DNA of 64,000 nucleotides from Iocasia fonsfrigidae (GTDB lineage: Bacteria > Bacillota > Halanaerobiia > Halanaerobiales > DTU029), in the NCBI RefSeq assembly GCF_017751145.1, contig NZ_CP046640.1, positions 124,001 to 188,000 on the forward strand, given 5' to 3'. Numbering within the stretch: position 1 is the first letter of the stretch; each line of letters starts with the position of its first letter. The position numbers were made by a program, and so were the translations under genes. Under the pieces are notes generated by a model. The model made no database searches. It saw only the letters and a program-made list of their open reading frames with translations, and was not told the DNA's origin. Below, piece by piece: positions 1 through 64,000 of this stretch.

Positions 1-775
1 GACAGATTTTAGTAGTGAACAATGGAATTTACTAATTGATATAGGGACAAATGGAGAGATTGTACTCGGCAATAAGCAACAGATCTTAGCCTGCTCAGCT
101 GCGGCTGGTTCAGCATTTGAGGGTGCCAATATTACCTTTGGTACTGCAGGGGTTCCTGGGGCTATTTTCAGTTTTTCTATCACAGAGGGTGGGGAATTCA
201 GCTATGAGACTATTGCCACTGAACCACCTGTTGGTATCTGTGGTTCAGGTTTAATTGACCTGGTGGCAGAGATGATAAAAAACGATATTTTGACAGGAAC
301 AGGTATGTTTAATGAGAACCCTGCTGAGAATATCTTGAATAAAATAAAGACTTACAAAGGAATGAAGGCTCTGGAAATAGTTGAAGTTGATTCAACTGCT
401 ATCAATAGGCCTATATTGTTGACTCAAAAGGATGTCAGGGAATTACAGCTGGCCAAGGGGGCAATTGCAGCTGGAATTAATATTCTCCTTAAAGAAGCTG
501 GTATATTATATCAGGATATTGAGAAGATATATCTGGCTGGTGGGTTTGGGAGCTTTATTAAGCCAAGCAGTGCCTGTAAAATAGGCCTTTTACCGAAGGA
601 CATGGAAGATAAGATTATTAAGATTGGTAATGGTGCTGGATTGGGAGCCAGAAGTTATCTGCTGGATAAAACACAGCGGGAGAAAACGACATCTCTACTG
701 GCAAGAATAGAGTATCTGGAACTTTCACTTCGTAAGGATTTCCAGGAAGAGTTTATGAAATCAATGGAATTTTAA
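1..775 (+). CDS. RACo-type corrinoid-activating ASKHA ATPase, C-terminal part (5' end outside window)
   Basis: The reading frame is open from base 2 and has no start in the window, so this is the C-terminal part of a longer gene. It shows the ASKHA ATPase pattern of the RACo/AcsV family (DUF4445): LLIDIGTNGEIVLG near the window start, then CSAAAGSAFEGA, VGICGSGLIDLV, and IYLAGGFGSFI later. It ends in IEYLELSLRKDFQEEFMKSM, the usual family ending. Known members use ATP hydrolysis to reactivate Co(II) corrinoid proteins of methyltransferase systems. They carry an N-terminal [2Fe-2S] domain that cannot be checked here. A 22-codon ORF and a terminator follow, which suggests the transcription unit ends here. 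The family call is secure. Which corrinoid protein it serves cannot be seen. Confidence 0.88.
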   Translation, partial: TDFSSEQWNLLIDIGTNGEIVLGNKQQILACSAAAGSAFEGANITFGTAGVPGAIFSFSITEGGEFSYETIATEPPVGICGSGLIDLVAEMIKNDILTGTGMFNENPAENILNKIKTYKGMKALEIVEVDSTAINRPILLTQKDVRELQLAKGAIAAGINILLKEAGILYQDIEKIYLAGGFGSFIKPSSACKIGLLPKDMEDKIIKIGNGAGLGARSYLLDKTQREKTTSLLARIEYLELSLRKDFQEEFMKSMEF

Positions 776-787
776 GGGAGGGAAATA

Positions 788-856
788 ATGTCTGAAATAA
801 TAAATAATACTCTCTTTACAATAAATATTGGGCAGTTAGAAAAAGAACTTAATTAA
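788..856 (+). CDS. Short ORF of 22 codons, function unknown
   Basis: An ATG lies 12 bases after the stop of the RACo-like gene, behind a good ribosome-binding site (GGGAGGG). It runs 22 codons to a TAA that lies just before a terminator hairpin. The peptide starts MSEIINNTLF. I do not recognise it. It may be a real micropeptide translated with the upstream gene, or the remnant of a longer deleted gene that kept its start site. The good start signal is the only evidence for translation. Confidence 0.35.
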   Translation: MSEIINNTLFTINIGQLEKELN

Positions 857-879
857 TTATATAAGCGTTCTTATATATA

Positions 880-909
880 AATCACTCTCCTCTGGGGGGG
901 TGATTTTTT
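880..909 (+). terminator. Rho-independent terminator after the RACo-like gene
   Basis: An AATCAC arm, a C-rich then G-rich centre and a GTGATT arm form a hairpin that runs into TTTTTT. It separates the RACo-like gene from the following operon. Confidence 0.7.
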
Positions 910-998
910 GATTAATTTGTTCTGTGTGAGATCTATCACTGAATAATCTTGAGTATAATGCTATGATTTATACATAAATATTTGAGGGGTTGATGTAA

Positions 999-2228
999 AT
1001 GGAGAATAGATATTTTTCTATAGAGGAATCTCTGGCTGATATTAGCGGAAAATATCCAGAATTGATTGCTCTATTGGTTAATAAAGGGTTTGCACAGTTG
1101 AAGGATGAAAAGAAGAGGAAAGAATTAGGTCGAGGTATTAGTTTAAAACAGGCCGTTGAACTGAAGGGTTTAAACCTGGAGAAGCTTGTTAAACTAATGA
1201 TAAAAGAGATTGAAACTAAAGATGACAGGACTGACATAACAGTAATAGAAAAGAATGGAGCGGGAGATTTGAGGGTAGAGGGTCTTTTGCCCTGTCCTGT
1301 AAGACTACCCCTTCTGGAAAGGCTGGAAACAGCCACAGCAAATATGTCCTCACCTGTATCCCTTGAGCTTAAGGCGGCTTCACAGGGACTCGGCTGGCTG
1401 AAGGATAAGCTATCTGCAGGAATAGAAGCAAAAGACCTGGCTGATATCTTTATTTCTGCTGGGTTTGATCTTTTCTTTGACCGGAACTTGATGGAGGGTT
1501 TTCGCCAGCAGGGGGTATTTAAAGACAGTACAGGTATTAATGAATTAAATAGTGTGTTTAAAGACACTGGGGTTGATCTGCTTGATCCGGTGGGTGATTA
1601 TGCAGTTCTGGCTGTTGTACCGGCGGTGTTTTTGATAAATCGGGCAGAGCTTGCAGGGCGCCGGATACCCCACAGTTGGGAAGATATTTTATCAGGTGAA
1701 TTCAAGGAGAGTGTTAGTCTACCGGTCAGTGATTTTGACCTTTTTAATGCAATTCTGCTTAATATTTACCATCAATACGGCAGGGAAGGGGTTAAGAAGC
1801 TGGCAGTTTCCCTACTGAAGTCACAACACCCGTCACAGATGATCCAGCAGGGGGGGAGGAAACAATCTGGTGAAGCGGCAGTAACGATTATGCCTTATTT
1901 TTTTACTAGAATGGCCGAGAGATTTCCCCACCTGGAATTTATCTGGCCGGAAGATGGAGCAATTATTAGTCCGATTTTTATGTTAATAAAAGAAGATAGT
2001 TTGCCGGCTGTTCAACCGCTAGTTGATTTTTTTGCCTCAGAAGAGGTGGCTGAAATTCTGGCCGGGCAGGGGCTTTTCCCCAGTGTATTACCTGGAATAG
2101 ATAATGGTCTTGACAGAGAGGCTGGGTTTATGTGGCCTGGTTGGGATTTTCTGCGCAATGAAAACCCAGGTAGGATTATTGATAAATTAACAAAAGAGTT
2201 TAATAATCACTTAAAGGGGGTAGGATGA
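999..2228 (+). CDS. DUF1858 plus ABC-type binding-protein-like domain, apparently cytoplasmic
   Basis: This 409-residue protein has an N-terminal DUF1858-like helical domain (about 5-65, including SLADISGKYPELIALLVNKG). A region resembling iron-type ABC solute-binding proteins follows (about 80-405; note VVPAVFLINRAEL, SWEDILSG, and a C-terminal stretch with LVDFFASEEVAEILAGQG). There is no signal peptide or lipobox, so the binding-protein fold probably sits in the cytoplasm, which is unusual. The start has GAGGGG nine bases upstream. The stop overlaps the next gene by four bases, so translation is probably coupled to the HypB-like GTPase. The third gene of the operon also carries a DUF1858-like domain. 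I infer a substrate- or metallocofactor-handling role beside the GTPase and ATPase. The molecule bound is unknown. Confidence 0.7.
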   Translation: MENRYFSIEESLADISGKYPELIALLVNKGFAQLKDEKKRKELGRGISLKQAVELKGLNLEKLVKLMIKEIETKDDRTDITVIEKNGAGDLRVEGLLPCPVRLPLLERLETATANMSSPVSLELKAASQGLGWLKDKLSAGIEAKDLADIFISAGFDLFFDRNLMEGFRQQGVFKDSTGINELNSVFKDTGVDLLDPVGDYAVLAVVPAVFLINRAELAGRRIPHSWEDILSGEFKESVSLPVSDFDLFNAILLNIYHQYGREGVKKLAVSLLKSQHPSQMIQQGGRKQSGEAAVTIMPYFFTRMAERFPHLEFIWPEDGAIISPIFMLIKEDSLPAVQPLVDFFASEEVAEILAGQGLFPSVLPGIDNGLDREAGFMWPGWDFLRNENPGRIIDKLTKEFNNHLKGVG

Positions 2229-2938
2229 TGAACCTTGTTACTTTTTCTGGACCGCCTTCTTCGGGCAAGACAGCTGTTATCTTAAAGACGATCAGGGCTT
2301 TAAGGGAACGTAATATTAAAGCAGGTGTAGTGAAGTTTGACTGTCTTTATACTGATGATGATAAGCTTTATGCTAGAGAAGATATCCCAGTAAAAAAGGG
2401 TCTTGCCGGTTCTCTCTGCCCTGACCACTATTTTGTTAGTAATATTGAAGAAGTTGTCCAGTGGGGGAGAAAAAAGGGATTGGATCTGCTGATAACTGAA
2501 AGCGCCGGTCTCTGCAACCGCTGTTCACCATATATTAAAGATATTAAGGCTGTATGTGTGATAGATAATCTAAGTGGTATTAATACCCCCCGTAAAATAG
2601 GTCCCATGTTAAAGACTGCTGATATTGTTCTTATTACCAAGGGTGATATAGTTTCTCAGGCAGAAAGAGAGGTTTTTGCCTCCAGGGTTAGGGCAGTTAA
2701 CCCTGATGCAGTGATAATGCATATTAATGGTTTAACAGGACAGGGGGCCTATGAATTTTCAACACTCCTGGATACTGAAAAAGAAGATATAAAAACAGTA
2801 AGTGGGAAAAGATTAAGGTTTTCCATGCCTTCAGCAATGTGTTCTTACTGTCTGGGAGAAAAGAGAATAGGGGAAGAACACCAGTTAGGTAATGTCAAAA
2901 AGATAGAACTGGGTGATGAAGATGAAGAGCAAAAATAA
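2225..2938 (+). CDS. HypB-like P-loop GTPase with CxxC motifs
   Basis: A 237-residue protein with a Walker A loop near the N-terminus (GPPSSGKTAVI, about 9-19) and TKGD near 138, a variant of the NKxD guanine-specificity motif. The sequence ESAGLCNRC near 94-102 stands where HypB has ENVGN-x-CP. The general layout matches HypB/UreG-type metallochaperone GTPases, which drive metal insertion into enzymes. Two CxxC pairs (LCNRC and MCSYC, the latter near 207) could bind a metal or an Fe-S cluster. It is four-base coupled to the gene before and overlaps the gene after it. A maturation role is inferred from family and context. No nickel hydrogenase gene is visible nearby, so a target other than hydrogenase is likely. 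Confidence 0.75.
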   Translation: MMNLVTFSGPPSSGKTAVILKTIRALRERNIKAGVVKFDCLYTDDDKLYAREDIPVKKGLAGSLCPDHYFVSNIEEVVQWGRKKGLDLLITESAGLCNRCSPYIKDIKAVCVIDNLSGINTPRKIGPMLKTADIVLITKGDIVSQAEREVFASRVRAVNPDAVIMHINGLTGQGAYEFSTLLDTEKEDIKTVSGKRLRFSMPSAMCSYCLGEKRIGEEHQLGNVKKIELGDEDEEQK

Positions 2939-3932
2939 CCTTCAAGAGTTGTCTTTAGCTGAATTAATAGATAAATATCCTTATATAGAATCATTCCTTG
3001 TAGAGCAGAAATTCCCCCTTGTTCGTAAAGATTTAACTATCCTGGAAATCTATCATCAATTATCTGAGGGAGAGAAGGAGGATATAGTTATAGAGGGGGA
3101 GGAGTTTCTATCCAGGGTGAGTGCTTATATTGAGAATATGCAGGACTTTCTGGGTGAAAAGGAAACAGGGGTTGAACTGCTCTCATTGCTAGCGGGTAAT
3201 GATAAGGATGGTAATCAGGAGCAGTATGAAAGGATAGATATAAAAACTGGTGAAATTGTAGCACTCCTTGGCCCTACTGGTTCAGGTAAAAGTAGGCTGT
3301 TGGCCGATATTGAATGGGCAGCCCAGGGAGATAGTCCTACAGGGAGGACTATTTTGATTAATGGTGAGAAGGCAGCTAAAGAATGGAGAATGAACGGCAG
3401 CAAGAAATTAGTGGCTCAGCTTTCCCAGAATATGAATTTTGTCATGGACCTTTCTGTTGAAGAATTCCTTTGCCTTCATGCTGAAAGCAGACTGTTGGAA
3501 AATGAACATGAACTGGTTAAAAAAGTTATTCAGAAAGCCAATGACCTTGCCGGGGAAACTTTTTCGGCTACCAGTCAGATAACTAGTCTAAGCGGCGGGC
3601 AGTCCCGGGCCCTGATGATTGCTGATACTGCGATTCTCAGTTCTTCCCCGATTATTCTTATTGATGAGATAGAAAATGCTGGGATAGATAGAGAGAAGGC
3701 CCTTGACCTCCTGGTAGGGGAAGAGAAAATTGTTCTCATGGCTACCCATGACCCAACTCTGGCCCTGATGGCTGACAAGAGGATTGTCATTAATAATGGA
3801 GCTATTGTCGATTTTATCGAAAGAAATAATAGAGAGAAGGATATTTTAAGGGATTTAAAAGCGGTAAATGATAAACTGGCTAAACTCAGGAAAGAACTCC
3901 GTTATGGTAAGAGGCCTTCTTTATTTGATTAA
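2916..3932 (+). CDS. DUF1858-like domain fused to an ABC ATPase, no permease partner
   Basis: The N-terminal ~75 residues (LAELIDKYPYIESFLVEQKF) resemble DUF1858, as in the first gene of the operon. An ABC ATPase domain follows with Walker A GPTGSGKSRLL, signature LSGGQSRAL, Walker B IILIDEIENAG and switch histidine in MATHDP. The C-terminus (RNNREKDILRDLKAVNDKLA) looks helical or coiled. No membrane protein is encoded in the operon, so the ATPase may act as a soluble machine instead of a transporter. Three start codons lie close together (GTG 2913, ATG 2916, ATG 2922) inside the end of the upstream gene. I chose 2916, but the start is uncertain by a few codons. Confidence 0.75.
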   Translation: MKMKSKNNLQELSLAELIDKYPYIESFLVEQKFPLVRKDLTILEIYHQLSEGEKEDIVIEGEEFLSRVSAYIENMQDFLGEKETGVELLSLLAGNDKDGNQEQYERIDIKTGEIVALLGPTGSGKSRLLADIEWAAQGDSPTGRTILINGEKAAKEWRMNGSKKLVAQLSQNMNFVMDLSVEEFLCLHAESRLLENEHELVKKVIQKANDLAGETFSATSQITSLSGGQSRALMIADTAILSSSPIILIDEIENAGIDREKALDLLVGEEKIVLMATHDPTLALMADKRIVINNGAIVDFIERNNREKDILRDLKAVNDKLAKLRKELRYGKRPSLFD

Positions 3933-4111
3933 ATAAGCATCTTTGCATAATTGAGTCTTAAATGAGAATAATTAGCTAACTTAAAATTATTATTCATATA
4001 TTTAATATAGATTATAAAGTAGTATATGTGCAGGTAAACAATTTAATTTACTGCAAGTATTAGTGAACAGTGATAATAGTATGTAATAATAACAATTAAC
4101 GTTGTACAAAT

Positions 4112-4137
4112 ATTCTTGTTTTTGATAAAATAAGAAT
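4112..4137 (+). promoter_or_regulatory. Inverted repeat upstream of the rubrerythrin gene
   Basis: ATTCTTGTTTT and AAAATAAGAAT form 11-base arms with one mismatch around TGAT, within the 273-base gap before the rubrerythrin gene. It could be an operator for an oxidative-stress regulator or simply AT-rich structure. It does not match a PerR box that I can recognise. Confidence 0.3.
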
Positions 4138-4205
4138 AGTAACTACTATTAATAACTATCTAGTTATGAAAACAATAATTTAATTATAGGGAGGTTAGTT
4201 TTTAA

Positions 4206-4691
4206 ATGAATGTATATGAATTTGCTTTAGAGTTTGAACAGGAACATAGTTCTTATTATCTTGACTGTGCAGAGAAAACTAACAATAGTAAATTGAAGAA
4301 GGTTTTTAATGATCTGGCAGAGGAAGAACAGAAACATGCGAAAGTAGTTAAGGACTTAGCGGAAAAAAATAAAGTCAGTTATGTTAAATCAGATATCTTA
4401 CCCAGAGTTAAGCAGGTGTTGGAGGAGATTGCTTCTGGTCTACCAACAAGTGTTATTCCTACTGAACAGGTAGATATCTATAAACAGGCCAGGAAAATGG
4501 AGGAAAAAAGCCGGGAATTCTATCAGTCAAAGGCAGAAGAGACTGATTTAGAATTTGTAAAAAAGGTGTTTAAAGAACTTGCTGAGGAAGAAAGGAAACA
4601 TGAAAACATTATGGTTAATATTGTTGAAATGGTTAATAGACCTAATACGTGGCTTGAAGATGCGGAATGGTATCACCATGAACAATATTAA
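4206..4691 (+). CDS. Rubrerythrin-type diiron protein without rubredoxin domain
   Basis: A 161-residue four-helix ferritin-like protein with two E-x-x-H type half-sites: LAEEEQKHAKV near 35-45 and LAEEERKHENI near 118-128, plus early glutamates in EFALEFEQEHSSYY. This spacing is typical of rubrerythrin-like diiron proteins that reduce peroxide in anaerobes. The C-terminal rubredoxin domain (two CxxC knuckles) found in classic rubrerythrin is absent, so electrons must come from a separate partner. The start is preceded by GGGAGG. It stands alone just before korAB, with a 40-base gap, and may share transcripts with it. The family is clear. The exact reaction (peroxide reduction, iron handling or another) is inferred. 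Confidence 0.85.
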   Translation: MNVYEFALEFEQEHSSYYLDCAEKTNNSKLKKVFNDLAEEEQKHAKVVKDLAEKNKVSYVKSDILPRVKQVLEEIASGLPTSVIPTEQVDIYKQARKMEEKSREFYQSKAEETDLEFVKKVFKELAEEERKHENIMVNIVEMVNRPNTWLEDAEWYHHEQY

Positions 4692-4731
4692 TAATCTAAA
4701 ATTATTATGATTACAAAGTGGAGGGGTCAGG

Positions 4732-6420
4732 ATGGATTTAAATATACTTATTGCTGGTGAGGCTGGTCAAGGTTTAAAAACCATTGAAACTATTCTAGGT
4801 AAAACTTTATTCAGGATGGGTTTTCAGATATATACTACTAGGGATTATATGTCCCGTATCAGGGGAGGACATAACTTTGTTAAGATTAGAATAGGTAAAG
4901 GAGATATTACAGGTCCGGCTGAAGAGATAGATGTCTTACTTGCTTTAAATGAAGAAGCAATCTCTCAGCATAAACAGGACTTAAAAGAAGATGGCATTAT
5001 TGTGCTTGACGGTCAAATAGCTAGGGAAGATATATATCAGTTAATAAATATTCCAGCTAGGAAAATTGCCAATGAGGTAAATTCCAAAGCTCTAAATACA
5101 GTTTTTGTCGGAGCAGTCCTGAAGGTCTTAAATCTCAAAATAGCTGAAGCTCTCAAAGTCATTAAAGAACATTTTACTGATAAAAAGCTCCAGGAAGATA
5201 ATATGATATTGCTGAAAGAGGGGTTTAAAAAAGCAGATGGTAAATTTTCACTACCCAAGATAGAAGACAATGATGAACAACTTTTTATAGATGGTAATAG
5301 TGCTGTGGCATTAGGCGCTCTGGCTGCTGGTGTTAAATTTTTTTCAGCATATCCTATGTCACCTTCGACAGGAATAATGAATTATCTTGCCGCTAAGCAA
5401 AAGGAGCAGGGTATAGTAGTTGAACAGGCTGAAGATGAAATAGCAGCTATAAATATGACTCTGGGTGCTTCTTATGCTGGTGTAAGAGCAATGACTGCAA
5501 CATCAGGAGGAGGTTTGGCCTTGATGGCAGAATCTGTTGGCCTGGCTGGAATAACAGAGACGCCGCTAGTAATTGTTGATGTACAGCGTCCTGGCCCAGC
5601 TACAGGACTGCCGACAAGGACTGAACAGGGTGATTTATTGTTTAGTATAAATATTGCCCAGGGGGAGTTTCCCCTAATGGTAATCAGTCCCAGAGATTCC
5701 GAAGATGCCTTTTATCAGACATTCAGGGCCTTTAACTTAGCAGATAAGTACCAACTTCCTGTTATATTATTAAGTGATCAGTTTTTGGCTGATTCGACTA
5801 CCAATATTAATCACTATAATTTGAATTCCCTAAAAATAGAGACTTCATTGATAACTGATGGTGAGAGTGTAAAATATGAGGATTATAAACGTTATCAAAT
5901 AACTGAAGATGGTATTTCACCCAGGGCATATCCGGGTCAGTTAAGTGGTGAGGTAGTTCTAGTAGATAGTGATGAACATGATGAAAATGGAGATATAGTG
6001 GAATCTGCTAGTGCTCGTAGTAATATGGTAGATAAAAGGATGAAAAAGTTGGTCAGGATAAAGCAAGAATTAAAAGAGCCTGTATTTTTTGGACAGGAGG
6101 ATATTAACTATCTTATTATCGGTTGGGGTTCTACATATGGACCGATTCTAGAAGCAAGAAAATTGTTGATGGAAGATGGGTACAAAATAGGGTATCTTTC
6201 TTTTACAGACCTTTGGCCATTACCAGAAAAAAGAGTAAAAAAAATAATTACCCCTGATATTAAGGTAGTAGTAGTTGAAAATAATGCTACAGGGCAGTTT
6301 GCCCAACTATTAAAAGGACAACTAGGAATTACTAGTGATTATAGGATGTTAAAATATAATGGACGTCCATTTTCGGGAAGAGAGATTTATCAGAGGATGA
6401 AAGAAGAGGTGATTATATAA
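4732..6420 (+). CDS. korA: 2-oxoacid:ferredoxin oxidoreductase, fused gamma-alpha subunit
   Basis: A 562-residue protein with an N-terminal gamma domain (about 1-180; GEAGQGLKTIETILGK, SRIRGGHNFVKIRIG) fused to the pyrimidine-binding alpha domain (from about 190; FFSAYPMSPSTGIMNYL, TATSGGGLALMAE). This is the usual KorA-type architecture. With KorB it forms an enzyme that oxidises a 2-oxoacid and CoA to an acyl-CoA while reducing ferredoxin. GAGGGG precedes the ATG. The stop codon overlaps the korB ATG by one base, indicating a coupled operon. The window does not show whether the substrate is 2-oxoglutarate, pyruvate or a branched-chain 2-oxoacid, so the gene symbol denotes the family. Confidence 0.88.
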   Translation: MDLNILIAGEAGQGLKTIETILGKTLFRMGFQIYTTRDYMSRIRGGHNFVKIRIGKGDITGPAEEIDVLLALNEEAISQHKQDLKEDGIIVLDGQIAREDIYQLINIPARKIANEVNSKALNTVFVGAVLKVLNLKIAEALKVIKEHFTDKKLQEDNMILLKEGFKKADGKFSLPKIEDNDEQLFIDGNSAVALGALAAGVKFFSAYPMSPSTGIMNYLAAKQKEQGIVVEQAEDEIAAINMTLGASYAGVRAMTATSGGGLALMAESVGLAGITETPLVIVDVQRPGPATGLPTRTEQGDLLFSINIAQGEFPLMVISPRDSEDAFYQTFRAFNLADKYQLPVILLSDQFLADSTTNINHYNLNSLKIETSLITDGESVKYEDYKRYQITEDGISPRAYPGQLSGEVVLVDSDEHDENGDIVESASARSNMVDKRMKKLVRIKQELKEPVFFGQEDINYLIIGWGSTYGPILEARKLLMEDGYKIGYLSFTDLWPLPEKRVKKIITPDIKVVVVENNATGQFAQLLKGQLGITSDYRMLKYNGRPFSGREIYQRMKEEVII

Positions 6421-7274
6421 TGTCAAAAGAGGATATTTATTATTCTAATCAGGAAACAGCCTGGTGTCCAGGGTGTGGTAATTTCCCTTTAAGAAAGGCA
6501 CTAGCAGGTGCTTTAAATGAACTAGGATTGCTGCCGCCTCAGGTGGCTATCTTTACAGGTATAGGGCAGGCAGCTAAAATGCTGCATTATATCAGGGTAA
6601 ATGGTTTTAATGGTTTACATGGAAGGTCAATACCGCCTGCTATTGGTAGCAGGATTGTTAACCCTACTTTAAAAGTATTGGTTGAATCTGGTGATGGCTG
6701 TACATATGGAGAGGGAGGCAATCATTTCTTACACAATATTCGTAGAAATCCAGATATTACTCACCTTGTCCATAATAATCAGATATATGGTTTAACAAAA
6801 GGACAGGCTTCACCTACTACTGGGGAAGGGATGACTACTAAAATACAGACTGAAGGGATAAATTCAGAACCACTGAACCCAATTAAACTTGCCTTATCTC
6901 TGGGAGCGAGTTTTGTAGCCAGGGGATTTGTTGGAGAGGAAGACCACCTCAGGGAATTGATTAAATCAGCTATTAAGCATCGGGGCTATGCCTTACTGGA
7001 TATTTTACAGCCCTGTGTATCTTTTAATAAGGTAAATACCTATCAGTGGTATAAGCAGCGAGTTTATAAACTTGCTGATAATTATGATGATAGTGATTAC
7101 AATAAAGCCTTAAAAAAAGCTAATGAATGGGGAGAACAAATACCTATTGGAATTTTTTATCGGAAAGAGAAGAAAATATTTAGGGATAGGTTTTCTCAAT
7201 TGGATGATAGACCACTTGTAGAAAAAGAGATTAATCCCCTGGGAGTTAAACCATTTTTGCTTGATTTTAAGTAA
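6420..7274 (+). CDS. korB: 2-oxoacid:ferredoxin oxidoreductase, beta (TPP) subunit
   Basis: A 284-residue thiamine-diphosphate subunit. The N-terminus has WCPGCGNFPLRKAL, whose cysteines with a later one (LQPCVSF) are expected to hold the single [4Fe-4S] cluster of this family. The TPP/Mg motif is GDGCTYGEGGNHF, continuing to NNQIYGLTKGQASPT. It starts on the last base of korA's stop codon. No separate delta-ferredoxin subunit is encoded, as is normal for KorAB. A terminator follows about 75 bases after the stop. Substrate specificity is unresolved. Confidence 0.9.
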   Translation: MSKEDIYYSNQETAWCPGCGNFPLRKALAGALNELGLLPPQVAIFTGIGQAAKMLHYIRVNGFNGLHGRSIPPAIGSRIVNPTLKVLVESGDGCTYGEGGNHFLHNIRRNPDITHLVHNNQIYGLTKGQASPTTGEGMTTKIQTEGINSEPLNPIKLALSLGASFVARGFVGEEDHLRELIKSAIKHRGYALLDILQPCVSFNKVNTYQWYKQRVYKLADNYDDSDYNKALKKANEWGEQIPIGIFYRKEKKIFRDRFSQLDDRPLVEKEINPLGVKPFLLDFK

Positions 7275-7349
7275 AACAGGAATGAATCTATCTCTTATAG
7301 AAATAGGTGCAGGATAAGTTTCTTATTAAATAAAATATAATATTTATTC

Positions 7350-7381
7350 TAAAAGTACAGTCAAAGGACTGTACTTTTCTT
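7350..7381 (+). terminator. Terminator after korAB
   Basis: AAAAGTACAGTC and GGACTGTACTTTT arms form a strong hairpin with a short A-rich loop and a T-rich tail. The rest of the 298-base gap between korB and the next gene holds only the palindrome described at 7512-7557. Confidence 0.85.
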
Positions 7382-7511
7382 ACTTAACTAGAATTTTTAA
7401 TTTATATTTATATTAAATAACTATATTAAGCGCCATTATTGGATTTTAATATAGAATATACTTGAGAAAGAAGAGATAATCAACAAAATAATGCCTAAAA
7501 TTTTGATTAAA

Positions 7512-7557
7512 TGATAAAACTTAGCTATAATATAATTATAATAGCTAAGTTTTATCA
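7512..7557 (+). promoter_or_regulatory. Perfect 17-bp-arm palindrome over the promoter of the Phd-Uma2 gene
   Basis: TGATAAAACTTAGCTAT and its exact reverse complement flank a 12-base AT centre that contains TATAAT-like -10 sequences. The palindrome ends immediately before the AAGGAG ribosome-binding site and 15 bases before the start codon. A Phd-type antitoxin domain opens the encoded protein, and such domains usually bind palindromes in their own promoters. I therefore read it as an autoregulatory operator. It has no T-tract, so it is not a terminator for the + strand. Confidence 0.65.
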
Positions 7558-7572
7558 AAGGAGTGGGTATTT

Positions 7573-8286
7573 ATGATTATTAGTAGTACAGAGGTTCAGA
7601 ATAATTTTGGGAAATACCTTGGGCTGGTAAATGAGGAAGATATAATTATAAGCAGAAATGGTAAAAAGGTAGCCAGGTTAGTTAAGTATTTTGGGGACAA
7701 TGATTATATTATATGTGAAGGGGCATCTATATACAGCCATGAAGGGAAGAAGGTAACATATGATGAGTTTCTAAAGATTGTTAGAGAAAGTGAAAATAGA
7801 TATGAATATATAGATGGACAGGTTTACTTATTGGCCTCTCCAAAGTTCAGGCATCAAATGATAGTTGCTAAAATCTTCAGCGGCCTATTATCCTGGTTTA
7901 ATAATAGTGAATGTCAACCACTTACTTCTCCTTTTGATGTGACACTTTATAAAGATAATAAAGCTAATGTAGTACAGCCAGATTTATTAGTTATTTGTGA
8001 CCAGGAGAATATTGAAGAAGATGGCAGCTATAAGGGCTTTCCTACCCTGGTAGTAGAGGTGCTTTCGGAATCCAGCAGGAGCAAAGATATTATTCAAAAA
8101 ATGGATCTATATATGCATGGTGGGGTAGCAGAGTACTGGATAGTAAATCCTTTTTCAGAAGAAGTAAATATATATTTATTTAAAAAAAACCAGGTAGAAA
8201 ATATACTGACCTTTAAGAAAAAAGAAATAGCAGAATCCTTTGTTTTCCAGGGACTGAAGATAGATTTAAAGGAAGTATTTGTTTAG
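7573..8286 (+). CDS. Phd/YefM antitoxin-like domain fused to Uma2-family (DUF820) nuclease-fold domain
   Basis: A 237-residue protein. The first ~45 residues (MIISSTEVQNNFGKYLGLV, then RNGKKVARLV) are a compact Phd/YefM-type antitoxin DNA-binding domain. Residues ~60-235 form a Uma2/DUF820 domain of the PD-(D/E)xK nuclease superfamily: YEYIDGQVY, the conserved QPDLLVI aspartate, PTLVVEVLSESSRSKD with the E-x-x-S/K core, and YWIVNP. Phd proteins normally repress toxin operons and neutralise a separate toxin. Uma2 proteins are abundant and poorly understood. The in-frame fusion with no frameshift and a perfect palindrome upstream suggest a self-repressed nuclease-like protein. Catalytic activity is not shown. 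Confidence 0.8.
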   Translation: MIISSTEVQNNFGKYLGLVNEEDIIISRNGKKVARLVKYFGDNDYIICEGASIYSHEGKKVTYDEFLKIVRESENRYEYIDGQVYLLASPKFRHQMIVAKIFSGLLSWFNNSECQPLTSPFDVTLYKDNKANVVQPDLLVICDQENIEEDGSYKGFPTLVVEVLSESSRSKDIIQKMDLYMHGGVAEYWIVNPFSEEVNIYLFKKNQVENILTFKKKEIAESFVFQGLKIDLKEVFV

Positions 8287-8544
8287 ATTTCCCCAAGAAA
8301 ATTTTTTGTTTCGTAGTATTGCAGGTATTAAGGCAGAGTAGGAATATTAACATAATTTTAACAATATATTCATAAAAAAGAAATATAGATACTCTATAAT
8401 TTGTTCATAATGGAGATCAGGTAATATATGATGTCAGTTCTCTAGTATCAAAAATGGAGGGGGGATATATAGAATAATTAAGGTGAATGGTATATATTGT
8501 TTGTATAAAGTTTGCTAAATTAATCGAGGGGGATTTGATGACAA

Positions 8545-11500
8545 ATGATTAAATTTAATAAGACCTGGAAGTCAGCAATTTTGCTATTGGTTTTTTTATT
8601 AAGTTTTACGGCTTTAATTTTAGCTGCTGATAAAGAAGTACATATTACTATTCTTGGGACCACAGATGTACATGGAAATATAATGAATTACGATTATTAC
8701 GGGGTTCATACTTATTCACAGGGCTTTGCTATGGTTAATACAATGGTAAAGAGAATCAAAAGTGAAAATCCTAATACTATTTTGATTGATGCAGGGGATC
8801 TTATTCAGGGTACCCCTCTTACCTATTATTATGGGAAAAAGATGAAGCCAGATAAAAACTACCCAATGACTAAGATTATGAATCTTATGGGTTATAGTGC
8901 CGGAGCTGTAGGTAACCATGAATTTAATTATGGTCAGGATACCCTCCACAAGATAATTGACACAGCAGATTTTCCTGTATTATCTGCCAATATTATTAAG
9001 GAATCTGATAGTTCTTTAGAATTCACTCCCTATACTATTATAGATGTAAAAGGTGTTAAAGTAGCTATTTTGGGTTTAACTACTCAGGCGACTACTGCTT
9101 CAGAGATTGAAGGACTAAGGATCTTGAATCCACTGGATGTAGCGAAAGAGTATGTTAAAAAATTAAAGGAAGAAGAAAAGGTTGACCTGGTCTTTATTTC
9201 AGCCCATTTTGGTCTGGATCCTGAAGAAAGAGAAGGGAATTATGCCAGGCCTATAGCCCAGGAAGTTCCTGGGGTAGACGGGATTTTAACAGGCCATGAC
9301 CATGCTTTTGTTGATATAGAAGAGATGGGTCCAGGGGGATATACTGTTCCGATACTTATGCCTTATAAATGGGGTAGAGCCCTTGCTAGATATGACTTTT
9401 ATTTAAAAAGAGATAATGCTAAATGGGTTATAGATAGGGATAAGACAGAACATCAGGTATATGACTTAAGGAAAATGGAACTTGAACCTGACCAAGAAAT
9501 ATTACTTGCCGGGCAAAGTTACCACCAGGAAACATTAGAATATACAGGTACAGTTATAGGTACAGCTACTGCTGACTTTAAAAAAGGTTATCAGGATGAG
9601 ATAAAAGGTATTTCTCAGGGTAAACTTCAGGATACTCCTTTAGTTAATCTAGTAAATGCTGTTCAGATGAAATATGCTGAAGCAGATATTTCTTTGGCGG
9701 CTGAATTTGCTGCAACAGCAAATATTAAAAAAGGTGATATTACAATTAATGATTTATCATCAATTTATATTTATGAAAACTATCTTTATGGTATCAAAAT
9801 TACTGGAAGTGAATTAAAAAAATTATTAGAATTTGAGGCCCGGTATTACCGACAGGTTAAAGATGGAGATGCTACCATTGCTTTTAATGATAGTATTCCT
9901 GGTTATAATTATGATATGTTTAAGGGTATTACTTTTGATATTGACCTTTCTAAGCCTGCTCCTGAAAGTGCTGCTGACTTAGAAGATGGTAAACAGTTTA
10001 GGATTTACAACCTAAAAAAGGATGGGAAATTGGTTAAAGATAATGATAAATTTATCCTTGCCCTAAATGATTATAGATTCCAGAGTTGGGGAAAAAAGAT
10101 GCACGGTGGTTTCCTTTATGCTATGGGAATCAAAAGTAAGGAAGAAGCCATGAAAAGGGTTGTATTTAGTTCTCAGGAGAAATATGGTGATGAAGGACAG
10201 GTAAGGAACTTGATGATTAGCTATGTTAAAGGAAAAGGGACTATCTCCCCTCTAGTAGATGATAATTGGCATTTGACTGGTTTTGATTTTTCTGACCTAG
10301 TGGGTAGAGATGAAATGGTTCAGCTCATCAATGAAGGTATAATTAGTGTCCCAACTAAAGGTAGGTTTGGAGTTAACTATCAAGCAATAAATCTTTATGA
10401 AAAACCAGAAAAAGAAGAAATTAGTTTGATTTCTGAAAAGACGAATATTCCTGTGAAACTACTAGAAAAATTCCAGACTAAAGGAGAACTCTATAAAAAT
10501 GTAGTTATTTTAAGGGATAACTATAAAAAGGTAAGCATCTTATCCATTAATGACTTCCATGGCGCCCTGGCTCAAGGGGGTTCAAATATTGGTTCTTCCA
10601 GACTGGCTGGTGCTATTAAGAGTGAAAAGGTTAAAAATCCTGATGGTACTATTATAGTATCAGCTGGAGATAATTATCAGGGTAGTGCCATGTCCAATCT
10701 ACTATATGGTGAACCTGTGTCAGCTGCTTTTAGAGAAATGGGTATTGAGGCATCAGCAGTGGGTAACCATGAATTTGACTGGGGTGATGACAGGATTAAC
10801 CGGTGGGGAGAAGAAGGGGGATTCCCCTTTGTAGCGGCTAATATTTATGATAAGAGGACTGGCGAACCTGTTTCCTGGGCAAAACCCTATGTCTTTATTG
10901 AGAGAAAGGGAGCTGTTATTGCCTTTATTGGTATTGCCACACCGGAGACAGCTTACAAAACACTTAAAGCTAATGTAGAAAATTATGAGTTTAGGGATCC
11001 GGTTGAAACACTTAAAACCTGGGTGCCTATATTACAGATGGCTGGTTCTGATGCTATGGTTGCCCTGACACATTGTGGTGCTTTTCAGGATAAGGACGGT
11101 AGTATAACTGGTGAAGCTGTTGATTTAACATATGTAAAGGGAGTAGATGCTGTAATATCAGCACATACCCATCAGAAGGTAAGTGGTTATGTGAATGGTA
11201 AACCACTGGTACAGGCTTATAAATATGGCAGGACACTAGGAAAATTGGAATTTATCTTTGATCAAAATGATAGGTTGATTAGTGCCAAGCCTTCAATAGA
11301 CAATCTTTATAAAAGGCAGGATGAGCTTAAAGATGACCCGGAGACGTTGAGAATATATAATAAGTATAATAATGAAATGAAACCTGTATTGGAAAGGGTT
11401 ATAGGGAAAACGACTGTTAATTTACGGCATGACAGATATGAAGGCCCATCTTTACTTGGAGAATGGGCAACCGAGGTAATGAAGGAAAAAGCTAGTGTTC

Positions 11501-11994
11501 AAATAGCTATGACCAATGGTGGGGGTTTAAGAACCAGTATACCTGCTGGAGAAATAACAGTAGGTAAAATGTATGAGGTAATGCCTTTTGATAATACCCT
11601 ATTTACCATGAAATTATCTGGGGCTGATATCAGGGCCAATATTGAACATGGGATATTAAATGAAGATATAGGTTGGATTCAGGTCTCTGGTGTGAAGGTA
11701 GTCTATAATCCTGATGAAGAAACAGGGAACAGGATTATTTCAATAACACTGGAAGATGGTACACCACTGGAGATGGATAAGTATTATACTGTGGTAACAA
11801 ATGATTTTATGGCTACTGGAGGAGATGACTATAAGTTTGAAAATGCCAGAAAAGCGGTGAATACTTTTATTCCCTTAAGGGAAACTTTGATAGAAGCAGT
11901 AGAGAAGTCTGGGACTTTATCTCCAGTTAAAAAGAATTGGATTATAGAGTTGAAAAAAATTACTTTGCTTACTCACTTGAAGATTGCTGGATAA
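8545..11994 (+). CDS. Exported bifunctional 2',3'-cyclic-nucleotide phosphodiesterase/5'-nucleotidase, tandem double protein
   Basis: A 1149-residue protein with an N-terminal signal peptide (hydrophobic LLLVFLLSFTALILA, likely cleaved before ADKE). It is a head-to-tail duplication of the UshA/CpdB fold. The first metallophosphatase domain (about 35-310) has GTTDVHGN, DAGDLIQG, GNHEFNYG and TGHDHA, followed by a 5'-nucleotidase C-terminal domain. The second metallophosphatase domain (about 665-920) has SINDFHGAL, SAGDNYQG, GNHEFDWG and SAHTHQ, followed by a second C-terminal domain (MTNGGGLRTSIPAGE, FMATGGDDY). Both copies keep the metal ligands. It should scavenge phosphate and nucleosides outside the cell. 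No sorting motif is visible at the C-terminus. A terminator follows. Confidence 0.9.
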   Translation: MIKFNKTWKSAILLLVFLLSFTALILAADKEVHITILGTTDVHGNIMNYDYYGVHTYSQGFAMVNTMVKRIKSENPNTILIDAGDLIQGTPLTYYYGKKMKPDKNYPMTKIMNLMGYSAGAVGNHEFNYGQDTLHKIIDTADFPVLSANIIKESDSSLEFTPYTIIDVKGVKVAILGLTTQATTASEIEGLRILNPLDVAKEYVKKLKEEEKVDLVFISAHFGLDPEEREGNYARPIAQEVPGVDGILTGHDHAFVDIEEMGPGGYTVPILMPYKWGRALARYDFYLKRDNAKWVIDRDKTEHQVYDLRKMELEPDQEILLAGQSYHQETLEYTGTVIGTATADFKKGYQDEIKGISQGKLQDTPLVNLVNAVQMKYAEADISLAAEFAATANIKKGDITINDLSSIYIYENYLYGIKITGSELKKLLEFEARYYRQVKDGDATIAFNDSIPGYNYDMFKGITFDIDLSKPAPESAADLEDGKQFRIYNLKKDGKLVKDNDKFILALNDYRFQSWGKKMHGGFLYAMGIKSKEEAMKRVVFSSQEKYGDEGQVRNLMISYVKGKGTISPLVDDNWHLTGFDFSDLVGRDEMVQLINEGIISVPTKGRFGVNYQAINLYEKPEKEEISLISEKTNIPVKLLEKFQTKGELYKNVVILRDNYKKVSILSINDFHGALAQGGSNIGSSRLAGAIKSEKVKNPDGTIIVSAGDNYQGSAMSNLLYGEPVSAAFREMGIEASAVGNHEFDWGDDRINRWGEEGGFPFVAANIYDKRTGEPVSWAKPYVFIERKGAVIAFIGIATPETAYKTLKANVENYEFRDPVETLKTWVPILQMAGSDAMVALTHCGAFQDKDGSITGEAVDLTYVKGVDAVISAHTHQKVSGYVNGKPLVQAYKYGRTLGKLEFIFDQNDRLISAKPSIDNLYKRQDELKDDPETLRIYNKYNNEMKPVLERVIGKTTVNLRHDRYEGPSLLGEWATEVMKEKASVQIAMTNGGGLRTSIPAGEITVGKMYEVMPFDNTLFTMKLSGADIRANIEHGILNEDIGWIQVSGVKVVYNPDEETGNRIISITLEDGTPLEMDKYYTVVTNDFMATGGDDYKFENARKAVNTFIPLRETLIEAVEKSGTLSPVKKNWIIELKKITLLTHLKIAG

Positions 11995-12025
11995 GTAAAT
12001 TAAATAAACCTGGATTTAAAGTGAG

Positions 12026-12055
12026 AGCAGCATGAAAATCATGCTGCTTTCTTTT
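12026..12055 (+). terminator. Terminator after the double 5'-nucleotidase gene
   Basis: AGCAGCATGA and TCATGCTGCT form a perfect 10-bp stem with a three-base loop, followed by TTCTTTT. Confidence 0.88.
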
Positions 12056-12186
12056 ATAAAAAAGTGTGAGTGTGGGTTAAGAAGTAGGATGTAAGAAATT
12101 AGATGTATATCTAGTAAGAGGGTTCAAATATACAAAACGGAAGGAGAGAAGGCAAATTTCTTTGTTTACTTACTAAAAAAAGGTAT

Positions 12187-13320
12187 TTGCTGAATCAAAT
12201 GAGAAAACGTTTATTGTTTATTTTACCTGTAATAATTCTAATTATTATATTTTTAATATTTTTTATAGATGCTAATAAAGATAGAGAGAAAAATGAAGGT
12301 ATTAATTATGTAAGGGCAAAAATTGTCAAGGTAATTGATAGTAGGCTTAAAGAGGAAGAAGACATCCCTGATGCCTATGTCGGGGCACAGAAAGTAAAGG
12401 TTAGGATATTGAATGGAAAATTTAAAGGGTTGGAGTTAATAATAACTAATTCCAGGTTACATGGTGATCTGGTTTATGATGTTATCGCTGAAGAAGGGAT
12501 GGAGGTGGTTCTGGCAATAGATGAAAAGGAAGGAAAACTCCATTCAGCTCTAATAGATAATTATGTCAGGGATAGGGTTATTTACTTTCTTATATTTCTC
12601 TTTATACTTGCCTTAATTGGAGTAGGTAGAGTAAAAGGGATAATGGCATTTCTTTCTTTAATTACTACAGGTTTTTTGATAGTATATTTTATGATGCCTC
12701 TAATATTTAGAGGCTATAGTCCTATTTTATTAATTATCATTATTGTTTCTGTAATTACTTGTATAACACTGTTATCTATTGGTGGATTTAATAAAAAGAG
12801 TTCTGCCGCTATAATAGGGACTGTTATAGGAGTAATAATTGCAGGTGTAATATCACTAATTTCTGGCAGATTGGCTCACCTTACCGGGATTACAGGGGAG
12901 GCCAGTGAACAGCTTATTTATATAATGGGTGATTTTCCCATTAATATTAAAGGTATTATGTTTGCCGGTATTATTATTTCATCACTTGGGGCAGTTATGG
13001 ATGTGGCTATGTCAATTGCTGCTACAATTTTTGAAATTCATAATCAGGTACCAGGACTGAGTAGGACAGAGTTAATTAAATCAGGTATGAATGTTGGTAA
13101 GGATATTGTAGGTACTATGGCCAATACATTAATTCTTGCCTTTACAGGTGGTTCTTTAAGTATGATGTTATTACTTATGGCCTATAATGTCCCTTATTTC
13201 AGGGCAATAAATCTAAACTCAGTCAGTACTGAAATAATTCAGGGGTTAGCAGGTAGTATTGGGCTTATATTAACAGTTCCGATTACTTCTGTGGTAGCTG
13301 TTTTTTTAATTAAGCGTTAA
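12187..13320 (+). CDS. YibE/F family membrane protein
   Basis: A 377-residue membrane protein with an N-terminal anchor (LFILPVIILIIIFLIFFI) and a short soluble beta-rich segment (about 35-125). Roughly seven to eight membrane helices follow and end in TVPITSVVAVFLIKR. This is the YibE/F arrangement, a widespread Firmicute family without established biochemistry. Start choice is weak. TTG 12187 gives the longest plausible protein, ATG 12199 is an alternative, and the best purine-rich stretch (GGAAGGAG near 12139) lies too far upstream for either. It stands alone between a terminator and the T-box promoter. No transported substrate can be assigned. Confidence 0.75.
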   Translation: MLNQMRKRLLFILPVIILIIIFLIFFIDANKDREKNEGINYVRAKIVKVIDSRLKEEEDIPDAYVGAQKVKVRILNGKFKGLELIITNSRLHGDLVYDVIAEEGMEVVLAIDEKEGKLHSALIDNYVRDRVIYFLIFLFILALIGVGRVKGIMAFLSLITTGFLIVYFMMPLIFRGYSPILLIIIIVSVITCITLLSIGGFNKKSSAAIIGTVIGVIIAGVISLISGRLAHLTGITGEASEQLIYIMGDFPINIKGIMFAGIIISSLGAVMDVAMSIAATIFEIHNQVPGLSRTELIKSGMNVGKDIVGTMANTLILAFTGGSLSMMLLLMAYNVPYFRAINLNSVSTEIIQGLAGSIGLILTVPITSVVAVFLIKR

Positions 13321-13334
13321 GCAAAAATAATAAT

Positions 13335-13361
13335 TTAAAAAGGACAGGTGACCTTTTTTAA
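13335..13361 (+). terminator. Weak terminator after yibE/F
   Basis: AAAAGG and CCTTTT arms around CAGGTG, running into a T-tract. The stem is short, so termination strength is doubtful. Confidence 0.45.
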
Positions 13362-13383
13362 CTTAACTTAACTTTAATTCCAT

Positions 13384-13412
13384 TTGACATAAAATGAAAC
13401 TTGGCGTATAAT
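13384..13412 (+). promoter_or_regulatory. Sigma-A promoter for the aroF T-box leader
   Basis: TTGACA and TATAAT with a 17-base spacer, about 30 bases before the first structured part of the T-box leader. Confidence 0.75.
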
Positions 13413-13439
13413 AATAGAAATTAATAAAATATTAAGTAA

Positions 13440-13716
13440 AGGCATTGAACAGGGAAAGTAGTTAAGATTAGTTATTTATAGCGAGCTGGGATCTGGTGTG
13501 AGCCTGGTAATGGCTATTTTAATGAAGTTCCCCTGGGAGCTGTCAGATTGAATTATTTTAGTAGGTCTGACCGGAAGCCGACCGTTAAAGGTGGCAGGCT
13601 ATAGAAAAGAGATTTTCCGTAGTTGTTAAAGTGGGTATTATTTAGATAATATCAAACAGGATGGTACCGCGAGAGTAACCCCTCGTTCCTTTATATAAAG
13701 GAACGAGGGGTTTTTT
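13440..13716 (+). promoter_or_regulatory. T-box riboswitch leader controlling DAHP synthase (probably tRNA-Phe)
   Basis: The leader has a stem I region (GGGAAAGTAG start, GCGAGCTGGG, GGTGTGAGCCTGG, GGGAGCTG) and the antiterminator T-box AACAGGATGGTACCGCG at about 13655-13671. A strong terminator follows (CCCCTCGTTCCTTT/AAAGGAACGAGGGG and T-tract, 13679-13716). T-boxes sense uncharged tRNA and allow readthrough when the amino acid is scarce. In the likely specifier position, just before AGTAGG (13560-13565), the codon reads TTT (13557-13559), which means phenylalanine. That fits a gene for the first step of aromatic amino acid synthesis. The T-box itself is certain by its core motif. The specifier assignment is an inference from position. 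Confidence 0.92.
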
Positions 13717-13752
13717 AATTTACTTTTAAAAAAAATTAAAGGGGTGTTATTG

Positions 13753-14772
13753 ATGATTGTTGTTATGAAAAACAAAGCAGAAGAGAAGGATGTTAAAAAA
13801 GTAGAAAACAGGATTGAAGAATTGGGTTATAGGGCACATACAATTCAGGGGACAAATAAGACGGTGATTGGAATTGTGGGGGATTTGGACCGGCGTGAAT
13901 TGGTTGAATCACTAGGGGGATATGTTGAAATTGAGAAAATGGTACCGATACAGGAACCATATAAGCTGGTGGGTAGGACATTTAAGGATACAGCAACTGA
14001 AATAAAGCTGTCAGATGACCTTATTATTGGAGGGAAAAAGGTAGTAATTATGGCCGGACCCTGTTCTATTGAGGGGGAGGAGCAGATTATGGAGACTGCT
14101 AGAGCAGTGAAAAAGGCTGGTGCTAGTATATTAAGGGGTGGTGCCTTCAAACCGCGGACTTCCCCCTACAGTTTCCAGGGACTGGGAGAAGAGGGTCTTA
14201 AATTATTGAAAAAAGCCGCAGATGAGACCTGCTTAAAGGTAATTACAGAGGTGATGGACCCGCGTGATGTTGAACTGGTAGGTAGGTATACTGATATTTT
14301 TCAGGTAGGGGCTCGGAATATGCAGAATTTTTATCTGCTTAAAGAGCTTGGTCATGCTGAACTACCGGTAATGTTAAAAAGGGGCTTAAGTGCCAGTTAT
14401 AATGAGTTTTTAATGGCTGCCGAGTATATTATGTCAGAGGGTAATTATAATGTAATTCTCTGTGAAAGGGGGATTAGAACCTTTGAAGACTATACCAGAA
14501 ATACACTTGATCTAGTAAGTATACCAGTTTTAAAGAATTTAAGTCATCTACCAGTAGTGATTGACCCCAGTCATGGTACAGGGGATTGGCGTCTGGTCGG
14601 TCCTGCTGCTAAAGGAGCAGTAGCTATGGGAGCAGATGGTTTAACTATTGAGGTTCACCCTGAACCTGCTAAAGCCCTGAGTGATGGGCAGCAATCCCTT
14701 AAACCAGCTAAATTTGAAAGCCTGTTGGAAGAATTGGAGGGTATAGCAGAGGTCAGTGGAAGGGATTTATAA
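13753..14772 (+). CDS. aroF: 3-deoxy-7-phosphoheptulonate (DAHP) synthase
   Basis: A 339-residue enzyme that condenses phosphoenolpyruvate and erythrose 4-phosphate, the first step of the shikimate pathway. The N-terminal ~70 residues form a ferredoxin-like regulatory domain (MIVVMKNKAEEKDV, RELVESLGGYVEIEKMVP). The catalytic barrel follows with MAGPCSIEG, RGGAFKPRTSPYSFQG, QVGARNMQNF, LKRG, ILCERGIRTFE, PVVIDPSHGTG and a closing EVHPEPAKALSDG. This is the I-beta type known from Bacillus and Thermotoga. I chose ATG 13753 because AAAGGGG lies eight bases upstream; a GTG nine bases earlier is less likely. Expression is controlled by the T-box just upstream. Aromatic feedback inhibition through the N-terminal domain is likely from the family. 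Confidence 0.95.
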   Translation: MIVVMKNKAEEKDVKKVENRIEELGYRAHTIQGTNKTVIGIVGDLDRRELVESLGGYVEIEKMVPIQEPYKLVGRTFKDTATEIKLSDDLIIGGKKVVIMAGPCSIEGEEQIMETARAVKKAGASILRGGAFKPRTSPYSFQGLGEEGLKLLKKAADETCLKVITEVMDPRDVELVGRYTDIFQVGARNMQNFYLLKELGHAELPVMLKRGLSASYNEFLMAAEYIMSEGNYNVILCERGIRTFEDYTRNTLDLVSIPVLKNLSHLPVVIDPSHGTGDWRLVGPAAKGAVAMGADGLTIEVHPEPAKALSDGQQSLKPAKFESLLEELEGIAEVSGRDL

Positions 14773-14779
14773 AATAAGT

Positions 14780-14819
14780 AGGGCTGTTATTTTTATAACA
14801 GCTCTATAATTTTTTTTTT
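14780..14819 (+). terminator. Terminator after aroF
   Basis: AGGGCTGTTAT and ATAACAGCTCT pair with one G-T position, followed by nine or more T residues. Confidence 0.88.
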
Positions 14820-14880
14820 ACTATTTTCACTTATTGTTGTATAATTATGGTAGCTAAACATTTAGAGAGGGGTTTAAGAT

Positions 14881-15504
14881 GTGCTAGTCAAGGAGTTAAT
14901 AGACAGAGTAAAAAAGGGAGTAAAGAAGTTGACAGATAAATTATATATACTAGATGAACTTAGAGAAAGTAGTGAGAAGAAGATCTTACATATAAGTGAT
15001 ACACCAGATCTAATCTACCCCTTTATTTTTGAGGCTATTGACCGTCTTAGAGCAGATGTTGTTATTCACACAGGGGATTTAGCCGATAATGTTAAGTTGG
15101 GTTCCGGGGCGCCATTAGACCTGTATAAGCAAAAAGCCGGTATACTGATTGAGGGTCTTGTAGCAAGACAGTGGGCTGATATCTATATTGTCCCTGGAAA
15201 CCATGATGCAGGGGATTTTATAGAAGGGTTAGGTAGTAGGGTCAAAATAATGGAGGAGGGTAGTCTGATTACTGTTAATGGAATAGAGATAGGACTAGCC
15301 CATTATGGGAACAGACTGCCGGAAAAGGCTGATATTAAACTTTATGGGCATAACCTTAAAAATTATGATGAGGAGGGAACAGTGGTTTTAAATGGAATAA
15401 TGAATATCAGCGTTATTTTAATACCCTCACTTAAGATATACCCTATATCTTATCCCCTGGTTACAGCCCAGGAAAGAAAGTATAAGAGACTAAAACTCCC
15501 ATGA
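14881..15504 (+). CDS. Calcineurin-type metallophosphoesterase
   Basis: A 207-residue protein with the ordered motifs of the calcineurin-like phosphoesterase fold: LHISDTPD (about 37-44), VVIHTGDLAD (about 62-71), VPGNHDAGD (about 102-110), LAHYGN (about 140-145) and LYGHNL (about 155-160). The first motif has ISDT where most members have D-x-H, so one metal ligand may differ. No signal peptide is visible and it is probably cytosolic. It uses a GTG start behind GAGAGGGG. It lies 16 bases before an orphan gene and almost certainly shares an mRNA with it. The substrate is unknown; nucleotides or phosphoproteins are possible. Confidence 0.8.
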   Translation: MLVKELIDRVKKGVKKLTDKLYILDELRESSEKKILHISDTPDLIYPFIFEAIDRLRADVVIHTGDLADNVKLGSGAPLDLYKQKAGILIEGLVARQWADIYIVPGNHDAGDFIEGLGSRVKIMEEGSLITVNGIEIGLAHYGNRLPEKADIKLYGHNLKNYDEEGTVVLNGIMNISVILIPSLKIYPISYPLVTAQERKYKRLKLP

Positions 15505-15520
15505 GGGAAAGGAGGATTTT

Positions 15521-16525
15521 ATGAATTTTATTAGAAAGGGTCCTGGATACCTATTTTTCAGGACAGAAAAGACAGATAATTTAGAAAAGGCTCTAAAAGA
15601 TTTTTTAAATGGGCAGGCTTTACGACTTACTGATGCTCTGGAAAGGGCAGAGGAAGACATGACTATTGCTTTTGTAAGTGAGGCTAAAGAAGATTCTGAT
15701 GGGGTTGATGATACTGAAAGTATTATTATGCTCCCCACTACACCACTGGTAACTATGGAAGAATTAATAAATCTGGGGATTGCTGAGCTGATTAACAAAG
15801 TGGAACTGGGGGCAGGCCAGCTGGTAATGCGTATACCAGAAGATGGTCAGGAGATAATAAAACAATTAAAGGAAAACTATAATGCCCGTCTGGTTAATAT
15901 AATAGAAGGGATTAAGCAGGGTAAAACAGGTGATACAATCTTAAGTTTTACTGAAGAGCCAATTAAGACCAGGGTAAGTTCATTACAGATGGTAAAAACC
16001 AATCTTTTGATAGAAAAGCCTGTTAATGTAATACATAAGGAACTCAGGCGTGATGTGGTAAGACATATAACCCACGGTTTAGAGGAGACCCAGTGGTATG
16101 AACTTAAGATTAATATCTATGATTCAGGGAATATGTATGAAGAACAGTATAAAAGATTAGTAACAGCTCTGGCTGACCTGGAATTAGGTTTTATACTAGG
16201 GGAATCCTGGACTAAAGACCATGCTGTTGCCCTCTTATCAGTAATAGCTTATCAAATAAGGCTATTTACTATCCTGCCGCCCAAAAAAATCAAAAAAATT
16301 CTGATAGGCCTGGAATACGACCAGGATGGAGAAAGGATTGTCGATTATGATCTTTATTATAACAGCAAAAAAGTGCAGTGGTTTGAGGTAGTTAGCCAGG
16401 GGGTAAGGACAAATCGTCCGAATATGGCTGCTAGGTGTAGGGAATCTTTATTGAGTGAACTATCACAGGAGGCCGTGGAAAAAATACAAACAATCGAGGA
16501 TAAAATTAAAGCTAAGAAGAATTAA
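15521..16525 (+). CDS. Conserved-looking protein of unknown function, co-transcribed with a phosphoesterase
   Basis: A 334-residue soluble protein that I do not recognise. AAAGGAGG lies five bases before the ATG, so translation is convincing. There is no signal peptide, membrane helix or cysteine pair. The N-terminal third is acidic (ERAEEDMTIAFVSEAKEDSD), the middle has mixed alpha/beta character, and the C-terminus is a charged helix (EKIQTIEDKIKAKKN). Because it follows the metallophosphoesterase by 16 bases and is followed by a terminator, the two probably act together. No function is proposed beyond that link. Confidence 0.7.
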   Translation: MNFIRKGPGYLFFRTEKTDNLEKALKDFLNGQALRLTDALERAEEDMTIAFVSEAKEDSDGVDDTESIIMLPTTPLVTMEELINLGIAELINKVELGAGQLVMRIPEDGQEIIKQLKENYNARLVNIIEGIKQGKTGDTILSFTEEPIKTRVSSLQMVKTNLLIEKPVNVIHKELRRDVVRHITHGLEETQWYELKINIYDSGNMYEEQYKRLVTALADLELGFILGESWTKDHAVALLSVIAYQIRLFTILPPKKIKKILIGLEYDQDGERIVDYDLYYNSKKVQWFEVVSQGVRTNRPNMAARCRESLLSELSQEAVEKIQTIEDKIKAKKN

Positions 16526-16529
16526 ATTA

Positions 16530-16566
16530 AAAACAACCACAGCAGGAAAATACTGTGGTTGTTTTC
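16530..16566 (+). terminator. Terminator after the phosphoesterase/orphan operon
   Basis: AACAACCACAG and CTGTGGTTGTT form an 11-bp stem with a T-rich tail. The tail on the opposite side is A-rich, so it could also stop the minus-strand small gene that follows. Confidence 0.85.
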
Positions 16567-16616
16567 TTTAATTTATAAATATAATTATTCTTATTATAAC
16601 GGTATTTTATTATTTA

Positions 16617-16700
16617 TTAGTAGATGCCTAAGAGGAGAAGAATAAGGATTAAGAAGATGATAAAAGCACAATTGTCACCACAAACTCCATAGTCGCCCAT
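16617..16700 (-). CDS. YjcZ-like small hydrophobic protein (27 residues)
   Basis: On the minus strand, an ATG at 16698-16700 has AGGAGG seven bases upstream. It opens a 27-codon frame ending in TAA. The peptide has a short Gly/Cys/Tyr head (MGDYGVCGDNC) and a single hydrophobic helix (AFIIFLILILLLLGIY). This is the layout of the YjcZ/spore-associated small membrane protein family common in endospore formers, where it is poorly characterised. The strong start signal and the family-like layout argue for a real gene. Assignment rests on composition and length only. Confidence 0.6.
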   Translation of the reverse strand: MGDYGVCGDNCAFIIFLILILLLLGIY

Positions 16701-16831
16701 AATGATCCTCCTTTCTTACTGTTTGTTATATTATATGGTTTTTTCTGCAAATAGTTCATCATTAGGACAAATATATTATAACAGTAAATAGTATAATGTT
16801 CTCTATGAAAAAAGGGTTTAATTAATAGCGG

Positions 16832-17119
16832 TTATAATGGTAGGTCAAAGATTCTATCTATACTGCAGATATTTTCATCAACGATTAATACCCGGTCATA
16901 AGACCCGTTCTGCTGTATAAACTGGCTGGTATTAGGATTCCAGACCCTGACTATAACACCAGGTCTTTCTGTAGATGGCGTGAGTTCTATGGTATCTGCG
17001 CTTATTAAAGCTAGAATACCCCGGGCTACCTTTAGAACACCACCACAACTAAACTCAACAATTATATCATCATCCTGAAATTCCTCTAATCTTTTTGGAA
17101 AAGATTCATTATTTACCAT
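16832..17119 (-). CDS. Hypothetical protein of 95 residues, beta-rich
   Basis: Minus-strand gene starting with ATG at 17117-17119 behind a GAGGGG-type ribosome-binding site. The protein (MVNNESFPKRLEEFQ start, DDDIIVEFSCGGVLKVARG, then DTIELTPSTERPGVIVRVW) alternates short beta-like segments and has no membrane helix. I do not recognise the family. The pattern resembles small Sm-like or spore-associated beta proteins, but that is only an impression. It is divergent from hcp, with a 32-bp palindrome in the shared upstream region, and it follows the YjcZ-like small gene's start on the same strand. Confidence 0.65.
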   Translation of the reverse strand: MVNNESFPKRLEEFQDDDIIVEFSCGGVLKVARGILALISADTIELTPSTERPGVIVRVWNPNTSQFIQQNGSYDRVLIVDENICSIDRIFDLPL

Positions 17120-17139
17120 TTTTTACTCCCCTCTTTATA

Positions 17140-17171
17140 ATTATTTTATATATGATCATATATAAAATAAT
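17140..17171 (+). promoter_or_regulatory. Perfect 32-bp palindrome between divergent genes
   Basis: ATTATTTTATATATGA is followed directly by its exact reverse complement, centred on TGATCA. It lies 20-52 bases upstream of the 95-residue minus-strand gene and about 170 bases before hcp. No T-tract follows, so an operator is more likely than a terminator. The regulator is unknown, and such an AT-rich palindrome could also be a chance cruciform. Confidence 0.45.
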
Positions 17172-17252
17172 ATGTATTATAATATATAATGTGCATTAAT
17201 AATTGATTTGATGAAAATATAATTTATAATGATTATCAACTTTTGCTCAACA

Positions 17253-17295
17253 TGTGATAAATGTCATAGTATTTATCGTCACTGAGCTTTATAAT
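17253..17295 (+). promoter_or_regulatory. Activator-type hcp promoter with CRP/FNR-family site
   Basis: TGTGATAAATGTCATA (17253-17268) matches the TGTGA-N6-TCACA pattern at nine of ten defined positions. A perfect TATAAT lies at 17290-17295 with no recognisable -35 box. The predicted transcription start (about 17302) places the centre of the site at -41.5, the classic class II activation position. HcpR, a CRP/FNR-family regulator, is known to control hcp in many anaerobes, so HcpR is a reasonable candidate. Confidence 0.6.
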
Positions 17296-17340
17296 TATAT
17301 TTGTAATCAAAACAAATGGATCAAGGGGGAATTTATAAAG

Positions 17341-19008
17341 ATGAGTATGTTTTGTTATCAATGTCAGGAAACAGCTAAAAATGAAGGTTGTACAATCAGG
17401 GGTGTCTGCGGTAAAACCGAAGATGTGGCCAATCTCCAGGATTTATTAGTTTACTTACTTAAGGGTATTTCAGTCTATGCCCGTAAGACTGGCGAACTGG
17501 AGATAGCAGATAAGACAGTGGGCCGTTTTATTACAGAGAGCCTTTTTACTACTATTACTAATGTAAGTTTTGACCCAGCACGTTTTGAGGGGAGAATAAA
17601 AGCAGCCCTGGAATTAAGGGAGAGTATTGCTGCTAAGTTTAAAGAGGCCTATCAAGAGAAAGAAGGGAAGGTATTTAGTGAAGTCCTGCCGGATATGTGT
17701 ACCTGGTACAGTGATCATAGTAAAGATTATTACCTGAAGGGTGCAGAAATAGGTATCCTTAATATAGAAGATGAAGATATCAGGTCCTTAAAAGAGCTGC
17801 TTACTTACGGCCTGAAGGGGATGGCAGCATATACTGAACATGCCTATGTCTTAGCTGAAGAAGATGAGGAAATATATGAATTTATGATTGAAGGACTGGC
17901 AGCAACAGCAGATCAAGATATTTCAGTTGATAAACTAATAGGCTTAGTTATGCGCTGTGGTGAGCTTGCAGTACAGACAATGGCCCTGCTGGATAAAGCT
18001 AATACTGGGTCATATGGTAATCCAGAGCCGACAGAGGTAAATATCGGTGTTGGTGATAGGCCGGGCATATTAATCAGCGGTCATGACCTTAAAGACCTGG
18101 AGGAACTACTTGTACAGACAGCTGGTAAAGGGATAGATGTCTATACACATGGAGAAATGCTGCCTGCTAATTCTTATCCAGCCTTTAAAAAATATGAACA
18201 TTTTGTAGGGAATTATGGTAATGCCTGGTGGCAGCAGACGGGTGAATTTGAGAAGTTTAACGGACCTATCTTGATGACAACTAACTGCCTGGTACCACCC
18301 AGGGAAAGCTATCAAGACAGGGTATATACCACTGGTGTAGTTGGTTTTCCCGGGGTTAAACACATTGATGACCGGGAGGATGGTAAGCAGAAGAATTTCT
18401 CAGCTATTATTGAACATGCTTTAAGGTGTGAGCCTCCAGCAGAATTAGAAAAAGGTAGTATTATGGGTGGGTTTGCCCATGAGGCTGTCTTAAGTGTTGC
18501 TGATAAAGTAGTTGAAGCAGTTAAGGCCGGTAAGATAAAACGCTTTGTAGTAATGGCTGGTTGTGATGGAAGGCATAAGGGAAGGGATTATTATACCGAT
18601 CTGGCCGAAAAGTTGCCTGAAGATACGGTGATATTAACAGCAGGTTGTGCTAAATACAGATATAATAAACTGGAGCTGGGCGATATTGATGGAATACCCC
18701 GTGTACTTGATGCCGGACAGTGTAATGATTCATATTCACTGGTAGTAATTGCCCAGAAACTTGCTGAAGCCTTTGGGGTTGATGATATTAATGAACTCCC
18801 TATATCCTATGATATAGCCTGGTATGAGCAGAAGGCTGTTACTGTCTTATTAGCTTTACTATATCTGGGGGTTAAAGGAATACGTTTAGGACCAAGCCTA
18901 CCTGCTTTTATATCTCCAGGTGTTCTAAAGGTATTAGTAGATAAATTTGATATTAAAGGAATTAATACTGTGGGAGATGACCTTGAAGCAATTATGGCTG
19001 GAGAGTAG
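17341..19008 (+). CDS. hcp: Hydroxylamine reductase / hybrid cluster protein
   Basis: A 555-residue hybrid-cluster protein. The N-terminal cubane motif is CYQCQE...GC...RGVC (first ~22 residues), in the short spacing of anaerobe-type Hcp. Hybrid-cluster ligands are visible in [50 protein letters not shown] and DAGQCND. Hcp proteins reduce hydroxylamine and, in later work, nitric oxide, and protect anaerobes from nitrosative stress. I use ATG 17341 because the Cys motif follows at once and GGGGG lies ten bases upstream; the in-frame extension to 17254 overlaps the regulator site. Two terminators follow. Confidence 0.95.
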
Positions 19009-19015
19009 AATAAAT

Positions 19016-19037
19016 AAGGGGGTAACCCCTTTTTTAT
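19016..19037 (+). terminator. First terminator after hcp
   Basis: AAGGGG and CCCCTT around GTAA with a T6 tail, directly after the hcp stop codon. Confidence 0.75.
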
Positions 19038-19044
19038 ATAAAAC

Positions 19045-19078
19045 AAGGGCTGGATAAAGAACCAGCCCTTATATTTTT
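19045..19078 (+). terminator. Second terminator after hcp
   Basis: AAGGGCTGG and CCAGCCCTT form a perfect 9-bp stem followed by ATATTTTT. Two stacked terminators isolate nifJ from hcp. Confidence 0.8.
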
Positions 19079-19119
19079 GTCTAAAAACTGTTGTCTTTCA
19101 ATTCAAAAGGTTATGTGAT

Positions 19120-19148
19120 TTGACAGCAATTTTTAATTGTATTATACT
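19120..19148 (+). promoter_or_regulatory. Sigma-A promoter of nifJ
   Basis: TTGACA, a 17-base spacer and TATACT, ending 54 bases before the nifJ start codon. It is near-consensus, as expected for a highly expressed central metabolic gene. Confidence 0.75.
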
Positions 19149-19202
19149 AAGACTGAATGTAAATATACATTATTACATTATATAAATGGGGGGAAAAAAT
19201 AA

Positions 19203-22736
<3,534 letters not shown>

Positions 22737-22756
22737 CTCTGGATATATATTGTCCA

Positions 22757-22802
22757 ATAAAGGTATTAAGGCAGTGGGAGACTACTGTCTTAATACCTTT
22801 TA
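22757..22802 (+). terminator. Terminator after nifJ
   Basis: AAAGGTATTAAG...CAGT and ACTG..CTTAATACCTTT form a long stem ending in T residues. Confidence 0.85.
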
Positions 22803-22871
22803 ATTATCTAGCAGAAAATTCATCTTGACTTTTTTCTTAAGACATAGTACAATTTTAGTTGTGCTTGGACA

Positions 22872-22893
22872 AAAGTGCTTTAAAAAGCACTTT
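22872..22893 (+). repeat. 22-bp palindrome upstream of the tRNA-Arg gene
   Basis: AAAGTGCTTT and AAAGCACTTT are perfect arms around AA. They lie in the 160-base gap between the nifJ terminator and the tRNA-Arg promoter region (TTGCTT and TATAAT just before 22960). Its role is unknown; nothing else is seen in this gap. Confidence 0.4.
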
Positions 22894-22966
22894 AAGTACT
22901 TTAAAAATCAAAAAAAGATTTGCTTTTTTATGTTCTTTATGTTAATATAATATTTGCTGATATCAG

Positions 22967-23043
<77 letters not shown>

Positions 23044-23058
23044 TTTTAATTTAAGGAT

Positions 23059-23076
23059 TTACACCAGGTGGTGTAA
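23059..23076 (+). promoter_or_regulatory. Hairpin holding the tadA ribosome-binding site
   Basis: TTACACCA and TGGTGTAA are perfect arms around GG. The only Shine-Dalgarno-like sequence before tadA (GGTGGTG) lies inside this stem, so it may limit translation. With the T-rich tail it could also partly terminate the tRNA transcript. Confidence 0.4.
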
Positions 23077-23085
23077 GTTTATTTT

Positions 23086-23538
23086 ATGAAAAAAGATGAA
23101 GAGTATATGAGATTGGCTATAATAGAAGCTGGCAAGGCCCTGGAGATTGAGGAAGTCCCTATCGGGGCTGTAGTTATCTCTAAGGGAGAAATTATCGGTA
23201 GAGGGTATAATTTAAGGGAAAACACTAATGACCCTACTGCCCATGCTGAGATTATTGCCCTCAAGAATGCTGCTGCAAATTTAAATAGTTGGCGTTTAGA
23301 TGAGTGTAGTCTTTATGTAACCATAGAACCCTGTCCGATGTGTGCTGGGGCAATTGTTCAGGCTCGTATTAAAAGATTGGTTTATGGAGCTAAGGACCCC
23401 AAAGCTGGAGCAGCAGGCAGCCTTTATAATATTGTAAGAGATAAGAGATTAAATCATCAGGTAGAACTTAAAGCTGGAGTGCTGGCTGAGGAATGTGGTG
23501 ACTTGATGAAGGGGTTTTTTAGAAAACTCCGGAAGTAA
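23086..23538 (+). CDS. tadA: tRNA(Arg) adenosine-34 deaminase
   Basis: A 150-residue zinc deaminase that converts A34 to inosine in tRNA-Arg(ACG). The zinc and catalytic motif HAEIIAL (about 57-63) and the PCPMCAGAIVQARI box (about 87-100) are intact. Downstream YGAKDPKAGAAGS matches TadA and not cytidine deaminases. Length is normal. It sits directly after the gene for its presumed substrate tRNA, a tight functional pairing. The ribosome-binding site lies in a small hairpin. Confidence 0.93.
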   Translation: MKKDEEYMRLAIIEAGKALEIEEVPIGAVVISKGEIIGRGYNLRENTNDPTAHAEIIALKNAAANLNSWRLDECSLYVTIEPCPMCAGAIVQARIKRLVYGAKDPKAGAAGSLYNIVRDKRLNHQVELKAGVLAEECGDLMKGFFRKLRK

Positions 23539-23585
23539 TTGATAGATATTATAAAGGTGATTTTAAAAGCTGGGGGGGTTAAAGA

Positions 23586-23876
23586 ATGAGTGATAAGTTA
23601 GCTGAATTACTAGAAGGGTTTTATAATTTTAGAGAATCTATGGAGAAGAGATTTGACAGGCTCGAAAACAGATTTGACAGGCTTGAGGATAGGTTTGATA
23701 AGCTTGGAAATAGGTTTGATAGTTTAGCAACAAGATTTAATAGTTTAGAAGAAAAGGCAAATGAGATTGCTAAAGACGTCAAAGATATTAAAAGGACACA
23801 GACTACCAATAGACGACAGATTGCAGAAAACACTTTAGATATTTCTGATATTAAAGAAAAACTTAAGATTAGCTGA
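23586..23876 (+). CDS. Small coiled-coil protein with heptad-like repeats
   Basis: A 96-residue protein with GGGGGG-type ribosome-binding site. Residues ~17-56 consist of about six tandem seven-residue repeats of the type RFDRLEN, encoded by ~21-base direct repeats, so a continuous alpha-helical coiled coil is expected. The C-terminal third (ANEIAKDVKDIKRTQTTNRR) continues as helix. There is no signal peptide or membrane segment. I do not recognise a specific family. Such short coiled-coil proteins are often annotated as hypothetical, and the repeat number may vary between strains. Its position between tadA and tRNA genes gives no functional hint. Confidence 0.65.
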   Translation: MSDKLAELLEGFYNFRESMEKRFDRLENRFDRLEDRFDKLGNRFDSLATRFNSLEEKANEIAKDVKDIKRTQTTNRRQIAENTLDISDIKEKLKIS

Positions 23877-23923
23877 TATAATTATGCAATTTAGTAAATC
23901 AAATTATAGATAGAGCCCATTCT

Positions 23924-24015
23924 GGAAGGGTGGGTGAGTCTGGCTGAAACCGCTCGACTCGAAATCGAGTAGACGCATAAACGTCTCGAGGGTTCAAATC
24001 CCTCCCCTTCCGCCA
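23924..24015 (+). tRNA. tRNA-Ser(CGA)
   Basis: A class II tRNA with a long variable arm (AGACGCATAAACGTCT). Acceptor GGAAGGG/CCCTTCC, anticodon stem CTCGA/TCGAG with loop CTCGAAA (anticodon CGA), T-arm GAGGGTTCAAATCCCTC, and encoded CCA. It reads UCG codons. Confidence 0.95.
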
Positions 24016-24146
24016 TACTAAAAGTTTGAAGCTAGAGCTTTATAGTTTTAACTTTTAATATATATGTGTAGAGGAAGTAAATAGTAGGTTTAAGGGTCTA
24101 AAAGGTTTATTCCAACCTCTAACCTCCAACTTCCTACATCCAATAT

Positions 24147-24239
<93 letters not shown>

Positions 24240-24252
24240 ATAGATAAGATTT

Positions 24253-24521
24253 GGCCGTACTAAATGGGGGGGTAGCGGTACCCTGTAACCTGCAACCCGC
24301 TATAGCAGGATTGAAGCCGAGCTGAGGATTTTCCTTTGTGGGGTCCGGCCTTGATAAGTGGTGTTGACAATCGGGTCTTACGCAATGAAGCTTTATGAAC
24401 CCCGTCAGGTCCGGGAGGAAGCAGCGGTAAGTAAATGTCTTCATGTGCCGTAAGGGTGCTTGGTTCGAGCTAACTGTCAAGGTAACGCCTGGGAAGGGAG
24501 ATTCGAGGTAGGTGTACGGCC
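24253..24521 (+). ncRNA. ffs: Signal recognition particle RNA, long Firmicute type
   Basis: The domain IV core is unmistakable (GTCAGGTCCGGGAGGAAGCA then GCGG, 24403-24427), where Ffh binds. The ends pair (GGCCGTAC at 24253, GTACGGCC at 24514-24521) and a T-tract follows. The 5' part (GGGGGGGTAGCGG, CCCTGTAACCTGCAACCC) matches the Alu-like domain. At about 270 bases this is the long form found in Bacillus and Clostridia. Its place directly before dnaX is typical of Firmicutes. Confidence 0.95.
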
Positions 24522-24558
24522 TTTTTATACATATAATAAGTTTTAGGGAGGTGATCCT

Positions 24559-26292
24559 ATGGCTTTTCTATCATTATATAGGAAGTATCGTCCCGATGAT
24601 TTTGAGGGGCTGATAGGCCAGGAGCATGTAGTTAAAACCTTGAAGAACACATTGCAGACCGGTAGGATCGGCCATGCCTATCTATTTGCTGGTCCACGGG
24701 GAACAGGTAAGACATCTACTGCTAAAGTCTTTGCTAAGGCTTTAAATTGTGTTAAGGGGCCAACTATAGAGCCCTGTGGTGAATGCCCGGCATGTCAGAA
24801 GATTAATTCAGGGCGGTCCCTGGATGTTATTGAGATAGATGCTGCTTCAAATCGAGGTATTGATGAGATAAGGGATCTCCGGGAAAAGGTTAAATTCTAT
24901 CCTACTGAAGGAGATTATAAAGTATATATTATAGATGAGGTACATATGTTAACTAAAGGGGCTTTTAATGCCCTGCTTAAGACATTAGAAGAGCCCCCCG
25001 AAAATGTCGTATTTATCCTGGCTACTACTGAACCACACCGTGTAATCGATACCATACTCTCCCGCTGCCAGCGTTATGATTTTTCCTTATTAACTATTAA
25101 AGATATTAAGAAACGGTTAAAATATATTTGTCAGGCTGAATCTGTGACCTATCATGAAGGGGCAGTGGACCTTATTGCCCGCAGTTCTAATGGTGGTATG
25201 AGGGATGCGATAAGTCTACTGGATCAGGCAATTTCTTTTACAAATGGTCAGTTAGATGAAAATCGCTTGCAGGAGATGCTTGGTAAGGTAGATAGCACAG
25301 TATTGGTTGATTTATTTAATAAAATAGTAAATAAAGAAACGGCTGCTGCCATTGAATTATTAAACCAGATTATTGATAGGGGTAATGCCCTGTCTGTTTT
25401 GCTTGATGATTTAATTGAATACCTCAGGCAGTTACTTTTGATCAAGGAATGCGGGGGCAAAACAAGTGTTCTTGACCTCCCTGAAGAGAGAATAGAGGAA
25501 CTACTGCAGGAAAGTAATAAAGTTGACATATCTTTATTAATAAACTTTATTGAGGAGTTAACAAGTATTAAAAAAGATTTTGTTTTTACAGAACAGCCGC
25601 AGATACTCCTGGAAATGGGTATAATAAAATTGGCTGCTTTAGATCAGGGTGATTCCCTTACTGCATTAAAATCCAGGATAGCCAGCTTAGAGCTTGCCTT
25701 AAAGGAATTACTTGAAGGTAAAAGAAAGGCAAGACCTCCAGTTTCGGTTGATAAACAGGGAGGTCAGGAAGCAAAAACGGTTAATAATACAAAACCGTCA
25801 GTAATAGAAGATAAGAGTGAAGATAAAAAAAATGTTGTTAAGAAGAAAGAAAGAGATACAGGACCTGCCGAGAATAGTAATATTACTATTGAACAGGTAA
25901 GGGAGCTGTGGCCTGTTATTCTGGAGAAAATAAAGGAGAAAGATATAAGTGTTCAGGCCTATCTACTGGAGGGAAAACCAGAGGCTGTTATAGATAATTG
26001 TCTTAGTATTGAGTTTCCAGAAGATAAGGGTTTTCATAAAAATGCTGCTGCCAGGAAGTTAGACCTTGTTAAAAAGGTGATAACGACTGTACTAGGTACA
26101 GACTGCCAGCTTGTTTTTAAGCTGAGAGGAGAAGAACTAGCTGAGGCTAAAAAAAAAGAACTGACTGAGCAGGAGAGCAATAATGGAGATAGAGAAGATA
26201 ATAGAGATGACCTTGTTGATAGGGTAGCTGATTTTTTTGAAGGGGAAGTAATAAAGGTTAATTATGAAGTATTAGAAGATAAAGGGACTTAG
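24559..26292 (+). CDS. dnaX: DNA polymerase III subunits gamma/tau
   Basis: A 577-residue clamp-loader ATPase. The P-loop GPRGTGKTS lies at about 45-53. The zinc module CGECPAC follows near 73-79, Walker B IIDEVHML near 118-125, and the sensor region TTEPHRV near 150-156. The C-terminal half has a lysine-rich linker (SEDKKNVVKKKERDTG) and a domain expected to contact the polymerase alpha subunit. Length is normal for a full tau; whether a shorter gamma form is made cannot be told. GGGAGGTGATCC precedes the ATG. It is first in the dnaX-ybaB-recR operon. Confidence 0.96.
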   Translation: MAFLSLYRKYRPDDFEGLIGQEHVVKTLKNTLQTGRIGHAYLFAGPRGTGKTSTAKVFAKALNCVKGPTIEPCGECPACQKINSGRSLDVIEIDAASNRGIDEIRDLREKVKFYPTEGDYKVYIIDEVHMLTKGAFNALLKTLEEPPENVVFILATTEPHRVIDTILSRCQRYDFSLLTIKDIKKRLKYICQAESVTYHEGAVDLIARSSNGGMRDAISLLDQAISFTNGQLDENRLQEMLGKVDSTVLVDLFNKIVNKETAAAIELLNQIIDRGNALSVLLDDLIEYLRQLLLIKECGGKTSVLDLPEERIEELLQESNKVDISLLINFIEELTSIKKDFVFTEQPQILLEMGIIKLAALDQGDSLTALKSRIASLELALKELLEGKRKARPPVSVDKQGGQEAKTVNNTKPSVIEDKSEDKKNVVKKKERDTGPAENSNITIEQVRELWPVILEKIKEKDISVQAYLLEGKPEAVIDNCLSIEFPEDKGFHKNAAARKLDLVKKVITTVLGTDCQLVFKLRGEELAEAKKKELTEQESNNGDREDNRDDLVDRVADFFEGEVIKVNYEVLEDKGT

Positions 26293-26324
26293 TTTTTGTC
26301 AAAAAAATAAGGGGGTTTATAACG

Positions 26325-26633
26325 GTGAATATGAATAAACTAATGAAACAGGCTCAGCAGATGCAGGCGAAGATGGCCAAGATGCAGGATGAATTAAAAG
26401 AAAAGACGGTTGAGGCTACTGCCGGAGGTGGGGTTGTTAAAGTAGTTGTAAATGGGAAACAGGAATTGTTGGATATAAAGATTGACCCTGATGCTGTTGA
26501 CCCTGAAGATGTAGAAATGCTGGAAGACCTGATCCTGGCAGCTGTTAATGAAGGTATGCGAAAAATTTCAGATATGGTTAATGAAGAGATGGGCAAATTA
26601 ACCGGCGGGATGAATATCCCGGGGATGTTTTAA
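26325..26633 (+). CDS. ybaB: Nucleoid-associated protein YbaB/EbfC
   Basis: A 102-residue small DNA-binding protein with the family pattern: N-terminal helix rich in Met and Gln ([20 protein letters not shown]), then [20 protein letters not shown], and a conserved acidic segment ([18 protein letters not shown]). It is thought to bind DNA as a dimer and influence nucleoid structure. GTG 26325 is used because GGGGG lies about ten bases upstream; ATG 26331 is a possible shorter start. Its stop overlaps the recR start by one base. Confidence 0.93.
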
Positions 26634-27229
26634 TGAGATATTATCCCCGTCCTATGGGGAAGTTAATCAATGAGTTAAGTAAGTTGCCTGGGGTGGGTCC
26701 TAAAACTGCACAGCGTCTGGCTTTTTTTATACTGGGGCGTAATAAGGGTGAGGTAAATGAACTAGCCCGGGCTCTACTTGATGCCAGGGAGAATATAAGG
26801 TATTGTTCTGTCTGTAATAATTTGACGGAAGAAGAGACCTGTAATTTTTGTTCTTCACTGGAGAGAGACAGGTCATTAATCTGTGTGGTAGAGAGTCCTA
26901 AAGATGTAATTGCTATGGAAAAAACAGGTGAATATAATGGTCTTTATCATGTTTTACATGGTTCTATTTCCCCAATGGATGGAGTAGGGCCTGATGATAT
27001 TAGGATTAAAAATCTAATTCCCCGTCTCAAGGAAGGGGTTGATGAGGTCATTGTAGCCACTGATCCTAATGCAGAAGGTGATGTGACGGCTATGTATTTA
27101 GCTAAACTGCTAAAACCACTGGGGGTTAAAGTAACCAGGATTGCTCACGGTCTTCCGGTGGGTGGTGACCTGGAATATGCTGATGAAGTAACCCTATCAA
27201 AGGCTTTAGAGGGTAGGAGAGAGTTATAA
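26633..27229 (+). CDS. recR: Recombination protein RecR
   Basis: A 198-residue protein of the RecFOR pathway that helps load RecA at gapped DNA. It has an N-terminal helix-hairpin-helix ([15 protein letters not shown]), a four-cysteine zinc module ([16 protein letters not shown]) and a TOPRIM domain ([16 protein letters not shown], then [18 protein letters not shown]). The end ([20 protein letters not shown]) is typical. The ATG overlaps the ybaB stop by one base, so translation is coupled. Confidence 0.96.
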
Positions 27230-27264
27230 GTAGGACTATCATGATGGTAGTTCTACTTATTATT
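27228..27264 (+). terminator. Hairpin after recR
   Basis: ATAAGTAGGACTATC and its near-exact complement (GGTAGTTCTACTTAT) flank ATGAT. The tail is only moderately T-rich, so termination is likely but may be partial. Confidence 0.6.
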
Positions 27265-27359
27265 TATTAAAGATTAAAATTTTTTAATTAAAGAGGATAT
27301 TATAAACTAACAGCGAAAATAATATATGGATAAAATATTTATAGAGGGAGGGAGTTAGC

Positions 27360-28307
27360 TTGATTACAACTGTTACTTTAAATCCAGCAATAGATAGGGA
27401 ATATTTTGTTACAGAACATGTGGCTAAAAGACATGAATACCTTTATGATAAAAAGGATATCAGGGTATACCCTGGTGGGAAAGGTCTTTTAACAGCAATT
27501 GATTTAAAATACATGGGATACCCAGATGTACAGAATTTAGGTTTTGTAGGTGGTAAACAGGGATTGTTTTTTGAAAAGATGGTCCAGAAGTATAAGATAA
27601 CGACAAATTATATCTATACCGAAAATGAGATCAGGAATAATGTCTTTATTATTTCAAAAAACCCGGTAACTTTTACCCATTATAGTGATTATTCTTACAG
27701 GGTGACTAAAAAAGATGTTGAGGATCTGATTAAACGCTTTAAAAGGGCTATAGTGGATAGTGATCTGATTATTATAGCAGGCTCAATACCTGAGGGTGTA
27801 GATTTTGATATATATCAAAGGATGATTAGTATTTGTAATGGCCAGGACAAGGATGTTTTCTTGGAGGCCAGTGGAGAGACCTTAAATCAGGCTTTAAAGG
27901 AAAAGCCAAAAGTAGTTAGTCCATACTTTAAACACACCAGAAAAATACTTGACCAGGAGGTTGTGGAATTTGAGGATTATGTAAAAATGGGTTATAGATT
28001 GTTAGAGGAGGGTGCCCATAGTGTAGTTATTCCTCACCACTGTGATCGTTTATTATTTATAGATGGCAAGGCTTATTCTTTAACACCAGTAGATTTTTGT
28101 CTTAGAAACTGGTTAGGTGCTGGTGATGCTTATAATGCTGGATTTTATGACTATATAGCCCGTAAAGGTTTTGACTTTATAGAGGCCAATAGGTATGGGG
28201 CAGCAGCAGCACTTACTGTGGCAGAAAACAGAAGTATTTTTATTAAAGATAAAGAATTGATCAAAGATAATTTAAATAGAATTAAAATCAAAGAGTTGGA
28301 GGTGTAG
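27360..28307 (+). CDS. PfkB-family kinase-like protein, copy 1
   Basis: A 315-residue protein of the PfkB/ribokinase fold, closest in pattern to 1-phosphofructokinase or tagatose-6-phosphate kinase: TLNPAIDREYF at the N-terminus, PGGKGLLTAIDLKYMG where true sugar kinases have GGKG-x-N-x-A, and the catalytic GAGDAYNAGF near 248-257. The Asn after GGKG is replaced by leucine, so sugar binding may be altered. It starts with TTG behind GGGAGGGAG and is followed four bases later by the CBS-domain gene. A phosphosugar kinase or a ligand-sensing role coupled to the antiporter are both possible. It is 99% identical to copy 2 at 30436 by eye (two residue differences after the start). Confidence 0.75.
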   Translation: MITTVTLNPAIDREYFVTEHVAKRHEYLYDKKDIRVYPGGKGLLTAIDLKYMGYPDVQNLGFVGGKQGLFFEKMVQKYKITTNYIYTENEIRNNVFIISKNPVTFTHYSDYSYRVTKKDVEDLIKRFKRAIVDSDLIIIAGSIPEGVDFDIYQRMISICNGQDKDVFLEASGETLNQALKEKPKVVSPYFKHTRKILDQEVVEFEDYVKMGYRLLEEGAHSVVIPHHCDRLLFIDGKAYSLTPVDFCLRNWLGAGDAYNAGFYDYIARKGFDFIEANRYGAAAALTVAENRSIFIKDKELIKDNLNRIKIKELEV

Positions 28308-28783
28308 CAACTTGGGTATAGTTAAGGATTATATGATGCGCACCCTGGTTTCAGTTTGTGAGGATGATCAGATAAAAGAGGCCATTAGAATTATGTATAA
28401 GGCCGAGATGTCGGTATTACCAGTTGTTAATGCAGAGAACAAATTTTTAGGGACTATTTATAGTGAAAACATATTAAAGAATATTCTCCCAGAGAAGTAT
28501 GGCTACCTTGTTAATAATCGTTTATTATATGAGGTTAATCAGGCAGCTGATAATTTGGAAGAGATTAAGGATAGAACTGTTGGTGAATATATGTTCGCCC
28601 GTACATCTGCTGTATTAGAAAATGACAAGATGTATAAAATTGCAGATGTTATGTTAGATAATAAAGAATCAATACTTTTTGTTGTCAATGAGTCTGGAAA
28701 TCTGAGGGGTTATATTTCCCGGGCAGATTTACTCTATTATTTATTAAAAGTCTGTAATAAACAGGATGAATAAAAAATAAGAC
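27372..28783 (+). repeat. Large direct repeat, copy 1 (partner 30448-31859)
   Basis: This stretch recurs 3,076 bases downstream with almost no differences across the PfkB-like gene and the first part of the CBS gene. One cluster of changes lies near 27841-27865. A divergent patch of about 90 bases (about 28519-28611) follows, then identity resumes to the end of the CBS gene. The antiporter genes that follow are clearly diverged. Confidence 0.93.
28312..28773 (+). CDS. Two-CBS-domain regulatory protein, copy 1
   Basis: A 153-residue protein made of two CBS motifs (VKDYMMRTLVSVCEDDQIKE, SVLPVVNAENKFLGTI; then MYKIADVMLDNKES, ILFVVNESGNLRGYISRADL). CBS pairs bind adenine nucleotides or related ligands and regulate enzymes and transporters. 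TTG start with GGAGGTG inside the end of the PfkB gene; translation is probably coupled. It stands between a kinase-like gene and an ion antiporter and so is likely the ligand-sensing link of the cassette. The segment around 69-101 differs from copy 2, while both ends are nearly identical. Confidence 0.82.
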   Translation: MGIVKDYMMRTLVSVCEDDQIKEAIRIMYKAEMSVLPVVNAENKFLGTIYSENILKNILPEKYGYLVNNRLLYEVNQAADNLEEIKDRTVGEYMFARTSAVLENDKMYKIADVMLDNKESILFVVNESGNLRGYISRADLLYYLLKVCNKQDE

Positions 28784-28825
28784 AATAATTCAATAATTCA
28801 ATAAAATATCGAGGTGTAAGTGAAG

Positions 28826-30118
28826 ATGGATTTTGAAATTGATAAATTGCGGGGGTTTGGAGAATGGTTTCTACTAAACCATGCTAATAATAAACTGATT
28901 TATGTGCTAGGAATTTTAATTATTATGGCTTTTTTAGTTGTCTTATTAACTAAAAGGTATAGGGTTCCTATTGTTGTTGGGTATGTTTTTTTGGGTATGT
29001 TGATTAGTCATGATGTTATAAATTTTTTGCCTTTTATAGGCTCAGTGCAGAAAGAGTGGTACTTTTTTGCGTTAAATAATCTGGGTTATCTGACCAATAT
29101 AGCTCTGGCATTTATTGCTTTTACTATTGGGACAGAGCTTTCTATTAAGACCTTGAAGCAATTGGGTAAATCTATTATATTTATCGCTTTGTTGGAATCC
29201 ACTGGAGCCTTTATGATAGTAACTTTGGTTGTACTTGCTATGGGCAAACCTTTATATCTGGCTTTAGTATTGGGAGCAATAGCTTCAGCAACAGCTCCGG
29301 CAGCTACAGTTATGGTACTCAAGGAATATAGGGCAGAAGGGGAATTAACCTCATCAATATTGGCTGTGGTAGGGATAGATGATGCTATAGCACTAATTAT
29401 CTTTAGTTTAGTAGAACCTATTGCACTTATTCAACTTAAAGGTGGGGGTAATCTTTCTCTGGGACAGATATTAGGCAAACCCTTCTTGGAGATATTTGGT
29501 TCGCTTTTTATTGGTTTAGTAGTAGGATATCTTTCCCAGATGTTGATAAGCAGTTTTGAAGATGATACTAAGAAAATTTTATGCTTAGTTACAACAATTA
29601 TAGGGGGTTCAGCCCTGGCTATTTTCTTGAATTTTTCTCCTTTGATTACAAATATGGCAGTTGGTTTTGCTTTTCGTAACTTTGCCAGGAAAAATCTCGG
29701 TGTAGGTAGTTATATGGATATACTTACGATACCTTTGTATGCTATGTTTTTTATTCTAGCTGGGACAGAGATACGTTTAACAGGTATTGCCTCAATTAGT
29801 TTTTTAATGATTGCTTTTGTCTATCTGATTTCTCGGATTATCGGCAAGGTATCAGGTGCTTCATTGGGTGCTATTTTAGGTAAAGCACCAGATAAGGTTA
29901 AGAAATATATAGGTTTCGGATTATTACCTCAAAGTGGTGTTGCTATTGCACTGGCATATACCGTACAACAGGACTTCGTTACAGCACCTCAGATTGGCTT
30001 ATTAGTTTTTAATGTACTTTTATTTACAGCAGCTTTGACTGAGGTATTTGGACCATTTGCTACCAAATATGCTCTAATAAAATCAGGTGAAGCAAGGGAA
30101 AGTATCACAAACACTTAA
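28826..30118 (+). CDS. CPA2-family cation:proton antiporter, copy 1
   Basis: A 430-residue membrane protein with about 12 hydrophobic segments. It carries the CPA2/Kef-type markers: RVPIVVGYVFLGML near 45-58, SATAPAATVMVLKEY near 155-170 and the DD pair in GIDDAIALIIFSL near 186-198, expected to be the ion-binding site. No TrkA-N/RCK domain is fused at the C-terminus, so regulation may come from the separate CBS protein upstream. I use ATG 28826 because it matches the start of copy 2. GAGGTG lies nine bases upstream. Na+/H+ or K+/H+ exchange is expected; the ion is not determined. A terminator follows at 30256. Confidence 0.85.
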   Translation: MDFEIDKLRGFGEWFLLNHANNKLIYVLGILIIMAFLVVLLTKRYRVPIVVGYVFLGMLISHDVINFLPFIGSVQKEWYFFALNNLGYLTNIALAFIAFTIGTELSIKTLKQLGKSIIFIALLESTGAFMIVTLVVLAMGKPLYLALVLGAIASATAPAATVMVLKEYRAEGELTSSILAVVGIDDAIALIIFSLVEPIALIQLKGGGNLSLGQILGKPFLEIFGSLFIGLVVGYLSQMLISSFEDDTKKILCLVTTIIGGSALAIFLNFSPLITNMAVGFAFRNFARKNLGVGSYMDILTIPLYAMFFILAGTEIRLTGIASISFLMIAFVYLISRIIGKVSGASLGAILGKAPDKVKKYIGFGLLPQSGVAIALAYTVQQDFVTAPQIGLLVFNVLLFTAALTEVFGPFATKYALIKSGEARESITNT

Positions 30119-30255
30119 TTATGAAAAGGACTATTATGAAAGAGCCTTATTTAAAAAACTTGTCTTGTAATGAAAAACGGCCTTTTTGTGTTCATATTAT
30201 GTTAATATATTTAATAATGAATTGATTAAAATAAGATTAAATTTGTTCAAAAGAT

Positions 30256-30287
30256 AGAGAATCCTTGTTTCGAGGATTCTCTTTTTT
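30256..30287 (+). terminator. Terminator between the two cassettes
   Basis: AGAGAATCCT and AGGATTCTCT form a perfect 10-bp stem with a seven-base loop and a T6 tail. The rest of the 317-base gap holds a promoter for copy 2 and nothing else seen. Confidence 0.9.
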
Positions 30288-30332
30288 AATGTCCAGGAAA
30301 TTAGTACTTATATTTTTTAAATTTAGAATAAT

Positions 30333-30362
30333 TTTACTAGTGTTTATTTTTTATGATATAAT
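30333..30362 (+). promoter_or_regulatory. Candidate promoter of cassette copy 2
   Basis: TTTACT, an 18-base spacer and a perfect TATAAT, about 70 bases upstream of the copy 2 kinase-like gene. A terminator precedes it, so copy 2 is likely transcribed independently of copy 1. Confidence 0.5.
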
Positions 30363-30435
30363 AAATTAAGATTTATACCCTAGGAATGGGGGGGGAATCT
30401 GACGGAATGATAAATTATTAAGGGGGGAGATAATT

Positions 30436-31383
30436 ATGATAACTACAGTTACTTTAAATCCAGCAATAGATAGGGAATATTTTGTTACAGAACATGTGGC
30501 TAAAAGACATGAATACCTTTATGATAAAAAGGATATCAGGGTATACCCTGGTGGGAAAGGTCTTTTAACAGCAATTGATTTAAAATACATGGGATACCCA
30601 GATGTACAGAATTTAGGTTTTGTAGGTGGTAAACAGGGATTGTTTTTTGAAAAGATGGTCCAGAAGTATAAGATAACGACAAATTATATCTATACCGAAA
30701 ATGAGATCAGGAATAATGTCTTTATTATTTCAAAAAACCCGGTAACTTTTACCCATTATAGTGATTATTCTTACAGGGTGACTAAAAAAGATGTTGAGGA
30801 TCTGATTAAACGCTTTAAAAGGGCTATAGTGGATAGTGATCTGATTATTATAGCAGGCTCAATACCTGAGGGTGTAGATTTTGATATATATCAAAGGATG
30901 ATTAGTATTTGTAATGACCAGGACAAGGATGTTTTCCTACAGGCCAGTGGAGAGACCTTAAATCAGGCTTTAAAGGAAAAGCCAAAAGTAGTTAGTCCAT
31001 ACTTTAAACACACCAGAAAAATACTTGACCAGGAGGTTGTGGAATTTGAGGATTATGTAAAAATGGGTTATAGATTGTTAGAGGAGGGTGCCCATAGTGT
31101 AGTTATTCCTCACCACTGTGATCGTTTATTATTTATAGATGGCAAGGCTTATTCTTTAACACCAGTAGATTTTTGTCTTAGAAACTGGTTAGGTGCTGGT
31201 GATGCTTATAATGCTGGATTTTATGACTATATAGCCCGTAAAGGTTTTGACTTTATAGAGGCCAATAGGTATGGGGCAGCAGCAGCACTTACTGTGGCAG
31301 AAAACAGAAGTATTTTTATTAAAGATAAAGAATTGATCAAAGATAATTTAAATAGAATTAAAATCAAAGAGTTGGAGGTGTAG
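30436..31383 (+). CDS. PfkB-family kinase-like protein, copy 2
   Basis: A 315-residue near-duplicate of the gene at 27360. It differs in its first codons at DNA level (ATG start here, TTG in copy 1) and at two residues near 162 and 171 (N-D-Q and L-Q where copy 1 has N-G-Q and L-E). The PfkB features are the same: TLNPAIDREYF, GGKGLL and GAGDAYNAGF. GGGGGGAG lies upstream. The ATG start and separate promoter imply that copy 2 can be expressed at a different level. See copy 1 for the functional reading. Confidence 0.75.
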   Translation: MITTVTLNPAIDREYFVTEHVAKRHEYLYDKKDIRVYPGGKGLLTAIDLKYMGYPDVQNLGFVGGKQGLFFEKMVQKYKITTNYIYTENEIRNNVFIISKNPVTFTHYSDYSYRVTKKDVEDLIKRFKRAIVDSDLIIIAGSIPEGVDFDIYQRMISICNDQDKDVFLQASGETLNQALKEKPKVVSPYFKHTRKILDQEVVEFEDYVKMGYRLLEEGAHSVVIPHHCDRLLFIDGKAYSLTPVDFCLRNWLGAGDAYNAGFYDYIARKGFDFIEANRYGAAAALTVAENRSIFIKDKELIKDNLNRIKIKELEV

Positions 31384-31859
31384 CAACTTGGGTATAGTTA
31401 AGGATTATATGATGCGCACCCTGGTTTCAGTTTGTGAGGATGATCAGATAAAAGAGGCCATTAGAATTATGTATAAAGCCGAGATGTCGGTATTACCAGT
31501 TGTTAATGCAGAGAACAAATTTTTAGGGACTATTTATAGTGAAAACATATTAAAGAATATTCTCCCAGAGAAGTATGGCTACCTTGTTAATAATCATTTA
31601 TTATATGGGGTAAATCAGGCAGCTGAAAATTTGATAGAGGTTAAGGAAAGAGGGGTTAAAGAATATATGTCAACCAGAACCTCTGTTGTAATGGAAAATG
31701 ACAAGATGTATAAAATTGCAGATGTTATGTTAGATAATAAAGAATCGATACTTTTTGTTGTCAATGAGTCTGGAAATCTGAGGGGTTATATTTCCCGGGC
31801 AGATTTACTCTATTATTTATTAAAAGTCTGTAATAAACAGGATGAATAAAAAATAAGAC
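30448..31859 (+). repeat. Large direct repeat, copy 2 (partner 27372-28783)
   Basis: Second copy of the 1.4-kb near-identical tract. The junction at the 5' end falls inside codon four of the kinase-like gene, and the 3' end falls just after the CBS gene stop. Confidence 0.93.
31388..31849 (+). CDS. Two-CBS-domain regulatory protein, copy 2
   Basis: A 153-residue CBS-pair protein nearly identical to copy 1 at both ends. The centre reads HLLYGVNQAAENLIEVKERG and then VKEYMSTRTSVVMEN, where copy 1 has a different linker. Changes are confined to the link between the CBS motifs, where ligand contacts and partner contacts often lie. This suggests that the two copies sense different ligands or bind different antiporters. 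TTG start, same ribosome-binding site arrangement as copy 1. Confidence 0.82.
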   Translation: MGIVKDYMMRTLVSVCEDDQIKEAIRIMYKAEMSVLPVVNAENKFLGTIYSENILKNILPEKYGYLVNNHLLYGVNQAAENLIEVKERGVKEYMSTRTSVVMENDKMYKIADVMLDNKESILFVVNESGNLRGYISRADLLYYLLKVCNKQDE

Positions 31860-31890
31860 TATAATTTAATAAGATACTGAGGTGTAATAA

Positions 31891-33198
31891 ATGGATTTTG
31901 AAATTGATAAATTACGGGACATTGGGGAGTGGTTTGTATTAAATCAGGCTAGCAATAAATTTATTTATGTGGTAGGTTTTTTGATCTTTATGGCTTTATT
32001 AGTTGTCTTATTATCTAAAAAGTATAGGGTTCCTATTGTTGTTGGATATGTTTTTTTGGGTATGTTATTTAGTCATGATGTTATAAGTGCCCTCCCTTTT
32101 ATAAGTCCAGAACAAAAAGAATGGTACTTTTTTACCTTGAACAACTTTGAGTATATGACTAATATAGCTCTGGCATTTATTGCTTTTACTATTGGTACTG
32201 AGCTTTCGGTTAAGATGTTAAGACGTCTGGGTAAACCGATTATGTTTATTGCCTTTATACAATGTATAGCAGCTTTTCTTGTAGTAACAATAGCGGTACT
32301 TGCTATTGGTAAGCCGCTATATCTGGCTTTAATATTGGGGGCAATATCTTCAGCAACAGCACCAGCCGCAACTGTAATGGTACTTAAGGAATATAAAGCT
32401 GAAGGTGTACTGACAGCAATGATCATTGCTGTAATAGGGATAGATGATGCTATAGCCCTGATAATTTTTAGTCTAATAGAACCTATTGCTCTTACGCAAT
32501 ATAGTGGGAGTGGCTCCCTGGCTATTAGCCATCTATTGGGAGAACCGATGATAGAGATTTTTGCTTCTCTATTTATTGGCTTGATTATCGGTTACCTTTC
32601 CCAAAGTTTAATAAGTACCTTTGAGGATAGTACTAAGAAAATTTTAACTTTAGTCACAACTATTATAGGTGGATCAGCACTGGCGCTTTTACTGAATTTG
32701 TCTCCCTTAATAACTAATATGGCAGTTGGTTTTGCTTTTCGTAACTTTGCCAGGAAAAACCTTGGTGTAGGTAATTATATGGACATACTTACGATACCTT
32801 TATATGCTCTATTTTTTATTCTGGCTGGGACAGAGATAAGGTTGGCAAGTATAGCTTCAAGTAGTTTTTTGATCATTGCTTTTGTTTATTTAATCTCCAG
32901 GGTTATAGGTAAGGTGTCAGGTGCCTCTTTAGGGGCAATTTTGGGACAGGCACCAGATAAAGTCAAGAAATATATTGGTTTAGGCTTGTTACCGCAGAGT
33001 GGTGTTGCTATAGCAATGGCCTATACTGTGCAGCAGGATTTTATAGCAGTTCCTGAAGTTGGTTTGCTGGTTTTTAATGTGTTGTTATTTACAGCAGCAC
33101 TTACTGAGGTATTTGGACCATTTGCTACCAAATATGCAGTAGTCAAAGCTGGTGAAGCACATGGTTTAGAAGAGGGAGTACGAAAAGAGAATGCTTAA
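31891..33198 (+). CDS. CPA2-family cation:proton antiporter, copy 2
   Basis: A 435-residue paralogue of the antiporter at 28826, about three-quarters identical by eye. It keeps RVPIVVGYVFLGML, SATAPAATVMVLKEY and the GIDDAIAL ion-binding pair. Differences are spread across loops and lipid-facing helices (for example SPEQKEWYFFTLNNFEYM). The C-terminal tail is longer (GLEEGVRKENA). GAGGTG precedes the ATG. The split between near-identical upstream genes and diverged transporter genes suggests specialised ion or pH ranges under shared regulation. Confidence 0.85.
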   Translation: MDFEIDKLRDIGEWFVLNQASNKFIYVVGFLIFMALLVVLLSKKYRVPIVVGYVFLGMLFSHDVISALPFISPEQKEWYFFTLNNFEYMTNIALAFIAFTIGTELSVKMLRRLGKPIMFIAFIQCIAAFLVVTIAVLAIGKPLYLALILGAISSATAPAATVMVLKEYKAEGVLTAMIIAVIGIDDAIALIIFSLIEPIALTQYSGSGSLAISHLLGEPMIEIFASLFIGLIIGYLSQSLISTFEDSTKKILTLVTTIIGGSALALLLNLSPLITNMAVGFAFRNFARKNLGVGNYMDILTIPLYALFFILAGTEIRLASIASSSFLIIAFVYLISRVIGKVSGASLGAILGQAPDKVKKYIGLGLLPQSGVAIAMAYTVQQDFIAVPEVGLLVFNVLLFTAALTEVFGPFATKYAVVKAGEAHGLEEGVRKENA

Positions 33199-33229
33199 TT
33201 TTTTATAATTATATTAAAGAATTGTATGC

Positions 33230-33260
33230 AGGGCAGCTGTGAAATTGGCTGCCCTATTTT
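33230..33260 (+). terminator. Terminator after cassette copy 2
   Basis: AGGGCAGC and GCTGCCCT form a perfect 8-bp stem around TGTGAAATTG, with a TATTTTATT tail. Confidence 0.85.
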
Positions 33261-33333
33261 ATTAGCCAAAAGTTATTTTCTGTATAAAGTTTTTTATTTA
33301 TGTAAAAAATAATTGGGAAAGAGGGGTGTTGTA

Positions 33334-33780
33334 GTGTTTGGATTTCCATTACTTTATCTTGCTTTAGCAGCCCTGGCAGGACTTTCTATGGCATTACAGG
33401 GGTCACTTAATGCTGTACTGGGGAAAAAGACAGGTATATTGGAGGCCTCATTTATTGTTCATTTTACTGCTGTAATTGTCCTGTTAATTTTTATTCTTAT
33501 AAATTTGAATAAAATTAATATCCCCCAATGGAGAAAAATCCCCTGGTATCTTTATCTGGGTGGTTTACTGGGGGTAATTATAAGTTATACGGTGATAATT
33601 ACTATTCCTAAGCTAGGGGTAGCTGTAGCAACTACCGCGATAATTACCGCACAGGTTTTAACAGCTTCTTTTATTGATCACTTTGGCATTTTTGGGCTGG
33701 AAGAGATCCCATTTACCTGGATTAAGCTGGTAGGGGTGTTTTTTTTGGCTGCAGGGGTGCGTTTATTGTTGCATAATTGA
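33334..33780 (+). CDS. DMT-superfamily transporter of the YdcZ/DUF606 family
   Basis: A 148-residue membrane protein with five hydrophobic segments. It begins FGFPLLYLALAALAGLSMALQG and has the family features GSLNAVLGKKTG and LYLGGLLGVIISY. Such half-size DMT proteins act as dimers and export or import small molecules; the substrate is unknown. I chose GTG 33334 because GAGGGG lies seven bases upstream; an in-frame TTG at 33313 lies before that site and is unlikely. It is followed ten bases later by a DUF2508-like gene. Confidence 0.8.
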   Translation: MFGFPLLYLALAALAGLSMALQGSLNAVLGKKTGILEASFIVHFTAVIVLLIFILINLNKINIPQWRKIPWYLYLGGLLGVIISYTVIITIPKLGVAVATTAIITAQVLTASFIDHFGIFGLEEIPFTWIKLVGVFFLAAGVRLLLHN

Positions 33781-33790
33781 AAGGGGTTAA

Positions 33791-34111
33791 ATGATGGAAT
33801 TGATGACCTTAAAAGATCAATTGAGTGATTTTTTGGCTAAAAGTAAAGAAATTTATCGATATCTTAAGGAGTCCTGGCTTATCTCTAAAACTGAATTCGA
33901 CCGAGCAAAATTGCCCAATAATAAGGTTGATATATATAAAGAACTGGAAGAGGCATATCAGGAATGGGTTGAGGCGAAACAGTATTTTAATAATGTCTCA
34001 GAACCACCTGAACTGATTGATCATGCAGCCTATTTAGTTCAGGCTGCTGAAAGAAAGTATATCTTCTATTTAAAAAAAATCAGGGGAAAAGAAGAATCAG
34101 GGAATCTATAA
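33791..34111 (+). CDS. DUF2508/YaaL-like small protein
   Basis: A 106-residue charged, helical protein. The C-terminal half (LIDHAAYLVQAAERKYIFYL then KKIRGKE) matches the DUF2508/YaaL pattern of an aromatic-charged helix ending in a basic stretch. In Bacillus, yaaL lies near recR; here it follows a small transporter. There is no signal peptide or cysteine. AAGGGG precedes the ATG. Its role is not established in the family. Confidence 0.6.
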   Translation: MMELMTLKDQLSDFLAKSKEIYRYLKESWLISKTEFDRAKLPNNKVDIYKELEEAYQEWVEAKQYFNNVSEPPELIDHAAYLVQAAERKYIFYLKKIRGKEESGNL

Positions 34112-34131
34112 CTTTTAATTCTTGTGAAACC

Positions 34132-34160
34132 TTGTACAAAATAAGATACTGTGATATACT
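34132..34160 (+). promoter_or_regulatory. Promoter of hydF
   Basis: TTGTAC, a 17-base spacer and TATACT. It lies about 170 bases before the hydF ATG and so implies a long untranslated leader. Confidence 0.6.
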
Positions 34161-34166
34161 AATCTA

Positions 34167-34297
34167 AACAAAATAAAAAACCTGTTTATATGTTTTATAT
34201 TTTTCTTCCTGGGTTTGAGGGTTGTCCTGAGAACAGGGGAAGGGGTTTGTTTTGTAAAGTTATCTCTACCTGTTAATTATCTGGTAGGGTTTTTTGT
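34167..34297 (+). promoter_or_regulatory. Structured 5' leader of hydF with terminator-like hairpin
   Basis: The predicted transcript starts near 34167. Its leader contains a G-rich hairpin (CTTCCTG near 34205 with CAGGGGAAG near 34234) and a later CTACC/GGTAG hairpin followed by GGTTTTTT (34265-34297). That is an arrangement compatible with transcription attenuation. It matches no riboswitch class that I recognise. The leader also lacks an obvious leader peptide. Confidence 0.4.
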
Positions 34298-34328
34298 ATT
34301 TTGTTGAAAAATAAGAGGAGTGATATTT

Positions 34329-35567
34329 ATGCAGGATACACCACAGGCTAATCTGCCTCATATTGCTGTTTTTGGCCGTCGTAATGTTGGGAAATCCAGT
34401 TTAATTAATGCCCTTACAAATCAAAAGCTGGCCCTGGTATCTGAAATAGCTGGAACTACTGCTGACCCTGTCTATAAGAAAATGGAGTTGCTCCCACTGG
34501 GTCCAGTGGTTATGATTGATACTGCTGGAATTGATGATACAGGAGACTTAGGTGAGCTCAGGGTTGAAAAGACTATGGAGGTTATCCGCAAGACAGATCT
34601 GGCCCTACTTGTTATTGAAGCAGACTATGGTATAACTGAATTTGAAAGAAGGCTCTATAGTCATCTACAAGAAAATGAGATTACTATTCTGGTGCTGATT
34701 AATAAGACTGATATCTGTCAGGAGGAAATCTCAGGGCTCACTAGGCAAATTAAGGAAGAATGGGATCAGGAGCCTATTACTGTTAGTGCATTACAAAAGA
34801 AAGGCATTGATAATCTACGAAATAAGATTGTCCAGAATGCCCCTGAAGATTATGAAGAACCATTTATTATTGGTGATTTAATTAATCCCGGGGATATAGT
34901 GATACTGGTTACACCGATTGACCTGTCAGCCCCTAAGGGGAGATTGATTTTACCTCAGGTACAGACAATTAGGGATGTCCTGGATCATGATGGTATTGTA
35001 ATTGTAAATAAGGAACGGGAACTGAAAATGACTTTAAGTAAGTTGAAAGAAAAACCAAAGATTGTTGTCACAGATTCCCAGGCTTTTATGAAGGTAGATG
35101 CTGATGTCCCAGATGATATATTAATGACCAGTTTTTCAATTCTCTTTGCCCGTTATAAAGGTGATCTGGAGATGTTTCTGGAAGGGGCTAGAAAACTAAG
35201 AGAACTAAAGGCTGATGACAGGGTCCTTATAGCTGAAGCCTGTACACATCACCGGCAGGCTGATGACATTGGTACAGTAAAGATTCCCCGCTGGCTTAGG
35301 TCAAAGGTTGGTAATGGACTAAAGTTTGATCATGTTTCTGGTCGTGAATACCCTAAAAACTTGAATGATTATGATTTGATTTTACATTGTGGTGGGTGTA
35401 TGTTAAACCGGAGGGAAGTAATTTCTCGACTGAGAGAGGCCCATCAGGCTGGTGTTCCAGTAATAAATTATGGGATGGCGATTGCCCAGTTACATGGTAT
35501 TCTTGATAGGGCTTTAAAACCCTTTACGGCTATACATTCAATCTGGCTTGATGAGGAACAGGGTTAA
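34329..35567 (+). CDS. hydF: [FeFe]-hydrogenase H-cluster maturation GTPase HydF
   Basis: A 412-residue protein: GTPase domain (GRRNVGKSSLINAL about 18-31; DTAGIDDTG; NKTD), a dimerisation domain, and a C-terminal Fe-S domain with the HydF signature EACTHHRQADDIG and the later CGGCMLNRREV (H-x-C...CxxC cluster ligands). HydF is the scaffold on which HydE and HydG build the 2Fe subcluster of [FeFe]-hydrogenase before transfer to HydA. AGGAG lies eight bases upstream of ATG 34329; the in-frame GTG at 34320 overlaps that site. hydE, hydG and the hydrogenase are not in the window. It is 20 bases before aspA. Confidence 0.95.
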   Translation: MQDTPQANLPHIAVFGRRNVGKSSLINALTNQKLALVSEIAGTTADPVYKKMELLPLGPVVMIDTAGIDDTGDLGELRVEKTMEVIRKTDLALLVIEADYGITEFERRLYSHLQENEITILVLINKTDICQEEISGLTRQIKEEWDQEPITVSALQKKGIDNLRNKIVQNAPEDYEEPFIIGDLINPGDIVILVTPIDLSAPKGRLILPQVQTIRDVLDHDGIVIVNKERELKMTLSKLKEKPKIVVTDSQAFMKVDADVPDDILMTSFSILFARYKGDLEMFLEGARKLRELKADDRVLIAEACTHHRQADDIGTVKIPRWLRSKVGNGLKFDHVSGREYPKNLNDYDLILHCGGCMLNRREVISRLREAHQAGVPVINYGMAIAQLHGILDRALKPFTAIHSIWLDEEQG

Positions 35568-35587
35568 ATTTTGAGGGGGGAGTGGAT

Positions 35588-37015
35588 TTGTCTTTAAATA
35601 AAGGAAAAGATAAGAGAGTTGAATCAGACCTTATTGGTAAAATGGAGTTGTCAGTAGAAGCCTATTACGGGATTAATACCCTGCGGGCAATGGAAAATTT
35701 TTCGCTGAGCTCTTTCCGGGTTCATCCAGAGTTAATTAAAGGAATAGCAGCAGTAAAAAAGGCTGCAGCTATTACTAATCAACAACTTGATCTCCTGCCA
35801 GCAAAAAAGGCAGAGGCTATAATACAAGCCTGTGAGGAGATTATGGAAGGTGGCTTAAGGGAGGAGTTTAAGCTTGATGCCTATCAAGGTGGGGCAGGAA
35901 CCTCAACGAATATGATGTTGAATGAGGTTATTGCCAATAGAGCCCTGGAGATTATAGGAGAAAAAAAGGGCTCTTATCAGTTAATTCATCCTAATGATGA
36001 TGTAAATAAAGGTCAGTCGACCAATGATGTCTATCCTACTGCTTTAAGGATTGCTGTCCTTAAATTGTTGGTACCTTTGACAGATTCTTTTGCTTCTTTA
36101 CAGGGAGCTTTACAGGAGAAAGAGAAGGAATTTGCTGAGGTAGTAAAATTAGGCCGGACCCAGCTGCAGGATGCCCTTCCGATCACTCTGGGACAGGAAT
36201 TTGCTGCTTATGCTGAGGCTATTGGCAGGGACCGTTGGCGTTTATATAAGATAGAAGAGAGGTTAAAAAAGACTAATCTTGGGGGGACTGCTATTGGTAC
36301 AGGATTAAATACCCCTCAGACTTATATCTTTAAAATTTACCAGCAATTACGGCAGGTAACAGGTCTTAGCCTGGCTCAGGCAGAAAATATGATAGATATC
36401 ACCCAGAATATGGATGTTTTCGTAGAGGTATCAGGGTTGCTTAAGGCGGCTGCTGTAAATCTAAATAAAATTGCCAGTGACCTGCGGCTCCTCTCTTCAG
36501 GCCCCAGGGGTGGGATAGCTGAGTTAAGGTTACCAGAGGTTCAGGCCGGGTCATCAATTATGCCTGGCAAGGTAAATCCAGTTATCTGTGAATTGATTAA
36601 TCAAGTTTCTGTTGAAATTATCTCCAGTGACCAGGCAGTTACCCTGGCAGCAAGGGATGGCCAGCTGGAACTGAATGCTTTTACCCCTTTGATAGCCCAT
36701 AAGATCTTAAATGCTATGGAAATTATGCAGAAAGGGGTAGACATATTTGTGAGTAAGTGTATAAAAGGAATTGAGGTTGATATCAGTAGGTGCGAGGAAT
36801 TACTGAAGAACAGTCTGGCCGGGGTTACTGCTCTGGTTCCCTATCTTGGATATGATAAATGCAGTCAACTGGCCCATAAAGTAATAGAATCAGCTCAAAG
36901 CCTGACAGAAGTAGTACTTTCTGAAGGGCTTTTAAGCAGGAAAGAATTAGCTAGGATTATGGAGAGGGAATCGATGACCAGACCGGGTATTATTAATATT
37001 AAAAATAGTGATTAA
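35588..37015 (+). CDS. aspA: Aspartate ammonia-lyase
   Basis: A 475-residue member of the fumarase/aspartase superfamily. It carries GGAGTSTNMMLNEVIANRAL, the HPNDDVNKGQSTNDVYPTA region and the signature GSSIMPGKVNPV. These, with the aspartase-typical N-terminus (SVEAYYGINTLRAMENF), point to aspartate ammonia-lyase (aspartate to fumarate and ammonia), although class II fumarase cannot be fully excluded. Start: TTG 35588 has GAGGGGGG seven bases upstream, while GTG 35582 lies too close to it. It follows hydF by 20 bases and probably shares its mRNA, an association also known from [FeFe]-hydrogenase maturation loci. Ammonia release may help supply the amine of the H-cluster bridge; this is inference. 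Confidence 0.88.
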   Translation: MSLNKGKDKRVESDLIGKMELSVEAYYGINTLRAMENFSLSSFRVHPELIKGIAAVKKAAAITNQQLDLLPAKKAEAIIQACEEIMEGGLREEFKLDAYQGGAGTSTNMMLNEVIANRALEIIGEKKGSYQLIHPNDDVNKGQSTNDVYPTALRIAVLKLLVPLTDSFASLQGALQEKEKEFAEVVKLGRTQLQDALPITLGQEFAAYAEAIGRDRWRLYKIEERLKKTNLGGTAIGTGLNTPQTYIFKIYQQLRQVTGLSLAQAENMIDITQNMDVFVEVSGLLKAAAVNLNKIASDLRLLSSGPRGGIAELRLPEVQAGSSIMPGKVNPVICELINQVSVEIISSDQAVTLAARDGQLELNAFTPLIAHKILNAMEIMQKGVDIFVSKCIKGIEVDISRCEELLKNSLAGVTALVPYLGYDKCSQLAHKVIESAQSLTEVVLSEGLLSRKELARIMERESMTRPGIINIKNSD

Positions 37016-37027
37016 GTTCTTCCTGTA

Positions 37028-37444
37028 TTATTTAAAGGATTCCCCTCTGCTTGAGATAGTTAGTTTACCGTGTTTAACACCCTTCAAACCGATAAGGGAT
37101 TCAGCTGCCTGCTGGACTTTAAGTGGCTCTCCTTCAATGATCATGACTTCCAAGCAAAAATCGTGGCTTAGATGGAGATGAAGGTTTGATTTAAAGATGT
37201 GGTGGTAGTTGTGCTGGATATCCAGCATTTTTTTGTTTAAGCCCCGTTGGTGGTGGTTGTATAGTAGTGTCAGGGTTCCAATTACTTTTCCTTCACTGTG
37301 CAGCCACTCTTCTTCAACTATTTTGTTTCTGATGAGGTCACGAATGGCCTCTGATCTATTGCTATATGTCCCTTCAATTAGTTTATCAAATTTCTTTAAA
37401 AGTTTTTCTTCGATGGAAACACCGGTGCGGATCACTTTAGACAT
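37028..37444 (-). CDS. nikR: NikR-family nickel-responsive regulator
   Basis: A 138-residue protein with an N-terminal ribbon-helix-helix domain (SKVIRTGVSIEEKLLKKFDK, then NRSEAIRDLIR) and a C-terminal ACT-like metal-binding domain. The metal-site region has the expected His and Cys pattern (HHIFKSNLHLHLSHDFCLEV) seen in Ni-bound NikR. It usually represses nickel uptake when nickel is ample. Start ATG 37444 has GGGAG eight bases upstream; the ORF could begin at GTG 37453. It is convergent with aspA and divergent from the glycyl radical operon. No nickel transporter or nickel enzyme is seen in the window, so its target lies elsewhere or it senses another metal. Confidence 0.88.
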   Translation of the reverse strand: MSKVIRTGVSIEEKLLKKFDKLIEGTYSNRSEAIRDLIRNKIVEEEWLHSEGKVIGTLTLLYNHHQRGLNKKMLDIQHNYHHIFKSNLHLHLSHDFCLEVMIIEGEPLKVQQAAESLIGLKGVKHGKLTISSRGESFK

Positions 37445-37554
37445 TATAATCACTCCCTAGATAGAACAGCTTATATTAATTATTCTATAAGGGAGGGGTT
37501 TATTCCTGCTTTAGTGAATTATCAAAAAATTGTTAAAGTAAATAAAATTTAAAG

Positions 37555-37605
37555 TTGACAAACAGAGAAAGACATGATATTATATAATTAATGTAACCGG
37601 TTACA
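37555..37605 (+). promoter_or_regulatory. Promoter with LacI-type operator for the glycyl radical enzyme operon
   Basis: TTGACA (37555-37560), 17 bases, TATTAT (37578-37583), predicted start near 37590, then the perfect palindrome TGTAACCGGTTACA (37592-37605). The CG-centred palindrome is the LacI/GalR type. The operon's own LacI regulator is encoded at 41098. Repressor bound here would block the start of transcription. Confidence 0.75.
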
Positions 37606-37678
37606 GTTGTTTTGCCAGGGATTATTGAATTTTAATATTAAAAAATGTTATATTGTTACATTTTAGGAGGTGATGTTG

Positions 37679-40090
37679 TTGAGTGAGAGAACCAAGAAAC
37701 TAAGGGATGAATTAATGAACACTATACCAGCAATTTGTTCAGAAAGAGCTAAAATATTTACTGAATCTATGAAAGAAAGTGTTGGCCAGCCTATTGTTAA
37801 AAGAAGGGCTGAGGCTTTTAGTAAGGTGTTAAAAGAGATGAGACTTTATGTAAGGAGAGATGAATTAATTGTTGGTAATCAGGCAAGCAAACCTCGTTCG
37901 GCGCCTGTTTTTCCTGAATATTCTGTAGAGTGGATCAAGGATGAGTTAAATGGTAATCCATATCATTTTAGTGAAAGGCCATCAGATAAATTTGAGTGTG
38001 ATAAAAAAACTAGCAATGAATTAATGGAGATAATTGATTACTGGCAGGGCAAAACCTTATTTAAAAATTTAAAGGAACTACTACCAGAAGAGGCGAATAA
38101 GGCCTGGGAGATGGGTGCAATTGATGAAACCTGGGTATCAGCAGGGGGGTTAGGCAACATATTGCCTGACTATAGTGTTATACTTAATAATGGTTTAAGC
38201 TCATTTATCAGGCAAGCTGAAGAGGTTATTGCTAGTTTGGATCTTAAACAACCAGCTCAAATAAAGAAATATTGGTTTTTAAAGGCGGTAATCACTACTA
38301 ATAAGGCTGTGATTGATTTTGCCCATCGTTTTGCAAATAAACTTAGACAAATGGCAGTGGATACCAACAATAAACAGCATAAAAAAGAGCTAGAAATTAT
38401 GGCCAGTAATTGTCTGCGAGTTCCAGAAAAGCCTGCTACATCATTCTGGGAAGCCCTCCAATCTGTCTGTTTTGTCCATTTGGCTATTCAAATTGAGACA
38501 AATGGTCATGCAATTTCATTAGGTAGGTTTGACCAATATTTATGGCCTTTTTATAAAAAGGATCTTGAAAATGGAGTTATTAATAAAGATGAAGCACTTG
38601 AACTTGTAGAAAACTTCTTTATAAAGACAAATGAGGTAAATAAATTACGTTCCTGGCCTGATACAGAATATTTTCCTGGTTACCATATGGCAGAAAATCT
38701 TGCTATAGGGGGTCAAAATGCAAAAGGTGAGGATGCTGTCAATGAACTAACTTATATCATCCTAGCTGCAACAGAGAATTTAAAGTTGCCTAAACCATCT
38801 GTTTCCTTAAAGTGGTTTGAAGGAACGTCGAAAGATTTTATGGAAAGAGCCCTAGAAGTTGTACAAAATCATTCTGGTGGACAGCCTGCTTTTTATAATG
38901 ATTTAGGAGTTATAAGGATGCTAAAAAATATGGGTGTAAAAAATGAGGATTGTTACAACTGGGCACCTGTAGGTTGTATCGAAGCATCAATACCAGGGAA
39001 ATGGGATTTTGCAGCAAAAGGCTCCTGGTTAAATACTGCTAAAATACTTGAAATAACTTTAAATAATGGGAAAGACCCTAAAACAGGTATCACTCTTTTG
39101 CCAGGAGATGGTGACCTAACTACCTTTAATAATATACAGGAGGTTATGAAGGCATTTAAAAAACAATTGCGCTATTATATGAATTTACAGGTTATAACAG
39201 AGCATATAAATGATGAGTTACATATGCTACATGATGTTAATGCCTTTAGATCTTCGCTTATACAGGATTGTATTAAAAGGAGTAAATCACTTATTGAAGG
39301 GGGTTCAATTTATTCTGCTGATGGTGGGCCAACTGTGGGGGCAATGACAGCAGGGGATTCCTTAGCTGCTATAGAAACAGTAATTTTTAATAAAGCTTGG
39401 TTAACAGGTAGCCAGTTACAGCATGCCCTGGAGACTAATTTTACTGATGATACTACGGATCCTACTGGTGAAGAAATAAGACAAATGCTGCTAAATAAAA
39501 CACCTAAATTCGGAAATGATGATGATAAAGCAGATAGATGGACTGTTTTAATCAATGATTTTATGGGTTCTACTTATCATCATGAATTTAAGAATTCTCG
39601 TTATGGCAAAGGACCAATTCCAGGGACATATGCCTTAAGTCAAAGTTCGGTAACAGGTAATGTAGCTTTTGGTAATGCTGTTGGGGCTACACCAGATGGA
39701 CGGCAAGCTCAAAAACCTCTAAATAATGGGGTATCACCTGCAACAGGGGCAGAGAGAAATGGATTAGTTGCAACTATTAATTCTGTAAGTAAGTTGCCGA
39801 GTATCTGGTTCCAAAAGGGGGCAATCTTTAATGTAAGACTGAGCCCAAACATTTTAAAAAGCAAAGTGGGTAAAGAGAGAGTAACTGGAATAATAGAGAC
39901 ACTTTTCAATAACAATCAGTATCATATACAGTTTAATGTAATAGGAAATGAAACCCTTAAAGATGCGCAAGAGAAACCAGAAGATTATCGTAATTTGATG
40001 GTCAGGGTTGCGGGGTATAGCGCATTTTTTACACCTCTTAATAAAGAATTACAGGATGATATTATTAAGCGTATGGAATTTAGTAACTAA
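37679..40090 (+). CDS. Glycyl radical enzyme of the dehydratase (GCxE) type, substrate unknown
   Basis: An 803-residue glycyl radical enzyme. The thiyl cysteine and acid lie in APVGCIEASIPGK; counted from the chosen start they are C433 and E435, positions that match the glycerol dehydratase and choline TMA-lyase group. The radical glycine is G779 in RVAGYSAFF, 24 residues from the C-terminus, as in that group. Pyruvate formate-lyase uses CC in place of GC-x-E, so formate-lyase activity is unlikely and C-O or C-N bond cleavage (dehydration or elimination) is likely. The start is uncertain: AGGAGG ends at 37670 and TTG 37679 has best spacing. It heads an operon with its own activase, a LacI regulator, a sugar importer, a kinase and an aldolase. 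Substrate: a polyol or sugar derivative is inferred. Confidence 0.9.
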   Translation: MSERTKKLRDELMNTIPAICSERAKIFTESMKESVGQPIVKRRAEAFSKVLKEMRLYVRRDELIVGNQASKPRSAPVFPEYSVEWIKDELNGNPYHFSERPSDKFECDKKTSNELMEIIDYWQGKTLFKNLKELLPEEANKAWEMGAIDETWVSAGGLGNILPDYSVILNNGLSSFIRQAEEVIASLDLKQPAQIKKYWFLKAVITTNKAVIDFAHRFANKLRQMAVDTNNKQHKKELEIMASNCLRVPEKPATSFWEALQSVCFVHLAIQIETNGHAISLGRFDQYLWPFYKKDLENGVINKDEALELVENFFIKTNEVNKLRSWPDTEYFPGYHMAENLAIGGQNAKGEDAVNELTYIILAATENLKLPKPSVSLKWFEGTSKDFMERALEVVQNHSGGQPAFYNDLGVIRMLKNMGVKNEDCYNWAPVGCIEASIPGKWDFAAKGSWLNTAKILEITLNNGKDPKTGITLLPGDGDLTTFNNIQEVMKAFKKQLRYYMNLQVITEHINDELHMLHDVNAFRSSLIQDCIKRSKSLIEGGSIYSADGGPTVGAMTAGDSLAAIETVIFNKAWLTGSQLQHALETNFTDDTTDPTGEEIRQMLLNKTPKFGNDDDKADRWTVLINDFMGSTYHHEFKNSRYGKGPIPGTYALSQSSVTGNVAFGNAVGATPDGRQAQKPLNNGVSPATGAERNGLVATINSVSKLPSIWFQKGAIFNVRLSPNILKSKVGKERVTGIIETLFNNNQYHIQFNVIGNETLKDAQEKPEDYRNLMVRVAGYSAFFTPLNKELQDDIIKRMEFSN

Positions 40091-40098
40091 ATAATTAT

Positions 40099-40128
40099 CT
40101 TAAGGGCTCTATTAATACAGCCCTTAAG
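40099..40128 (+). promoter_or_regulatory. Intercistronic hairpin between glycyl radical enzyme and activase
   Basis: CTTAAGGGCT and AGCCCTTAAG form a perfect 10-bp stem with a 10-base loop. No T-tract follows, so it is more likely an mRNA stabilising or processing hairpin or a weak terminator. It would keep activase levels below those of the abundant enzyme. Confidence 0.5.
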
Positions 40129-40152
40129 AATACTTTCAGGAGAGGAATAGAA

Positions 40153-41082
40153 ATGGTCGATTCAGGAACTAAAGGGATAATTTTTGACCTTAAACGCTTT
40201 GCTACAGCAGATGGGCCCGGTATTCGTGGGTTAATTTTTTTAAAAGGTTGTCCCTTAAGATGTAAGTGGTGTGCTAATCCAGAGTCTCAATTAAAAAAAA
40301 CCCAGCTTATATATTATCAGAATAAATGCAGTGGCTGTGGCAGATGTATAGAAATTTGCCCTCAGGATGCTATTAAACAAGATGAAAGCTTTGGTCTGGT
40401 AGTAGATAGTGCCAGATGTAATCAATGTGGTAAATGTGTTGAACGTTGCTATTATGAAGCCAGGGAATTAGTTGGTAAAGAGCTTACTGTTGGACAATTA
40501 ATGAATACTATTAGACGGGATAAGAGTTTTTATGATAACTCTAGGGGTGGAATTACTTTAACTGGTGGAGAACCACTATTACAGCCAGAATTTACACGGG
40601 ACTTGTTAAAACTCTGTAGTAAGGAAGGGATTAATACTGCTATAGAAACCAGTGGATATGGAAAATGGGAATGTATAGAGGAAATAATTCCGTATTTAGA
40701 TCTGATTTTTTATGATATTAAACACATTGACCCTGATTTGCACCAGAAATATACGGGGATATCTAATGATTTAATATTAGCAAACCTTAAACAGCTAGAT
40801 ACCATCTTAAAAGAAAAAAAAATAATTGTAAGAGTACCATTTATTCCCGGTTGTAATAGTGGTGATGTAATACAGAAAAGGATTATGGCTTGGGTTGCAG
40901 ATTTAGCAAGTGTAAAAAGAATTGAGATTATGCCTTATCACCGGTTAGGAACAAATAAATACTGCGGACTGGGTAGGAGCTACGAATTAGAGGGCTTGGA
41001 GGCTGTCAACAAAGTAGAATTAGCTTATTTGCTTGATTTTGGGAAAGAATATGGAGTTAAGATTCAGATTGATGCTAGTTAG
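40153..41082 (+). CDS. Glycyl radical enzyme activating enzyme (radical SAM)
   Basis: A 309-residue radical SAM activase. The SAM cluster motif CPLRCKWCANPE lies near 35-46 and is CxxxCxxC type. Two extra ferredoxin-like clusters follow (CSGCGRCIEICP near 60; CNQCGKCVERC near 90), as in activases of dehydratase-type glycyl radical enzymes. The GGEPL loop is present (TGGEPLLQ), along with DIKHIDP. It abstracts hydrogen from the partner enzyme's glycine to make the stable radical. The gene follows the enzyme gene by 62 bases with a hairpin between. Confidence 0.93.
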   Translation: MVDSGTKGIIFDLKRFATADGPGIRGLIFLKGCPLRCKWCANPESQLKKTQLIYYQNKCSGCGRCIEICPQDAIKQDESFGLVVDSARCNQCGKCVERCYYEARELVGKELTVGQLMNTIRRDKSFYDNSRGGITLTGGEPLLQPEFTRDLLKLCSKEGINTAIETSGYGKWECIEEIIPYLDLIFYDIKHIDPDLHQKYTGISNDLILANLKQLDTILKEKKIIVRVPFIPGCNSGDVIQKRIMAWVADLASVKRIEIMPYHRLGTNKYCGLGRSYELEGLEAVNKVELAYLLDFGKEYGVKIQIDAS

Positions 41083-41097
41083 GGGTGAACAAAGTCT

Positions 41098-42096
41098 ATG
41101 GGTATGACAATTAGGGATATTGCAGAGATGTGTGATGTTTCAACGGCTACTGTGTCAAGGGTGTTAAACTCACCTGATCAAGTTGCTGAAAAAACAAGGG
41201 AAAAGGTGTTGCAGGTTATTAAAGAAGAGAATTATATTCCTAATCAAATTGCTAAAAATTTAAATTCTAATATCACTAATAATATTGCCTTATTCATCTT
41301 TGATATTATGAACCCTTTTTTTACTAAATTAATAAAAGAGGCCAATAGAATAGCATTTGATTGGAATTATTCGCTCATTATCTGTGATACGGAAAATGAG
41401 AAAGAGAGGGAATTAAAATATTTAAATTATATCAATAAAAGCAAGTTTGCAGGTTTAATTTTGACGGAGGGTATTTCTGGTGAGATTTTGGAAAAGCTTG
41501 ATCCTTCATACCCAGTTGTTTGTATTGACCGTTATATTAACAGCAATAGCAATAGGAATTATCCTATTATTACCTCTGAGAATAGGGAGGGGGCAAGAAA
41601 GGCTGTTGAATATCTAGTTACTTTAAATCATAAAAAAATAGCACATGTTTCAGGAACACCAGGTGTTAAGACTGCAGATGAGCGAAAACAGGGATATTTG
41701 GACATTGTCGAAAAATATGAACTTCCAGTTGATGAAAGGTATATCTATACAGGAGATTTCAGAACTGAGAGTGGTATTAAGGCTTTAGAATATTTTCTGT
41801 CTTTAGAGGAAATGCCAACAGCTATTTTTTGTGCCAATGATTTAATGGCCAAGGGTTTGCTTGGCAGGTCAATGTCGTTAAATATAAATGTCCCGGGAGA
41901 TTTATCAATAATTGGGTTTGATGGGATTTTAAATAATTCTTATTATAAATTAACTACAGTTAAGCAGTCTATTGCCCAAATGGCATCGGTAGCAATGAAG
42001 GAGCTGATTAACTTAATTGAAAAAAAGACTGTATCCCCAAAAGAAAGGAAGATACCAGGGAAATTAATTGTTGGGGATACCTGTCAAAAACTTTAA
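41098..42096 (+). CDS. LacI-family transcriptional regulator
   Basis: A 332-residue regulator. The N-terminal helix-turn-helix and hinge are typical: TIRDIAEMCDVSTATVSRVL, then YIPNQIAKNLNSN. The periplasmic-binding-like effector domain follows from about 60 (NNIALFIFDIMNPFFTKLI, CIDRYI, EYLVTLNHKKIAHVSG, IFCANDLMAKGLLG, SIIGFDG). It probably represses this operon by binding the palindrome at 37592-37605, with the imported substrate or a phosphorylated product as inducer. It lies inside the operon, 15 bases after the activase gene. The ATG at 41098 follows AGGGGTG; a second in-frame ATG lies two codons later. Confidence 0.9.
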   Translation: MGMTIRDIAEMCDVSTATVSRVLNSPDQVAEKTREKVLQVIKEENYIPNQIAKNLNSNITNNIALFIFDIMNPFFTKLIKEANRIAFDWNYSLIICDTENEKERELKYLNYINKSKFAGLILTEGISGEILEKLDPSYPVVCIDRYINSNSNRNYPIITSENREGARKAVEYLVTLNHKKIAHVSGTPGVKTADERKQGYLDIVEKYELPVDERYIYTGDFRTESGIKALEYFLSLEEMPTAIFCANDLMAKGLLGRSMSLNINVPGDLSIIGFDGILNNSYYKLTTVKQSIAQMASVAMKELINLIEKKTVSPKERKIPGKLIVGDTCQKL

Positions 42097-42101
42097 GTAT
42101 G

Positions 42102-42214
42102 TGTTCGAAAAGGTATAAATAGGGGATTATATATCCCTAAGCGAAGTTAAGGTGTTACCGTTGAGTGAAGGGATATATAATCCCCGGCGGGTATATACTG
42201 ATACTTTTCGAACA
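42102..42214 (+). repeat. 113-bp hairpin element between the lacI gene and the importer genes
   Basis: Terminal arms TGTTCGAAAAG and CTTTTCGAACA enclose internal arms GGGGATTATATATCCC and GGGATATATAATCCCC, with unequal linkers. It is bounded by the lacI stop and the ribosome-binding site of the ABC ATPase gene. Possible readings are a MITE-like or REP-like insertion or an mRNA structural element that sets relative expression. No clean target-site duplication is visible. Confidence 0.6.
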
Positions 42215-42247
42215 GAATCTTTTAAATTGAAAGGAGGGAGGATTAAG

Positions 42248-43738
42248 ATGAGTAAACTTCTTGAAATGAAAAATATAAGCAAGACTTTTCCTGGGGTAAA
42301 AGCCCTTGATAATGTACAATTTGATCTTCAAAAAGGGGAAGTACATGTTTTATTAGGAGAAAATGGTGCTGGTAAATCAACCTTGATTAAAATACTTTCT
42401 GGTGCCCATACAAAAGATAATGGGGAAATTTTTATTGAGGGTAAAGAGGCTACCATAGAAAAACCAGCAGATGCTTTTGCATATGGGGTAAGTATTATTT
42501 ATCAGGAGTTTAATTTGAATCCCTATATGTCGATTTATGAAAATTTGTTTCTAGGTAGGGAATACACAAGTAAATATAGGTTTATTAATAAGCAGAAAGC
42601 AATCAAAAAGACTAAAGAGATAAGTAAGGTAGTAGGCTTAAATGCTAAACCAACTACCCTGGTTGAGGAACTAACTGTTGCTGAAAAACAATTGGTAGAG
42701 ATTGCTAAGGCGCTTATCTTTGAGGCCAAGATGATAGTCTTTGATGAACCAACAGCTACCCTGACTGAGACCGAAATTGAGCTCTTATTCAAGATAATAA
42801 GGGATTTAAAGGCAAATGGGATGGGAATAGTTTATATATCTCATCGAATGAATGAACTAAAAGAGATTGGGGATAGGTGTACTATTTTAAGGGATGGTCA
42901 ATATGTAGATACTGTGGAGCTGGATCAGGTAAGTAAAAACGAGTTAGTTAGTAAAATGGTTGGTCGCAAAATAGATGAGAATAATAAGAAAAAAGATAGT
43001 CATAGTTGTGATGAAGTAGTTCTTAGAGTTGTAAATCTGTGTTATAAAGATAAGGTTAATAATGCTTCTTTTGAGCTAAGAAAGGGGGAAATATTAGGTA
43101 TTGCTGGTTTAGTTGGGGCTGGTAGAACTGAACTGGCTAAGACGATTATAGGGGAATTTGCTAAAGAAAAAGGAGAAACTATTGTAAAGGATAGGGTAGT
43201 AGAACTAAGTTCACCTAGTGTAGCGATAAAAAATGATATAGTTTATCTAAGTGAGGACAGAAAAGATGAAGGATTATTTCTTGAACATAGTGTCAAAAGA
43301 AATATTACAATTTCTTCTTTGGATAAGATAAGGGCCAAATTTTGCTTGCATAATAGCAAAGAGAAAAACATCTGTCAAAGTTTAATAGAAAAAATGAACA
43401 TTAAAACCCCTTCACAGGAGACTAAAGTTGTTACTTTAAGTGGGGGTAATCAACAAAAGATTGTTATTGCTAAGGGGCTTTGCCAGCAGTCAAGTATATA
43501 TATATTTGATGAGCCTACCAGAGGTATTGATGTAGGGGCTAAGGAAGAAATATACAATATCATGACCAAGTTAGTTAAAGATGGAGCTTCAATTATTATG
43601 ATTTCTTCTGATATGCCAGAGATAATGAAAATGTCTGACCGTATCATGGTCATGTATCATGGTCAGATAGCTAATATCTTTGATAACACTAGTGATTTAA
43701 GTCAAGAACAGATTTTATCTTCTGCGATAGGGGGCTAG
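42248..43738 (+). CDS. Sugar ABC transporter ATPase (RbsA-like, two NBDs)
   Basis: A 496-residue protein with two nucleotide-binding domains. The first has Walker A GENGAGKSTLIK, Q-loop YQEF, signature LTVAEKQLVEIAKAL and Walker B MIVFDEPTATL. The second has a degenerate Walker A GLVGAGRTELAK, signature LSGGNQQKIVIAKGL and IFDEPTRGIDVGAKEE, the usual asymmetry of ribose-type importers. I use ATG 42248, preceded by AAAGGAGGG; the in-frame extension to 42152 lies in the hairpin element. It sits in the operon lacI-ABC-permease-binding protein and should energise uptake of the sugar or polyol that feeds the kinase and aldolase. Confidence 0.93.
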   Translation: MSKLLEMKNISKTFPGVKALDNVQFDLQKGEVHVLLGENGAGKSTLIKILSGAHTKDNGEIFIEGKEATIEKPADAFAYGVSIIYQEFNLNPYMSIYENLFLGREYTSKYRFINKQKAIKKTKEISKVVGLNAKPTTLVEELTVAEKQLVEIAKALIFEAKMIVFDEPTATLTETEIELLFKIIRDLKANGMGIVYISHRMNELKEIGDRCTILRDGQYVDTVELDQVSKNELVSKMVGRKIDENNKKKDSHSCDEVVLRVVNLCYKDKVNNASFELRKGEILGIAGLVGAGRTELAKTIIGEFAKEKGETIVKDRVVELSSPSVAIKNDIVYLSEDRKDEGLFLEHSVKRNITISSLDKIRAKFCLHNSKEKNICQSLIEKMNIKTPSQETKVVTLSGGNQQKIVIAKGLCQQSSIYIFDEPTRGIDVGAKEEIYNIMTKLVKDGASIIMISSDMPEIMKMSDRIMVMYHGQIANIFDNTSDLSQEQILSSAIGG

Positions 43739-43742
43739 TTTA

Positions 43743-44681
43743 ATGTTAAAAGGAATAAATGCTAGAGAATTTTTAAAGAAATTTGGCATCTATCTGGGGT
43801 TTTTAATTATATTTCTATTATTTTCTGTTTTAAGTCCTTACTTTTTTGCCCAAAGGAATATCCTTAATATTATAGTTCAATCTGCAATAATAGCCATCAT
43901 TGCTATTGGAGAAACTATAGTTATTTTGACAGGTGGAATTGATTTAAGTGTAGGTTCTATTGTAGCTTTTGTAAGTATAATAACAGGAATGACATTAGTA
44001 GCTGGTTGGCCAATACCCTTAGCTATAATCTTTAGTATTATGGTAGGGGTGATGATTGGTTTAATAAATGGGACTATTATTTCGTTTGGTAAAGTGCCTG
44101 CTTTCATTATGACCCTGGGTATGATGAGCATTGCTAAGGGAGCTTCCTTAGCTGCTAATGATGGAAGGCCTGTATCTGGGTTACCAATTTCTTTTCAAAA
44201 TATTGCCACAACAAGAATTCTGGGTATACCGATTTTTGTAATCTATTGTATTATTGCCTTTACTATTATGTATATTGTATTAAACAAAATTAAACTAGGG
44301 CGCTATATTTACGCTATCGGTGGGAATAAGAGTGCTGCCCGTTTATCAGGAATTAAGGTAAAAAAGATAAATACTATTGCTTATGTTTTTAGTGGACTTT
44401 TTGCGGGAATTGGTGGTGTTTTACTAACAGCTAGGCTTAATTATGCGACACCGCTATCTGGGGAAGGGTATGAACTTGATGTGATTGCTGCTGCAGTTAT
44501 TGGGGGAACAGCCCTTTCTGGTGGTTCAGGAAATATTCTAGGTACACTTGTTGGGGCGCTGATGTTAGGAACTTTAAGGAATGGTTTAACACTTTTAGAT
44601 GTATCAAGTTTTTATCAGAAAATTATTATTGGGACTGTTATTATAGCGGCAGTTTTTGTAGACAAAGCAAAGGATAGATAG
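43743..44681 (+). CDS. Sugar ABC transporter permease (RbsC-like)
   Basis: A 312-residue membrane protein with about eight to ten hydrophobic segments. It carries the permease features TGGIDLSVGSIVA, the EAA-type loop GGNKSAARLSGIKVKKI and later GTALSGGSGNILGTLVGALM. This is typical of ribose/xylose/galactose-type permeases. It starts four bases after the ATPase stop, so it is coupled. It functions as a homodimer with the RbsA-like ATPase and a binding protein. Substrate specificity cannot be read from sequence. Confidence 0.92.
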   Translation: MLKGINAREFLKKFGIYLGFLIIFLLFSVLSPYFFAQRNILNIIVQSAIIAIIAIGETIVILTGGIDLSVGSIVAFVSIITGMTLVAGWPIPLAIIFSIMVGVMIGLINGTIISFGKVPAFIMTLGMMSIAKGASLAANDGRPVSGLPISFQNIATTRILGIPIFVIYCIIAFTIMYIVLNKIKLGRYIYAIGGNKSAARLSGIKVKKINTIAYVFSGLFAGIGGVLLTARLNYATPLSGEGYELDVIAAAVIGGTALSGGSGNILGTLVGALMLGTLRNGLTLLDVSSFYQKIIIGTVIIAAVFVDKAKDR

Positions 44682-44786
44682 AAGTTTTTTGAGGAATATT
44701 CAATAATTTTTAGGGTTAGAAAGGTGAATTTTTTGATTGAATATTGTGATCTTTCAAATGTTTCAAACACAAGGGGGATAATAAAA

Positions 44787-45743
44787 ATGAAAAAATTAAT
44801 TATTATGTTGACTCTTTTGATATTGATAGTATGTAGTTCTAGTTCATTTGTTTTGGCAAAAGATATAAGAATTGGTTTTATTCCCATGACCTTAAGCAAT
44901 GAGTATTTTATTACCATGGTTAATGCAGCAAAACAGGAAGCAGAAAAATTAGGTGTAGAATTACTGGTTCAGGCTGGCCAGAGGCATGGTAGTGCCCAGG
45001 AGCAATTGCAAATTGTAGAAAATATGATAACGCGTCAGGTTGATGCTATTTGTATTGTTGCTAGTAGTTCAGAAGGATTAATTACTGCTTTGGGCAAAGC
45101 ACAGCGTGCTGGTGTTCCAGTAATTAATCTTGATACCCGGGTTGATCCAGTAGCGGTTAAAAAGGCCGGTCTTGACCCGATACCATTCATTGGTACCAAC
45201 AATTATACTGGTGCTAAAAAAGCAGGAGCAAGGGCTTTTGAATTAGTTGGCGCTAAGGCTGAAGTAGCTATTTTAACAGGTATTTCCGGGCAACAAAATG
45301 CGAGAGATAGGCGAAATGGATTTTACGACCTTGTAGAAGGAAAATTTAAAGTAGTGGCAGAACAAACAGCAAACTGGGAAGTAGAACAGGGGTATAATGT
45401 ATCCCAGAATATACTTCAGGCAAATCCTTCATTAAAACTCATTTTTGCCAGTAATGATAATATGGCCTTAGGTGCCTATAGGGCTATCAAAGAAGCAGGA
45501 CTGGATAATAAAATTGAAGTTATTGGATTTGATGCTGTACCAGCAGCCCTTGAAAGTATTAAAAATGGAGAGATGGACTCTACAGTAGCACAGTTTCCTG
45601 CAGAAATGGGAATTAAAGGTGTACAGACAGCAGTAAAAATGATTGAGGGTAAAGATGTAGATAATACTATGTATACAAAAACCCTGTTAATTACTAAAGA
45701 GAATGTTGAAGAATTCATACAATATTTAGCTCAGTTCAAGTAA
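44787..45743 (+). CDS. Sugar ABC transporter substrate-binding protein (RbsB-like)
   Basis: A 318-residue periplasmic-binding protein with a signal peptide (MKKLIIMLTLLILIVC then SSSSFVLA, cleavage near A|KD). The mature part has IGFIPMTLSNEYFITMVNAA, VEAIC-like VDAICIVASSSEGLI, DTRVDP, EVAILTG and FASNDNMALGAYRA, as in ribose-type binding proteins. A cysteine near position 17 does not fit a lipobox well, so it may be secreted or loosely anchored. ATG 44787 has AAGGGGG nine bases upstream. It is the last transporter gene in the operon. Which sugar it binds is unknown, and a ligand screen would define the pathway. Confidence 0.92.
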   Translation: MKKLIIMLTLLILIVCSSSSFVLAKDIRIGFIPMTLSNEYFITMVNAAKQEAEKLGVELLVQAGQRHGSAQEQLQIVENMITRQVDAICIVASSSEGLITALGKAQRAGVPVINLDTRVDPVAVKKAGLDPIPFIGTNNYTGAKKAGARAFELVGAKAEVAILTGISGQQNARDRRNGFYDLVEGKFKVVAEQTANWEVEQGYNVSQNILQANPSLKLIFASNDNMALGAYRAIKEAGLDNKIEVIGFDAVPAALESIKNGEMDSTVAQFPAEMGIKGVQTAVKMIEGKDVDNTMYTKTLLITKENVEEFIQYLAQFK

Positions 45744-45819
45744 ATTAAGATATTTCACCTTTACTAACCCTATTTTAAATTTAAATATTTTAACGTCCAT
45801 TTTGAATGGAGGTCAAAAC

Positions 45820-47313
45820 ATGAATCAAGAGATTTTTGTTGGAATTGATTTAGGTACTACTGGAATGAAAATTATTTTTATGGACACCGATGGGACAATA
45901 TTAGCCAAGAATTATGTTGATTACCCGATACTAAATCCTGAACAGGGGTATGCAGAGCAAAGGCCTTCTGATTGGTGGCAGGGTTTATGTAAGATCTCTA
46001 CTGAAGTGTTAAACGAACATCCTGGTTTAAAAGATAGAATAGCTTGTATAGGTATTTCTGGCCAGATGCATACCCAGGTCTATCTTGATAACAATAACCG
46101 CATATTGAGGAATGCAATAACCTGGATGGATCAGAGGACAAGGAAATTAGTGGAAAGATATAATGCAAAAGAAGAAAACAGGATGATTATTTCTGATTAT
46201 ACCCTTAACTCTCTTTCTACTACCTATACTGCACCACATATTGTTTGGGTAAAAGAAGAAGAGCCTGATATATATAGGAAAACTGAAAAGGTTCTTCTGG
46301 CCAAAGATTATATCAAATACATGTTAACTGGAGAGATGGTTACGGACTATTCAGATGCAGTAGGAACCCTTTTGTTTAATACTGTTAAGAAAAAGTGGTC
46401 TGACGAGATGTTTAGACTTTTTGACTTAGCTCCAAGTTTAATGCCTGAGGTAGATAAATCAGCCCAAGTAATTGGAAGAATCACCCCTGAAGCAGCTAGT
46501 ATTACTGGACTTCCTGAGGGCACTCCTGTTATAAATGGTTCTGCTGATCAGGCTGCTACCTCACTTGGGGCCGGGGTCATTCATCCTGGAGAGGTTACAG
46601 CAATAGTGGGTACAGCTGGTGTTATTTCAGTTATTTCCGATGAACCTATAGCTGACCCTGAACACAGGGTACTATGTTGGAATTATTGTCTAGAAGACAA
46701 ATGGGTTAACCTGGGGATAATGCAGACAGCTGGTGAATCCTTAAACTGGTTTAAACGGACCTTTGATAGTGAGTCAGATGCTGTTTTTGATATCTATAAC
46801 CAGGAAATAGCTAATATAGCAGATGGTAGTGAAGGTTTAATATTTTTACCTTATTTGATGGGAGAAAGATCACCTCACTGGGATTCTGAAGCTCGGGGAG
46901 TATTTTTTGGCATGAGCATGAATCATAATAAATATCATTTTGTTAAGTCAATTATGGAAGGTGTTAGTTTTGCCTTTAAAAATAACCTTGAAGTCATGGA
47001 ATCATTAGGAATCAATATTGATAAACTGCGGCTGCTTGGTGGAGGCAGTAAGAGTGAAGAATGGCTTAATATTATGGCTAAAGTACTTAACAAAAAGATT
47101 AGTCCAGTAAAAGTCGCAGAAACTGGTGCTTTGGGTAGTTCTATTTTATGTGGCTTAGCACTGGGGGTTTACGATTCCCTGGATGATGTGGTTTCTCGTC
47201 TAACTATGACTGGCAAAGAATATTATTACGAAGAAATACCTGAAATATACTATAAAAATTACAATAAATATAAAAAGATATATCAGAGAACAAAGGATAT
47301 TTTTAAACTATAA
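45820..47313 (+). CDS. FGGY-family sugar kinase (xylulokinase-like)
   Basis: A 497-residue FGGY kinase. The N-terminal phosphate loop is GIDLGTTGMKIIFMDTDG; the central region has CIGISGQMHTQVYLD, NAITWMDQRTRKLVER and INGSADQAATSLGAG; the C-terminal part has MGERSPHWDSEARG and LLGGGSKSEEWLNIMAKVLN. Sequence is nearest in pattern to xylulokinase (D-xylulose 5-kinase) but ketose specificity in FGGY kinases is hard to tell by eye. GGAGG precedes ATG 45820. It lies downstream of the importer and upstream of the aldolase, so it should phosphorylate a ketose or polyol from the glycyl radical pathway. Confidence 0.88.
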   Translation: MNQEIFVGIDLGTTGMKIIFMDTDGTILAKNYVDYPILNPEQGYAEQRPSDWWQGLCKISTEVLNEHPGLKDRIACIGISGQMHTQVYLDNNNRILRNAITWMDQRTRKLVERYNAKEENRMIISDYTLNSLSTTYTAPHIVWVKEEEPDIYRKTEKVLLAKDYIKYMLTGEMVTDYSDAVGTLLFNTVKKKWSDEMFRLFDLAPSLMPEVDKSAQVIGRITPEAASITGLPEGTPVINGSADQAATSLGAGVIHPGEVTAIVGTAGVISVISDEPIADPEHRVLCWNYCLEDKWVNLGIMQTAGESLNWFKRTFDSESDAVFDIYNQEIANIADGSEGLIFLPYLMGERSPHWDSEARGVFFGMSMNHNKYHFVKSIMEGVSFAFKNNLEVMESLGINIDKLRLLGGGSKSEEWLNIMAKVLNKKISPVKVAETGALGSSILCGLALGVYDSLDDVVSRLTMTGKEYYYEEIPEIYYKNYNKYKKIYQRTKDIFKL

Positions 47314-47337
47314 ATTAAGATTAAGGGTGATAAAATA

Positions 47338-47976
47338 ATGGATGACTTCAAACAAATTGTTGTTGATGCAGGAGTTAAGATGTGCCAGAGAAGCTTGACA
47401 GTTGGTACTTGGGGTAATATTAGTTATCGGGATCCTGAAAGCGGTAATATTTTTTTAACACCTAGTGGTATGGATTATCAGAAATTAGGGACTAATGATA
47501 TTGTTGTTTATAATGCAAAAGGGGAAATAATCGAGGGCCAAAGAAAACCTTCAATTGAATGGTCAATGCATTTAGCTATTTTTGCGGCAAGGGAAGATGT
47601 AAATGCTATTATTCATACACACCCGACTTATTCCACTGCTTTTGCTATTACAGATACTTCAATACCACCAGTTTCAGAGGACTTTGTACAGATTGTAGGT
47701 GATTCAGTAGAATGTGCAGAATATGCCCTGCCTGGGACAAAAGAATTGGGGGAGTATGCTGTTAAAGCTTTAGCATCTAAAAATGCGGTATTATTGACCA
47801 GTCATGGGACCTTATGTGTAGGCCCTAACATGGATTTTGCTTTTAAGGTTTGTGATGTTGTAGAAAAAACAGCTTATCTCTATCTAATGAGTAAGAATTT
47901 AGGTGAGGCTAGAATTATACCACCTGCTGATATAAAGGCGATGCAGGATTTTGTTAAAACAAAGTATGGTCAGTAG
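47338..47976 (+). CDS. Class II aldolase (L-fuculose-phosphate aldolase family)
   Basis: A 212-residue zinc aldolase. Metal ligands are visible in AIIHTHPTYST (two histidines near 92-94) and SHGTLCVG (histidine near 152). The catalytic acid is in KPSIEWSMHL (near 73) and the phosphate-binding region is GTWGNISYRD. Known members cleave ketose-1-phosphates to dihydroxyacetone phosphate and an aldehyde, or epimerise ribulose 5-phosphate. Length favours the fuculose-phosphate aldolase group. It is the last gene before a very strong terminator, completing the operon. The product aldehyde is unknown. Confidence 0.85.
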   Translation: MDDFKQIVVDAGVKMCQRSLTVGTWGNISYRDPESGNIFLTPSGMDYQKLGTNDIVVYNAKGEIIEGQRKPSIEWSMHLAIFAAREDVNAIIHTHPTYSTAFAITDTSIPPVSEDFVQIVGDSVECAEYALPGTKELGEYAVKALASKNAVLLTSHGTLCVGPNMDFAFKVCDVVEKTAYLYLMSKNLGEARIIPPADIKAMQDFVKTKYGQ

Positions 47977-48014
47977 ATATAAGAAAACTCATATTAGAAA
48001 AATAACTCTTTAGT

Positions 48015-48065
48015 AATAGTTTTATCTTGTTATCGGATAACAAGATAAAACTATTATTTTTTTAA
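48015..48065 (+). terminator. Strong terminator ending the catabolic operon
   Basis: AATAGTTTTATCTTGTTAT and ATAACAAGATAAAACTATT form a perfect 19-bp stem around CGG, followed by a T8 tail. It closes the transcription unit from 37590. Confidence 0.93.
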
Positions 48066-48111
48066 AGTTTAGGAAACTATGCAATTTTGAAATTGTGGAT
48101 AACTTTGAAGA

Positions 48112-48239
48112 CCGACAGATATATTTGTTTTCCTTGCCGTGCGCTGCGGTGTCCTACCTCCGCTTACTGTCGAGAAATTTTCCTTCGGCGTCGTGCCTAC
48201 GGATAATTTCTAGAGTCGTCCAACAAATATATCTGTCTG
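48112..48239 (+). repeat. 128-bp GC-rich hairpin element with 16-bp terminal inverted repeats
   Basis: GACAGATATATTTGTT (48114-48129) pairs perfectly with AACAAATATATCTGTC (48222-48237). Inside is an AGAAATTTTCC/GGATAATTTCT stem (one mismatch) and a region unusually rich in G and C for this genome. The direct copies of TAACTTTG that flank the element (48100-48107 and 48248-48255) are not adjacent to the arms, so they are weak evidence for an insertion scar. It is probably a MITE-like or REP-like intergenic repeat. Confidence 0.6.
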
Positions 48240-48332
48240 GATTATGTTAACTTTGTGTAAAGTAAAAAATTAATAATTATTGATTAAGTTTGGGTGGCGA
48301 ACCCTTCTACGTTTAATTAAATTGCTATATAG

Positions 48333-48402
48333 TTGATTTATAAAAATTATTATGCTACAATATTAATTAGAATTCTTATTATAAGAATTCTAATTAATAT
48401 TG
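48333..48402 (+). promoter_or_regulatory. Promoter overlapped by a 45-bp palindrome upstream of the MarR gene
   Basis: TTGATT (48333-48338), 17 bases, TACAAT (48356-48361). From 48358 to 48402, 22-bp perfect arms (outer part CAATATTAATTAG, inner TTCTTAT) flank a single T. The palindrome covers the -10 box and start site and ends at the ribosome-binding site. A MarR dimer repressing its own operon would fit well. Confidence 0.7.
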
Positions 48403-48414
48403 GGGGTGGTTTTG

Positions 48415-48858
48415 ATGAAGAGAAAGTTAATTAAAGAAGCAGCAGAAGAGATTGCTGGGTTTATGCCTTTTTATTTTAAATATATAAACCCAATTATACA
48501 TAAAGATGAAAAATATTCTTTAAATGAAAATCAAATAAAATTAATAATGATGCTGTATTTAACAGAGAGTCAAACACCTACGAAACTTAGTATTTTTATG
48601 GATATGCCTAAAGGCAGTTTAACAACTATAATTGATTCGCTTGTTGATAAAGGTTTTATAACAAAAAAAGAAGATATTAATGATAGAAGAAAAAAGAAGA
48701 TAAGTATCACTGAAAAAGGAAAGGGATTTGTAGCTTATAAAACTAACGATAGTTTACTTAAATTTAACGACTTATTTCAAAATTTTAAGGAAGATAGTTT
48801 GGAAAGGATAATAATAGGGTTTAGAGAACTATCTCAAAACTTAAAGTTAAGTAATTAA
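48415..48858 (+). CDS. MarR-family transcriptional regulator
   Basis: A 147-residue winged-helix regulator. The recognition helix and wing region reads TPTKLSIFMDMPKGSLTTII, then DSLVDKGFITKKEDINDRRKKKISITEKG, the standard MarR order. ATG 48415 has GGGGGTGG upstream; the TTG at 48400 overlaps it. It probably represses itself and the adjacent glycosyltransferase through the 45-bp palindrome, and releases DNA when a phenolic or antibiotic-like ligand binds. The family call is clear; the inducer is not visible. Confidence 0.88.
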   Translation: MKRKLIKEAAEEIAGFMPFYFKYINPIIHKDEKYSLNENQIKLIMMLYLTESQTPTKLSIFMDMPKGSLTTIIDSLVDKGFITKKEDINDRRKKKISITEKGKGFVAYKTNDSLLKFNDLFQNFKEDSLERIIIGFRELSQNLKLSN

Positions 48859-48920
48859 TTTTGTACAAATATTAAATTCCGATTATATTCATTTATAGTA
48901 TGAAAGGGGTAAGTTGAAGA

Positions 48921-50093
48921 ATGGATACTATTATATTTTTTGGTGTTCCCGCTCATGGTCATATTAACCCAACACTTCCAATTGTTGAAGAATTAATTAC
49001 AAGAGGAAAGAGGATTATTTATTATTGTACTGAAGATTTTAAGGATATAATAGAAAACAGTGGTGCCCTATTTAGACCTTATAAAATGGAAATTATGAAT
49101 AAAAATAATAAATTAATTTCTAAAAATTTTATTTCACTAACAAGGTCAATTTTAGAATCTACAGATGATATAATAAATCATCACCTTGAAGAGGTGAGAG
49201 ATGAAAATCCAGTTTGTATAGTTCATGATTCTTTTTGTACCTGGGGCAGGTGTATTGCCAAGGTTTTAAATATAAGGGCAGTATGTTCAACTACGATATT
49301 TCCAATAGGAAAAAAGTTTTTAAATCCAGGGATATTAATGATGATGCTTAGTAGATTGGGAGATTTGATAAGATTTAAGAAGCTTGCTAAATACTACAGT
49401 AAAAAATATAATATTGAAGTTGATCTTAAACATACTATTATCAATAAAGAAGATCTTAATATAGTATATACTTCAAGGTATTTCCAGCCTAAATCAGAAG
49501 AAATAGATGAGAGCTATAAGTATGTTGGCCCATCAATTAACCATAGAGATGAAGACCTTGATTTCCCTTTTGAAAAATTGAGGAATAGAAAAGTTATTTA
49601 TATTTCTCTAGGTACATTACTTAACCAAAACATTAGTTTTTATCAGAAATGTTTAAAAACCTTTGCTCAAAAGGAATTTCTTGTTATTATGTCTGTGGGT
49701 AAAAATACAGAGATAAAAGAGTTGGGTGAAATTCCTGATAATTTTATTGTCAAAGATTATGTGCCACAAATTGAGGTTTTACAAAGGGCAGATTTATTTA
49801 TATCACATGCTGGTATGAATAGTGTACATGAAGCCTTATATTTTGGTGTTCCTTTAATTTTAGTTCCACAACAACCAGAACAGCTAATGATTGGGAAAAG
49901 GATTGAGGAATTAGGAGCAGGGATTTGTTTAAATAATAAAGAAATTAATGAAAATATACTTCGAGATTCTGCAGATAAAATCATGAAACACCAATCATAT
50001 TTGCAAAATACAAACTATATAAAGGAAACTTTTAGAAAAGCTGGCGGCTATAAAAGGGCTGTTGATATAATTTTGGATACATTACCACACTAG
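48921..50093 (+). CDS. GT1 glycosyltransferase, macrolide-glycosyltransferase-like
   Basis: A 390-residue GT-B glycosyltransferase. The N-terminal acceptor domain begins TIIFFGVPAHGHINPTLPIV, and the C-terminal donor domain has ISLGTLL, YVPQIEVLQRADLFISHAG, MNSVHEALYFGVPLILVPQQ, and PEQ-LMIGKRIEELGAG. This fits the YjiC/MGT group that attaches sugars from UDP-donors to macrolides, flavonoids or peptides, often inactivating antibiotics. The HAG-x-N donor motif is conserved. The gene is 62 bases after the MarR gene and likely induced with it. The natural acceptor is unknown. Confidence 0.85.
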   Translation: MDTIIFFGVPAHGHINPTLPIVEELITRGKRIIYYCTEDFKDIIENSGALFRPYKMEIMNKNNKLISKNFISLTRSILESTDDIINHHLEEVRDENPVCIVHDSFCTWGRCIAKVLNIRAVCSTTIFPIGKKFLNPGILMMMLSRLGDLIRFKKLAKYYSKKYNIEVDLKHTIINKEDLNIVYTSRYFQPKSEEIDESYKYVGPSINHRDEDLDFPFEKLRNRKVIYISLGTLLNQNISFYQKCLKTFAQKEFLVIMSVGKNTEIKELGEIPDNFIVKDYVPQIEVLQRADLFISHAGMNSVHEALYFGVPLILVPQQPEQLMIGKRIEELGAGICLNNKEINENILRDSADKIMKHQSYLQNTNYIKETFRKAGGYKRAVDIILDTLPH

Positions 50094-50155
50094 TAATTTT
50101 ATGATAAGTATATAACCATGGTCTGGACTGAATCTCTGAAACTTTGATAATTACC

Positions 50156-50184
50156 TTGACAACAATTTTTATCTCTGTTAAAAT
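50156..50184 (+). promoter_or_regulatory. Promoter of guaB
   Basis: TTGACA, a 17-base spacer and TAAAAT, about 95 bases before the ATG. No purine riboswitch or PurR box was seen in the leader. Confidence 0.65.
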
Positions 50185-50260
50185 GTTAAAAATACCTACA
50201 GTTAATTTAGTAGATTGGGATGATTTTTACTAGTATTTTTAGCTAAAATGGTTAACATAG

Positions 50261-51745
<1,485 letters not shown>

Positions 51746-51771
51746 TCTAAAGTGATTTAATAAGATGTTTT

Positions 51772-51809
51772 GCCTATAAAGTGTGAATCCTAACTTTATA
51801 GGCTTTTTT
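51772..51809 (+). terminator. Terminator after guaB
   Basis: GCCTATAAAGT and ACTTTATAGGC form a perfect 11-bp stem around GTGAATCCTA with a T6 tail. Confidence 0.9.
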
Positions 51810-51826
51810 AGATTTTAGATAGATTG

Positions 51827-51855
51827 TGTGACAAGGGGACGTTTCGTTTGTCATA
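51827..51855 (+). repeat. REP-like inverted repeat fragment
   Basis: TGTGACAAGGGGACG followed by TTTCGTTTGTCATA, with TGACAA and TTGTCA arms. The pattern is like short repeats scattered in many clostridial genomes near Y1-transposase genes. No transposase is present here, so it may be a lone copy. The match is from memory of the pattern, not from a search. Confidence 0.4.
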
Positions 51856-51991
51856 ACTTAAAGGCATAAGGTAAAAAGGAAGTATTTTTAAGATGATATA
51901 AAATGTAGTTTGTTTTACACTATAATTCTTGTATATAATATATAATATAGTTAGAATTGTTAATATTTGATTATACTAGGAGGTAAGGAAA

Positions 51992-52927
51992 ATGTCTGAT
52001 AAGATAAAGAAGGAGAAATTGATTATTATTGGTGGTGGGCCGGCTGGCCTTACAGCAGCAATATATGGGTTAAGGGCTGGTTTAGATCCCCTTGTACTTA
52101 TGGGTCCTGAACCAGGGGGCCAGATTACTACTTCGCCGGAAATAGAAAACTTTCCCGGGTTCCCCGGGGGGATAAATGGTTTTGAATTAATGCAGAAAGT
52201 TATTCAACAGGTTGAGAGTTTTGAGGGGAGACTGGCCTATGAGATGGTAGATGAGCTGAATCTGAAGCAGAAACCGTATACTATCAAGACTGGAAACCAG
52301 GTATATCAGACTGATACTATAATAATAGCAACTGGTGCTTCTCCACGCAAACTGGGGCTTGTCAGGGAAGGGGAACTCCTGGGTCAGGGTGTTTCTTACT
52401 GTGCTACCTGTGATGGTGCCTTTTTTAAAGGGCAAGCTGTTGCTGTGGTAGGGGGTGGGGATGTTGCCCTTGAAGAGGCCAGTTATTTAAGTGGTTTTGC
52501 CTCTAAGGTTTATCTCATCCATCGGCGCAATCAGTTCAGGGGAACAAAGTTATTAGCTGATAGGCTAATTAGTAATCCAAAGCTTGAAATATTATGGGAT
52601 TCTGAGGTTAGAGATTTACTAGGTGATGAAAAATTATCAGGGATTGTTGTGGAGAATAATAAAACAAATGAAAAGAAGGTATTAAATGATGTCAGGGGAC
52701 TTTTTATTGCTATTGGTTATAACCCTAATGTCAGTCTTTTTGAGGGAATTATTGAGCTGGATGAGTCAGGTTTTATTAAGACTAATGATAGGTATATGAC
52801 AAATATAGAGGGTGTGTTTGCTGCTGGGGATGTTCAGGATCCACTGTATCAGCAGGTAGTAACATCAGCTGGTAGTGGTGCAGCAGCGGCAATAGAAGCA
52901 GGTCAGTACATAGACAGTTTGCTTTAG
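51992..52927 (+). CDS. trxB: Thioredoxin reductase
   Basis: A 311-residue FAD disulfide reductase. FAD motif GGGPAGLTAAIYGLRAGL at about 12-29, redox-active CATC near 135-138 (SYCATCDGAFFKG), NADPH motif VVGGGDVALEEASYL and the HRRNQFR stretch that favours NADPH, and the FAD C-terminal GVFAAGDVQDPLYQQVVTS. It reduces thioredoxin for protein repair and ribonucleotide reduction. AGGAGG lies upstream of the ATG. It converges with a small minus-strand gene, with ends overlapping by a few bases. Confidence 0.95.
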   Translation: MSDKIKKEKLIIIGGGPAGLTAAIYGLRAGLDPLVLMGPEPGGQITTSPEIENFPGFPGGINGFELMQKVIQQVESFEGRLAYEMVDELNLKQKPYTIKTGNQVYQTDTIIIATGASPRKLGLVREGELLGQGVSYCATCDGAFFKGQAVAVVGGGDVALEEASYLSGFASKVYLIHRRNQFRGTKLLADRLISNPKLEILWDSEVRDLLGDEKLSGIVVENNKTNEKKVLNDVRGLFIAIGYNPNVSLFEGIIELDESGFIKTNDRYMTNIEGVFAAGDVQDPLYQQVVTSAGSGAAAAIEAGQYIDSLL

Positions 52928-53082
52928 TCTTCACTGAGGAGTTCAGCCTTTACTTTTTTGACTGTCATTAGAGATACACCGATTTTATTGGCAATTTCAT
53001 AGTCTTCCAGAGAAGGCCAGATAGGGTTATAATCCTGCTGGCCTTTCTCTATATCTGTATTATCGTACCCGTCTTTTTTCAT
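52924..53082 (-). CDS. Small helix-turn-helix-like protein (52 residues)
   Basis: Minus-strand ATG (53080-53082) behind AAGGGG opens a 52-codon frame ending at 52924, overlapping the last bases of trxB on the other strand. The peptide begins MKKDGYDNTD and ends VKKVKAELLSED. Its centre (YEIANKIGVSLMTVKKVKAE) looks like a helix-turn-helix, with the turn near GVS. The good ribosome-binding site and absence of codon oddities suggest a real gene. It may be a small DNA-binding regulator; the target is unknown. Confidence 0.55.
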   Translation of the reverse strand: MKKDGYDNTDIEKGQQDYNPIWPSLEDYEIANKIGVSLMTVKKVKAELLSED

Positions 53083-53243
53083 TTAATCAGCCCCTTAAGG
53101 ATTAGTATGCATGTTTGAGATTTACTTTATACAGTAGTGAGGGGAGTCAATTGTGGTTAAATCTAATATATAGTGAAATTTGCAGGGATTTTAGGATTTA
53201 TAGAGAATATAATTAATTACAGGAATAAAACAAAAAAGTAGGG

Positions 53244-53915
53244 ATGATTGTGAACGGTAAATTAATCGTTATTGAATCTGGTACTGATTCCAGTGGGAAA
53301 GCAACCCAGACAGATAAGTTATACCAGAGATTAAAAAAAGAATCTTATAATATAAAAAAGATACAGTTTCCAGACTATCAGAGTAGGTCATCAGAGCTGG
53401 TTAAGATGTATTTGAATGGTGAATTTGGCGGTAAACCAGGTGATGTTAACTCCTATGCTGCTTCAACTTTTTATGCTGTAGATAGATATGCCTCATATCA
53501 GTTAAAATGGAAAAAGTATTATCAGGATGGGAAGATTATTCTGGCTGATAGGTATACTACCTCAAATATGGTCCACCAGGCCAGTAAGATTAAAGATCTA
53601 AAGGAAAAGGAAGAATATCTTGATTGGTTATATGACCTGGAGTTTAACAGATTTTTATTACCGGAGCCTGACCTGGTGATTTTTCTGGATGTTCCTCCTG
53701 AGAAGAGCCGTGTTTTAATGGATAAACGGGCAGAGGGTAAGGATATTCATGAACAGGATATTAATTATCTGAGCAGTACCTATGATAATGCCTGCTGGTT
53801 GGCTGAAAAATATAAGTGGCAGGTGATAGACTGTGTCAGGGGAAATATTATGCGGACAGTAGAAGAGATACATGAAGAAATTTATGATTTATTTACAGGT
53901 TTAATGCAGAGATAA
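53244..53915 (+). CDS. tmk: Thymidylate kinase-like (dTMP kinase) protein
   Basis: A 223-residue kinase with P-loop ESGTDSSGKATQTDKLYQRL (about 10-30), the DRY motif in ILADRYTTSNMVHQASK (about 96-112) and a LID segment near 151 (PPEKSRVLMDKRAEGKD). It should phosphorylate dTMP to dTDP for DNA synthesis. The start is uncertain: ATG 53244 lies against a TAGGG stretch, while GTG 53250 has better spacing. It opens the conserved gene order tmk-darA-holB-ricT-yabA-trmN-rsmI seen in Bacillus and relatives. It is somewhat divergent from standard Tmk in the LID, so a different nucleotide specificity cannot be excluded. Confidence 0.82.
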   Translation: MIVNGKLIVIESGTDSSGKATQTDKLYQRLKKESYNIKKIQFPDYQSRSSELVKMYLNGEFGGKPGDVNSYAASTFYAVDRYASYQLKWKKYYQDGKIILADRYTTSNMVHQASKIKDLKEKEEYLDWLYDLEFNRFLLPEPDLVIFLDVPPEKSRVLMDKRAEGKDIHEQDINYLSSTYDNACWLAEKYKWQVIDCVRGNIMRTVEEIHEEIYDLFTGLMQR

Positions 53916-53988
53916 GCTGGCAAATTATAGTTAGGTGCTTGTGATCTAGGGTGAGCGATTATTTATTAAAGAAGGGAGAAAAAAGCAG

Positions 53989-54318
53989 ATGAAAATGGTA
54001 ATTGCTATTGTACATGACCATGATGCCCATCGCTTATTGGAGGCACTTAATCAGGGTGGATTCCAGGCGACGAAGATGGCCAGTACAGGTGGCTTCTTAA
54101 GAGAGGGGAATACTACTTTTATAATTGGGACAGAAGCGGGTGACCTTGATCAGGTAATAGAGATAATACGGGATAACTGTAAGTCGCGAAAAAAGACTGT
54201 TGCCCCTATGTCCCCTGTGGCTACTACACTGGAGAGTTATTATTCCTTCCCTATGGAGGTGCAGATTGGTGGTGCCACAGTCTTTATTATTAATGTAGAA
54301 CAGTTTCTAAAATTATAA
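53989..54318 (+). CDS. darA: Cyclic di-AMP receptor DarA/PstA
   Basis: A 109-residue PII-like protein. The pattern MKMVIAIVHDHDAHRLLEAL, FQATKMASTGGFLREGNTT, IIGTEAGDLDQVIEII and GGATVFIINVEQFLKL matches DarA (DUF970), a trimeric c-di-AMP-binding protein. In Firmicutes it couples c-di-AMP levels to metabolism, although its partners remain debated. AAGGGAG precedes the ATG. It lies between tmk and holB, the typical place in Firmicutes. Confidence 0.93.
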   Translation: MKMVIAIVHDHDAHRLLEALNQGGFQATKMASTGGFLREGNTTFIIGTEAGDLDQVIEIIRDNCKSRKKTVAPMSPVATTLESYYSFPMEVQIGGATVFIINVEQFLKL

Positions 54319-54348
54319 TATAAATGACAGTTTGTAAGGGGAATAACG

Positions 54349-55332
54349 ATGGGTTTTAAAGATATAATAGGACAAGATAGTGCGGTTGAGCTCTTAGTTG
54401 AGCAGTTAAAAAGTCGGCGGGTATCCCATGCCTTCCTTTTTATTGGAAAAGATGGGGTTGGGAAAAAGAGACTGGCTCTGGAGTTTGCCAGGGCATTGTT
54501 TTGCCCTGAGAAGGAGGCTGATGCCTGCGGCATTTGCCTCTCCTGTAAAAAGGTGTCTCATCAAAACCACCCTGATATTAGGCTTGTTGAGATTAATGAG
54601 GGTGACAATATCAAGATAGAACAGATCAGAGAACTCCAGCAGGAGATTGCTTATAAACCATATGAAAGTGACCGGAAGGTATTTATTATTGATCAGGCTG
54701 ATCAAATGACAGTACAGGCAGCTAACAGTCTGTTGAAGACTCTGGAAGAACCCCCTTCCTATGCGCTTATAATTCTGCTGGCAGAAGAGACTGATAGTCT
54801 GTTACCTACAGTTATTTCGCGCTGTCAAAAAATCCAACTGAGTAAGCTGGCCAGGGAAGAAATTGAAAAGAAACTTAAATCAGAGGGAGTAGCACCTGAC
54901 AAAGCGGAGGTAATAGCTGGTCTAGCAGATGGTAGTCTTGGCAGGGCTCTGGCCCTACTGGGAGACGAGGAATTTTTAAATAGCCGGCAAGAAGTATACA
55001 GTATATTATATAATTTAGATAAGGTGGATACAGTAGATTTATTTAAGCAGGCTGATAAACTGACTACTTATCTAAATAACGGCCTGCCATTATTTGAGTT
55101 GATATTAAGTCTATTCAGGGATATAATATTATATAAACAGGGAAATAATAACAGGATAGTTAACTTCGATTTTATTGATGATATAAAGGTGATGGGAAAG
55201 AAGTATAAGATAGAGGAATTGATAGGGATTGTAAACTTGACAAATACTATTAGTGGTTATATAAGGGCTAATGTTAAAAAAGACTTAGCCCTACAGAACT
55301 TACTACTTAAGATTCGAGCTAAGAGGGTGTAA
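54349..55332 (+). CDS. holB: DNA polymerase III delta-prime subunit
   Basis: A 327-residue clamp-loader subunit. P-loop-like FIGKDGVGKKRLALEFARAL near 25-45, a cysteine cluster CGICLSCKK near 63-71, VFIIDQADQMTVQAANSLLK near 105-124 and LLPTVISRCQKI near 147-158. The Walker A is near canonical, while Walker B is DQAD, as in delta-prime subunits, which bind but need not hydrolyse ATP. The C-terminal part forms the collar domain. It follows darA by 30 bases and precedes ricT by seven. Confidence 0.94.
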   Translation: MGFKDIIGQDSAVELLVEQLKSRRVSHAFLFIGKDGVGKKRLALEFARALFCPEKEADACGICLSCKKVSHQNHPDIRLVEINEGDNIKIEQIRELQQEIAYKPYESDRKVFIIDQADQMTVQAANSLLKTLEEPPSYALIILLAEETDSLLPTVISRCQKIQLSKLAREEIEKKLKSEGVAPDKAEVIAGLADGSLGRALALLGDEEFLNSRQEVYSILYNLDKVDTVDLFKQADKLTTYLNNGLPLFELILSLFRDIILYKQGNNNRIVNFDFIDDIKVMGKKYKIEELIGIVNLTNTISGYIRANVKKDLALQNLLLKIRAKRV

Positions 55333-55339
55333 ATATAAA

Positions 55340-56149
55340 ATGGAGATAGTTGTAGGGATTAGTTTTAAGAAGGCAGGTAAGATCTATTATTTTGACCCTG
55401 GTGATATTGCTTTAGTAATTGGGGATAATGTAATAGTAGAGACTGCCAGGGGTATAGAGTTTGGTGAAGTAGTCCTGGGAAAGAGAGAGGTTGTTGAAGA
55501 AGAGATTGTTGCACCATTAAAAAAAGTAATCCGTAAAGCGACTGACAGGGATCAGAAAAAGAATGCTAGGAATAAGGAATTGGAGAAAGAGGCCTATGAT
55601 ATCTGTGAGAAAAAGATAGCTAAACACGGCCTGCCTATGAAATTGATTGATGTTGAATATACCTTTGATCATAATAAGGTAATTTTCTATTTTACTGCTG
55701 ACGGCAGGGTAGATTTCAGGGAACTGGTTAAGGATTTAGCCAGGGTATTTAAGACAAGAATTGAATTGCGGCAGATAGGAGTAAGGGATGAAGCCAAGAT
55801 GGTCGGTGGAATGGGGATCTGTGGCCGCCCATTGTGCTGTTCTCTTTTTCTGCGTGATTTTGACCCTATATCAATCAAAATGGCCAAAAAACAGGAACTT
55901 TCTTTAAATCCAGCCAAGATATCTGGTGTCTGTGGACGTTTGATGTGCTGTTTGAAATATGAATCCAAGATTTATAAGCGTTTAAAGAAAGAGATGCCTG
56001 ATGTAGGAGAGATGGTTGAACTGGATATTGGGGAAGGTGAGATAGTAGAAAGGAATCTGGTTAAACAGACAATTACTGTAGATATAGGTGCTGATGAATA
56101 TATTGAGGTAGAGATAGATGACCTAGATAATTATGAAGATGATGAATAG
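55340..56149 (+). CDS. ricT: RicT (YaaT) PSP1-domain Fe-S protein
   Basis: A 269-residue PSP1 superfamily protein. The central motif has MVGGMGICGRPLCCSLFLRD and GVCGRLMCCLKYESKIY, the conserved cysteines that help bind [4Fe-4S] clusters in the RicA-RicF-RicT (YmcA-YlbF-YaaT) complex. In Bacillus the complex controls RNase Y-dependent mRNA maturation and phosphorelay activity. The C-terminus is strongly acidic (DDLDNYEDDE). It is in the conserved order after holB and before yabA. The partners ricA and ricF are not in the window. Confidence 0.93.
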   Translation: MEIVVGISFKKAGKIYYFDPGDIALVIGDNVIVETARGIEFGEVVLGKREVVEEEIVAPLKKVIRKATDRDQKKNARNKELEKEAYDICEKKIAKHGLPMKLIDVEYTFDHNKVIFYFTADGRVDFRELVKDLARVFKTRIELRQIGVRDEAKMVGGMGICGRPLCCSLFLRDFDPISIKMAKKQELSLNPAKISGVCGRLMCCLKYESKIYKRLKKEMPDVGEMVELDIGEGEIVERNLVKQTITVDIGADEYIEVEIDDLDNYEDDE

Positions 56150-56160
56150 GAGAGGGTATC

Positions 56161-56469
56161 ATGGATGAAGAGGTTCTAAGTGCCCTTGCTTATTTCCAGG
56201 AGCAGCTTGAAGAGATGTCACTCAGGTTTCAAAAATTGAAGGATATTACCTATAAGATATATCAGGAGAATGAGGAATTAAGGCAAGAGAATGAAGAATT
56301 AAAGGATATTGTCTTTGAAAAACAAAAAGAGCCTAAGGGCAAGGGTTATAGTAATTTATTTCGTTTATATAAGGAAGGATATCATATCTGCCATCCCAGT
56401 TTTGGTGAGAGACGAAAAGGAGACTGCCTTTTCTGTCAGAAATTGATGGATAAGCAGTTTGAGGAGTAG
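56161..56469 (+). CDS. yabA: Replication initiation-control protein YabA
   Basis: A 102-residue protein. The N-terminal half is a coiled coil (EEMSLRFQKLKDITYKIY, then QENEELRQENEELKD). The C-terminal half has the family zinc module HICHPSFGERRKGDCLFCQK. YabA binds DnaA and the sliding clamp to limit replication initiation. Length and cysteine spacing fit. It sits between ricT and the methyltransferase gene, as in Bacillus (yabA-yabB). Confidence 0.9.
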   Translation: MDEEVLSALAYFQEQLEEMSLRFQKLKDITYKIYQENEELRQENEELKDIVFEKQKEPKGKGYSNLFRLYKEGYHICHPSFGERRKGDCLFCQKLMDKQFEE

Positions 56470-56474
56470 TAAAG

Positions 56475-57206
56475 ATGGAAGAGATAACAGAGTTGATTCC
56501 AGGTAAACTGGATTTGATACAGGACTCCCGTTTTTTTAAGTTTGGTAATGACTCTGTTTTCCTGGCTGATTTTACAGTAGTAAAACAGGGAGAGACAGTA
56601 GTTGACTTTGGCAGTGGCAGTGGAGTAATTCCACTGCTTTTGGCATTCAAACAGAATCCGGGCAAGGTAATTGGTCTGGAATACCAGGCAGAATTAGTTG
56701 AGATGTCCAGGAGGAGTATAATTATAAATCAACTGGAAGAGCAGATAGAGATAATTCATGGTGATCTCAGCAGGGCAGGTGAATATATTAAAGCCAATAC
56801 CATTGACCTCTTGGTTAGCAATCCTCCATATATGCCTGTGGACGGCGGTAGGATAAGTAAGGGGAGGGAAAAGGCTATAGCCCGGCATGAGATATATTGT
56901 ACCCTGGAAGATGTAATCAGGGAAGGGGCGAAATTATTAAGGTTTGCCGGCAGAATGACCATGGTTCACCGGGTTATGAGGCTGGCAGAGATTATTTCAC
57001 TGATGAAGGAATATCAGATTGAACCTAAACGGATGAGAATGATTCAGTCGGGGGTAGACAGCAGCCCCCGGGTTTTCCTGATAGAAGGAAGAAAAGGAGG
57101 CAAACAGGGGATGAGAGTTGAACCTCCTTTGATAGTATATAGTCGAGATGGCAGAGAATATAGCCCTGAGGTTAAGGGGATATATGGAGGGGGTGCTTAT
57201 GGATAA
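56475..57206 (+). CDS. trmN6: tRNA1(Val) adenine-37 N6-methyltransferase-like protein (YabB/TrmN6)
   Basis: A 243-residue SAM-dependent methyltransferase. The SAM motif VVDFGSGSGVIPLLLAF is near 37-53 and the catalytic LLVSNPPYMPVDGGR near 113-127 holds the NPPY motif of N6-adenine methyltransferases. The family includes E. coli YfiC (TrmN6), which methylates A37 of tRNA1-Val. The target in this organism is inferred from family. It begins five bases after yabA and its last eight bases overlap the rsmI start. Confidence 0.85.
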   Translation: MEEITELIPGKLDLIQDSRFFKFGNDSVFLADFTVVKQGETVVDFGSGSGVIPLLLAFKQNPGKVIGLEYQAELVEMSRRSIIINQLEEQIEIIHGDLSRAGEYIKANTIDLLVSNPPYMPVDGGRISKGREKAIARHEIYCTLEDVIREGAKLLRFAGRMTMVHRVMRLAEIISLMKEYQIEPKRMRMIQSGVDSSPRVFLIEGRKGGKQGMRVEPPLIVYSRDGREYSPEVKGIYGGGAYG

Positions 57207-58065
57207 AGCAGGTAGATTATATATTTGTGGAACCCCTATAGGTAATTTAGAGGATATAAGCCTTAGGGCTTTAAAGGTTTTAAAAAAGGTCCATTTAATA
57301 GCAGCGGAGGATACCAGAAGAACAAGGAATCTATTAAATTATTATCAAATAAAAACAAGCCTAAAGAGTTATCATGAACATAATGAAAGGGAAAGAACAG
57401 GGGAGTTGATCAGCTTACTAAAAGAGGGTAAGGATATTGCCCTGGTAAGTGATGCTGGTATGCCAGGCATCTCTGACCCGGGAAAGGTAATCTTTAAGGC
57501 GGCTGTTGAGGAAGGTATTGAACTAATCCCTATTCCTGGTCCTACTGCTGCTATCTCTGCCCTGGTGGTATCTGGTCTGCGAATGGACAGGTTTGTTTTT
57601 GAGGGTTTTTTACCTAGGTCTGGTAAAGAGAGGAAGCAGCGTTTAGCTGCGATAAAGGGTGAAGAGAGAACAGTCATTATTTATGAGTCACCTTACCGTT
57701 TAAGAGATACCCTTCAGGAATTGTTAGACCTGCTTGCTGAAAGGAAAGTGGCTGTAGTCAGAGAAATAAGTAAGGTCCATGAAGAAAAGGTTTATGGGCA
57801 GGTAGAAGAGGTTTTGTCTTTTTATGCTGATCAAGAACCGAAGGGTGAGTTTGTCATTGTTATTGAGGGAAGACCGGCACCTGAATTCAGTAAAGAAGGC
57901 TGGGAAGATATGACGGTTCTAGAACATCTCAAATTAATTATGGATCAGGGTGTTAGTAAGAAAAAGGCTATAAAAGAAGTCGCCCTGATAAGGGGGCTGC
58001 CTAAACGGAAGGTCTATAGTGAAGCAGTAGTTATTGACTATATTGACAATGATAATAAATTTTAA
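57199..58065 (+). CDS. rsmI: 16S rRNA (cytidine-1402) 2'-O-methyltransferase
   Basis: A 288-residue SPOUT-independent tetrapyrrole-type methyltransferase. N-terminal motif LYICGTPIGNLEDISLRAL, then AEDTRRTRNLLNYY, SDAGMPGISDPG and IPIPGPTAAISALVVSGL. RsmI adds the 2'-O-methyl group at C1402 in the decoding centre. ATG 57199 has GGAGGGGG upstream and matches the family start; the in-frame ATG 57148 would extend into the methyltransferase gene. The eight-base overlap with trmN6 indicates coupled translation. Confidence 0.94.
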   Translation: MDKAGRLYICGTPIGNLEDISLRALKVLKKVHLIAAEDTRRTRNLLNYYQIKTSLKSYHEHNERERTGELISLLKEGKDIALVSDAGMPGISDPGKVIFKAAVEEGIELIPIPGPTAAISALVVSGLRMDRFVFEGFLPRSGKERKQRLAAIKGEERTVIIYESPYRLRDTLQELLDLLAERKVAVVREISKVHEEKVYGQVEEVLSFYADQEPKGEFVIVIEGRPAPEFSKEGWEDMTVLEHLKLIMDQGVSKKKAIKEVALIRGLPKRKVYSEAVVIDYIDNDNKF

Positions 58066-58108
58066 TAAAATTATCTTGACTTTGAAGGAATATAAGGAGG
58101 GGTTAAAT

Positions 58109-59272
58109 TTGGAGAATTTCACATTTTATAACTCAACAGAAATAATTTTTGGTAAAGGAGAAGTTAATAGAGCTGGTGAAAAAACAGCAGATTATGGGAA
58201 AAAGGTTTTATTGGTAACCGGTGGTGGTAGTGTCAAGAGAATAGGGCTTTATGATAGGGTTATGAACGCTTTTGAAAACGCTGACCTGGAGGTTTTTGAG
58301 CTGACTGGTATCGAGCCTAACCCGCGGATAAGTAAGGTAAGAGAAGGGGTTGATATCTGCTTAGAAAAGGAAATAGATATAGTAATAGCGGTAGGTGGTG
58401 GTAGTGTTATTGATACAGCTAAAGCTGTTGCAGCAGGTGTCTGTTTTGACGGTGATCCTTGGGAGATGTTCACTATGGAAGGGGAACCTGATGAGGCTAT
58501 TCCTGTAGGGGTTGTATTGACTTTAGCAGCTACAGGTTCTGAGATGAATGGTAATGCAGTAATATCTAATCTGGAAACCGAGCAGAAATTAGCTATTCAT
58601 ACACCAGCCTGTCTGCCTGTTTTTTCTATCCTGGACCCGGTGAATACATATACAGTTCCCAAGGAACATACAGTCTATGGGATTATTGATATAGCAGCCC
58701 ATGTTTTTGAACAATATTTTAGTCACACTGAAAGCACTCCTATTCAGGATAGTTGGGCAGAAGGCATTATCAAAACCCTGATTAAAGAAAGTGAGGTTGT
58801 CCTGGAAAACCCCGAGGACTATAATTCCCGGGCCAACATTATGTTGGCTGGTACCATGGCAATTAATGGCCTTTTATCCATAGGGAAGGATGATGACTGG
58901 GCCAGCCATGCTATAGAACACGAGCTTAGTGCTATTTATGATATACCCCATGGTGGTGGCTTAGCTATTCTCTTCCCCAACTGGATGAAATATGTATTAA
59001 GTGAGGGGACAGATAAATTTGTTCAATATGCAGTTAATGTCTTTAATATAGACACCAAGGGAAAAAGTGATCAAGAAATAGCCCTGGCTGGTATAGAAAA
59101 AACCAGGGAATGGTTTAATTCTATGGGAGCTCCCGCTCGACTGGCTGATTATGATATCGGGGAAGATAAACTGGAAGAAATGGCAGCTAAGGCAGTTAGC
59201 CGTGGTCCTTTAGGGAGTTATAAGGTTCTTGAAAAAGAAGATGTACTGGAGATTTACAGGATGAGTCTCTAG
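58109..59272 (+). CDS. Iron-containing alcohol dehydrogenase (NAD(P)H-dependent, BdhA/YqhD-like)
   Basis: A 387-residue group III alcohol dehydrogenase. Nucleotide motif VTGGGSVKRIGLYD near 38-51 and GGGSVIDTAKAVAAGV near 98-113. Metal ligands are visible as D/H in the DIAAHVFEQYFSHTE region, HAIEHELSAIYDIPHGGGLAI, with two histidines near 264-280. Such enzymes in anaerobes reduce butyraldehyde or other aldehydes and recycle reduced cofactor. TTG 58109 is chosen because AAGGAGGGG lies upstream and MENFTFYN matches the family start; the ATG at 58034 falls within rsmI. Its specificity is unknown. It may also serve aldehydes from the catabolic operon. Confidence 0.9.
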   Translation: MENFTFYNSTEIIFGKGEVNRAGEKTADYGKKVLLVTGGGSVKRIGLYDRVMNAFENADLEVFELTGIEPNPRISKVREGVDICLEKEIDIVIAVGGGSVIDTAKAVAAGVCFDGDPWEMFTMEGEPDEAIPVGVVLTLAATGSEMNGNAVISNLETEQKLAIHTPACLPVFSILDPVNTYTVPKEHTVYGIIDIAAHVFEQYFSHTESTPIQDSWAEGIIKTLIKESEVVLENPEDYNSRANIMLAGTMAINGLLSIGKDDDWASHAIEHELSAIYDIPHGGGLAILFPNWMKYVLSEGTDKFVQYAVNVFNIDTKGKSDQEIALAGIEKTREWFNSMGAPARLADYDIGEDKLEEMAAKAVSRGPLGSYKVLEKEDVLEIYRMSL

Positions 59273-59303
59273 TTGAGATAAAATGGAAAGGGGTAACAGA
59301 TCA

Positions 59304-61256
59304 ATGACCACTAAAAATACTTTTTATGTCACAACACCTATTTACTATCCAAGTGATAAATTACATATAGGTCATGCCTATACAAGTGTGGCAGCTGATA
59401 CAATAGCTAAATTCAAAGAATTACAGGGTTATGACACTATGTTTCTTACTGGTTCTGATGAACATGGTCAGAAAATAGAACGCAAGGCAGCTGAAGCAGG
59501 AAAAAAGCCCAAGGTATATGTTGATGAGATTGTAGCCACTTTTAAGGCACTCTGGGAACGTCTGGAGGTTGATTATGATTATTTTATCAGGACTACTGAA
59601 GATAGACATGAAGAGGTAGTACAGGAGATTTTCAGGAAAATATATAATAAAGGTGATATTTACAAGGGGAAATATGAAGGATGGTATTGTACACCCTGTG
59701 AAGCCTTCTGGACTGAAAGGCAGCTTGAGGGGGAGAAACTCTGCCCTGACTGTGGTAGGGAGGTTGAATGGGTAGAAGAAGAGAGTTATTTCTTTAAATT
59801 AAGCAAATATGCTGATAGATTATTAAAACATATTAAGGACAATCCAGATTTTATACAACCAGAGAGCCGGCGTAATGAGATGATCAGTTTTATTGAGCAG
59901 GGCTTAGATGATTTAAGTGTCTCCCGAACTACCTTTGACTGGGGAATACCTGTGCCAATTGATGATAAACATGTTATTTATGTCTGGCTTGATGCCTTAA
60001 GCAATTATATTACAGCTATAGGCTACTTAAATGACGATGAAAATTTTAATAAATATTGGCCAGCTGATATTCACCTGGTAGGTAAGGATATCCTCCGTTT
60101 TCATACTATTATCTGGCCGATTATATTAATGAGTCTTGACCTGCCTTTACCCAAACAGGTCTTTGGCCACGGATGGTTATTGACTAAAACCGGTAAAATG
60201 TCTAAATCCAAGGGGAATGTTGTTGACCCTAATATACTAATAGATGATTTTGGGGTTGATCCGATCAGGTATTATCTTCTGCGGGAAGTAGCCTTTGGAA
60301 CAGATGGGACTTATTCAACAGAGGCCTTGATTCAGCGGATTAATTCTGACTTAGCCAATGACCTGGGAAATCTCCTGAATAGGACTATCAGTATGGTTGA
60401 ACAATATTTTAATGGTGTGATACCAAAATCAGGTCTAGCTGAAGATGTAGATGAGGAGCTTAAAAGATTTGCCGCTAAAACTCTGGAATTGGTTGACAAT
60501 AGTATGAGTGAGTTAAAATATGCTGTGGCCCTTGAAGAGATATGGAATTTAATCAGGAGGACTAATAAATACATCGATCAGACTACTCCCTGGGTACTGG
60601 CCAGGGATGATAATAAAAAGGATAGACTGGGAACAGTTTTATACAATCTCCTGGAATCATTAAGGATTACTGCTGGTCTTTTGAAACCATTTTTAGTTGA
60701 GACACCTTATAAGATTGGGGAACAGATTGGTATCAGGGATATGATTGAAGAAACAAACTGGGATGATTTAGCAACCTGGGGGTTACTGCCAACAGGTGGG
60801 ATAGTCAGCAAGGCAGAGCCTATCTTTCCCAGAATAGATATGGAGGAGTATTTTGCTATGGTAGAGGAAAGGAAAAAAGAACAGACTGTGAAAGAGGAGA
60901 AAGAAGGTAATGATAAGCAGACAGGCAGTGGTTTAATTAATTTCGATGATTTTAGCAAAGTTGACTTAAGGGTTGCTGAGATACTGACAGCTGAAAATAT
61001 TGAAAAAAGTAATAAATTATTAAAATTACAGGTTGATCTGGGGGATGAACAGAGGCAGTTAGTTGCTGGTATAGCTAAGCATTATCAGCCAGCTGATTTA
61101 GTCGGCAAAAAGATTTTGATGGTAGCCAACCTTGAACCAGCAACTATCTTTGGTGTAAAATCCAAGGGGATGATACTGGCTGCATCTAATGATGATGGTG
61201 ATCTGACAATAACTACAGTTGATAAAGAGATTAGTAATGGGAGTCGGGTGAAATAA
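59304..61256 (+). CDS. metG: Methionyl-tRNA synthetase
   Basis: A 650-residue class I aminoacyl-tRNA synthetase. HIGHAYTSV near 20-28, zinc module CTPCEAFWTERQL and CPDCGRE, KMSKSKGNVVDP near 300, and a C-terminal tRNA-binding OB domain (FSKVDLRVAEILTAENIEKS, VAGIAKHYQPADLVGKKI). The complete C-terminal domain supports a dimeric enzyme. ATG 59304 with AAAGGGG ten bases upstream is preferred to 59283. It comes after the alcohol dehydrogenase gene, as part of the Bacillus-type metS region. A hairpin follows. Confidence 0.96.
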   Translation: MTTKNTFYVTTPIYYPSDKLHIGHAYTSVAADTIAKFKELQGYDTMFLTGSDEHGQKIERKAAEAGKKPKVYVDEIVATFKALWERLEVDYDYFIRTTEDRHEEVVQEIFRKIYNKGDIYKGKYEGWYCTPCEAFWTERQLEGEKLCPDCGREVEWVEEESYFFKLSKYADRLLKHIKDNPDFIQPESRRNEMISFIEQGLDDLSVSRTTFDWGIPVPIDDKHVIYVWLDALSNYITAIGYLNDDENFNKYWPADIHLVGKDILRFHTIIWPIILMSLDLPLPKQVFGHGWLLTKTGKMSKSKGNVVDPNILIDDFGVDPIRYYLLREVAFGTDGTYSTEALIQRINSDLANDLGNLLNRTISMVEQYFNGVIPKSGLAEDVDEELKRFAAKTLELVDNSMSELKYAVALEEIWNLIRRTNKYIDQTTPWVLARDDNKKDRLGTVLYNLLESLRITAGLLKPFLVETPYKIGEQIGIRDMIEETNWDDLATWGLLPTGGIVSKAEPIFPRIDMEEYFAMVEERKKEQTVKEEKEGNDKQTGSGLINFDDFSKVDLRVAEILTAENIEKSNKLLKLQVDLGDEQRQLVAGIAKHYQPADLVGKKILMVANLEPATIFGVKSKGMILAASNDDGDLTITTVDKEISNGSRVK

Positions 61257-61296
61257 ATATTTTCCCTTCTGTATAGTTTGACCTTTTTATAAAATA

Positions 61297-61330
61297 AACA
61301 TCCCTTCATTCTTATTGAGGGGGTGTTTTC
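61297..61330 (+). terminator. Terminator after metG
   Basis: AACATCCCTTCA and TGAGGGGGTGTT pair with small bulges, followed by TTTTCT. Confidence 0.7.
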
Positions 61331-61447
61331 TGTATATTAAGGTCTTAATAGCTGACATTTGTGTTTGTTTTTGATATAATTTAGACATAACTAAAAATTA
61401 CTTGTTCATATATATAGATATAATCAAAAAAAGGAGGAGTAAGTAGG

Positions 61448-62101
61448 ATGAAGAACCGTGATTATATACCTAAGGCAACCATAGAAAGGTTGCCACTATA
61501 TTACCGCTGTCTGGATAAGATGGCTGTTTTTGATGGGGAAGAAGTAGTTTCCTCAAAAGAACTCGGAGGTAGACTTGGTATTCCATCTACTCAGGTCAGG
61601 AAAGACCTTTCCTATTATGGAGAGTTTGGCCGCCGGGGGGTTGGTTATGATGTTAGTGGTTTAAAGAAGTCGATTGGTAAGATACTAGGTGTTGACAGAG
61701 TCTGGCCAGCAGTGCTGGTAGGGGCCGGCAACCTAGGTAGGGCACTGGTTAATTATGAAGGCTTTAATAAGATGGGGTTGAATATTGTTAGTGTTCTAGA
61801 TGCCGACCTAGGTAAAATTGGTAATAAAATAGATGATATAACAGTCGAGAGTATTAAAGAGGTGGAAAGGGTTGTCAGGGATGGTAGTATAGAATTAGGG
61901 ATCATAACTGTACCAGGAAATGCAGCCCAGGAGGTAGCTGATGAATTGATAAATGCTGGGATTAAATCTATCTGGAACTTTGCTCCGACACGATTAATTG
62001 TCCCTAAAGATATTATTGTACGTAATGAAGACCTGGCTGTAGGTATAGTAAGCCTTATCTATCATTTAAGCTGGAATAAACATGATAAACATGGAGGCTA
62101 A
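61448..62101 (+). CDS. rex: Redox-sensing transcriptional repressor Rex
   Basis: A 217-residue protein. The winged-helix DNA-binding domain is at about 1-75 (PLYYRCLDKMAVFDGEEVVS, then RLGIPSTQVRKDLSYYGEFG). The NAD(H)-binding Rossmann domain starts at VGAGNLGRAL (about 91-100). Rex represses fermentation and hydrogenase genes and is released when NADH is high. AGGAGG lies upstream of the ATG. Its stop is immediately before the convergent cheR gene. It probably regulates genes such as nifJ or the alcohol dehydrogenase, but no clear Rex site (TTGTGA..TCACAA type) was recognised before them. Confidence 0.96.
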   Translation: MKNRDYIPKATIERLPLYYRCLDKMAVFDGEEVVSSKELGGRLGIPSTQVRKDLSYYGEFGRRGVGYDVSGLKKSIGKILGVDRVWPAVLVGAGNLGRALVNYEGFNKMGLNIVSVLDADLGKIGNKIDDITVESIKEVERVVRDGSIELGIITVPGNAAQEVADELINAGIKSIWNFAPTRLIVPKDIIVRNEDLAVGIVSLIYHLSWNKHDKHGG

Positions 62102-62881
62102 CTATAATTTTCGGTAAAAAGAAGAATAAACCTTTTCCAGGCCGTATTTCTGGGGGTTGAAAATAAATTCTGTATTACCGAGGAATAGATACCCACCAGG
62201 TTTAAGGACTGAGCTAAATTTATGGCAGAGCATATCCTTTATCTCGTTTGTCAGATAAATAAAGAAATTGCGGCTTAGTATTAGATCCCAGCCCTTAAGG
62301 AAGGGGTCATTAATTAAATCCATTTTTTCAAAAGCAACCTGTTTTTTTATCTTTTCCGATAAAATGTATTTTTTATTAGAATTTTGGTCAAGGGTAAAAT
62401 ACTTATCAAATACCCCGGTGGGTACATTTTCCAGTGAATTTGAGCCGTAAACACCTGCTTTAGCTGTATTAAGTATATCAGGGTCTAAATCACTGGCTAA
62501 GATCTGATATTTTTTATAATTTGATTCACTAAGGATTAGTGCCAGTGTATATGGTTCAGAACCATTTGAACAGGGTGCACTCCATATCTTGACACTGGAG
62601 TTATTTTTAAAAATCTCAGGTAGTAGTTTGTCTTCCAGATATCTAAAATTCTCCGGGTTACGGTAGAATTCAGATGTGTTGATAGTAAAATGGCTAAGGT
62701 ATGCTTCTTTAAAGGAGGGGTCATTTTTTAAGAGCCTAAGACATTCATCATAATCAGCTATATTATGGCGGCGCATCAGGCTTTCTGTCCTCCTCTGGAC
62801 ACGCTTTAATTTATAACCACTTAGATTAATATTTAGGATATCAGAAGCAGTATCTTTGAAATCATTAAAGGTAATGGGCAT
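62102..62881 (-). CDS. cheR: Chemotaxis protein methyltransferase CheR
   Basis: A 259-residue SAM-dependent methyltransferase that methylates glutamates in chemoreceptors. The N-terminal helical domain (GYKLKRVQRRTESLMRRHNI) binds receptors. The SAM motif is WSAPCSNGSEPYTLALIL, and NFFIYLTNEIKDML follows. The absence of a C-terminal pentapeptide-binding extension is normal for Gram-positive CheR. It follows cheB by five bases on the minus strand, so the pair is coupled and transcribed from right to left. Its end abuts rex. Confidence 0.94.
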   Translation of the reverse strand: MPITFNDFKDTASDILNINLSGYKLKRVQRRTESLMRRHNIADYDECLRLLKNDPSFKEAYLSHFTINTSEFYRNPENFRYLEDKLLPEIFKNNSSVKIWSAPCSNGSEPYTLALILSESNYKKYQILASDLDPDILNTAKAGVYGSNSLENVPTGVFDKYFTLDQNSNKKYILSEKIKKQVAFEKMDLINDPFLKGWDLILSRNFFIYLTNEIKDMLCHKFSSVLKPGGYLFLGNTEFIFNPQKYGLEKVYSSFYRKL

Positions 62882-62886
62882 ATGGT

Positions 62887-63921
62887 TTATATTCTCCTTT
62901 CGACTAGTTCAATAATTTTAAATGGTATCTGGTGTAGGGGTAGTATTTCATCATAGGCATTGGCCTTGATAGTTGAACCGGGCATACCATAGACAAGGGC
63001 TGTACTCCTGTCTTCTACAATACCGAAGCCATTGTTTTTCTTGATGTTTTTCATGCCCTCAGCCCCATCAGAGCCCATACCGGTTAAGATAACACCTATT
63101 ACCCTATCTTTAAAATGCCGACTGGTTGAGGTCATCATGTAATCCACACAGGGCCGAACACCCCATTTAGTTGCCCATTGGTTAAGGACAACCTTGCCTT
63201 GTTTGTTGATTTGCATGTGGTAATTGCCAGGGGCCAGCAGGGCAAGACCAGGTGTCATTGTGTCACCTTCAGCGGCTTCTTTTACAGTAATAGCTGATTC
63301 CTGGTTAAGTCTATTGGCAAAAGAGGTGGTAAAACCTGCTGGCATATGCTGTACAATTAATAGGGCGGCTGGAAAGCCAGCTGGTATTACTGGTAAAACT
63401 GCTTTTAAGGCTTTGGGTCCACCTGAAGATGTACCGATGGCAATAATGGGAAAATTCTTTTTGGGTTTTTTTCTTGATATTTTACTCTTATATGGAGTTA
63501 TGGGTTTAATTTTCAACGGGTCTTTTGGTTCCATCCTGGCTGCAGCTTTGATTTTTAAAATAAGGCTTTTGGTTATGTCATCTATATTCATACTGACTGA
63601 GCCGTCTGGTTTTGGTATAAAGTCAAAAGCCCCTAATTCAAGTGCCTTCATGACAGTTTCTCTGTCATCCATAGCACTGATCATAATAGTAGGGATAGGG
63701 TGTTTTAATTTCATTATTTCCCTTAGGGTCTCCAGGCCGTTTTTTTCAGGCATTTCAACATCCATAGTGATTACGTCTGGTTTGATATCTTCTAGTTTTT
63801 TAAGTGCCTTGGCACCATTACTTGCAGTAGCAATAACTTTTAGGTCGTCACTCTCTTCAATGGTGTTTTTAAAAATCTGTCTCATAAAGAGGGAGTCATC
63901 TACTACCATTACTTTTATCAT
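62887..63921 (-). CDS. cheB: Chemotaxis response regulator / protein-glutamate methylesterase CheB
   Basis: A 344-residue protein. The receiver domain has the acidic pair VVDD (8-9), phospho-acceptor D54 in VITMDVEMP and MISA near 78-81. The methylesterase domain has the catalytic serine in IGTSSGGPKAL (about 161-170), histidine in VQHMPAGFT and aspartate in GMGSDGAEGM. It removes methyl groups from chemoreceptors when phosphorylated by CheA. It is first on the minus-strand operon with cheR. A GGGAGG ribosome-binding site precedes the start. Other chemotaxis genes presumably lie to the right of the window. Confidence 0.96.
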   Translation of the reverse strand: MIKVMVVDDSLFMRQIFKNTIEESDDLKVIATASNGAKALKKLEDIKPDVITMDVEMPEKNGLETLREIMKLKHPIPTIMISAMDDRETVMKALELGAFDFIPKPDGSVSMNIDDITKSLILKIKAAARMEPKDPLKIKPITPYKSKISRKKPKKNFPIIAIGTSSGGPKALKAVLPVIPAGFPAALLIVQHMPAGFTTSFANRLNQESAITVKEAAEGDTMTPGLALLAPGNYHMQINKQGKVVLNQWATKWGVRPCVDYMMTSTSRHFKDRVIGVILTGMGSDGAEGMKNIKKNNGFGIVEDRSTALVYGMPGSTIKANAYDEILPLHQIPFKIIELVERRI

Positions 63922-63966
63922 AATAAAACCTCCCGTATATTAATTTATTTGGACAAATATTTTTAT

Positions 63967-63993
63967 ATGCCGGGATAATAAGTTTCAACTTTA
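63967..63993 (-). promoter_or_regulatory. Candidate sigma-D type promoter for cheB-cheR
   Basis: On the minus strand TAAA is followed by 15 bases and CCCGGCAT, against the sigma-D consensus TAAA-N15-GCCGATAT. It is about 45 bases upstream of the cheB start. Five of eight -10 bases match and the spacing is exact, so it is plausible but unproven. Confidence 0.4.
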
Positions 63994-64000
63994 TAGACAA

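Follow-up and report, generated by a model that had tools for sequence, protein, structure and literature searches.

A tandem kinase-CBS-antiporter operon pair in Iocasia fonsfrigidae that combines near-identical and diverged segments: evidence for partial gene conversion of an old duplication

Paralogues in which near-identical segments are broken by short diverged islands have been treated in the model of Teshima and Innan and are found in the GOT1 genes of Tigriopus, where the islands may mark differences kept by selection (PMC3728101). The bacterium Iocasia fonsfrigidae carries an operon pair of the same kind, whose islands may likewise mark selected differences, although it differs from the GOT1 case in being a bacterial tandem operon, in combining a contrast between whole genes with a single linker island, and in being known from the sequence of one genome. 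The pair is an instance of an already known phenomenon, segmental gene conversion, which it displays very cleanly for a bacterium; a search of the literature on this operon and on gene conversion in Halanaerobiales found nothing specific. The genome of strain NS-1 (3,926,493 bases; PMC9587714) was sequenced with PacBio RSII (PMC8652127) and its assembly is a single contig of 3,926,493 bases. The stretch analysed here, termed the window, comprises 64,000 nucleotides of this contig, and feature coordinates refer to it.

The operon is present twice in the window: cassettes A and B follow one another as direct repeats on the + strand, with recR on one side and a ydcZ-like gene on the other. The closest described relative of its antiporters is NapA, a Na+/H+ antiporter of the CPA2 group, which is the best sequence and structure match (4bwz/5bz2; Foldseek E = 2e-12) and shares with them the fold and the DD motif of the core helix (GIDDA). 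Antiporters A (28820..30118, with the homologous start at 28826) and B (31891..33198) are predicted NapA-like CPA proteins with a Na_H_Exchanger domain (PF00999) and an acidic pair in the core helix, which reads GIDDAIAL in both copies; unlike NapA, to which they are about 21% identical, they share an operon with genes for a CBS protein and a PfkB homologue, and their ion specificity is only predicted. The two-CBS-domain (Bateman) protein (PF00571), encoded at 28312..28773 in copy A and at 31388..31849 in copy B (92% identity), has as top structural matches of its AF2 model in the PDB CBSX2, AcuB and DarB/CbpB, proteins with the same two domains that bind adenine nucleotides or c-di-AMP, though identity to these is about 17-24%. 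Assignment as the c-di-AMP binding protein CbpB was rejected, with a score of 37.1 bits against a cut-off of 125 (NCBIfam NF041630).

The first gene of each cassette (copy A, 27360..28307, TTG start; copy B, 30436..31383, ATG start; 99% identity) encodes a PfkB/1-phosphofructokinase-like sugar kinase homologue (PF00294), which resembles the 1-phosphofructokinase/tagatose-6-phosphate kinase branch of PfkB in its fold, its TLNPAID start and its GAGD motif, and has 2ajr as nearest solved structure. It scores under all NCBIfam cut-offs, that of the 1-phosphofructokinase subfamily included; identification as that enzyme was discarded at 163.8 against 292 bits (TIGR03828) and 165.6 against 216.4 bits (TIGR03168). 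Gene order conserved across the class suggests that this is most likely a module in which a nucleotide-responsive CBS regulator acts on an antiporter with the sugar-kinase homologue. The nucleotide-sensing CBS protein and the PfkB-type protein would then regulate a NapA-like Na+(K+)/H+ antiporter, and a physical interaction of the three proteins is suggested by conserved gene order only. This ion-transport operon is conserved in halophilic anaerobes and seems not to have been characterised before.

Terminator-like hairpins flank each cassette: one lies 3' of recR and 5' of cassette A (27226..27260, + strand), another in the 317-base spacer between the cassettes (30119..30435; hairpin at 30256-30282) and a third 3' of cassette B (33230..33255, + strand). 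The inter-cassette spacer also contains a promoter-like site of the extended -10 type (30333-30362), although such matches are not commoner than chance. The two cassettes would form separately transcribed units. Neither homology of the inter-cassette spacer to the other cassette flanks nor similarity between copies A and B upstream of the kinase genes was detectable, and an Rfam search found no riboswitch 5' of the cassettes.

An initial annotation, made from the letters of the window, had reported near-identity of the copies across the kinase-like gene and through the greater part of the CBS gene, at an offset of 3,076 bases, and alignment confirms this: the offset is fixed at 3,076 bases through both genes and is 3,065 for the antiporters. 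The kinase copies differ at 8 of 945 bases, four of which fall in codons 1-4, and the first recent conversion tract begins at codon 5, within the gene and not at its start, a point which the initial annotation missed. This tract extends to CBS codon 69 (27373..28519, partner 30449-31595) with 5 differences in 1,147 bases, four of them clustered within 24 bases (27841..27864; p = 0.0002); this micro-island, likewise missed before, looks like one more unconverted remnant. Residue 169, within it, is Glu in copy A and Gln in copy B; Gln, His or Lys occupies this position in relatives. The CBS genes differ at 25 bases, of which 23 lie among the 99 bases of codons 70-102 (28520..28617, partner 31596-31693; 12 residues differ) and the remainder only in codons 30 and 120. 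Nucleotide identity in this island is 76.8%, level with the 78.1% of the antiporters. Identity then resumes, as had been reported along with the dense patch itself, in a second recent tract (28618..28783, partner 31694-31859) which has one difference in 166 bases and runs on for 10 bases beyond the stop codon of the CBS gene. Past this point the CBS-antiporter spacer and the antiporter gene are about 78% identical between copies; the antiporters differ at 282 of 1,290 aligned coding bases and at 94 of 430 residues (22%), slightly under the quarter first estimated.

Silent divergence shifts sharply along the duplicates, as it does in gene-converted pairs. Silent differences affect 1 of 304 conserved codons in the kinase (codons 5-315) and 2 of 114 in the CBS gene outside the island, compared with 127 of 328 in the antiporter, a contrast far beyond chance (kinase plus CBS versus antiporter, Fisher p = 2e-48). 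Synonymous divergence is correspondingly far from uniform by segment, with dS of 0.011 for kinase codons 6-315, 0.025 for CBS codons 1-69, 0.034 for CBS codons 103-153 and 0.95 for the antiporter. In kinase codons 2-4, all three conserved codons carry a silent difference (p = 8e-7). Within the antiporter pair itself silent differences are patchier than chance (p = 0.0005), unlike those of orthologous antiporter pairs (p = 0.12 to 0.95), which hints that the antiporters, too, probably underwent conversion earlier and over shorter stretches.

The cassette's kinase was found in 29 of the 121 genomes searched around I. fonsfrigidae, a comparison set with only one genome of the genus and no other genome with a tandem cassette pair. 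In the family members G001 and G003 the operon is single-copy where Iocasia has two, the single cassette lying at the syntenic site between recR and ydcZ/DUF2508 (loci L072 and L075). Antiporters A and B are sisters in the tree (support 100/100, path 0.45), with an antiporter of G001 (G001a) next (92/88), and the duplication is therefore specific to the Iocasia lineage among the sampled genomes. In the kinase tree a distance of only 0.006 separates the two Iocasia sequences, compared with about 0.46 to the next relative. Between species, kinase and antiporter distances rise together; within Iocasia the antiporters cover a sizeable share of the distance to the next species and the kinases almost none, so that the converted part of the pair is closer than its unconverted part predicts.

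We consider the following account, taken as a whole, to be very probable. Once the Iocasia lineage had separated from the other sampled family members, its kinase-CBS-antiporter cassette between recR and ydcZ would have undergone tandem duplication, and cassettes A and B would then have diverged over a long period. Recent ectopic gene conversion of the RecA type, acting between these neighbouring direct repeats, would have overwritten most of one copy's kinase and CBS genes with those of the other, leaving as relics of the old divergence the kinase start, the 24-base micro-island, CBS codons 70-102 and the whole antiporter, and the antiporters would have specialised while the regulatory front end stays common. 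The core of this account, an old duplication with gene conversion over part of the copies, had been proposed in the initial annotation and is well supported by the sister antiporters, the kinase dS of about 0.01, the relics, the single-copy relatives and the PacBio assembly. Discontinuous conversion of long-established copies explains kinase codons 2-4, the CBS island and the diverged spacers together. The CBS-antiporter spacers are homologous yet diverged, and that junction was therefore duplicated long ago; antiporters, flanks and islands together make a recent duplication of the whole cassette an insufficient explanation. The further proposal that conversion was repeated has moderate support, from the near-identity that flanks the CBS patch on either side and from the patchy silent sites of the antiporters, although one event with patchy repair could account for the recent tracts.

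The initial annotation also invoked selection for different antiporters, which the evidence supports only in part. Antiporters A and B have a dN/dS of 0.14, which matches or exceeds the highest values for orthologue pairs (roughly 0.04 to 0.12), and nearly all family-invariant columns are retained in both copies. Both antiporters look like functional proteins under purifying selection, and as judged from these substitution patterns they offer no positive case for diversification. The CBS island, mentioned earlier but not singled out, shows an excess of amino-acid change, with 17.8 nonsynonymous and 5.2 synonymous changes (dN 0.27, dS 0.30; dN/dS about 0.93), against 118:164 for the antiporters (p = 9e-4) and, with island borders picked post hoc in a single genome, against 32.5:74.5 (dN/dS about 0.1; p = 3e-5) for the same codons in nine comparison pairs, which overlap, are not fully independent and include one paralogue pair. 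Silent differences in the island (3 of 20 conserved codons) are fewer than in the antiporter (p = 0.03), and the island is therefore not a simple neutral relic. With the majority residues of relatives as the reference for which copy changed, 2 island positions deviate in copy A alone and 5 in copy B alone, and neither copy has the commonest residue at codons 89 and 102; both CBS copies thus seem to have changed within the island. These patterns hint that the CBS island, more than the antiporters, carries the signal of selection.

In the predicted CBS structure (AF2), the island takes in a low-confidence linker (67-72) and a helix (74-85) and reaches into the first part of the second CBS domain. 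This linker-helix island may adapt the two CBS proteins to their respective antiporters, and the surviving islands offer a natural map of those parts of the module that may need to differ, singling out a short CBS stretch as a candidate contact or signalling element. The stronger reading, that the 33 codons are a specificity element which matches each regulator to its cognate antiporter and that selection maintains their difference in the face of ongoing conversion, is tentative and on present evidence rather unlikely; were it true, the place where a CBS protein contacts the antiporter that it regulates could be read from sequence alone. A third CBS gene was considered as donor of the island and none in the genome qualifies, the CBS gene at 1.877 Mb being only 48% (copy A) and 45% (copy B) identical there. 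That gene belongs to a third CBS-antiporter pair (L091:7130-8890), which is without a kinase and falls in the other old antiporter clade.

The strongest alternative opposes the selection part of our account and not the conversion: the pattern may be wholly neutral, conversion having stopped where heterology became excessive, with no selection on the differences in antiporter or CBS protein, and we give this a substantial chance, somewhat short of even. Divergence of about 22% is sufficient to suppress homologous recombination, and that between the antiporters could by itself block further conversion. The CBS island is harder to accommodate, since it is just 99 bases long amid long identity and yet persists with its high dN/dS, and direct repeats of this size would be expected to recombine away unless both cassettes were useful. 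Acetohalobium arabaticum (genome 2,469,596 bases; PMC3035264) bears on the same question. It has two dispersed cassettes in which the antiporters are 92% identical in nucleotides and the kinases 83%, with dS of 0.26 and 0.70, respectively, and silent differences in its antiporter pair are again patchy (p = 0.0005). This mosaic is the reverse of that in Iocasia, with the antiporter half more homogenised; the family consequently has no rule of keeping antiporters different, and for Iocasia, too, chance and local heterology have to be taken seriously as explanations.

An appreciably less probable alternative, which we regard as improbable though worth stating, is that the whole cassette was recently duplicated in tandem, after which homologous DNA of an unsampled species of the genus replaced one antiporter with its flanks as well as the CBS patch (xenologous replacement). 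It would equally yield near-identical kinase and CBS genes beside antiporters of 78% identity, and with Iocasia as the sole genome of its genus in the comparison set such a donor could exist. It requires, however, several pieces to have been exchanged independently, namely the 5' end of the kinase gene together with the adjoining flank, the micro-island of 24 bases, the diverged CBS codons, and the antiporter along with its spacer. Moreover, both copies depart from the family majority in the CBS patch, their departures in the antiporter are near equal (13 and 12), and the flanks bear no trace of a recent duplication junction.

Very unlikely is an ancestral kinase-CBS-antiporter-antiporter order in which the kinase-CBS block was recently copied between the antiporters, without conversion. 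One kinase-CBS pair followed by two tandem antiporters does occur in eight other genomes, but their tandem antiporters fall in older, separate antiporter clades, whereas Iocasia A and B are sisters and not split between two old clades; the CBS-antiporter spacers, being homologous and old, also speak against it. Old divergence survives in codons 2-4 of the kinase and in the CBS patch, which means that each kinase-CBS pair was in place before the homogenisation; this relic divergence and the antiporter tree led us to reject such a history. Least credible is a repeat-induced misassembly, for although near-identical repeats of 1.1 kb are able to confuse short-read assembly, the PacBio RSII single contig, the distinct flanks, and copies that differ within and outside the tract with no collapse pattern make it unlikely.

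Several smaller observations concern the wider order. Eight loci in other genomes (L077-L081, L094, L098 and L100) have a single kinase-CBS pair followed by two unlike tandem antiporters, and the second of these has an origin in Halanaerobium separate from that in the f11 genomes. The PfkB GAGD motif is GAGE or GASE in nearly all sampled kinases of groups f11 and f8 (L077-L082, L084, L088, L089) and GASD or GSSD in most Halanaerobium species (L093-L100). With the motif altered in so many orthologues, a role as sensor or pseudokinase seems possible for the kinase-like protein across much of the order; GAGD is intact in both Iocasia kinases. Elsewhere in the window, an ARAGORN tmRNA call at 24143-24519 overlaps tRNA-Ser and the bacterial large SRP RNA (Rfam RF01854) and is most likely spurious.

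Follow-up and report, generated by a model that had tools for sequence, protein, structure and literature searches.

The question raised by this locus is whether a protein with a sugar kinase fold and a protein with CBS domains belong functionally to the ion antiporter encoded beside them. The first-pass annotation had put forward the idea that the three form a regulatory transport unit in which a phosphosugar or nucleotide would be sensed. Here, we follow the locus from its layout to its relatives in other genomes. The window is the whole analysed stretch of 64,000 nucleotides, positions 124001-188000 of the single-contig, 3.93 Mb genome of Iocasia fonsfrigidae; all coordinates below refer to it.

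Two copies of a three-gene set

Three same-strand genes were found by the ORF list and Pfam at 27360-30118, exactly as annotated before: PfkB-fold, two-CBS and CPA2-type antiporter. The first encodes a PfkB-fold, pseudokinase-like protein of 315 aa with a TTG start (27360-28307, plus strand), recognised by its ORF, Pfam, NCBIfam, alignment and structure model. It is followed on the plus strand by a two-CBS protein of 153 aa that forms a Bateman module (28312-28773; ORF, Pfam and model) and by a CPA2-type cation/proton antiporter of 432 aa (28820-30118; ORF, Pfam and NapA alignment). The antiporter is listed with a GTG start at 28820, but the true start may be the ATG at 28826, which matches the start of the second antiporter. 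The same set occurs again at 30436-33198, with a second PfkB-fold pseudokinase-like protein of 315 aa (30436-31383, plus strand; ORF, Pfam, copy comparison), a second two-CBS protein of 153 aa (31388-31849, plus strand; ORF, Pfam, copy comparison) and an antiporter of 435 aa with 78% identity to the first (31891-33198, plus strand; ORF, Pfam).

A consensus scan places terminator-like hairpins on the plus strand between recR and the first set (27226-27260), between the two sets (30256-30282) and 3' of the second set (33230-33255), and thus each set looks like a transcription unit of its own. Terminator-like sites in the region number 8 compared to 2.9 expected; promoter-like matches show no excess (29 vs 26.9 in shuffled sequences). 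A scan for known RNAs and riboswitches gave no match of weight in 26000-35000 of the window; across 12 related regions, its sole hit was a T-box, which is unrelated. A viral origin was rejected after a search of the IMG/VR collection, which returned no relative.

The two copies have diverged to very different extents. The kinase-like genes share 99.6% DNA identity and the ends of the CBS genes 98-99.5%, with 107 bases between these ends at 78.5%, and the antiporter genes share 77.4%. Synonymous divergence is 0.027 for the kinase, 0.082 for the CBS gene and 0.96 for the antiporter. A simple recent duplication of the whole set was rejected because of this unequal divergence. The data are most simply explained by an old duplication, after which the kinase and CBS parts were homogenised by gene conversion and the antiporters diverged. 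One presumably converted tract (27374-28519) covers the kinase and the first part of the CBS gene at 99.5-99.6% identity to the second set; the copy comparison defines another at the CBS end (28627-28784, 98.1%), directly after the 107 divergent bases. Both antiporters are therefore provided with a nearly identical partner pair. Duplication of the whole set had been taken as an argument for a functional unit. The duplication is real, although it lies outside the interval first annotated, and it carries less weight as evidence than was assumed, since the re-homogenisation reached kinase and CBS but not the antiporter.

Conserved linkage in the Halanaerobiia

All 20 named loci of the antiporter search come from the Halanaerobiales or from genera of this order, and the class is accordingly called Halanaerobiia here. 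A profile search of its 59 genomes detected 32 genes of the kinase-like clade in 29 genomes, each above 550 bits; in a draw of 398 genomes from the phylum, Halanaerobiia included, the next match of this profile drops to 160 bits. The CBS profile found 33 genes, all above 220 bits, in exactly the same 29 of 59 genomes. A CBS gene lies directly downstream of the kinase-like gene in 32 out of 32 cases. The antiporter comes next in 31 of them, comprising the two window sets and 29 out of 29 regions from a neighbourhood survey, which took in 60 regions around the better antiporter-search matches listed. At the 32nd locus (L128), a contig end cuts the set before the antiporter. Thus, a separation of kinase and CBS genes from antiporters in other genomes, which the first-pass annotation had named as speaking against its proposal, was not seen. 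The full set is present in 16 of the 20 named loci, the other four having the antiporter only; carriers include Orenia metallireducens, Halanaerobacter jeridensis and Halanaerobium congolense, saccharolyticum, salsuginis and kushneri.

The spacing within the set is not uniform. Kinase and CBS genes are 2-5 bases apart in 26 of the 29 regions, and the remaining three represent overlapping ORF calls; the gap between CBS gene and antiporter ranges more widely, from -37 to 311 bases. Distance correlations of 0.93 for kinase and CBS and 0.79 for kinase and antiporter point in the same direction, but shared ancestry confounds them and they count for little. A second antiporter follows in tandem in 8 of the 29 regions. 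The flanks, named by reading the neighbouring sequences, vary by family: murA and mreB-like genes on the two sides, arginine-pathway genes together with an esterase, or recR as in the window.

The looser attachment of the antiporter, together with its weaker distance correlation, would also fit a role of the kinase-like and CBS proteins in stress or metabolism, with a promoter shared with the antiporter but no action on it. That the antiporter can stand alone in the class agrees with such simple co-expression. The linkage is, however, kept in several differing neighbourhoods, and the kinase-like and CBS genes co-occur perfectly in their 29 genomes.

Exceptions to the full set are informative. 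A third locus of the same genome (L003) consists of CBS gene and antiporter without the kinase-like gene, and two genomes (G022 and G046) have an operon-clade antiporter without any kinase-like or CBS family member. Partnerless operon-clade antiporters are also found, e.g., at loci L087 and L089, in genomes that carry the set elsewhere. Hence, the kinase-like gene is not obligatory for a CBS/antiporter locus. From L003 it could be argued that regulation of the antiporter rests with the CBS protein alone, the PfkB-fold protein being an accessory with an unrelated job such as stabilising the CBS protein. This is very improbable: L003 is the sole CBS locus of this kind, 32 of the 33 CBS genes of the class adjoin a kinase-like gene, and kinase and CBS are the most closely tied pair, both in spacing and in distance correlation.

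Altogether, linkage in several unrelated neighbourhoods strongly supports the grouping of the three genes as one unit, as proposed earlier, with the restriction that the kinase is not obligatory and that G022 and G046 do without both partners. Such linkage is evidence for an association of genes and no proof of contact between their products.

A PfkB fold without the kinase signature

The PfkB-fold protein matches the Pfam family PfkB (PF00294) with 77.7 bits, well over the cut-off. Its nearest NCBIfam model is 1-PFK (1-PFK/hexose kinase), where it scores 165.6 bits and remains below the cut-off of 216.4. Two true 1-PFKs, scoring 322 and 308 bits, are encoded elsewhere in the genome, which makes a housekeeping 1-PFK role unlikely. 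The predicted structure shows a complete PfkB fold (pLDDT 89). By fold (TM 0.92) as well as by profile, the nearest solved structure is 2ajr, TM0828 of Thermotoga maritima, a 'possible 1-phosphofructokinase' with 30% identity; no paper on the TM0828 neighbourhood was found in the open-licence literature. The nearest kinases outside the operon clade are a canonical FruK in a fructose PTS operon (L163) and a kinase surrounded by genes of the same sizes (L164).

For the residue comparison, 31 operon proteins were aligned with 33 canonical PfkB controls, consisting of those 31 of the 67 over-cut-off matches listed for which a locus was available and two proteins from outside the class. The roles of the residues are presumed from ribokinase-family structures. 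The substrate loop reads GGKGLL instead of GGKGxN, and its Asn (N44) is absent in 31 out of 31 operon proteins, which bears out the non-canonical loop noted at first. The lysine of the KPN motif (K187) and the NxxE pair (N189, E192) are likewise absent in 31 of 31. All four residues are present in 33 of 33 controls, which were picked by a score cut-off that favours intact motifs. D169, G227 and G230 are changed in most of the 31 proteins. The catalytic D256 is Asp in 22 and Glu in 9 of them, and G255 is Gly in 20 and Ser in 11; GAGD with Asp256 is intact in 10, both window copies included, and altered in 21. Retained are D12, G39, G40, G42 and R92, and at position 41, 29 proteins have Lys and two have Arg. 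In comparison to FruK and LacC (1-PFK and tagatose-6-phosphate kinase; 2abq, 2awd, 2jg1), the operon proteins share the fold, the N-terminal NPAID, GGKG and the sugar-phosphate Arg92, but they have lost NxxE, the KPN Lys and the substrate Asn, mostly show an altered GAGD, and stay under the NCBIfam cut-off.

These losses do not reflect decay. There are 41 positions that are near-invariant in the operon clade and rare in the controls, and dN/dS amounts to 0.03-0.15 in ten kinase pairs, a strong purifying constraint that rules out a decaying gene. Judged from its residues, the PfkB-fold protein is probably a pseudokinase, and 'kinase' probably a misnomer; of the earlier designation as a PfkB-like kinase, the fold holds, but a working sugar kinase is improbable.

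Since the window protein retains GAGD and TM0828 is similar, a kinase with an altered site and some activity is the main rival explanation. The protein would then be an active enzyme with a rebuilt ATP site, the CBS protein would sense its product or the sugar phosphate consumed, and the enzymatic step would be coupled to the antiporter. The complete fold and the retained D12, GGKG and R92 are compatible with this. In the alignment, TM0828 lacks the NxxE residues and keeps N44, K187 and GAGD; this pattern, together with the GAGD of the window protein, makes some residual activity possible in principle. The operon proteins go further than TM0828 in that N44 and K187 are also missing throughout, and Ser at G255 and Glu at D256 arise in proteins that are otherwise highly conserved. 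On balance, an active kinase is unlikely. For the pseudokinase that we prefer, chloroplasts offer a parallel: FLN1 and FLN2 are PfkB-fold pseudokinases that serve as regulatory, non-catalytic subunits in plastid transcription. They resemble the operon proteins in fold and presumed non-catalytic role, and differ in acting on plastid transcription, not on transport.

In the CBS protein, Pfam detects two CBS stretches (72.3 bits, well over the cut-off), and the two domains form one Bateman module in the model (pLDDT 86.6). The nearest relative by comparison is MJ1225, which we take to be an adenine-nucleotide binder. In the ribose-binding motif S/T-x-x-D of CBS1, all 29 proteins compared have Asn where Asp is usual; in CBS2, the Asp is present in 20 of 29, both window copies included, and lost in 9. 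Due to these losses, a nucleotide may bind only weakly or at just one of the two sites. An assignment to the c-di-AMP receptor CbpB was rejected, with NCBIfam scores of 37.1 and 39.5 bits against a cut-off of 125.

The antiporter family and its probable sensors

The antiporter matches the Pfam family Na_H_Exchanger with 114.2 bits (cut-off 26.2). The nearest NCBIfam model is CPA2 (TIGR00932), and scores of 45.4 and 40.7 bits, far below the cut-off of 238.3, place the window antiporters outside the core of this model. The only solved relatives found are 5bz2 and 4bwz, which we take to be the Na+/H+ antiporter NapA (CPA2). The similarity is low (E about 1e-7), but the GIDDA ion site aligns with the DD of NapA and a conserved Lys with that in GK, in both window copies. 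The full DD site is present in 36 of the 47 operon-clade antiporters; 11 are without it, five of these reading GLDNT. No RCK/TrkA domain was detected by Pfam in the window antiporters, and antiporters of the operon clade end only about 11 residues, at most 22, past their last conserved block. The earlier observation that the antiporter lacks a C-terminal regulatory domain of its own is thereby confirmed.

A different partner was found in the wider family. Antiporter relatives outside the operon branch have an adjacent PII-like gene on the same strand in 36 of 40 loci, which represent the better-scoring matches outside this branch and include three from the Halanaerobiia (L184, L191, L192). Two of the four loci without such a gene (L171 and L201, besides L193 and L206) reach contig ends. 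None of the 40 loci contains an operon-type CBS or kinase-like protein, and no PII-like gene occurs among the neighbouring genes in the window. The matches behind the PII-like assignment are weak but agree with one another: in 5 of 5 proteins tested, P-II ranks first among Pfam families, with a score over the cut-off in 2, and PII proteins head a weak PDB listing for the neighbour.

A tree of 113 antiporters, which excludes pieces below 280 aa from the class and below 340 aa from elsewhere, separates a PII-type clade (48 rows) from a Halanaerobiia-type clade (65 rows) by a branch with 100% SH-aLRT; it was built by a quick method without mixture model and carries a long-branch warning, mostly for PII-type rows. 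A PII-like gene accompanies 43 of the 48 PII-type rows. The Halanaerobiia type comprises all 31 first antiporters of sets, all 8 tandem ones, the CBS-only one of L003 and 25 that are partnerless, 7 of them scattered (L077 among these being cut by a contig end) and 18 grouped in a separate clade. This sister clade has no partner of either kind, and an LDE or IDE site replaces DD. In the simplest reading, sensors appear to have been exchanged within the antiporter family, with a PII-like protein in one branch and the pseudokinase-CBS pair in the other; the tree is midpoint-rooted and gives no order for the two states. Indirect support for regulatory sensing by the set comes from the remainder of the family, whose antiporters are accompanied by a PII-like protein. 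That the antiporter has no sensor domain of its own and that its outside-branch relatives adjoin PII-like proteins also speaks against co-expression as the whole explanation, which we hold to be quite unlikely.

The reading that we favour, and regard as reasonably probable, is that the set consists of an antiporter and two separately made soluble sensor subunits, the CBS protein and the PfkB-fold pseudokinase, which set its activity. The predicted ligand of the CBS protein is a nucleotide, most likely of the adenine type, with c-di-AMP as a possibility. The PfkB-fold protein, with its catalytic machinery gone and part of the sugar-phosphate site kept, would, as a pseudokinase, bind a ligand and form a pair with the CBS protein. 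The two would jointly set the activity of an antiporter without regulatory domain, and Na+(K+)/H+ exchange would thereby be tied to the energy or sugar-phosphate status in salt-adapted anaerobes. In this scheme, the linkage, the lost signature residues, the purifying selection and the PII-like neighbours are observed; we infer the physical contact, the ligands, which way the control runs and which ion is moved. It is a more tentative suggestion, to which we give slightly less than even weight, that pseudokinase and CBS protein jointly replace the PII-like sensor, so that combined readings of sugar phosphate and nucleotide set cation/proton exchange.

Separate proteins that read nucleotides or metabolism and control transporters are already known. 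KhtTU is a CPA antiporter under a soluble regulatory protein, and KefC has an RCK-type tail of its own. Excerpts from PMC11808508 describe PtsN-YcgO and KefF-KefC as CPA antiporters under soluble regulatory proteins, and YcgO as carrying its own RCK/CorC tail. By analogy to KhtTU, KefC-KefF and YcgO-PtsN, the window antiporter may depend on a separate cytosolic reporter of metabolism or nucleotides; YcgO and KefC are tailed, whereas the window antiporter has no tail and is accompanied by PfkB-fold and CBS proteins. According to PMC10117731, SbtA-SbtB is a Na+-dependent bicarbonate transporter with a trans-acting PII-like adenyl-nucleotide sensor, SbtB controlling SbtA. The likeness would be a transporter under a small, separately encoded soluble nucleotide-binding protein, with PII-like neighbours here outside the operon branch; the differences are that SbtA moves bicarbonate and that the partner of the window antiporter is a pseudokinase-CBS pair and no PII protein. 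PII-NG proteins are found in clusters with the metal exporters CzcABC (PMC7726332). Antiporters of Halanaerobium are listed in sections of PMC4237134 and PMC13340142 that do not mention these partners; the latter paper also reports a salt-in strategy. A search of the open-licence literature found no published paper on the PfkB-like/CBS/antiporter set.

If the favoured reading is true, salt-adapted anaerobes would gain a direct link from carbon and energy state to ion exchange, and one transporter family would have swapped its regulator as a whole. A PII-like neighbour for antiporters of the wider family can be tested as a prediction in its own right. For the PfkB-fold proteins themselves, GAGD, GASD and GAGE would then represent a natural series for the change from enzyme to sensor.

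Tandem and partnerless antiporters

In eight of the 29 regions of the Halanaerobiia that carry the kinase-like/CBS/antiporter set (L062, L064, L065, L068, L069, L076, L080 and L082), a second antiporter gene follows 38-110 bases after the first. The second antiporters of L076, L080 and L082 cluster with the antiporters of L096 and L097, which occur singly. Within the operon clade of antiporters, five rows show the ion site GLDNT in place of GIDDA. Tandem antiporters could possibly form hetero-oligomers with unequal ion sites.

A sister clade without partner genes comprises 18 antiporter loci of the class (L092-L113 except L094, L096, L097 and L108), and LDE or IDE replaces DD at their ion site. 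Such an exchange may point to a different ion or a different coupling ratio.

Partner genes beyond the complete set

A third CBS-antiporter pair of the I. fonsfrigidae genome (L003:1006-2766, about G000:C1:1877156-1878886) has no kinase gene, and its CBS gene is the sole member of the CBS family in the Halanaerobiia that does not adjoin a kinase-like gene. Outside the operon branch (L167-L206), small PII-like proteins, mostly of 105-140 aa, adjoin this antiporter family across many families of the Bacillota; their gene mostly precedes the antiporter gene and sometimes follows it. The openly licensed literature searched yielded no paper that describes this pairing. According to the alignment, the residues of the PfkB signature NxxE are also missing in TM0828 of Thermotoga maritima (2ajr), the nearest solved relative of the PfkB-fold protein, and the function of TM0828 merits a fresh look.

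Further genes of the window

The second set is followed by two genes (33313-34111), one for a membrane protein of the DMT_YdcZ family and one for a DUF2508 protein; a pair resembling these also comes after the antiporter in L061, L073 and L085, loci of the same family. A stretch of low G+C content (28%, 48400-50093), possibly acquired, encodes a MarR-like regulator and a glycosyltransferase, read from its sequence as macrolide-type.

Follow-up and report, generated by a model that had tools for sequence, protein, structure and literature searches.

An operon-like unit with a glycyl radical eliminase-type enzyme, an ABC importer and an FGGY kinase in Iocasia fonsfrigidae

Organization of the operon

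We analysed a 64,000-nucleotide stretch of the Iocasia fonsfrigidae genome (hereafter the window), in which positions 37555–48058 read as a single transcription unit from promoter to terminator. It consists, in order, of a promoter, a LacI-type operator, genes for a glycyl radical enzyme (GRE; 37670–40090, start codon uncertain between 37670 and 37676), a radical-SAM GRE activase (40153–41082), a LacI-family repressor (41098–42096), an RbsABC-type importer (i.e. RbsA-type ATPase, 42245–43738; RbsC-type permease, 43743–44681; RbsB-type sugar-binding protein, 44784–45743), an FGGY kinase (45820–47313) and a class II aldolase (47338–47976), and an intrinsic terminator. All eight genes are intact and lie on the + strand in the order that the initial annotation gave, and its proposal of one operon agrees with the promoter and terminator found at the limits of the set. 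The intergenic gaps (62, 15, 148, 4, 102, 76 and 24 bp) depend on the start codons chosen: the open reading frames of rbsA, rbsB and the kinase gene open at 42152, 44724 and 45802, respectively, and an RBS-like sequence with an ATG marks 42245 for rbsA. The activase matches TIGR02494 (338.9 bits against a cut-off of 174.35), the repressor is a family match and the permease was assigned by NCBIfam scan. Between lacI and rbsA, positions 42098–42222 carry a palindromic element that is repeated across the genome and is probably incidental. The terminator (48012–48058, + strand; z −5.97) has 20 counted pairs, the maximum of the scan, followed by a T run. The host bacterium is apparently anaerobic.

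The sigma-70-type promoter TTGACA-17-TATTAT (37555–37583, + strand) matches 11 of 12 consensus positions, and the start of the region in the initial annotation (37555) coincides exactly with its −35 box. As the promoter scan as a whole stays at shuffle level (45 sites against 44.9 in shuffles), we base this call on the position of the promoter and on a like promoter in G014, a second genome of the same order. Downstream lies the perfect palindrome TGTAACCGGTTACA (37592–37605), a probable LacI-family operator; the G014 operon carries TGTAATCAATTACA at the equivalent place relative to its promoter, plus a second copy before the start codon. In the I. fonsfrigidae genome, the exact pattern TGTAAYCRRTTACA occurs at the operon and twice next to a different LacI gene; its backward control has no sites. 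This operator-pattern search of the genome found no distant pathway gene. With up to two mismatches, the pattern has 8 matches within the window against 3.69 expected (palindromes counted on both strands), and at least 8 matches occurred in 5 of 100 shuffles of the window.

Recurrence of the gene set

Counting the window, four GRE orthologs were found, the others being in G014, a Synergistetes MAG and a Bipolaricaulota MAG; one of the four is truncated. G014 has the same eight-gene order, with a GRE 69–70% identical and a LacI 55% identical to those of the window. In the Synergistetes MAG, the GRE, activase, RbsABC and kinase genes lie together in a different order. GRE, activase, importer and kinase are thus common to all three informative loci, and these two recurrences indicate that the gene association exceeds chance. 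The ortholog search of the genome contig collection used only two peptide patterns, so its yield of at least two loci is a lower bound. Besides I. fonsfrigidae, G014 alone had a GRE above 45% identity among both 38 genomes of the order and 59 of the class, and none did among 398 genomes drawn from the phylum, for which at most two candidates per genome were scored. The plasmid collection gave 46 records, all below 60% identity. No description of a GRE with an FGGY kinase and an RbsABC importer appeared among the matches listed from the open-licence literature.

Identity and active site of the GRE

Judged by its motifs, the window GRE is an eliminase. Its Cys loop reads GC-I-E (C436, E438), and the C and E of this CxE motif, which defines the GRE eliminase class according to an excerpt of PMC8473560, are present in all 34 aligned GRE rows. 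A glycyl radical loop, RVAGYSA, contains G782 (kept in three of four orthologs, the fourth being the truncated one), and the activase gene adjoins the GRE gene, so that loop and own activase occur together as in an eliminase. TIGR01774, a subfamily model, is the only one passed (698.3 bits against 678.2). The initial assignment to the dehydratase/eliminase branch is supported. The GRE scores below every NCBIfam equivalog cut-off (HypD 536 against 1100, CutC 502 against 1050, HpfG 525 against 1000, HpsG 507 against 1000 and PRK09983, which we take to be PflD, 477 against 1109 bits). In the PDB comparison, YbiW (554 bits), glycerol dehydratase (531) and 9rco (538; it carries just the name 'Glycyl radical protein') score almost alike; identity to YbiW is only ∼37%. 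A three-sequence structure model (mean pLDDT 41.3) is unusable.

The tree contains 34 GRE rows and was built by a short search with SH-aLRT as its only support (no bootstrap); its 30 comparison GREs, chosen for their similarity to the window enzyme, lack CutC, IslA and decarboxylase rows as well as any row known to be PflD. The window GRE and its three orthologs (57–70% identity) form a deep clade of their own with a long stem (0.53). This clade falls in the 22-row side that holds YbiW (SH-aLRT 99), where the forks among three groups are unresolved, and is separate (SH-aLRT 100) from a glycerol dehydratase-like clade, identified through one row (L056) that scores 1142 bits to 1r8w. The initial assignment stands at the level of the branch and is refined within it: YbiW-side GREs, not glycerol dehydratase-like ones, are closest.

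Four active-site columns set the orthologs apart: (i) column 163 is Asn in 4/4 orthologs against His in all 30 compared GREs; (ii) column 281 is Ala in 4/4 against S (25) or G (5); (iii) column 341 is Ala in 4/4 against Y (14), F (12), N (2) or G (2); and (iv) column 448 is Ala in 4/4 against R in 14/14 YbiW-clade rows, the other 16 rows having R (4), G (3), I (2) or a gap (7). Hence H163, Y341 and R448, kept in all 14 YbiW-clade rows, are N, A and A in the orthologs, and the YbiW clade differs from the window GRE at 281 as well. The His, Ser and Tyr/Phe of glycerol dehydratase (1r8w row) at 163, 281 and 341 are likewise replaced by N, A and A, although that clade shares the GRE family, the CxE motif and the glycyl loop with the window enzyme. 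Tree position and active-site columns both disfavour a diol dehydratase, as the initial annotation had anticipated. The active site has changed relative to the compared relatives, and the substrate may be one still undescribed.

Because its active-site columns are unlike those of all 30 compared rows, the GRE might release something other than oxygen, i.e. an amino-, sulfo- or otherwise substituted polyol would lose ammonia, an amine or sulfite; excerpts of PMC7077986 and PMC8473560 describe GRE eliminases that also cut C–N and C–S bonds. We consider this very unlikely, since both importer and kinase are sugar-type proteins and no amine, sulfite or sulfonate gene was recognised in the operon.

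Several YbiW-clade GREs adjoin PTS or ROK-kinase genes (open reading frames read by eye; annotated for L073). Since several members of this R448-bearing clade sit with such genes, A448 would fit a substrate that carries no phosphate yet. Also on the YbiW side, the GRE adjoins a fructose-6-phosphate aldolase (FSA) gene in three loci (L075, L076 and L058), and in L076 a glycerol dehydrogenase gene too.

Importer, kinase and aldolase

The importer scores below the NCBIfam ribose equivalog cut-offs (RbsA 550 against 745, RbsC 278 against 398 and RbsB 190 against 337). Thus, the operon resembles the RbsABC/RbsR ribose operon in combining such an importer with a LacI-type regulator, and differs from it in these scores and in containing a GRE and an aldolase. 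The binding proteins of the window and the Synergistetes MAG are 65% identical, which suggests that both probably share a ligand. The closest solved binding protein by sequence is 5dte, whose ligand is presumably D-allose. The binding-protein model (mean pLDDT 60) also aligns first with 5dte (VIA-align Z 19.8, rmsd 6.3, 239 aligned), but ribose-binding proteins score within 1, so the model gives no ligand.

FGGY kinases work on open-chain ketoses and polyols. The window kinase is xylulokinase-like, passing TIGR01312 (XylB, xylulokinase; 464.1 bits against 380.25) and missing a second xylulokinase model, PRK15027 (303 against 912). Compared with 14 other FGGY kinases (including 8 of the 11 other I. 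fonsfrigidae matches and 3 of the 5 G014 matches), the three ortholog-operon kinases group in a separate clade (95/98); kinases of other GRE operons (L049, L050 and L060) fall outside it. Alternatively, the kinase step could come before the radical step: the kinase would phosphorylate an imported polyol or anhydropolyol, and the resulting ester would be opened or dehydrated by the GRE, much as YbiW acts downstream of PTS import. Some FGGY kinases phosphorylate polyols, the matches of the window kinase include glycerol kinases, and YbiW and PflD substrates are 6-phosphates in the excerpted part of PMC12441222. However, the kinase passes the xylulokinase model, and the Arg at 448, for which a phosphate-binding role is a guess, is Ala in all four orthologs; we regard this order as unlikely.

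The window aldolase scores best to the L-fuculose-phosphate aldolase model PRK06833, yet below its cut-off (193.6 against 264), whereas the G014 operon aldolase passes this equivalog (345.8) and is a fuculose-type gene recently duplicated inside that genome. On the Synergistetes contig we recognised no aldolase. Within the gene set, GRE, importer and kinase recur together and the aldolase varies. Two FSA-like matches (42–43%) lie elsewhere in the I. fonsfrigidae genome, and G014 has none.

The pairing of a fuculose-phosphate-type aldolase with a GRE is known from GRM5 fucose/rhamnose microcompartment loci, whose GRE is a 1,2-propanediol dehydratase (PMC5311937, PMC6325248, both in excerpt). 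The operon might follow this logic without a compartment: a ketose would be imported, phosphorylated and split into DHAP and either lactaldehyde or glycolaldehyde, from which an unlinked reductase would form 1,2-propanediol or ethylene glycol for the GRE to dehydrate. The G014 equivalog match favours such a route. We nevertheless find it distinctly unlikely, because the GRE belongs to another clade and lacks the dehydratase residues, and because GRM5 logic predicts the reverse of the observed recurrence of GRE, importer and kinase around a varying aldolase. Furthermore, neither a reductase nor an aldehyde dehydrogenase gene was recognised in the operon. It also differs from GRM5 loci in having its own importer and kinase. 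In scans of general scope, not specific to shell families, no shell gene was recognised among open reading frames of at least 100 aa at 34–52 kb, or among the ten proteins at 37670–50093 scanned with NCBIfam; to this extent the initial annotation, which saw no microcompartment genes, is supported. Its suggestion that an alcohol dehydrogenase at 58 kb could reduce the aldehyde is not upheld. This gene (58034–59272) encodes an Fe-ADH but lies unlinked 10 kb past the operon terminator, and the genome has 12 Fe-ADH matches in all (11 over cut-off).

Proposed pathway

Our best explanation, tentative and of somewhat less than even probability, is that the operon encodes an ABC-fed relative of the YbiW 'radical-mediated glycolysis', with the radical step placed ahead of the kinase and acting on an unphosphorylated sugar-like substrate. 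The substrate would lack a usable carbonyl, i.e. it would be an alditol or anhydro-alditol (a pyranose-shaped polyol), and the operon would be under LacI repression and have a catabolic role. In this pathway, (i) RbsABC, judging by its gene families, would import the sugar-like compound; (ii) the activase-charged GRE would take H from one carbon and expel the neighbouring oxygen, as water or, as with YbiW, as ring oxygen, giving a deoxyketose without an NAD-dependent step; (iii) the FGGY kinase would phosphorylate the open-chain ketose; and (iv) the aldolase would cleave it, most simply into hydroxyacetone and a phosphorylated aldehyde (e.g. glyceraldehyde 3-phosphate), as in the YbiW pathway. 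No isomerase or dehydrogenase was recognised in the operon (ORF list and NCBIfam scan); the GRE is therefore the most likely source of the ketose required by the kinase. The order of import, radical step or dehydration, kinase and aldolase put forward initially remains plausible.

The DHAP release proposed there fares less evenly. The G014 equivalog match suggests cleavage of a ketose 1-phosphate with DHAP, rather than hydroxyacetone, as product, while the window aldolase is below cut-off and, by chemical reasoning, 1,2-elimination with a C2 ketone leaves a deoxy carbon beside the ketone, so that a DHAP-type retro-aldol should fail. With a probability that we rate slightly below that of our best explanation, the orthologs are a new isofunctional GRE family, with Asn for His, whose sugar-like substrate is opened or dehydrated while still unphosphorylated and then feeds a kinase–aldolase route. 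Its boldest form would reconcile a 1,2-eliminase with a DHAP-type aldolase: a ketopyranose would be opened by the GRE at its CH2–O bond, yielding a 6-deoxy-2,5-diulose; after phosphorylation of O1 by the kinase, the aldolase would release DHAP and methylglyoxal. This form agrees with a binding protein nearest to ribose and allose types, and chemically 1,5-anhydro-hexitols contain this type of bond too. Taken by itself, it has little chance of being correct: methylglyoxal is toxic, no glyoxalase or reductase was recognised in the operon and the energetic gain over ordinary ketose catabolism is not obvious.

Relation to known systems and significance

Ma et al. 2024 is reportedly the primary paper on the YbiW/PflD cleavage. 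YbiW and PflD (1,5-anhydroglucitol 6-phosphate and 1,5-anhydromannitol 6-phosphate lyases) convert 1,5-anhydro-hexitol 6-phosphates to 1-deoxyfructose 6-phosphate (PMC12441222, in excerpt). Likeness to them lies in the position of YbiW on the same side of the tree, in its being the best PDB match (by a small margin) and in the sugar-type genes and aldolase around the GRE. By contrast, they have a PTS and FSA, neither of which is encoded in the window operon with its ABC import, FGGY kinase and class II aldolase. Halanaerobium polyolivorans, according to an excerpt of PMC10536098, takes up mannitol by a PTS, uses small diols through a pdu cluster and does not grow on xylitol or sorbitol.

Because the active-site columns of this clade are distinct and its operon is self-contained and encodes a binding protein, a ligand screen and an anaerobic assay could assign it. 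GREs cut difficult bonds without B12, and to our knowledge each newly found class of GRE substrates has revealed a further part of anaerobic metabolism. If our best explanation is true, radical sugar catabolism would not be confined to the PTS-fed pathway of gut bacteria but would extend to anaerobes from several phyla that rely on ABC import.

Operon organization and protein families

An ORF reading of the window recovers all eight genes that the initial annotation had named as one operon, uninterrupted and collinear: a glycyl radical enzyme (GRE), activase, LacI, RbsA, RbsC, RbsB, FGGY kinase and class II aldolase. The unit starts at a promoter (TTGACA-17-TATTAT, 37555–37583), just after which lies a perfect palindrome, TGTAACCGGTTACA (37592–37605), and ends at an intrinsic terminator (48012–48058). 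The exact pattern TGTAAYCRRTTACA occurs in the Iocasia fonsfrigidae genome at one site at the operon and at two sites adjoining another LacI gene, while its backward control pattern has 0 sites there. A second genome of the order (G014) carries these eight genes in identical order; there, a similar promoter is followed by TGTAATCAATTACA at a relative position matching the window palindrome; TGTAATCAATTACA is present once more ahead of the start codon.

A palindromic element between lacI and rbsA (42098–42222) is a dispersed MITE-like repeat. It has at least 48 matches in the I. fonsfrigidae genome (40 of 52 candidates scored), 16 of which are near-full-length copies at ≥91% identity, counting the window copy. 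The stretch 42092–42230 has a predicted fold of −47.6 kcal/mol (z −6.45). The operon is followed on its 3' side (48400–50093) by a MarR-like regulator and an MGT-family (macrolide-type) glycosyltransferase. Two back-to-back ORF triplets of matching sizes (315/153/432 and 315/153/435 aa; the first is a PfkB kinase) occupy 27360–33198, possibly a tandem duplication.

Among NCBIfam models, the GRE clears a subfamily cut-off only, the activase matches TIGR02494, the regulator is of LacI type, RbsA, RbsC and RbsB score under the ribose equivalog cut-offs, the kinase is above the TIGR01312 cut-off and the aldolase is under that of PRK06833. Sequence comparison of the GRE with the PDB gives 554 bits for YbiW (the Escherichia coli GRE of radical-mediated glycolysis), 538 for 9rco and 531 for glycerol dehydratase, so these scores by themselves pick no relative.

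Distribution and conservation

In the 3.93 Mb I. fonsfrigidae genome the GRE has no match at E 0.001 besides itself. By contrast, many other genomes of the order give a match near 1e-28 to its C-terminal part; these matches read as pyruvate formate-lyase type. G014 is the sole ortholog (70%) among 38 genomes of the order; a class-level search of 59 genomes adds none, and a phylum sample of 398 genomes holds nothing >45% identical apart from the GRE itself. A genome_contigs scan with two peptide patterns found MAG contigs of Synergistetes (57%) and Bipolaricaulota (66%, its GRE truncated at the contig edge; 'GSL' in this record presumably means Great Salt Lake), giving an unevenly sampled set of four orthologs, one truncated.

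The Synergistetes contig has the order RbsA-RbsC-RbsB-kinase-GRE-activase with other genes flanking both sides, and the gene after the activase is probably a DeoR-like regulator. No aldolase was recognised there, and the window aldolase gave no blastp match at 1e-8. Two RbsC-type permeases lie immediately 5' of the Bipolaricaulota GRE. Identities of the window proteins to those of G014 and Synergistetes, respectively, are 69 and 57% (GRE), 60 and 47% (activase), 62 and 49% (RbsA), 65 and 61% (RbsC), 57 and 65% (RbsB) and 61 and 42% (kinase); LacI (55%) and aldolase (34%) have counterparts in G014 only.

A 17-row FGGY tree groups the kinases from the three ortholog operons in a single clade (95/98). 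The 14 kinases outside it comprise 8 of the 11 other I. fonsfrigidae matches, 3 of the 5 from G014, and the kinases of L049, L050 and L060, also from GRE loci. The aldolases differ in origin between the two operons, since that of the G014 operon is a recent duplicate of one in another G014 gene cluster (L035 2997–3659 and L078 9595–10257; 97.3% over 663 bp, about gene length) and has an 81% relative in I. fonsfrigidae outside the window operon. The G014 operon aldolase scores above the L-fuculose-phosphate aldolase equivalog cut-off. The window aldolase departs in alignment from E. coli FucA at PSSEW (PSIEW) and HYM (SED), which we take to be FucA phosphate-binding and catalytic residues.

GRE phylogeny and active-site columns

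We placed the enzyme in a tree of 34 GREs (quick search, SH-aLRT only), most of them chosen for their resemblance to the window GRE, with YbiW added; the two rows serving as outgroup exceed the HypD equivalog cut-off (1402 and 1411 bits). The four orthologs form one clade (SH-aLRT 100, stem 0.53) within a 22-row side shared with YbiW (SH-aLRT 99), whereas glycerol dehydratase-like rows, including L056 (1142 bits to the glycerol dehydratase structure 1r8w), form a separate clade.

Four columns set the orthologs apart from the other 30 rows: 163 (N in 4/4; H in 30/30), 281 (A in 4/4; S in 25 and G in 5), 341 (A in 4/4; Y 14, F 12, N 2, G 2) and 448 (A in 4/4; R in 14/14 of the YbiW clade; R 4, G 3, I 2 and gap 7 in the remaining 16). 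PMC8473560 describes a common beta-1 site (HypD-His160, CutC-Asp216, IslA-Gln193) and a typically aromatic residue at the place of HypD Phe340/IslA Trp374. Alignment with the two HypD rows would put these at positions 163 and 341. The ortholog clade would thus have lost the His of the beta-1 site as well as the aromatic residue, which suggests a different, perhaps larger, substrate.

Importer linkage

RbsA, RbsB or RbsC homologs adjoin (≤7 kb, same strand) 13 of 30 GREs in 28 loci, counted apart from the window GRE and YbiW: 10 of 20 rows on the YbiW side (three orthologs, L049, L050, L055, L057, L063, L064 and L073) and 1 of 8 glycerol dehydratase-side rows (L065). The other two are the second GREs that L049 and L050 carry; in the tree these belong to neither side. 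GRE–importer linkage therefore extends beyond the ortholog clade.

Several GRE loci are sugar-type clusters. L049 (G038) and L050 (G334) hold two radical enzymes inside one cluster, with RbsABC-type genes, an FGGY kinase flanked by the two different GREs, a ribulose-phosphate 3-epimerase and a putative ROK-like kinase. In L055 and L073, from a Bacillota genome and a Chloroflexota cold-seep plasmid, a D-allose-type cluster precedes another ROK-type kinase and a GRE–activase pair. L057, L060, L063 and L064 form another GRE clade (SH-aLRT 100), whose sugar-type clusters include an FGGY kinase or importer genes; L057 and L060 seem to carry class II FBP-type aldolases, and in L057 and L063 the GRE gene is interrupted.

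Proposed pathway

The nearest known logic is that of YbiW/PflD (PMC12441222). On the YbiW side, fructose-6-phosphate aldolase adjoins the GRE in L075, L076 and L058, glycerol dehydrogenase in L076, D-allulose-6-phosphate 3-epimerase and a ROK-type kinase (under its cut-off) in L055 and, by our reading, PTS-type genes in L052 and L054. Two FSA-like genes (42–43%) lie outside the operon in I. fonsfrigidae and none in G014.

A tension remains at the aldolase step: 1,2-elimination to a C2 ketone would leave C1 or C3 deoxy, and a DHAP aldolase needs both oxygens. Most weight is given to a hydroxyacetone-type cleavage by the aldolase, with tail cleavage of the ketose by the GRE kept as a rival. Neither isomerase nor dehydrogenase was recognised among the operon genes; the FGGY kinase should therefore receive its ketose either from the GRE or by import. 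The order in which the kinase precedes the GRE is also retained as a rival. The joint recurrence of GRE, importer and kinase disfavours a diol dehydratase downstream of the aldolase and speaks for a GRE that works before or beside the kinase.
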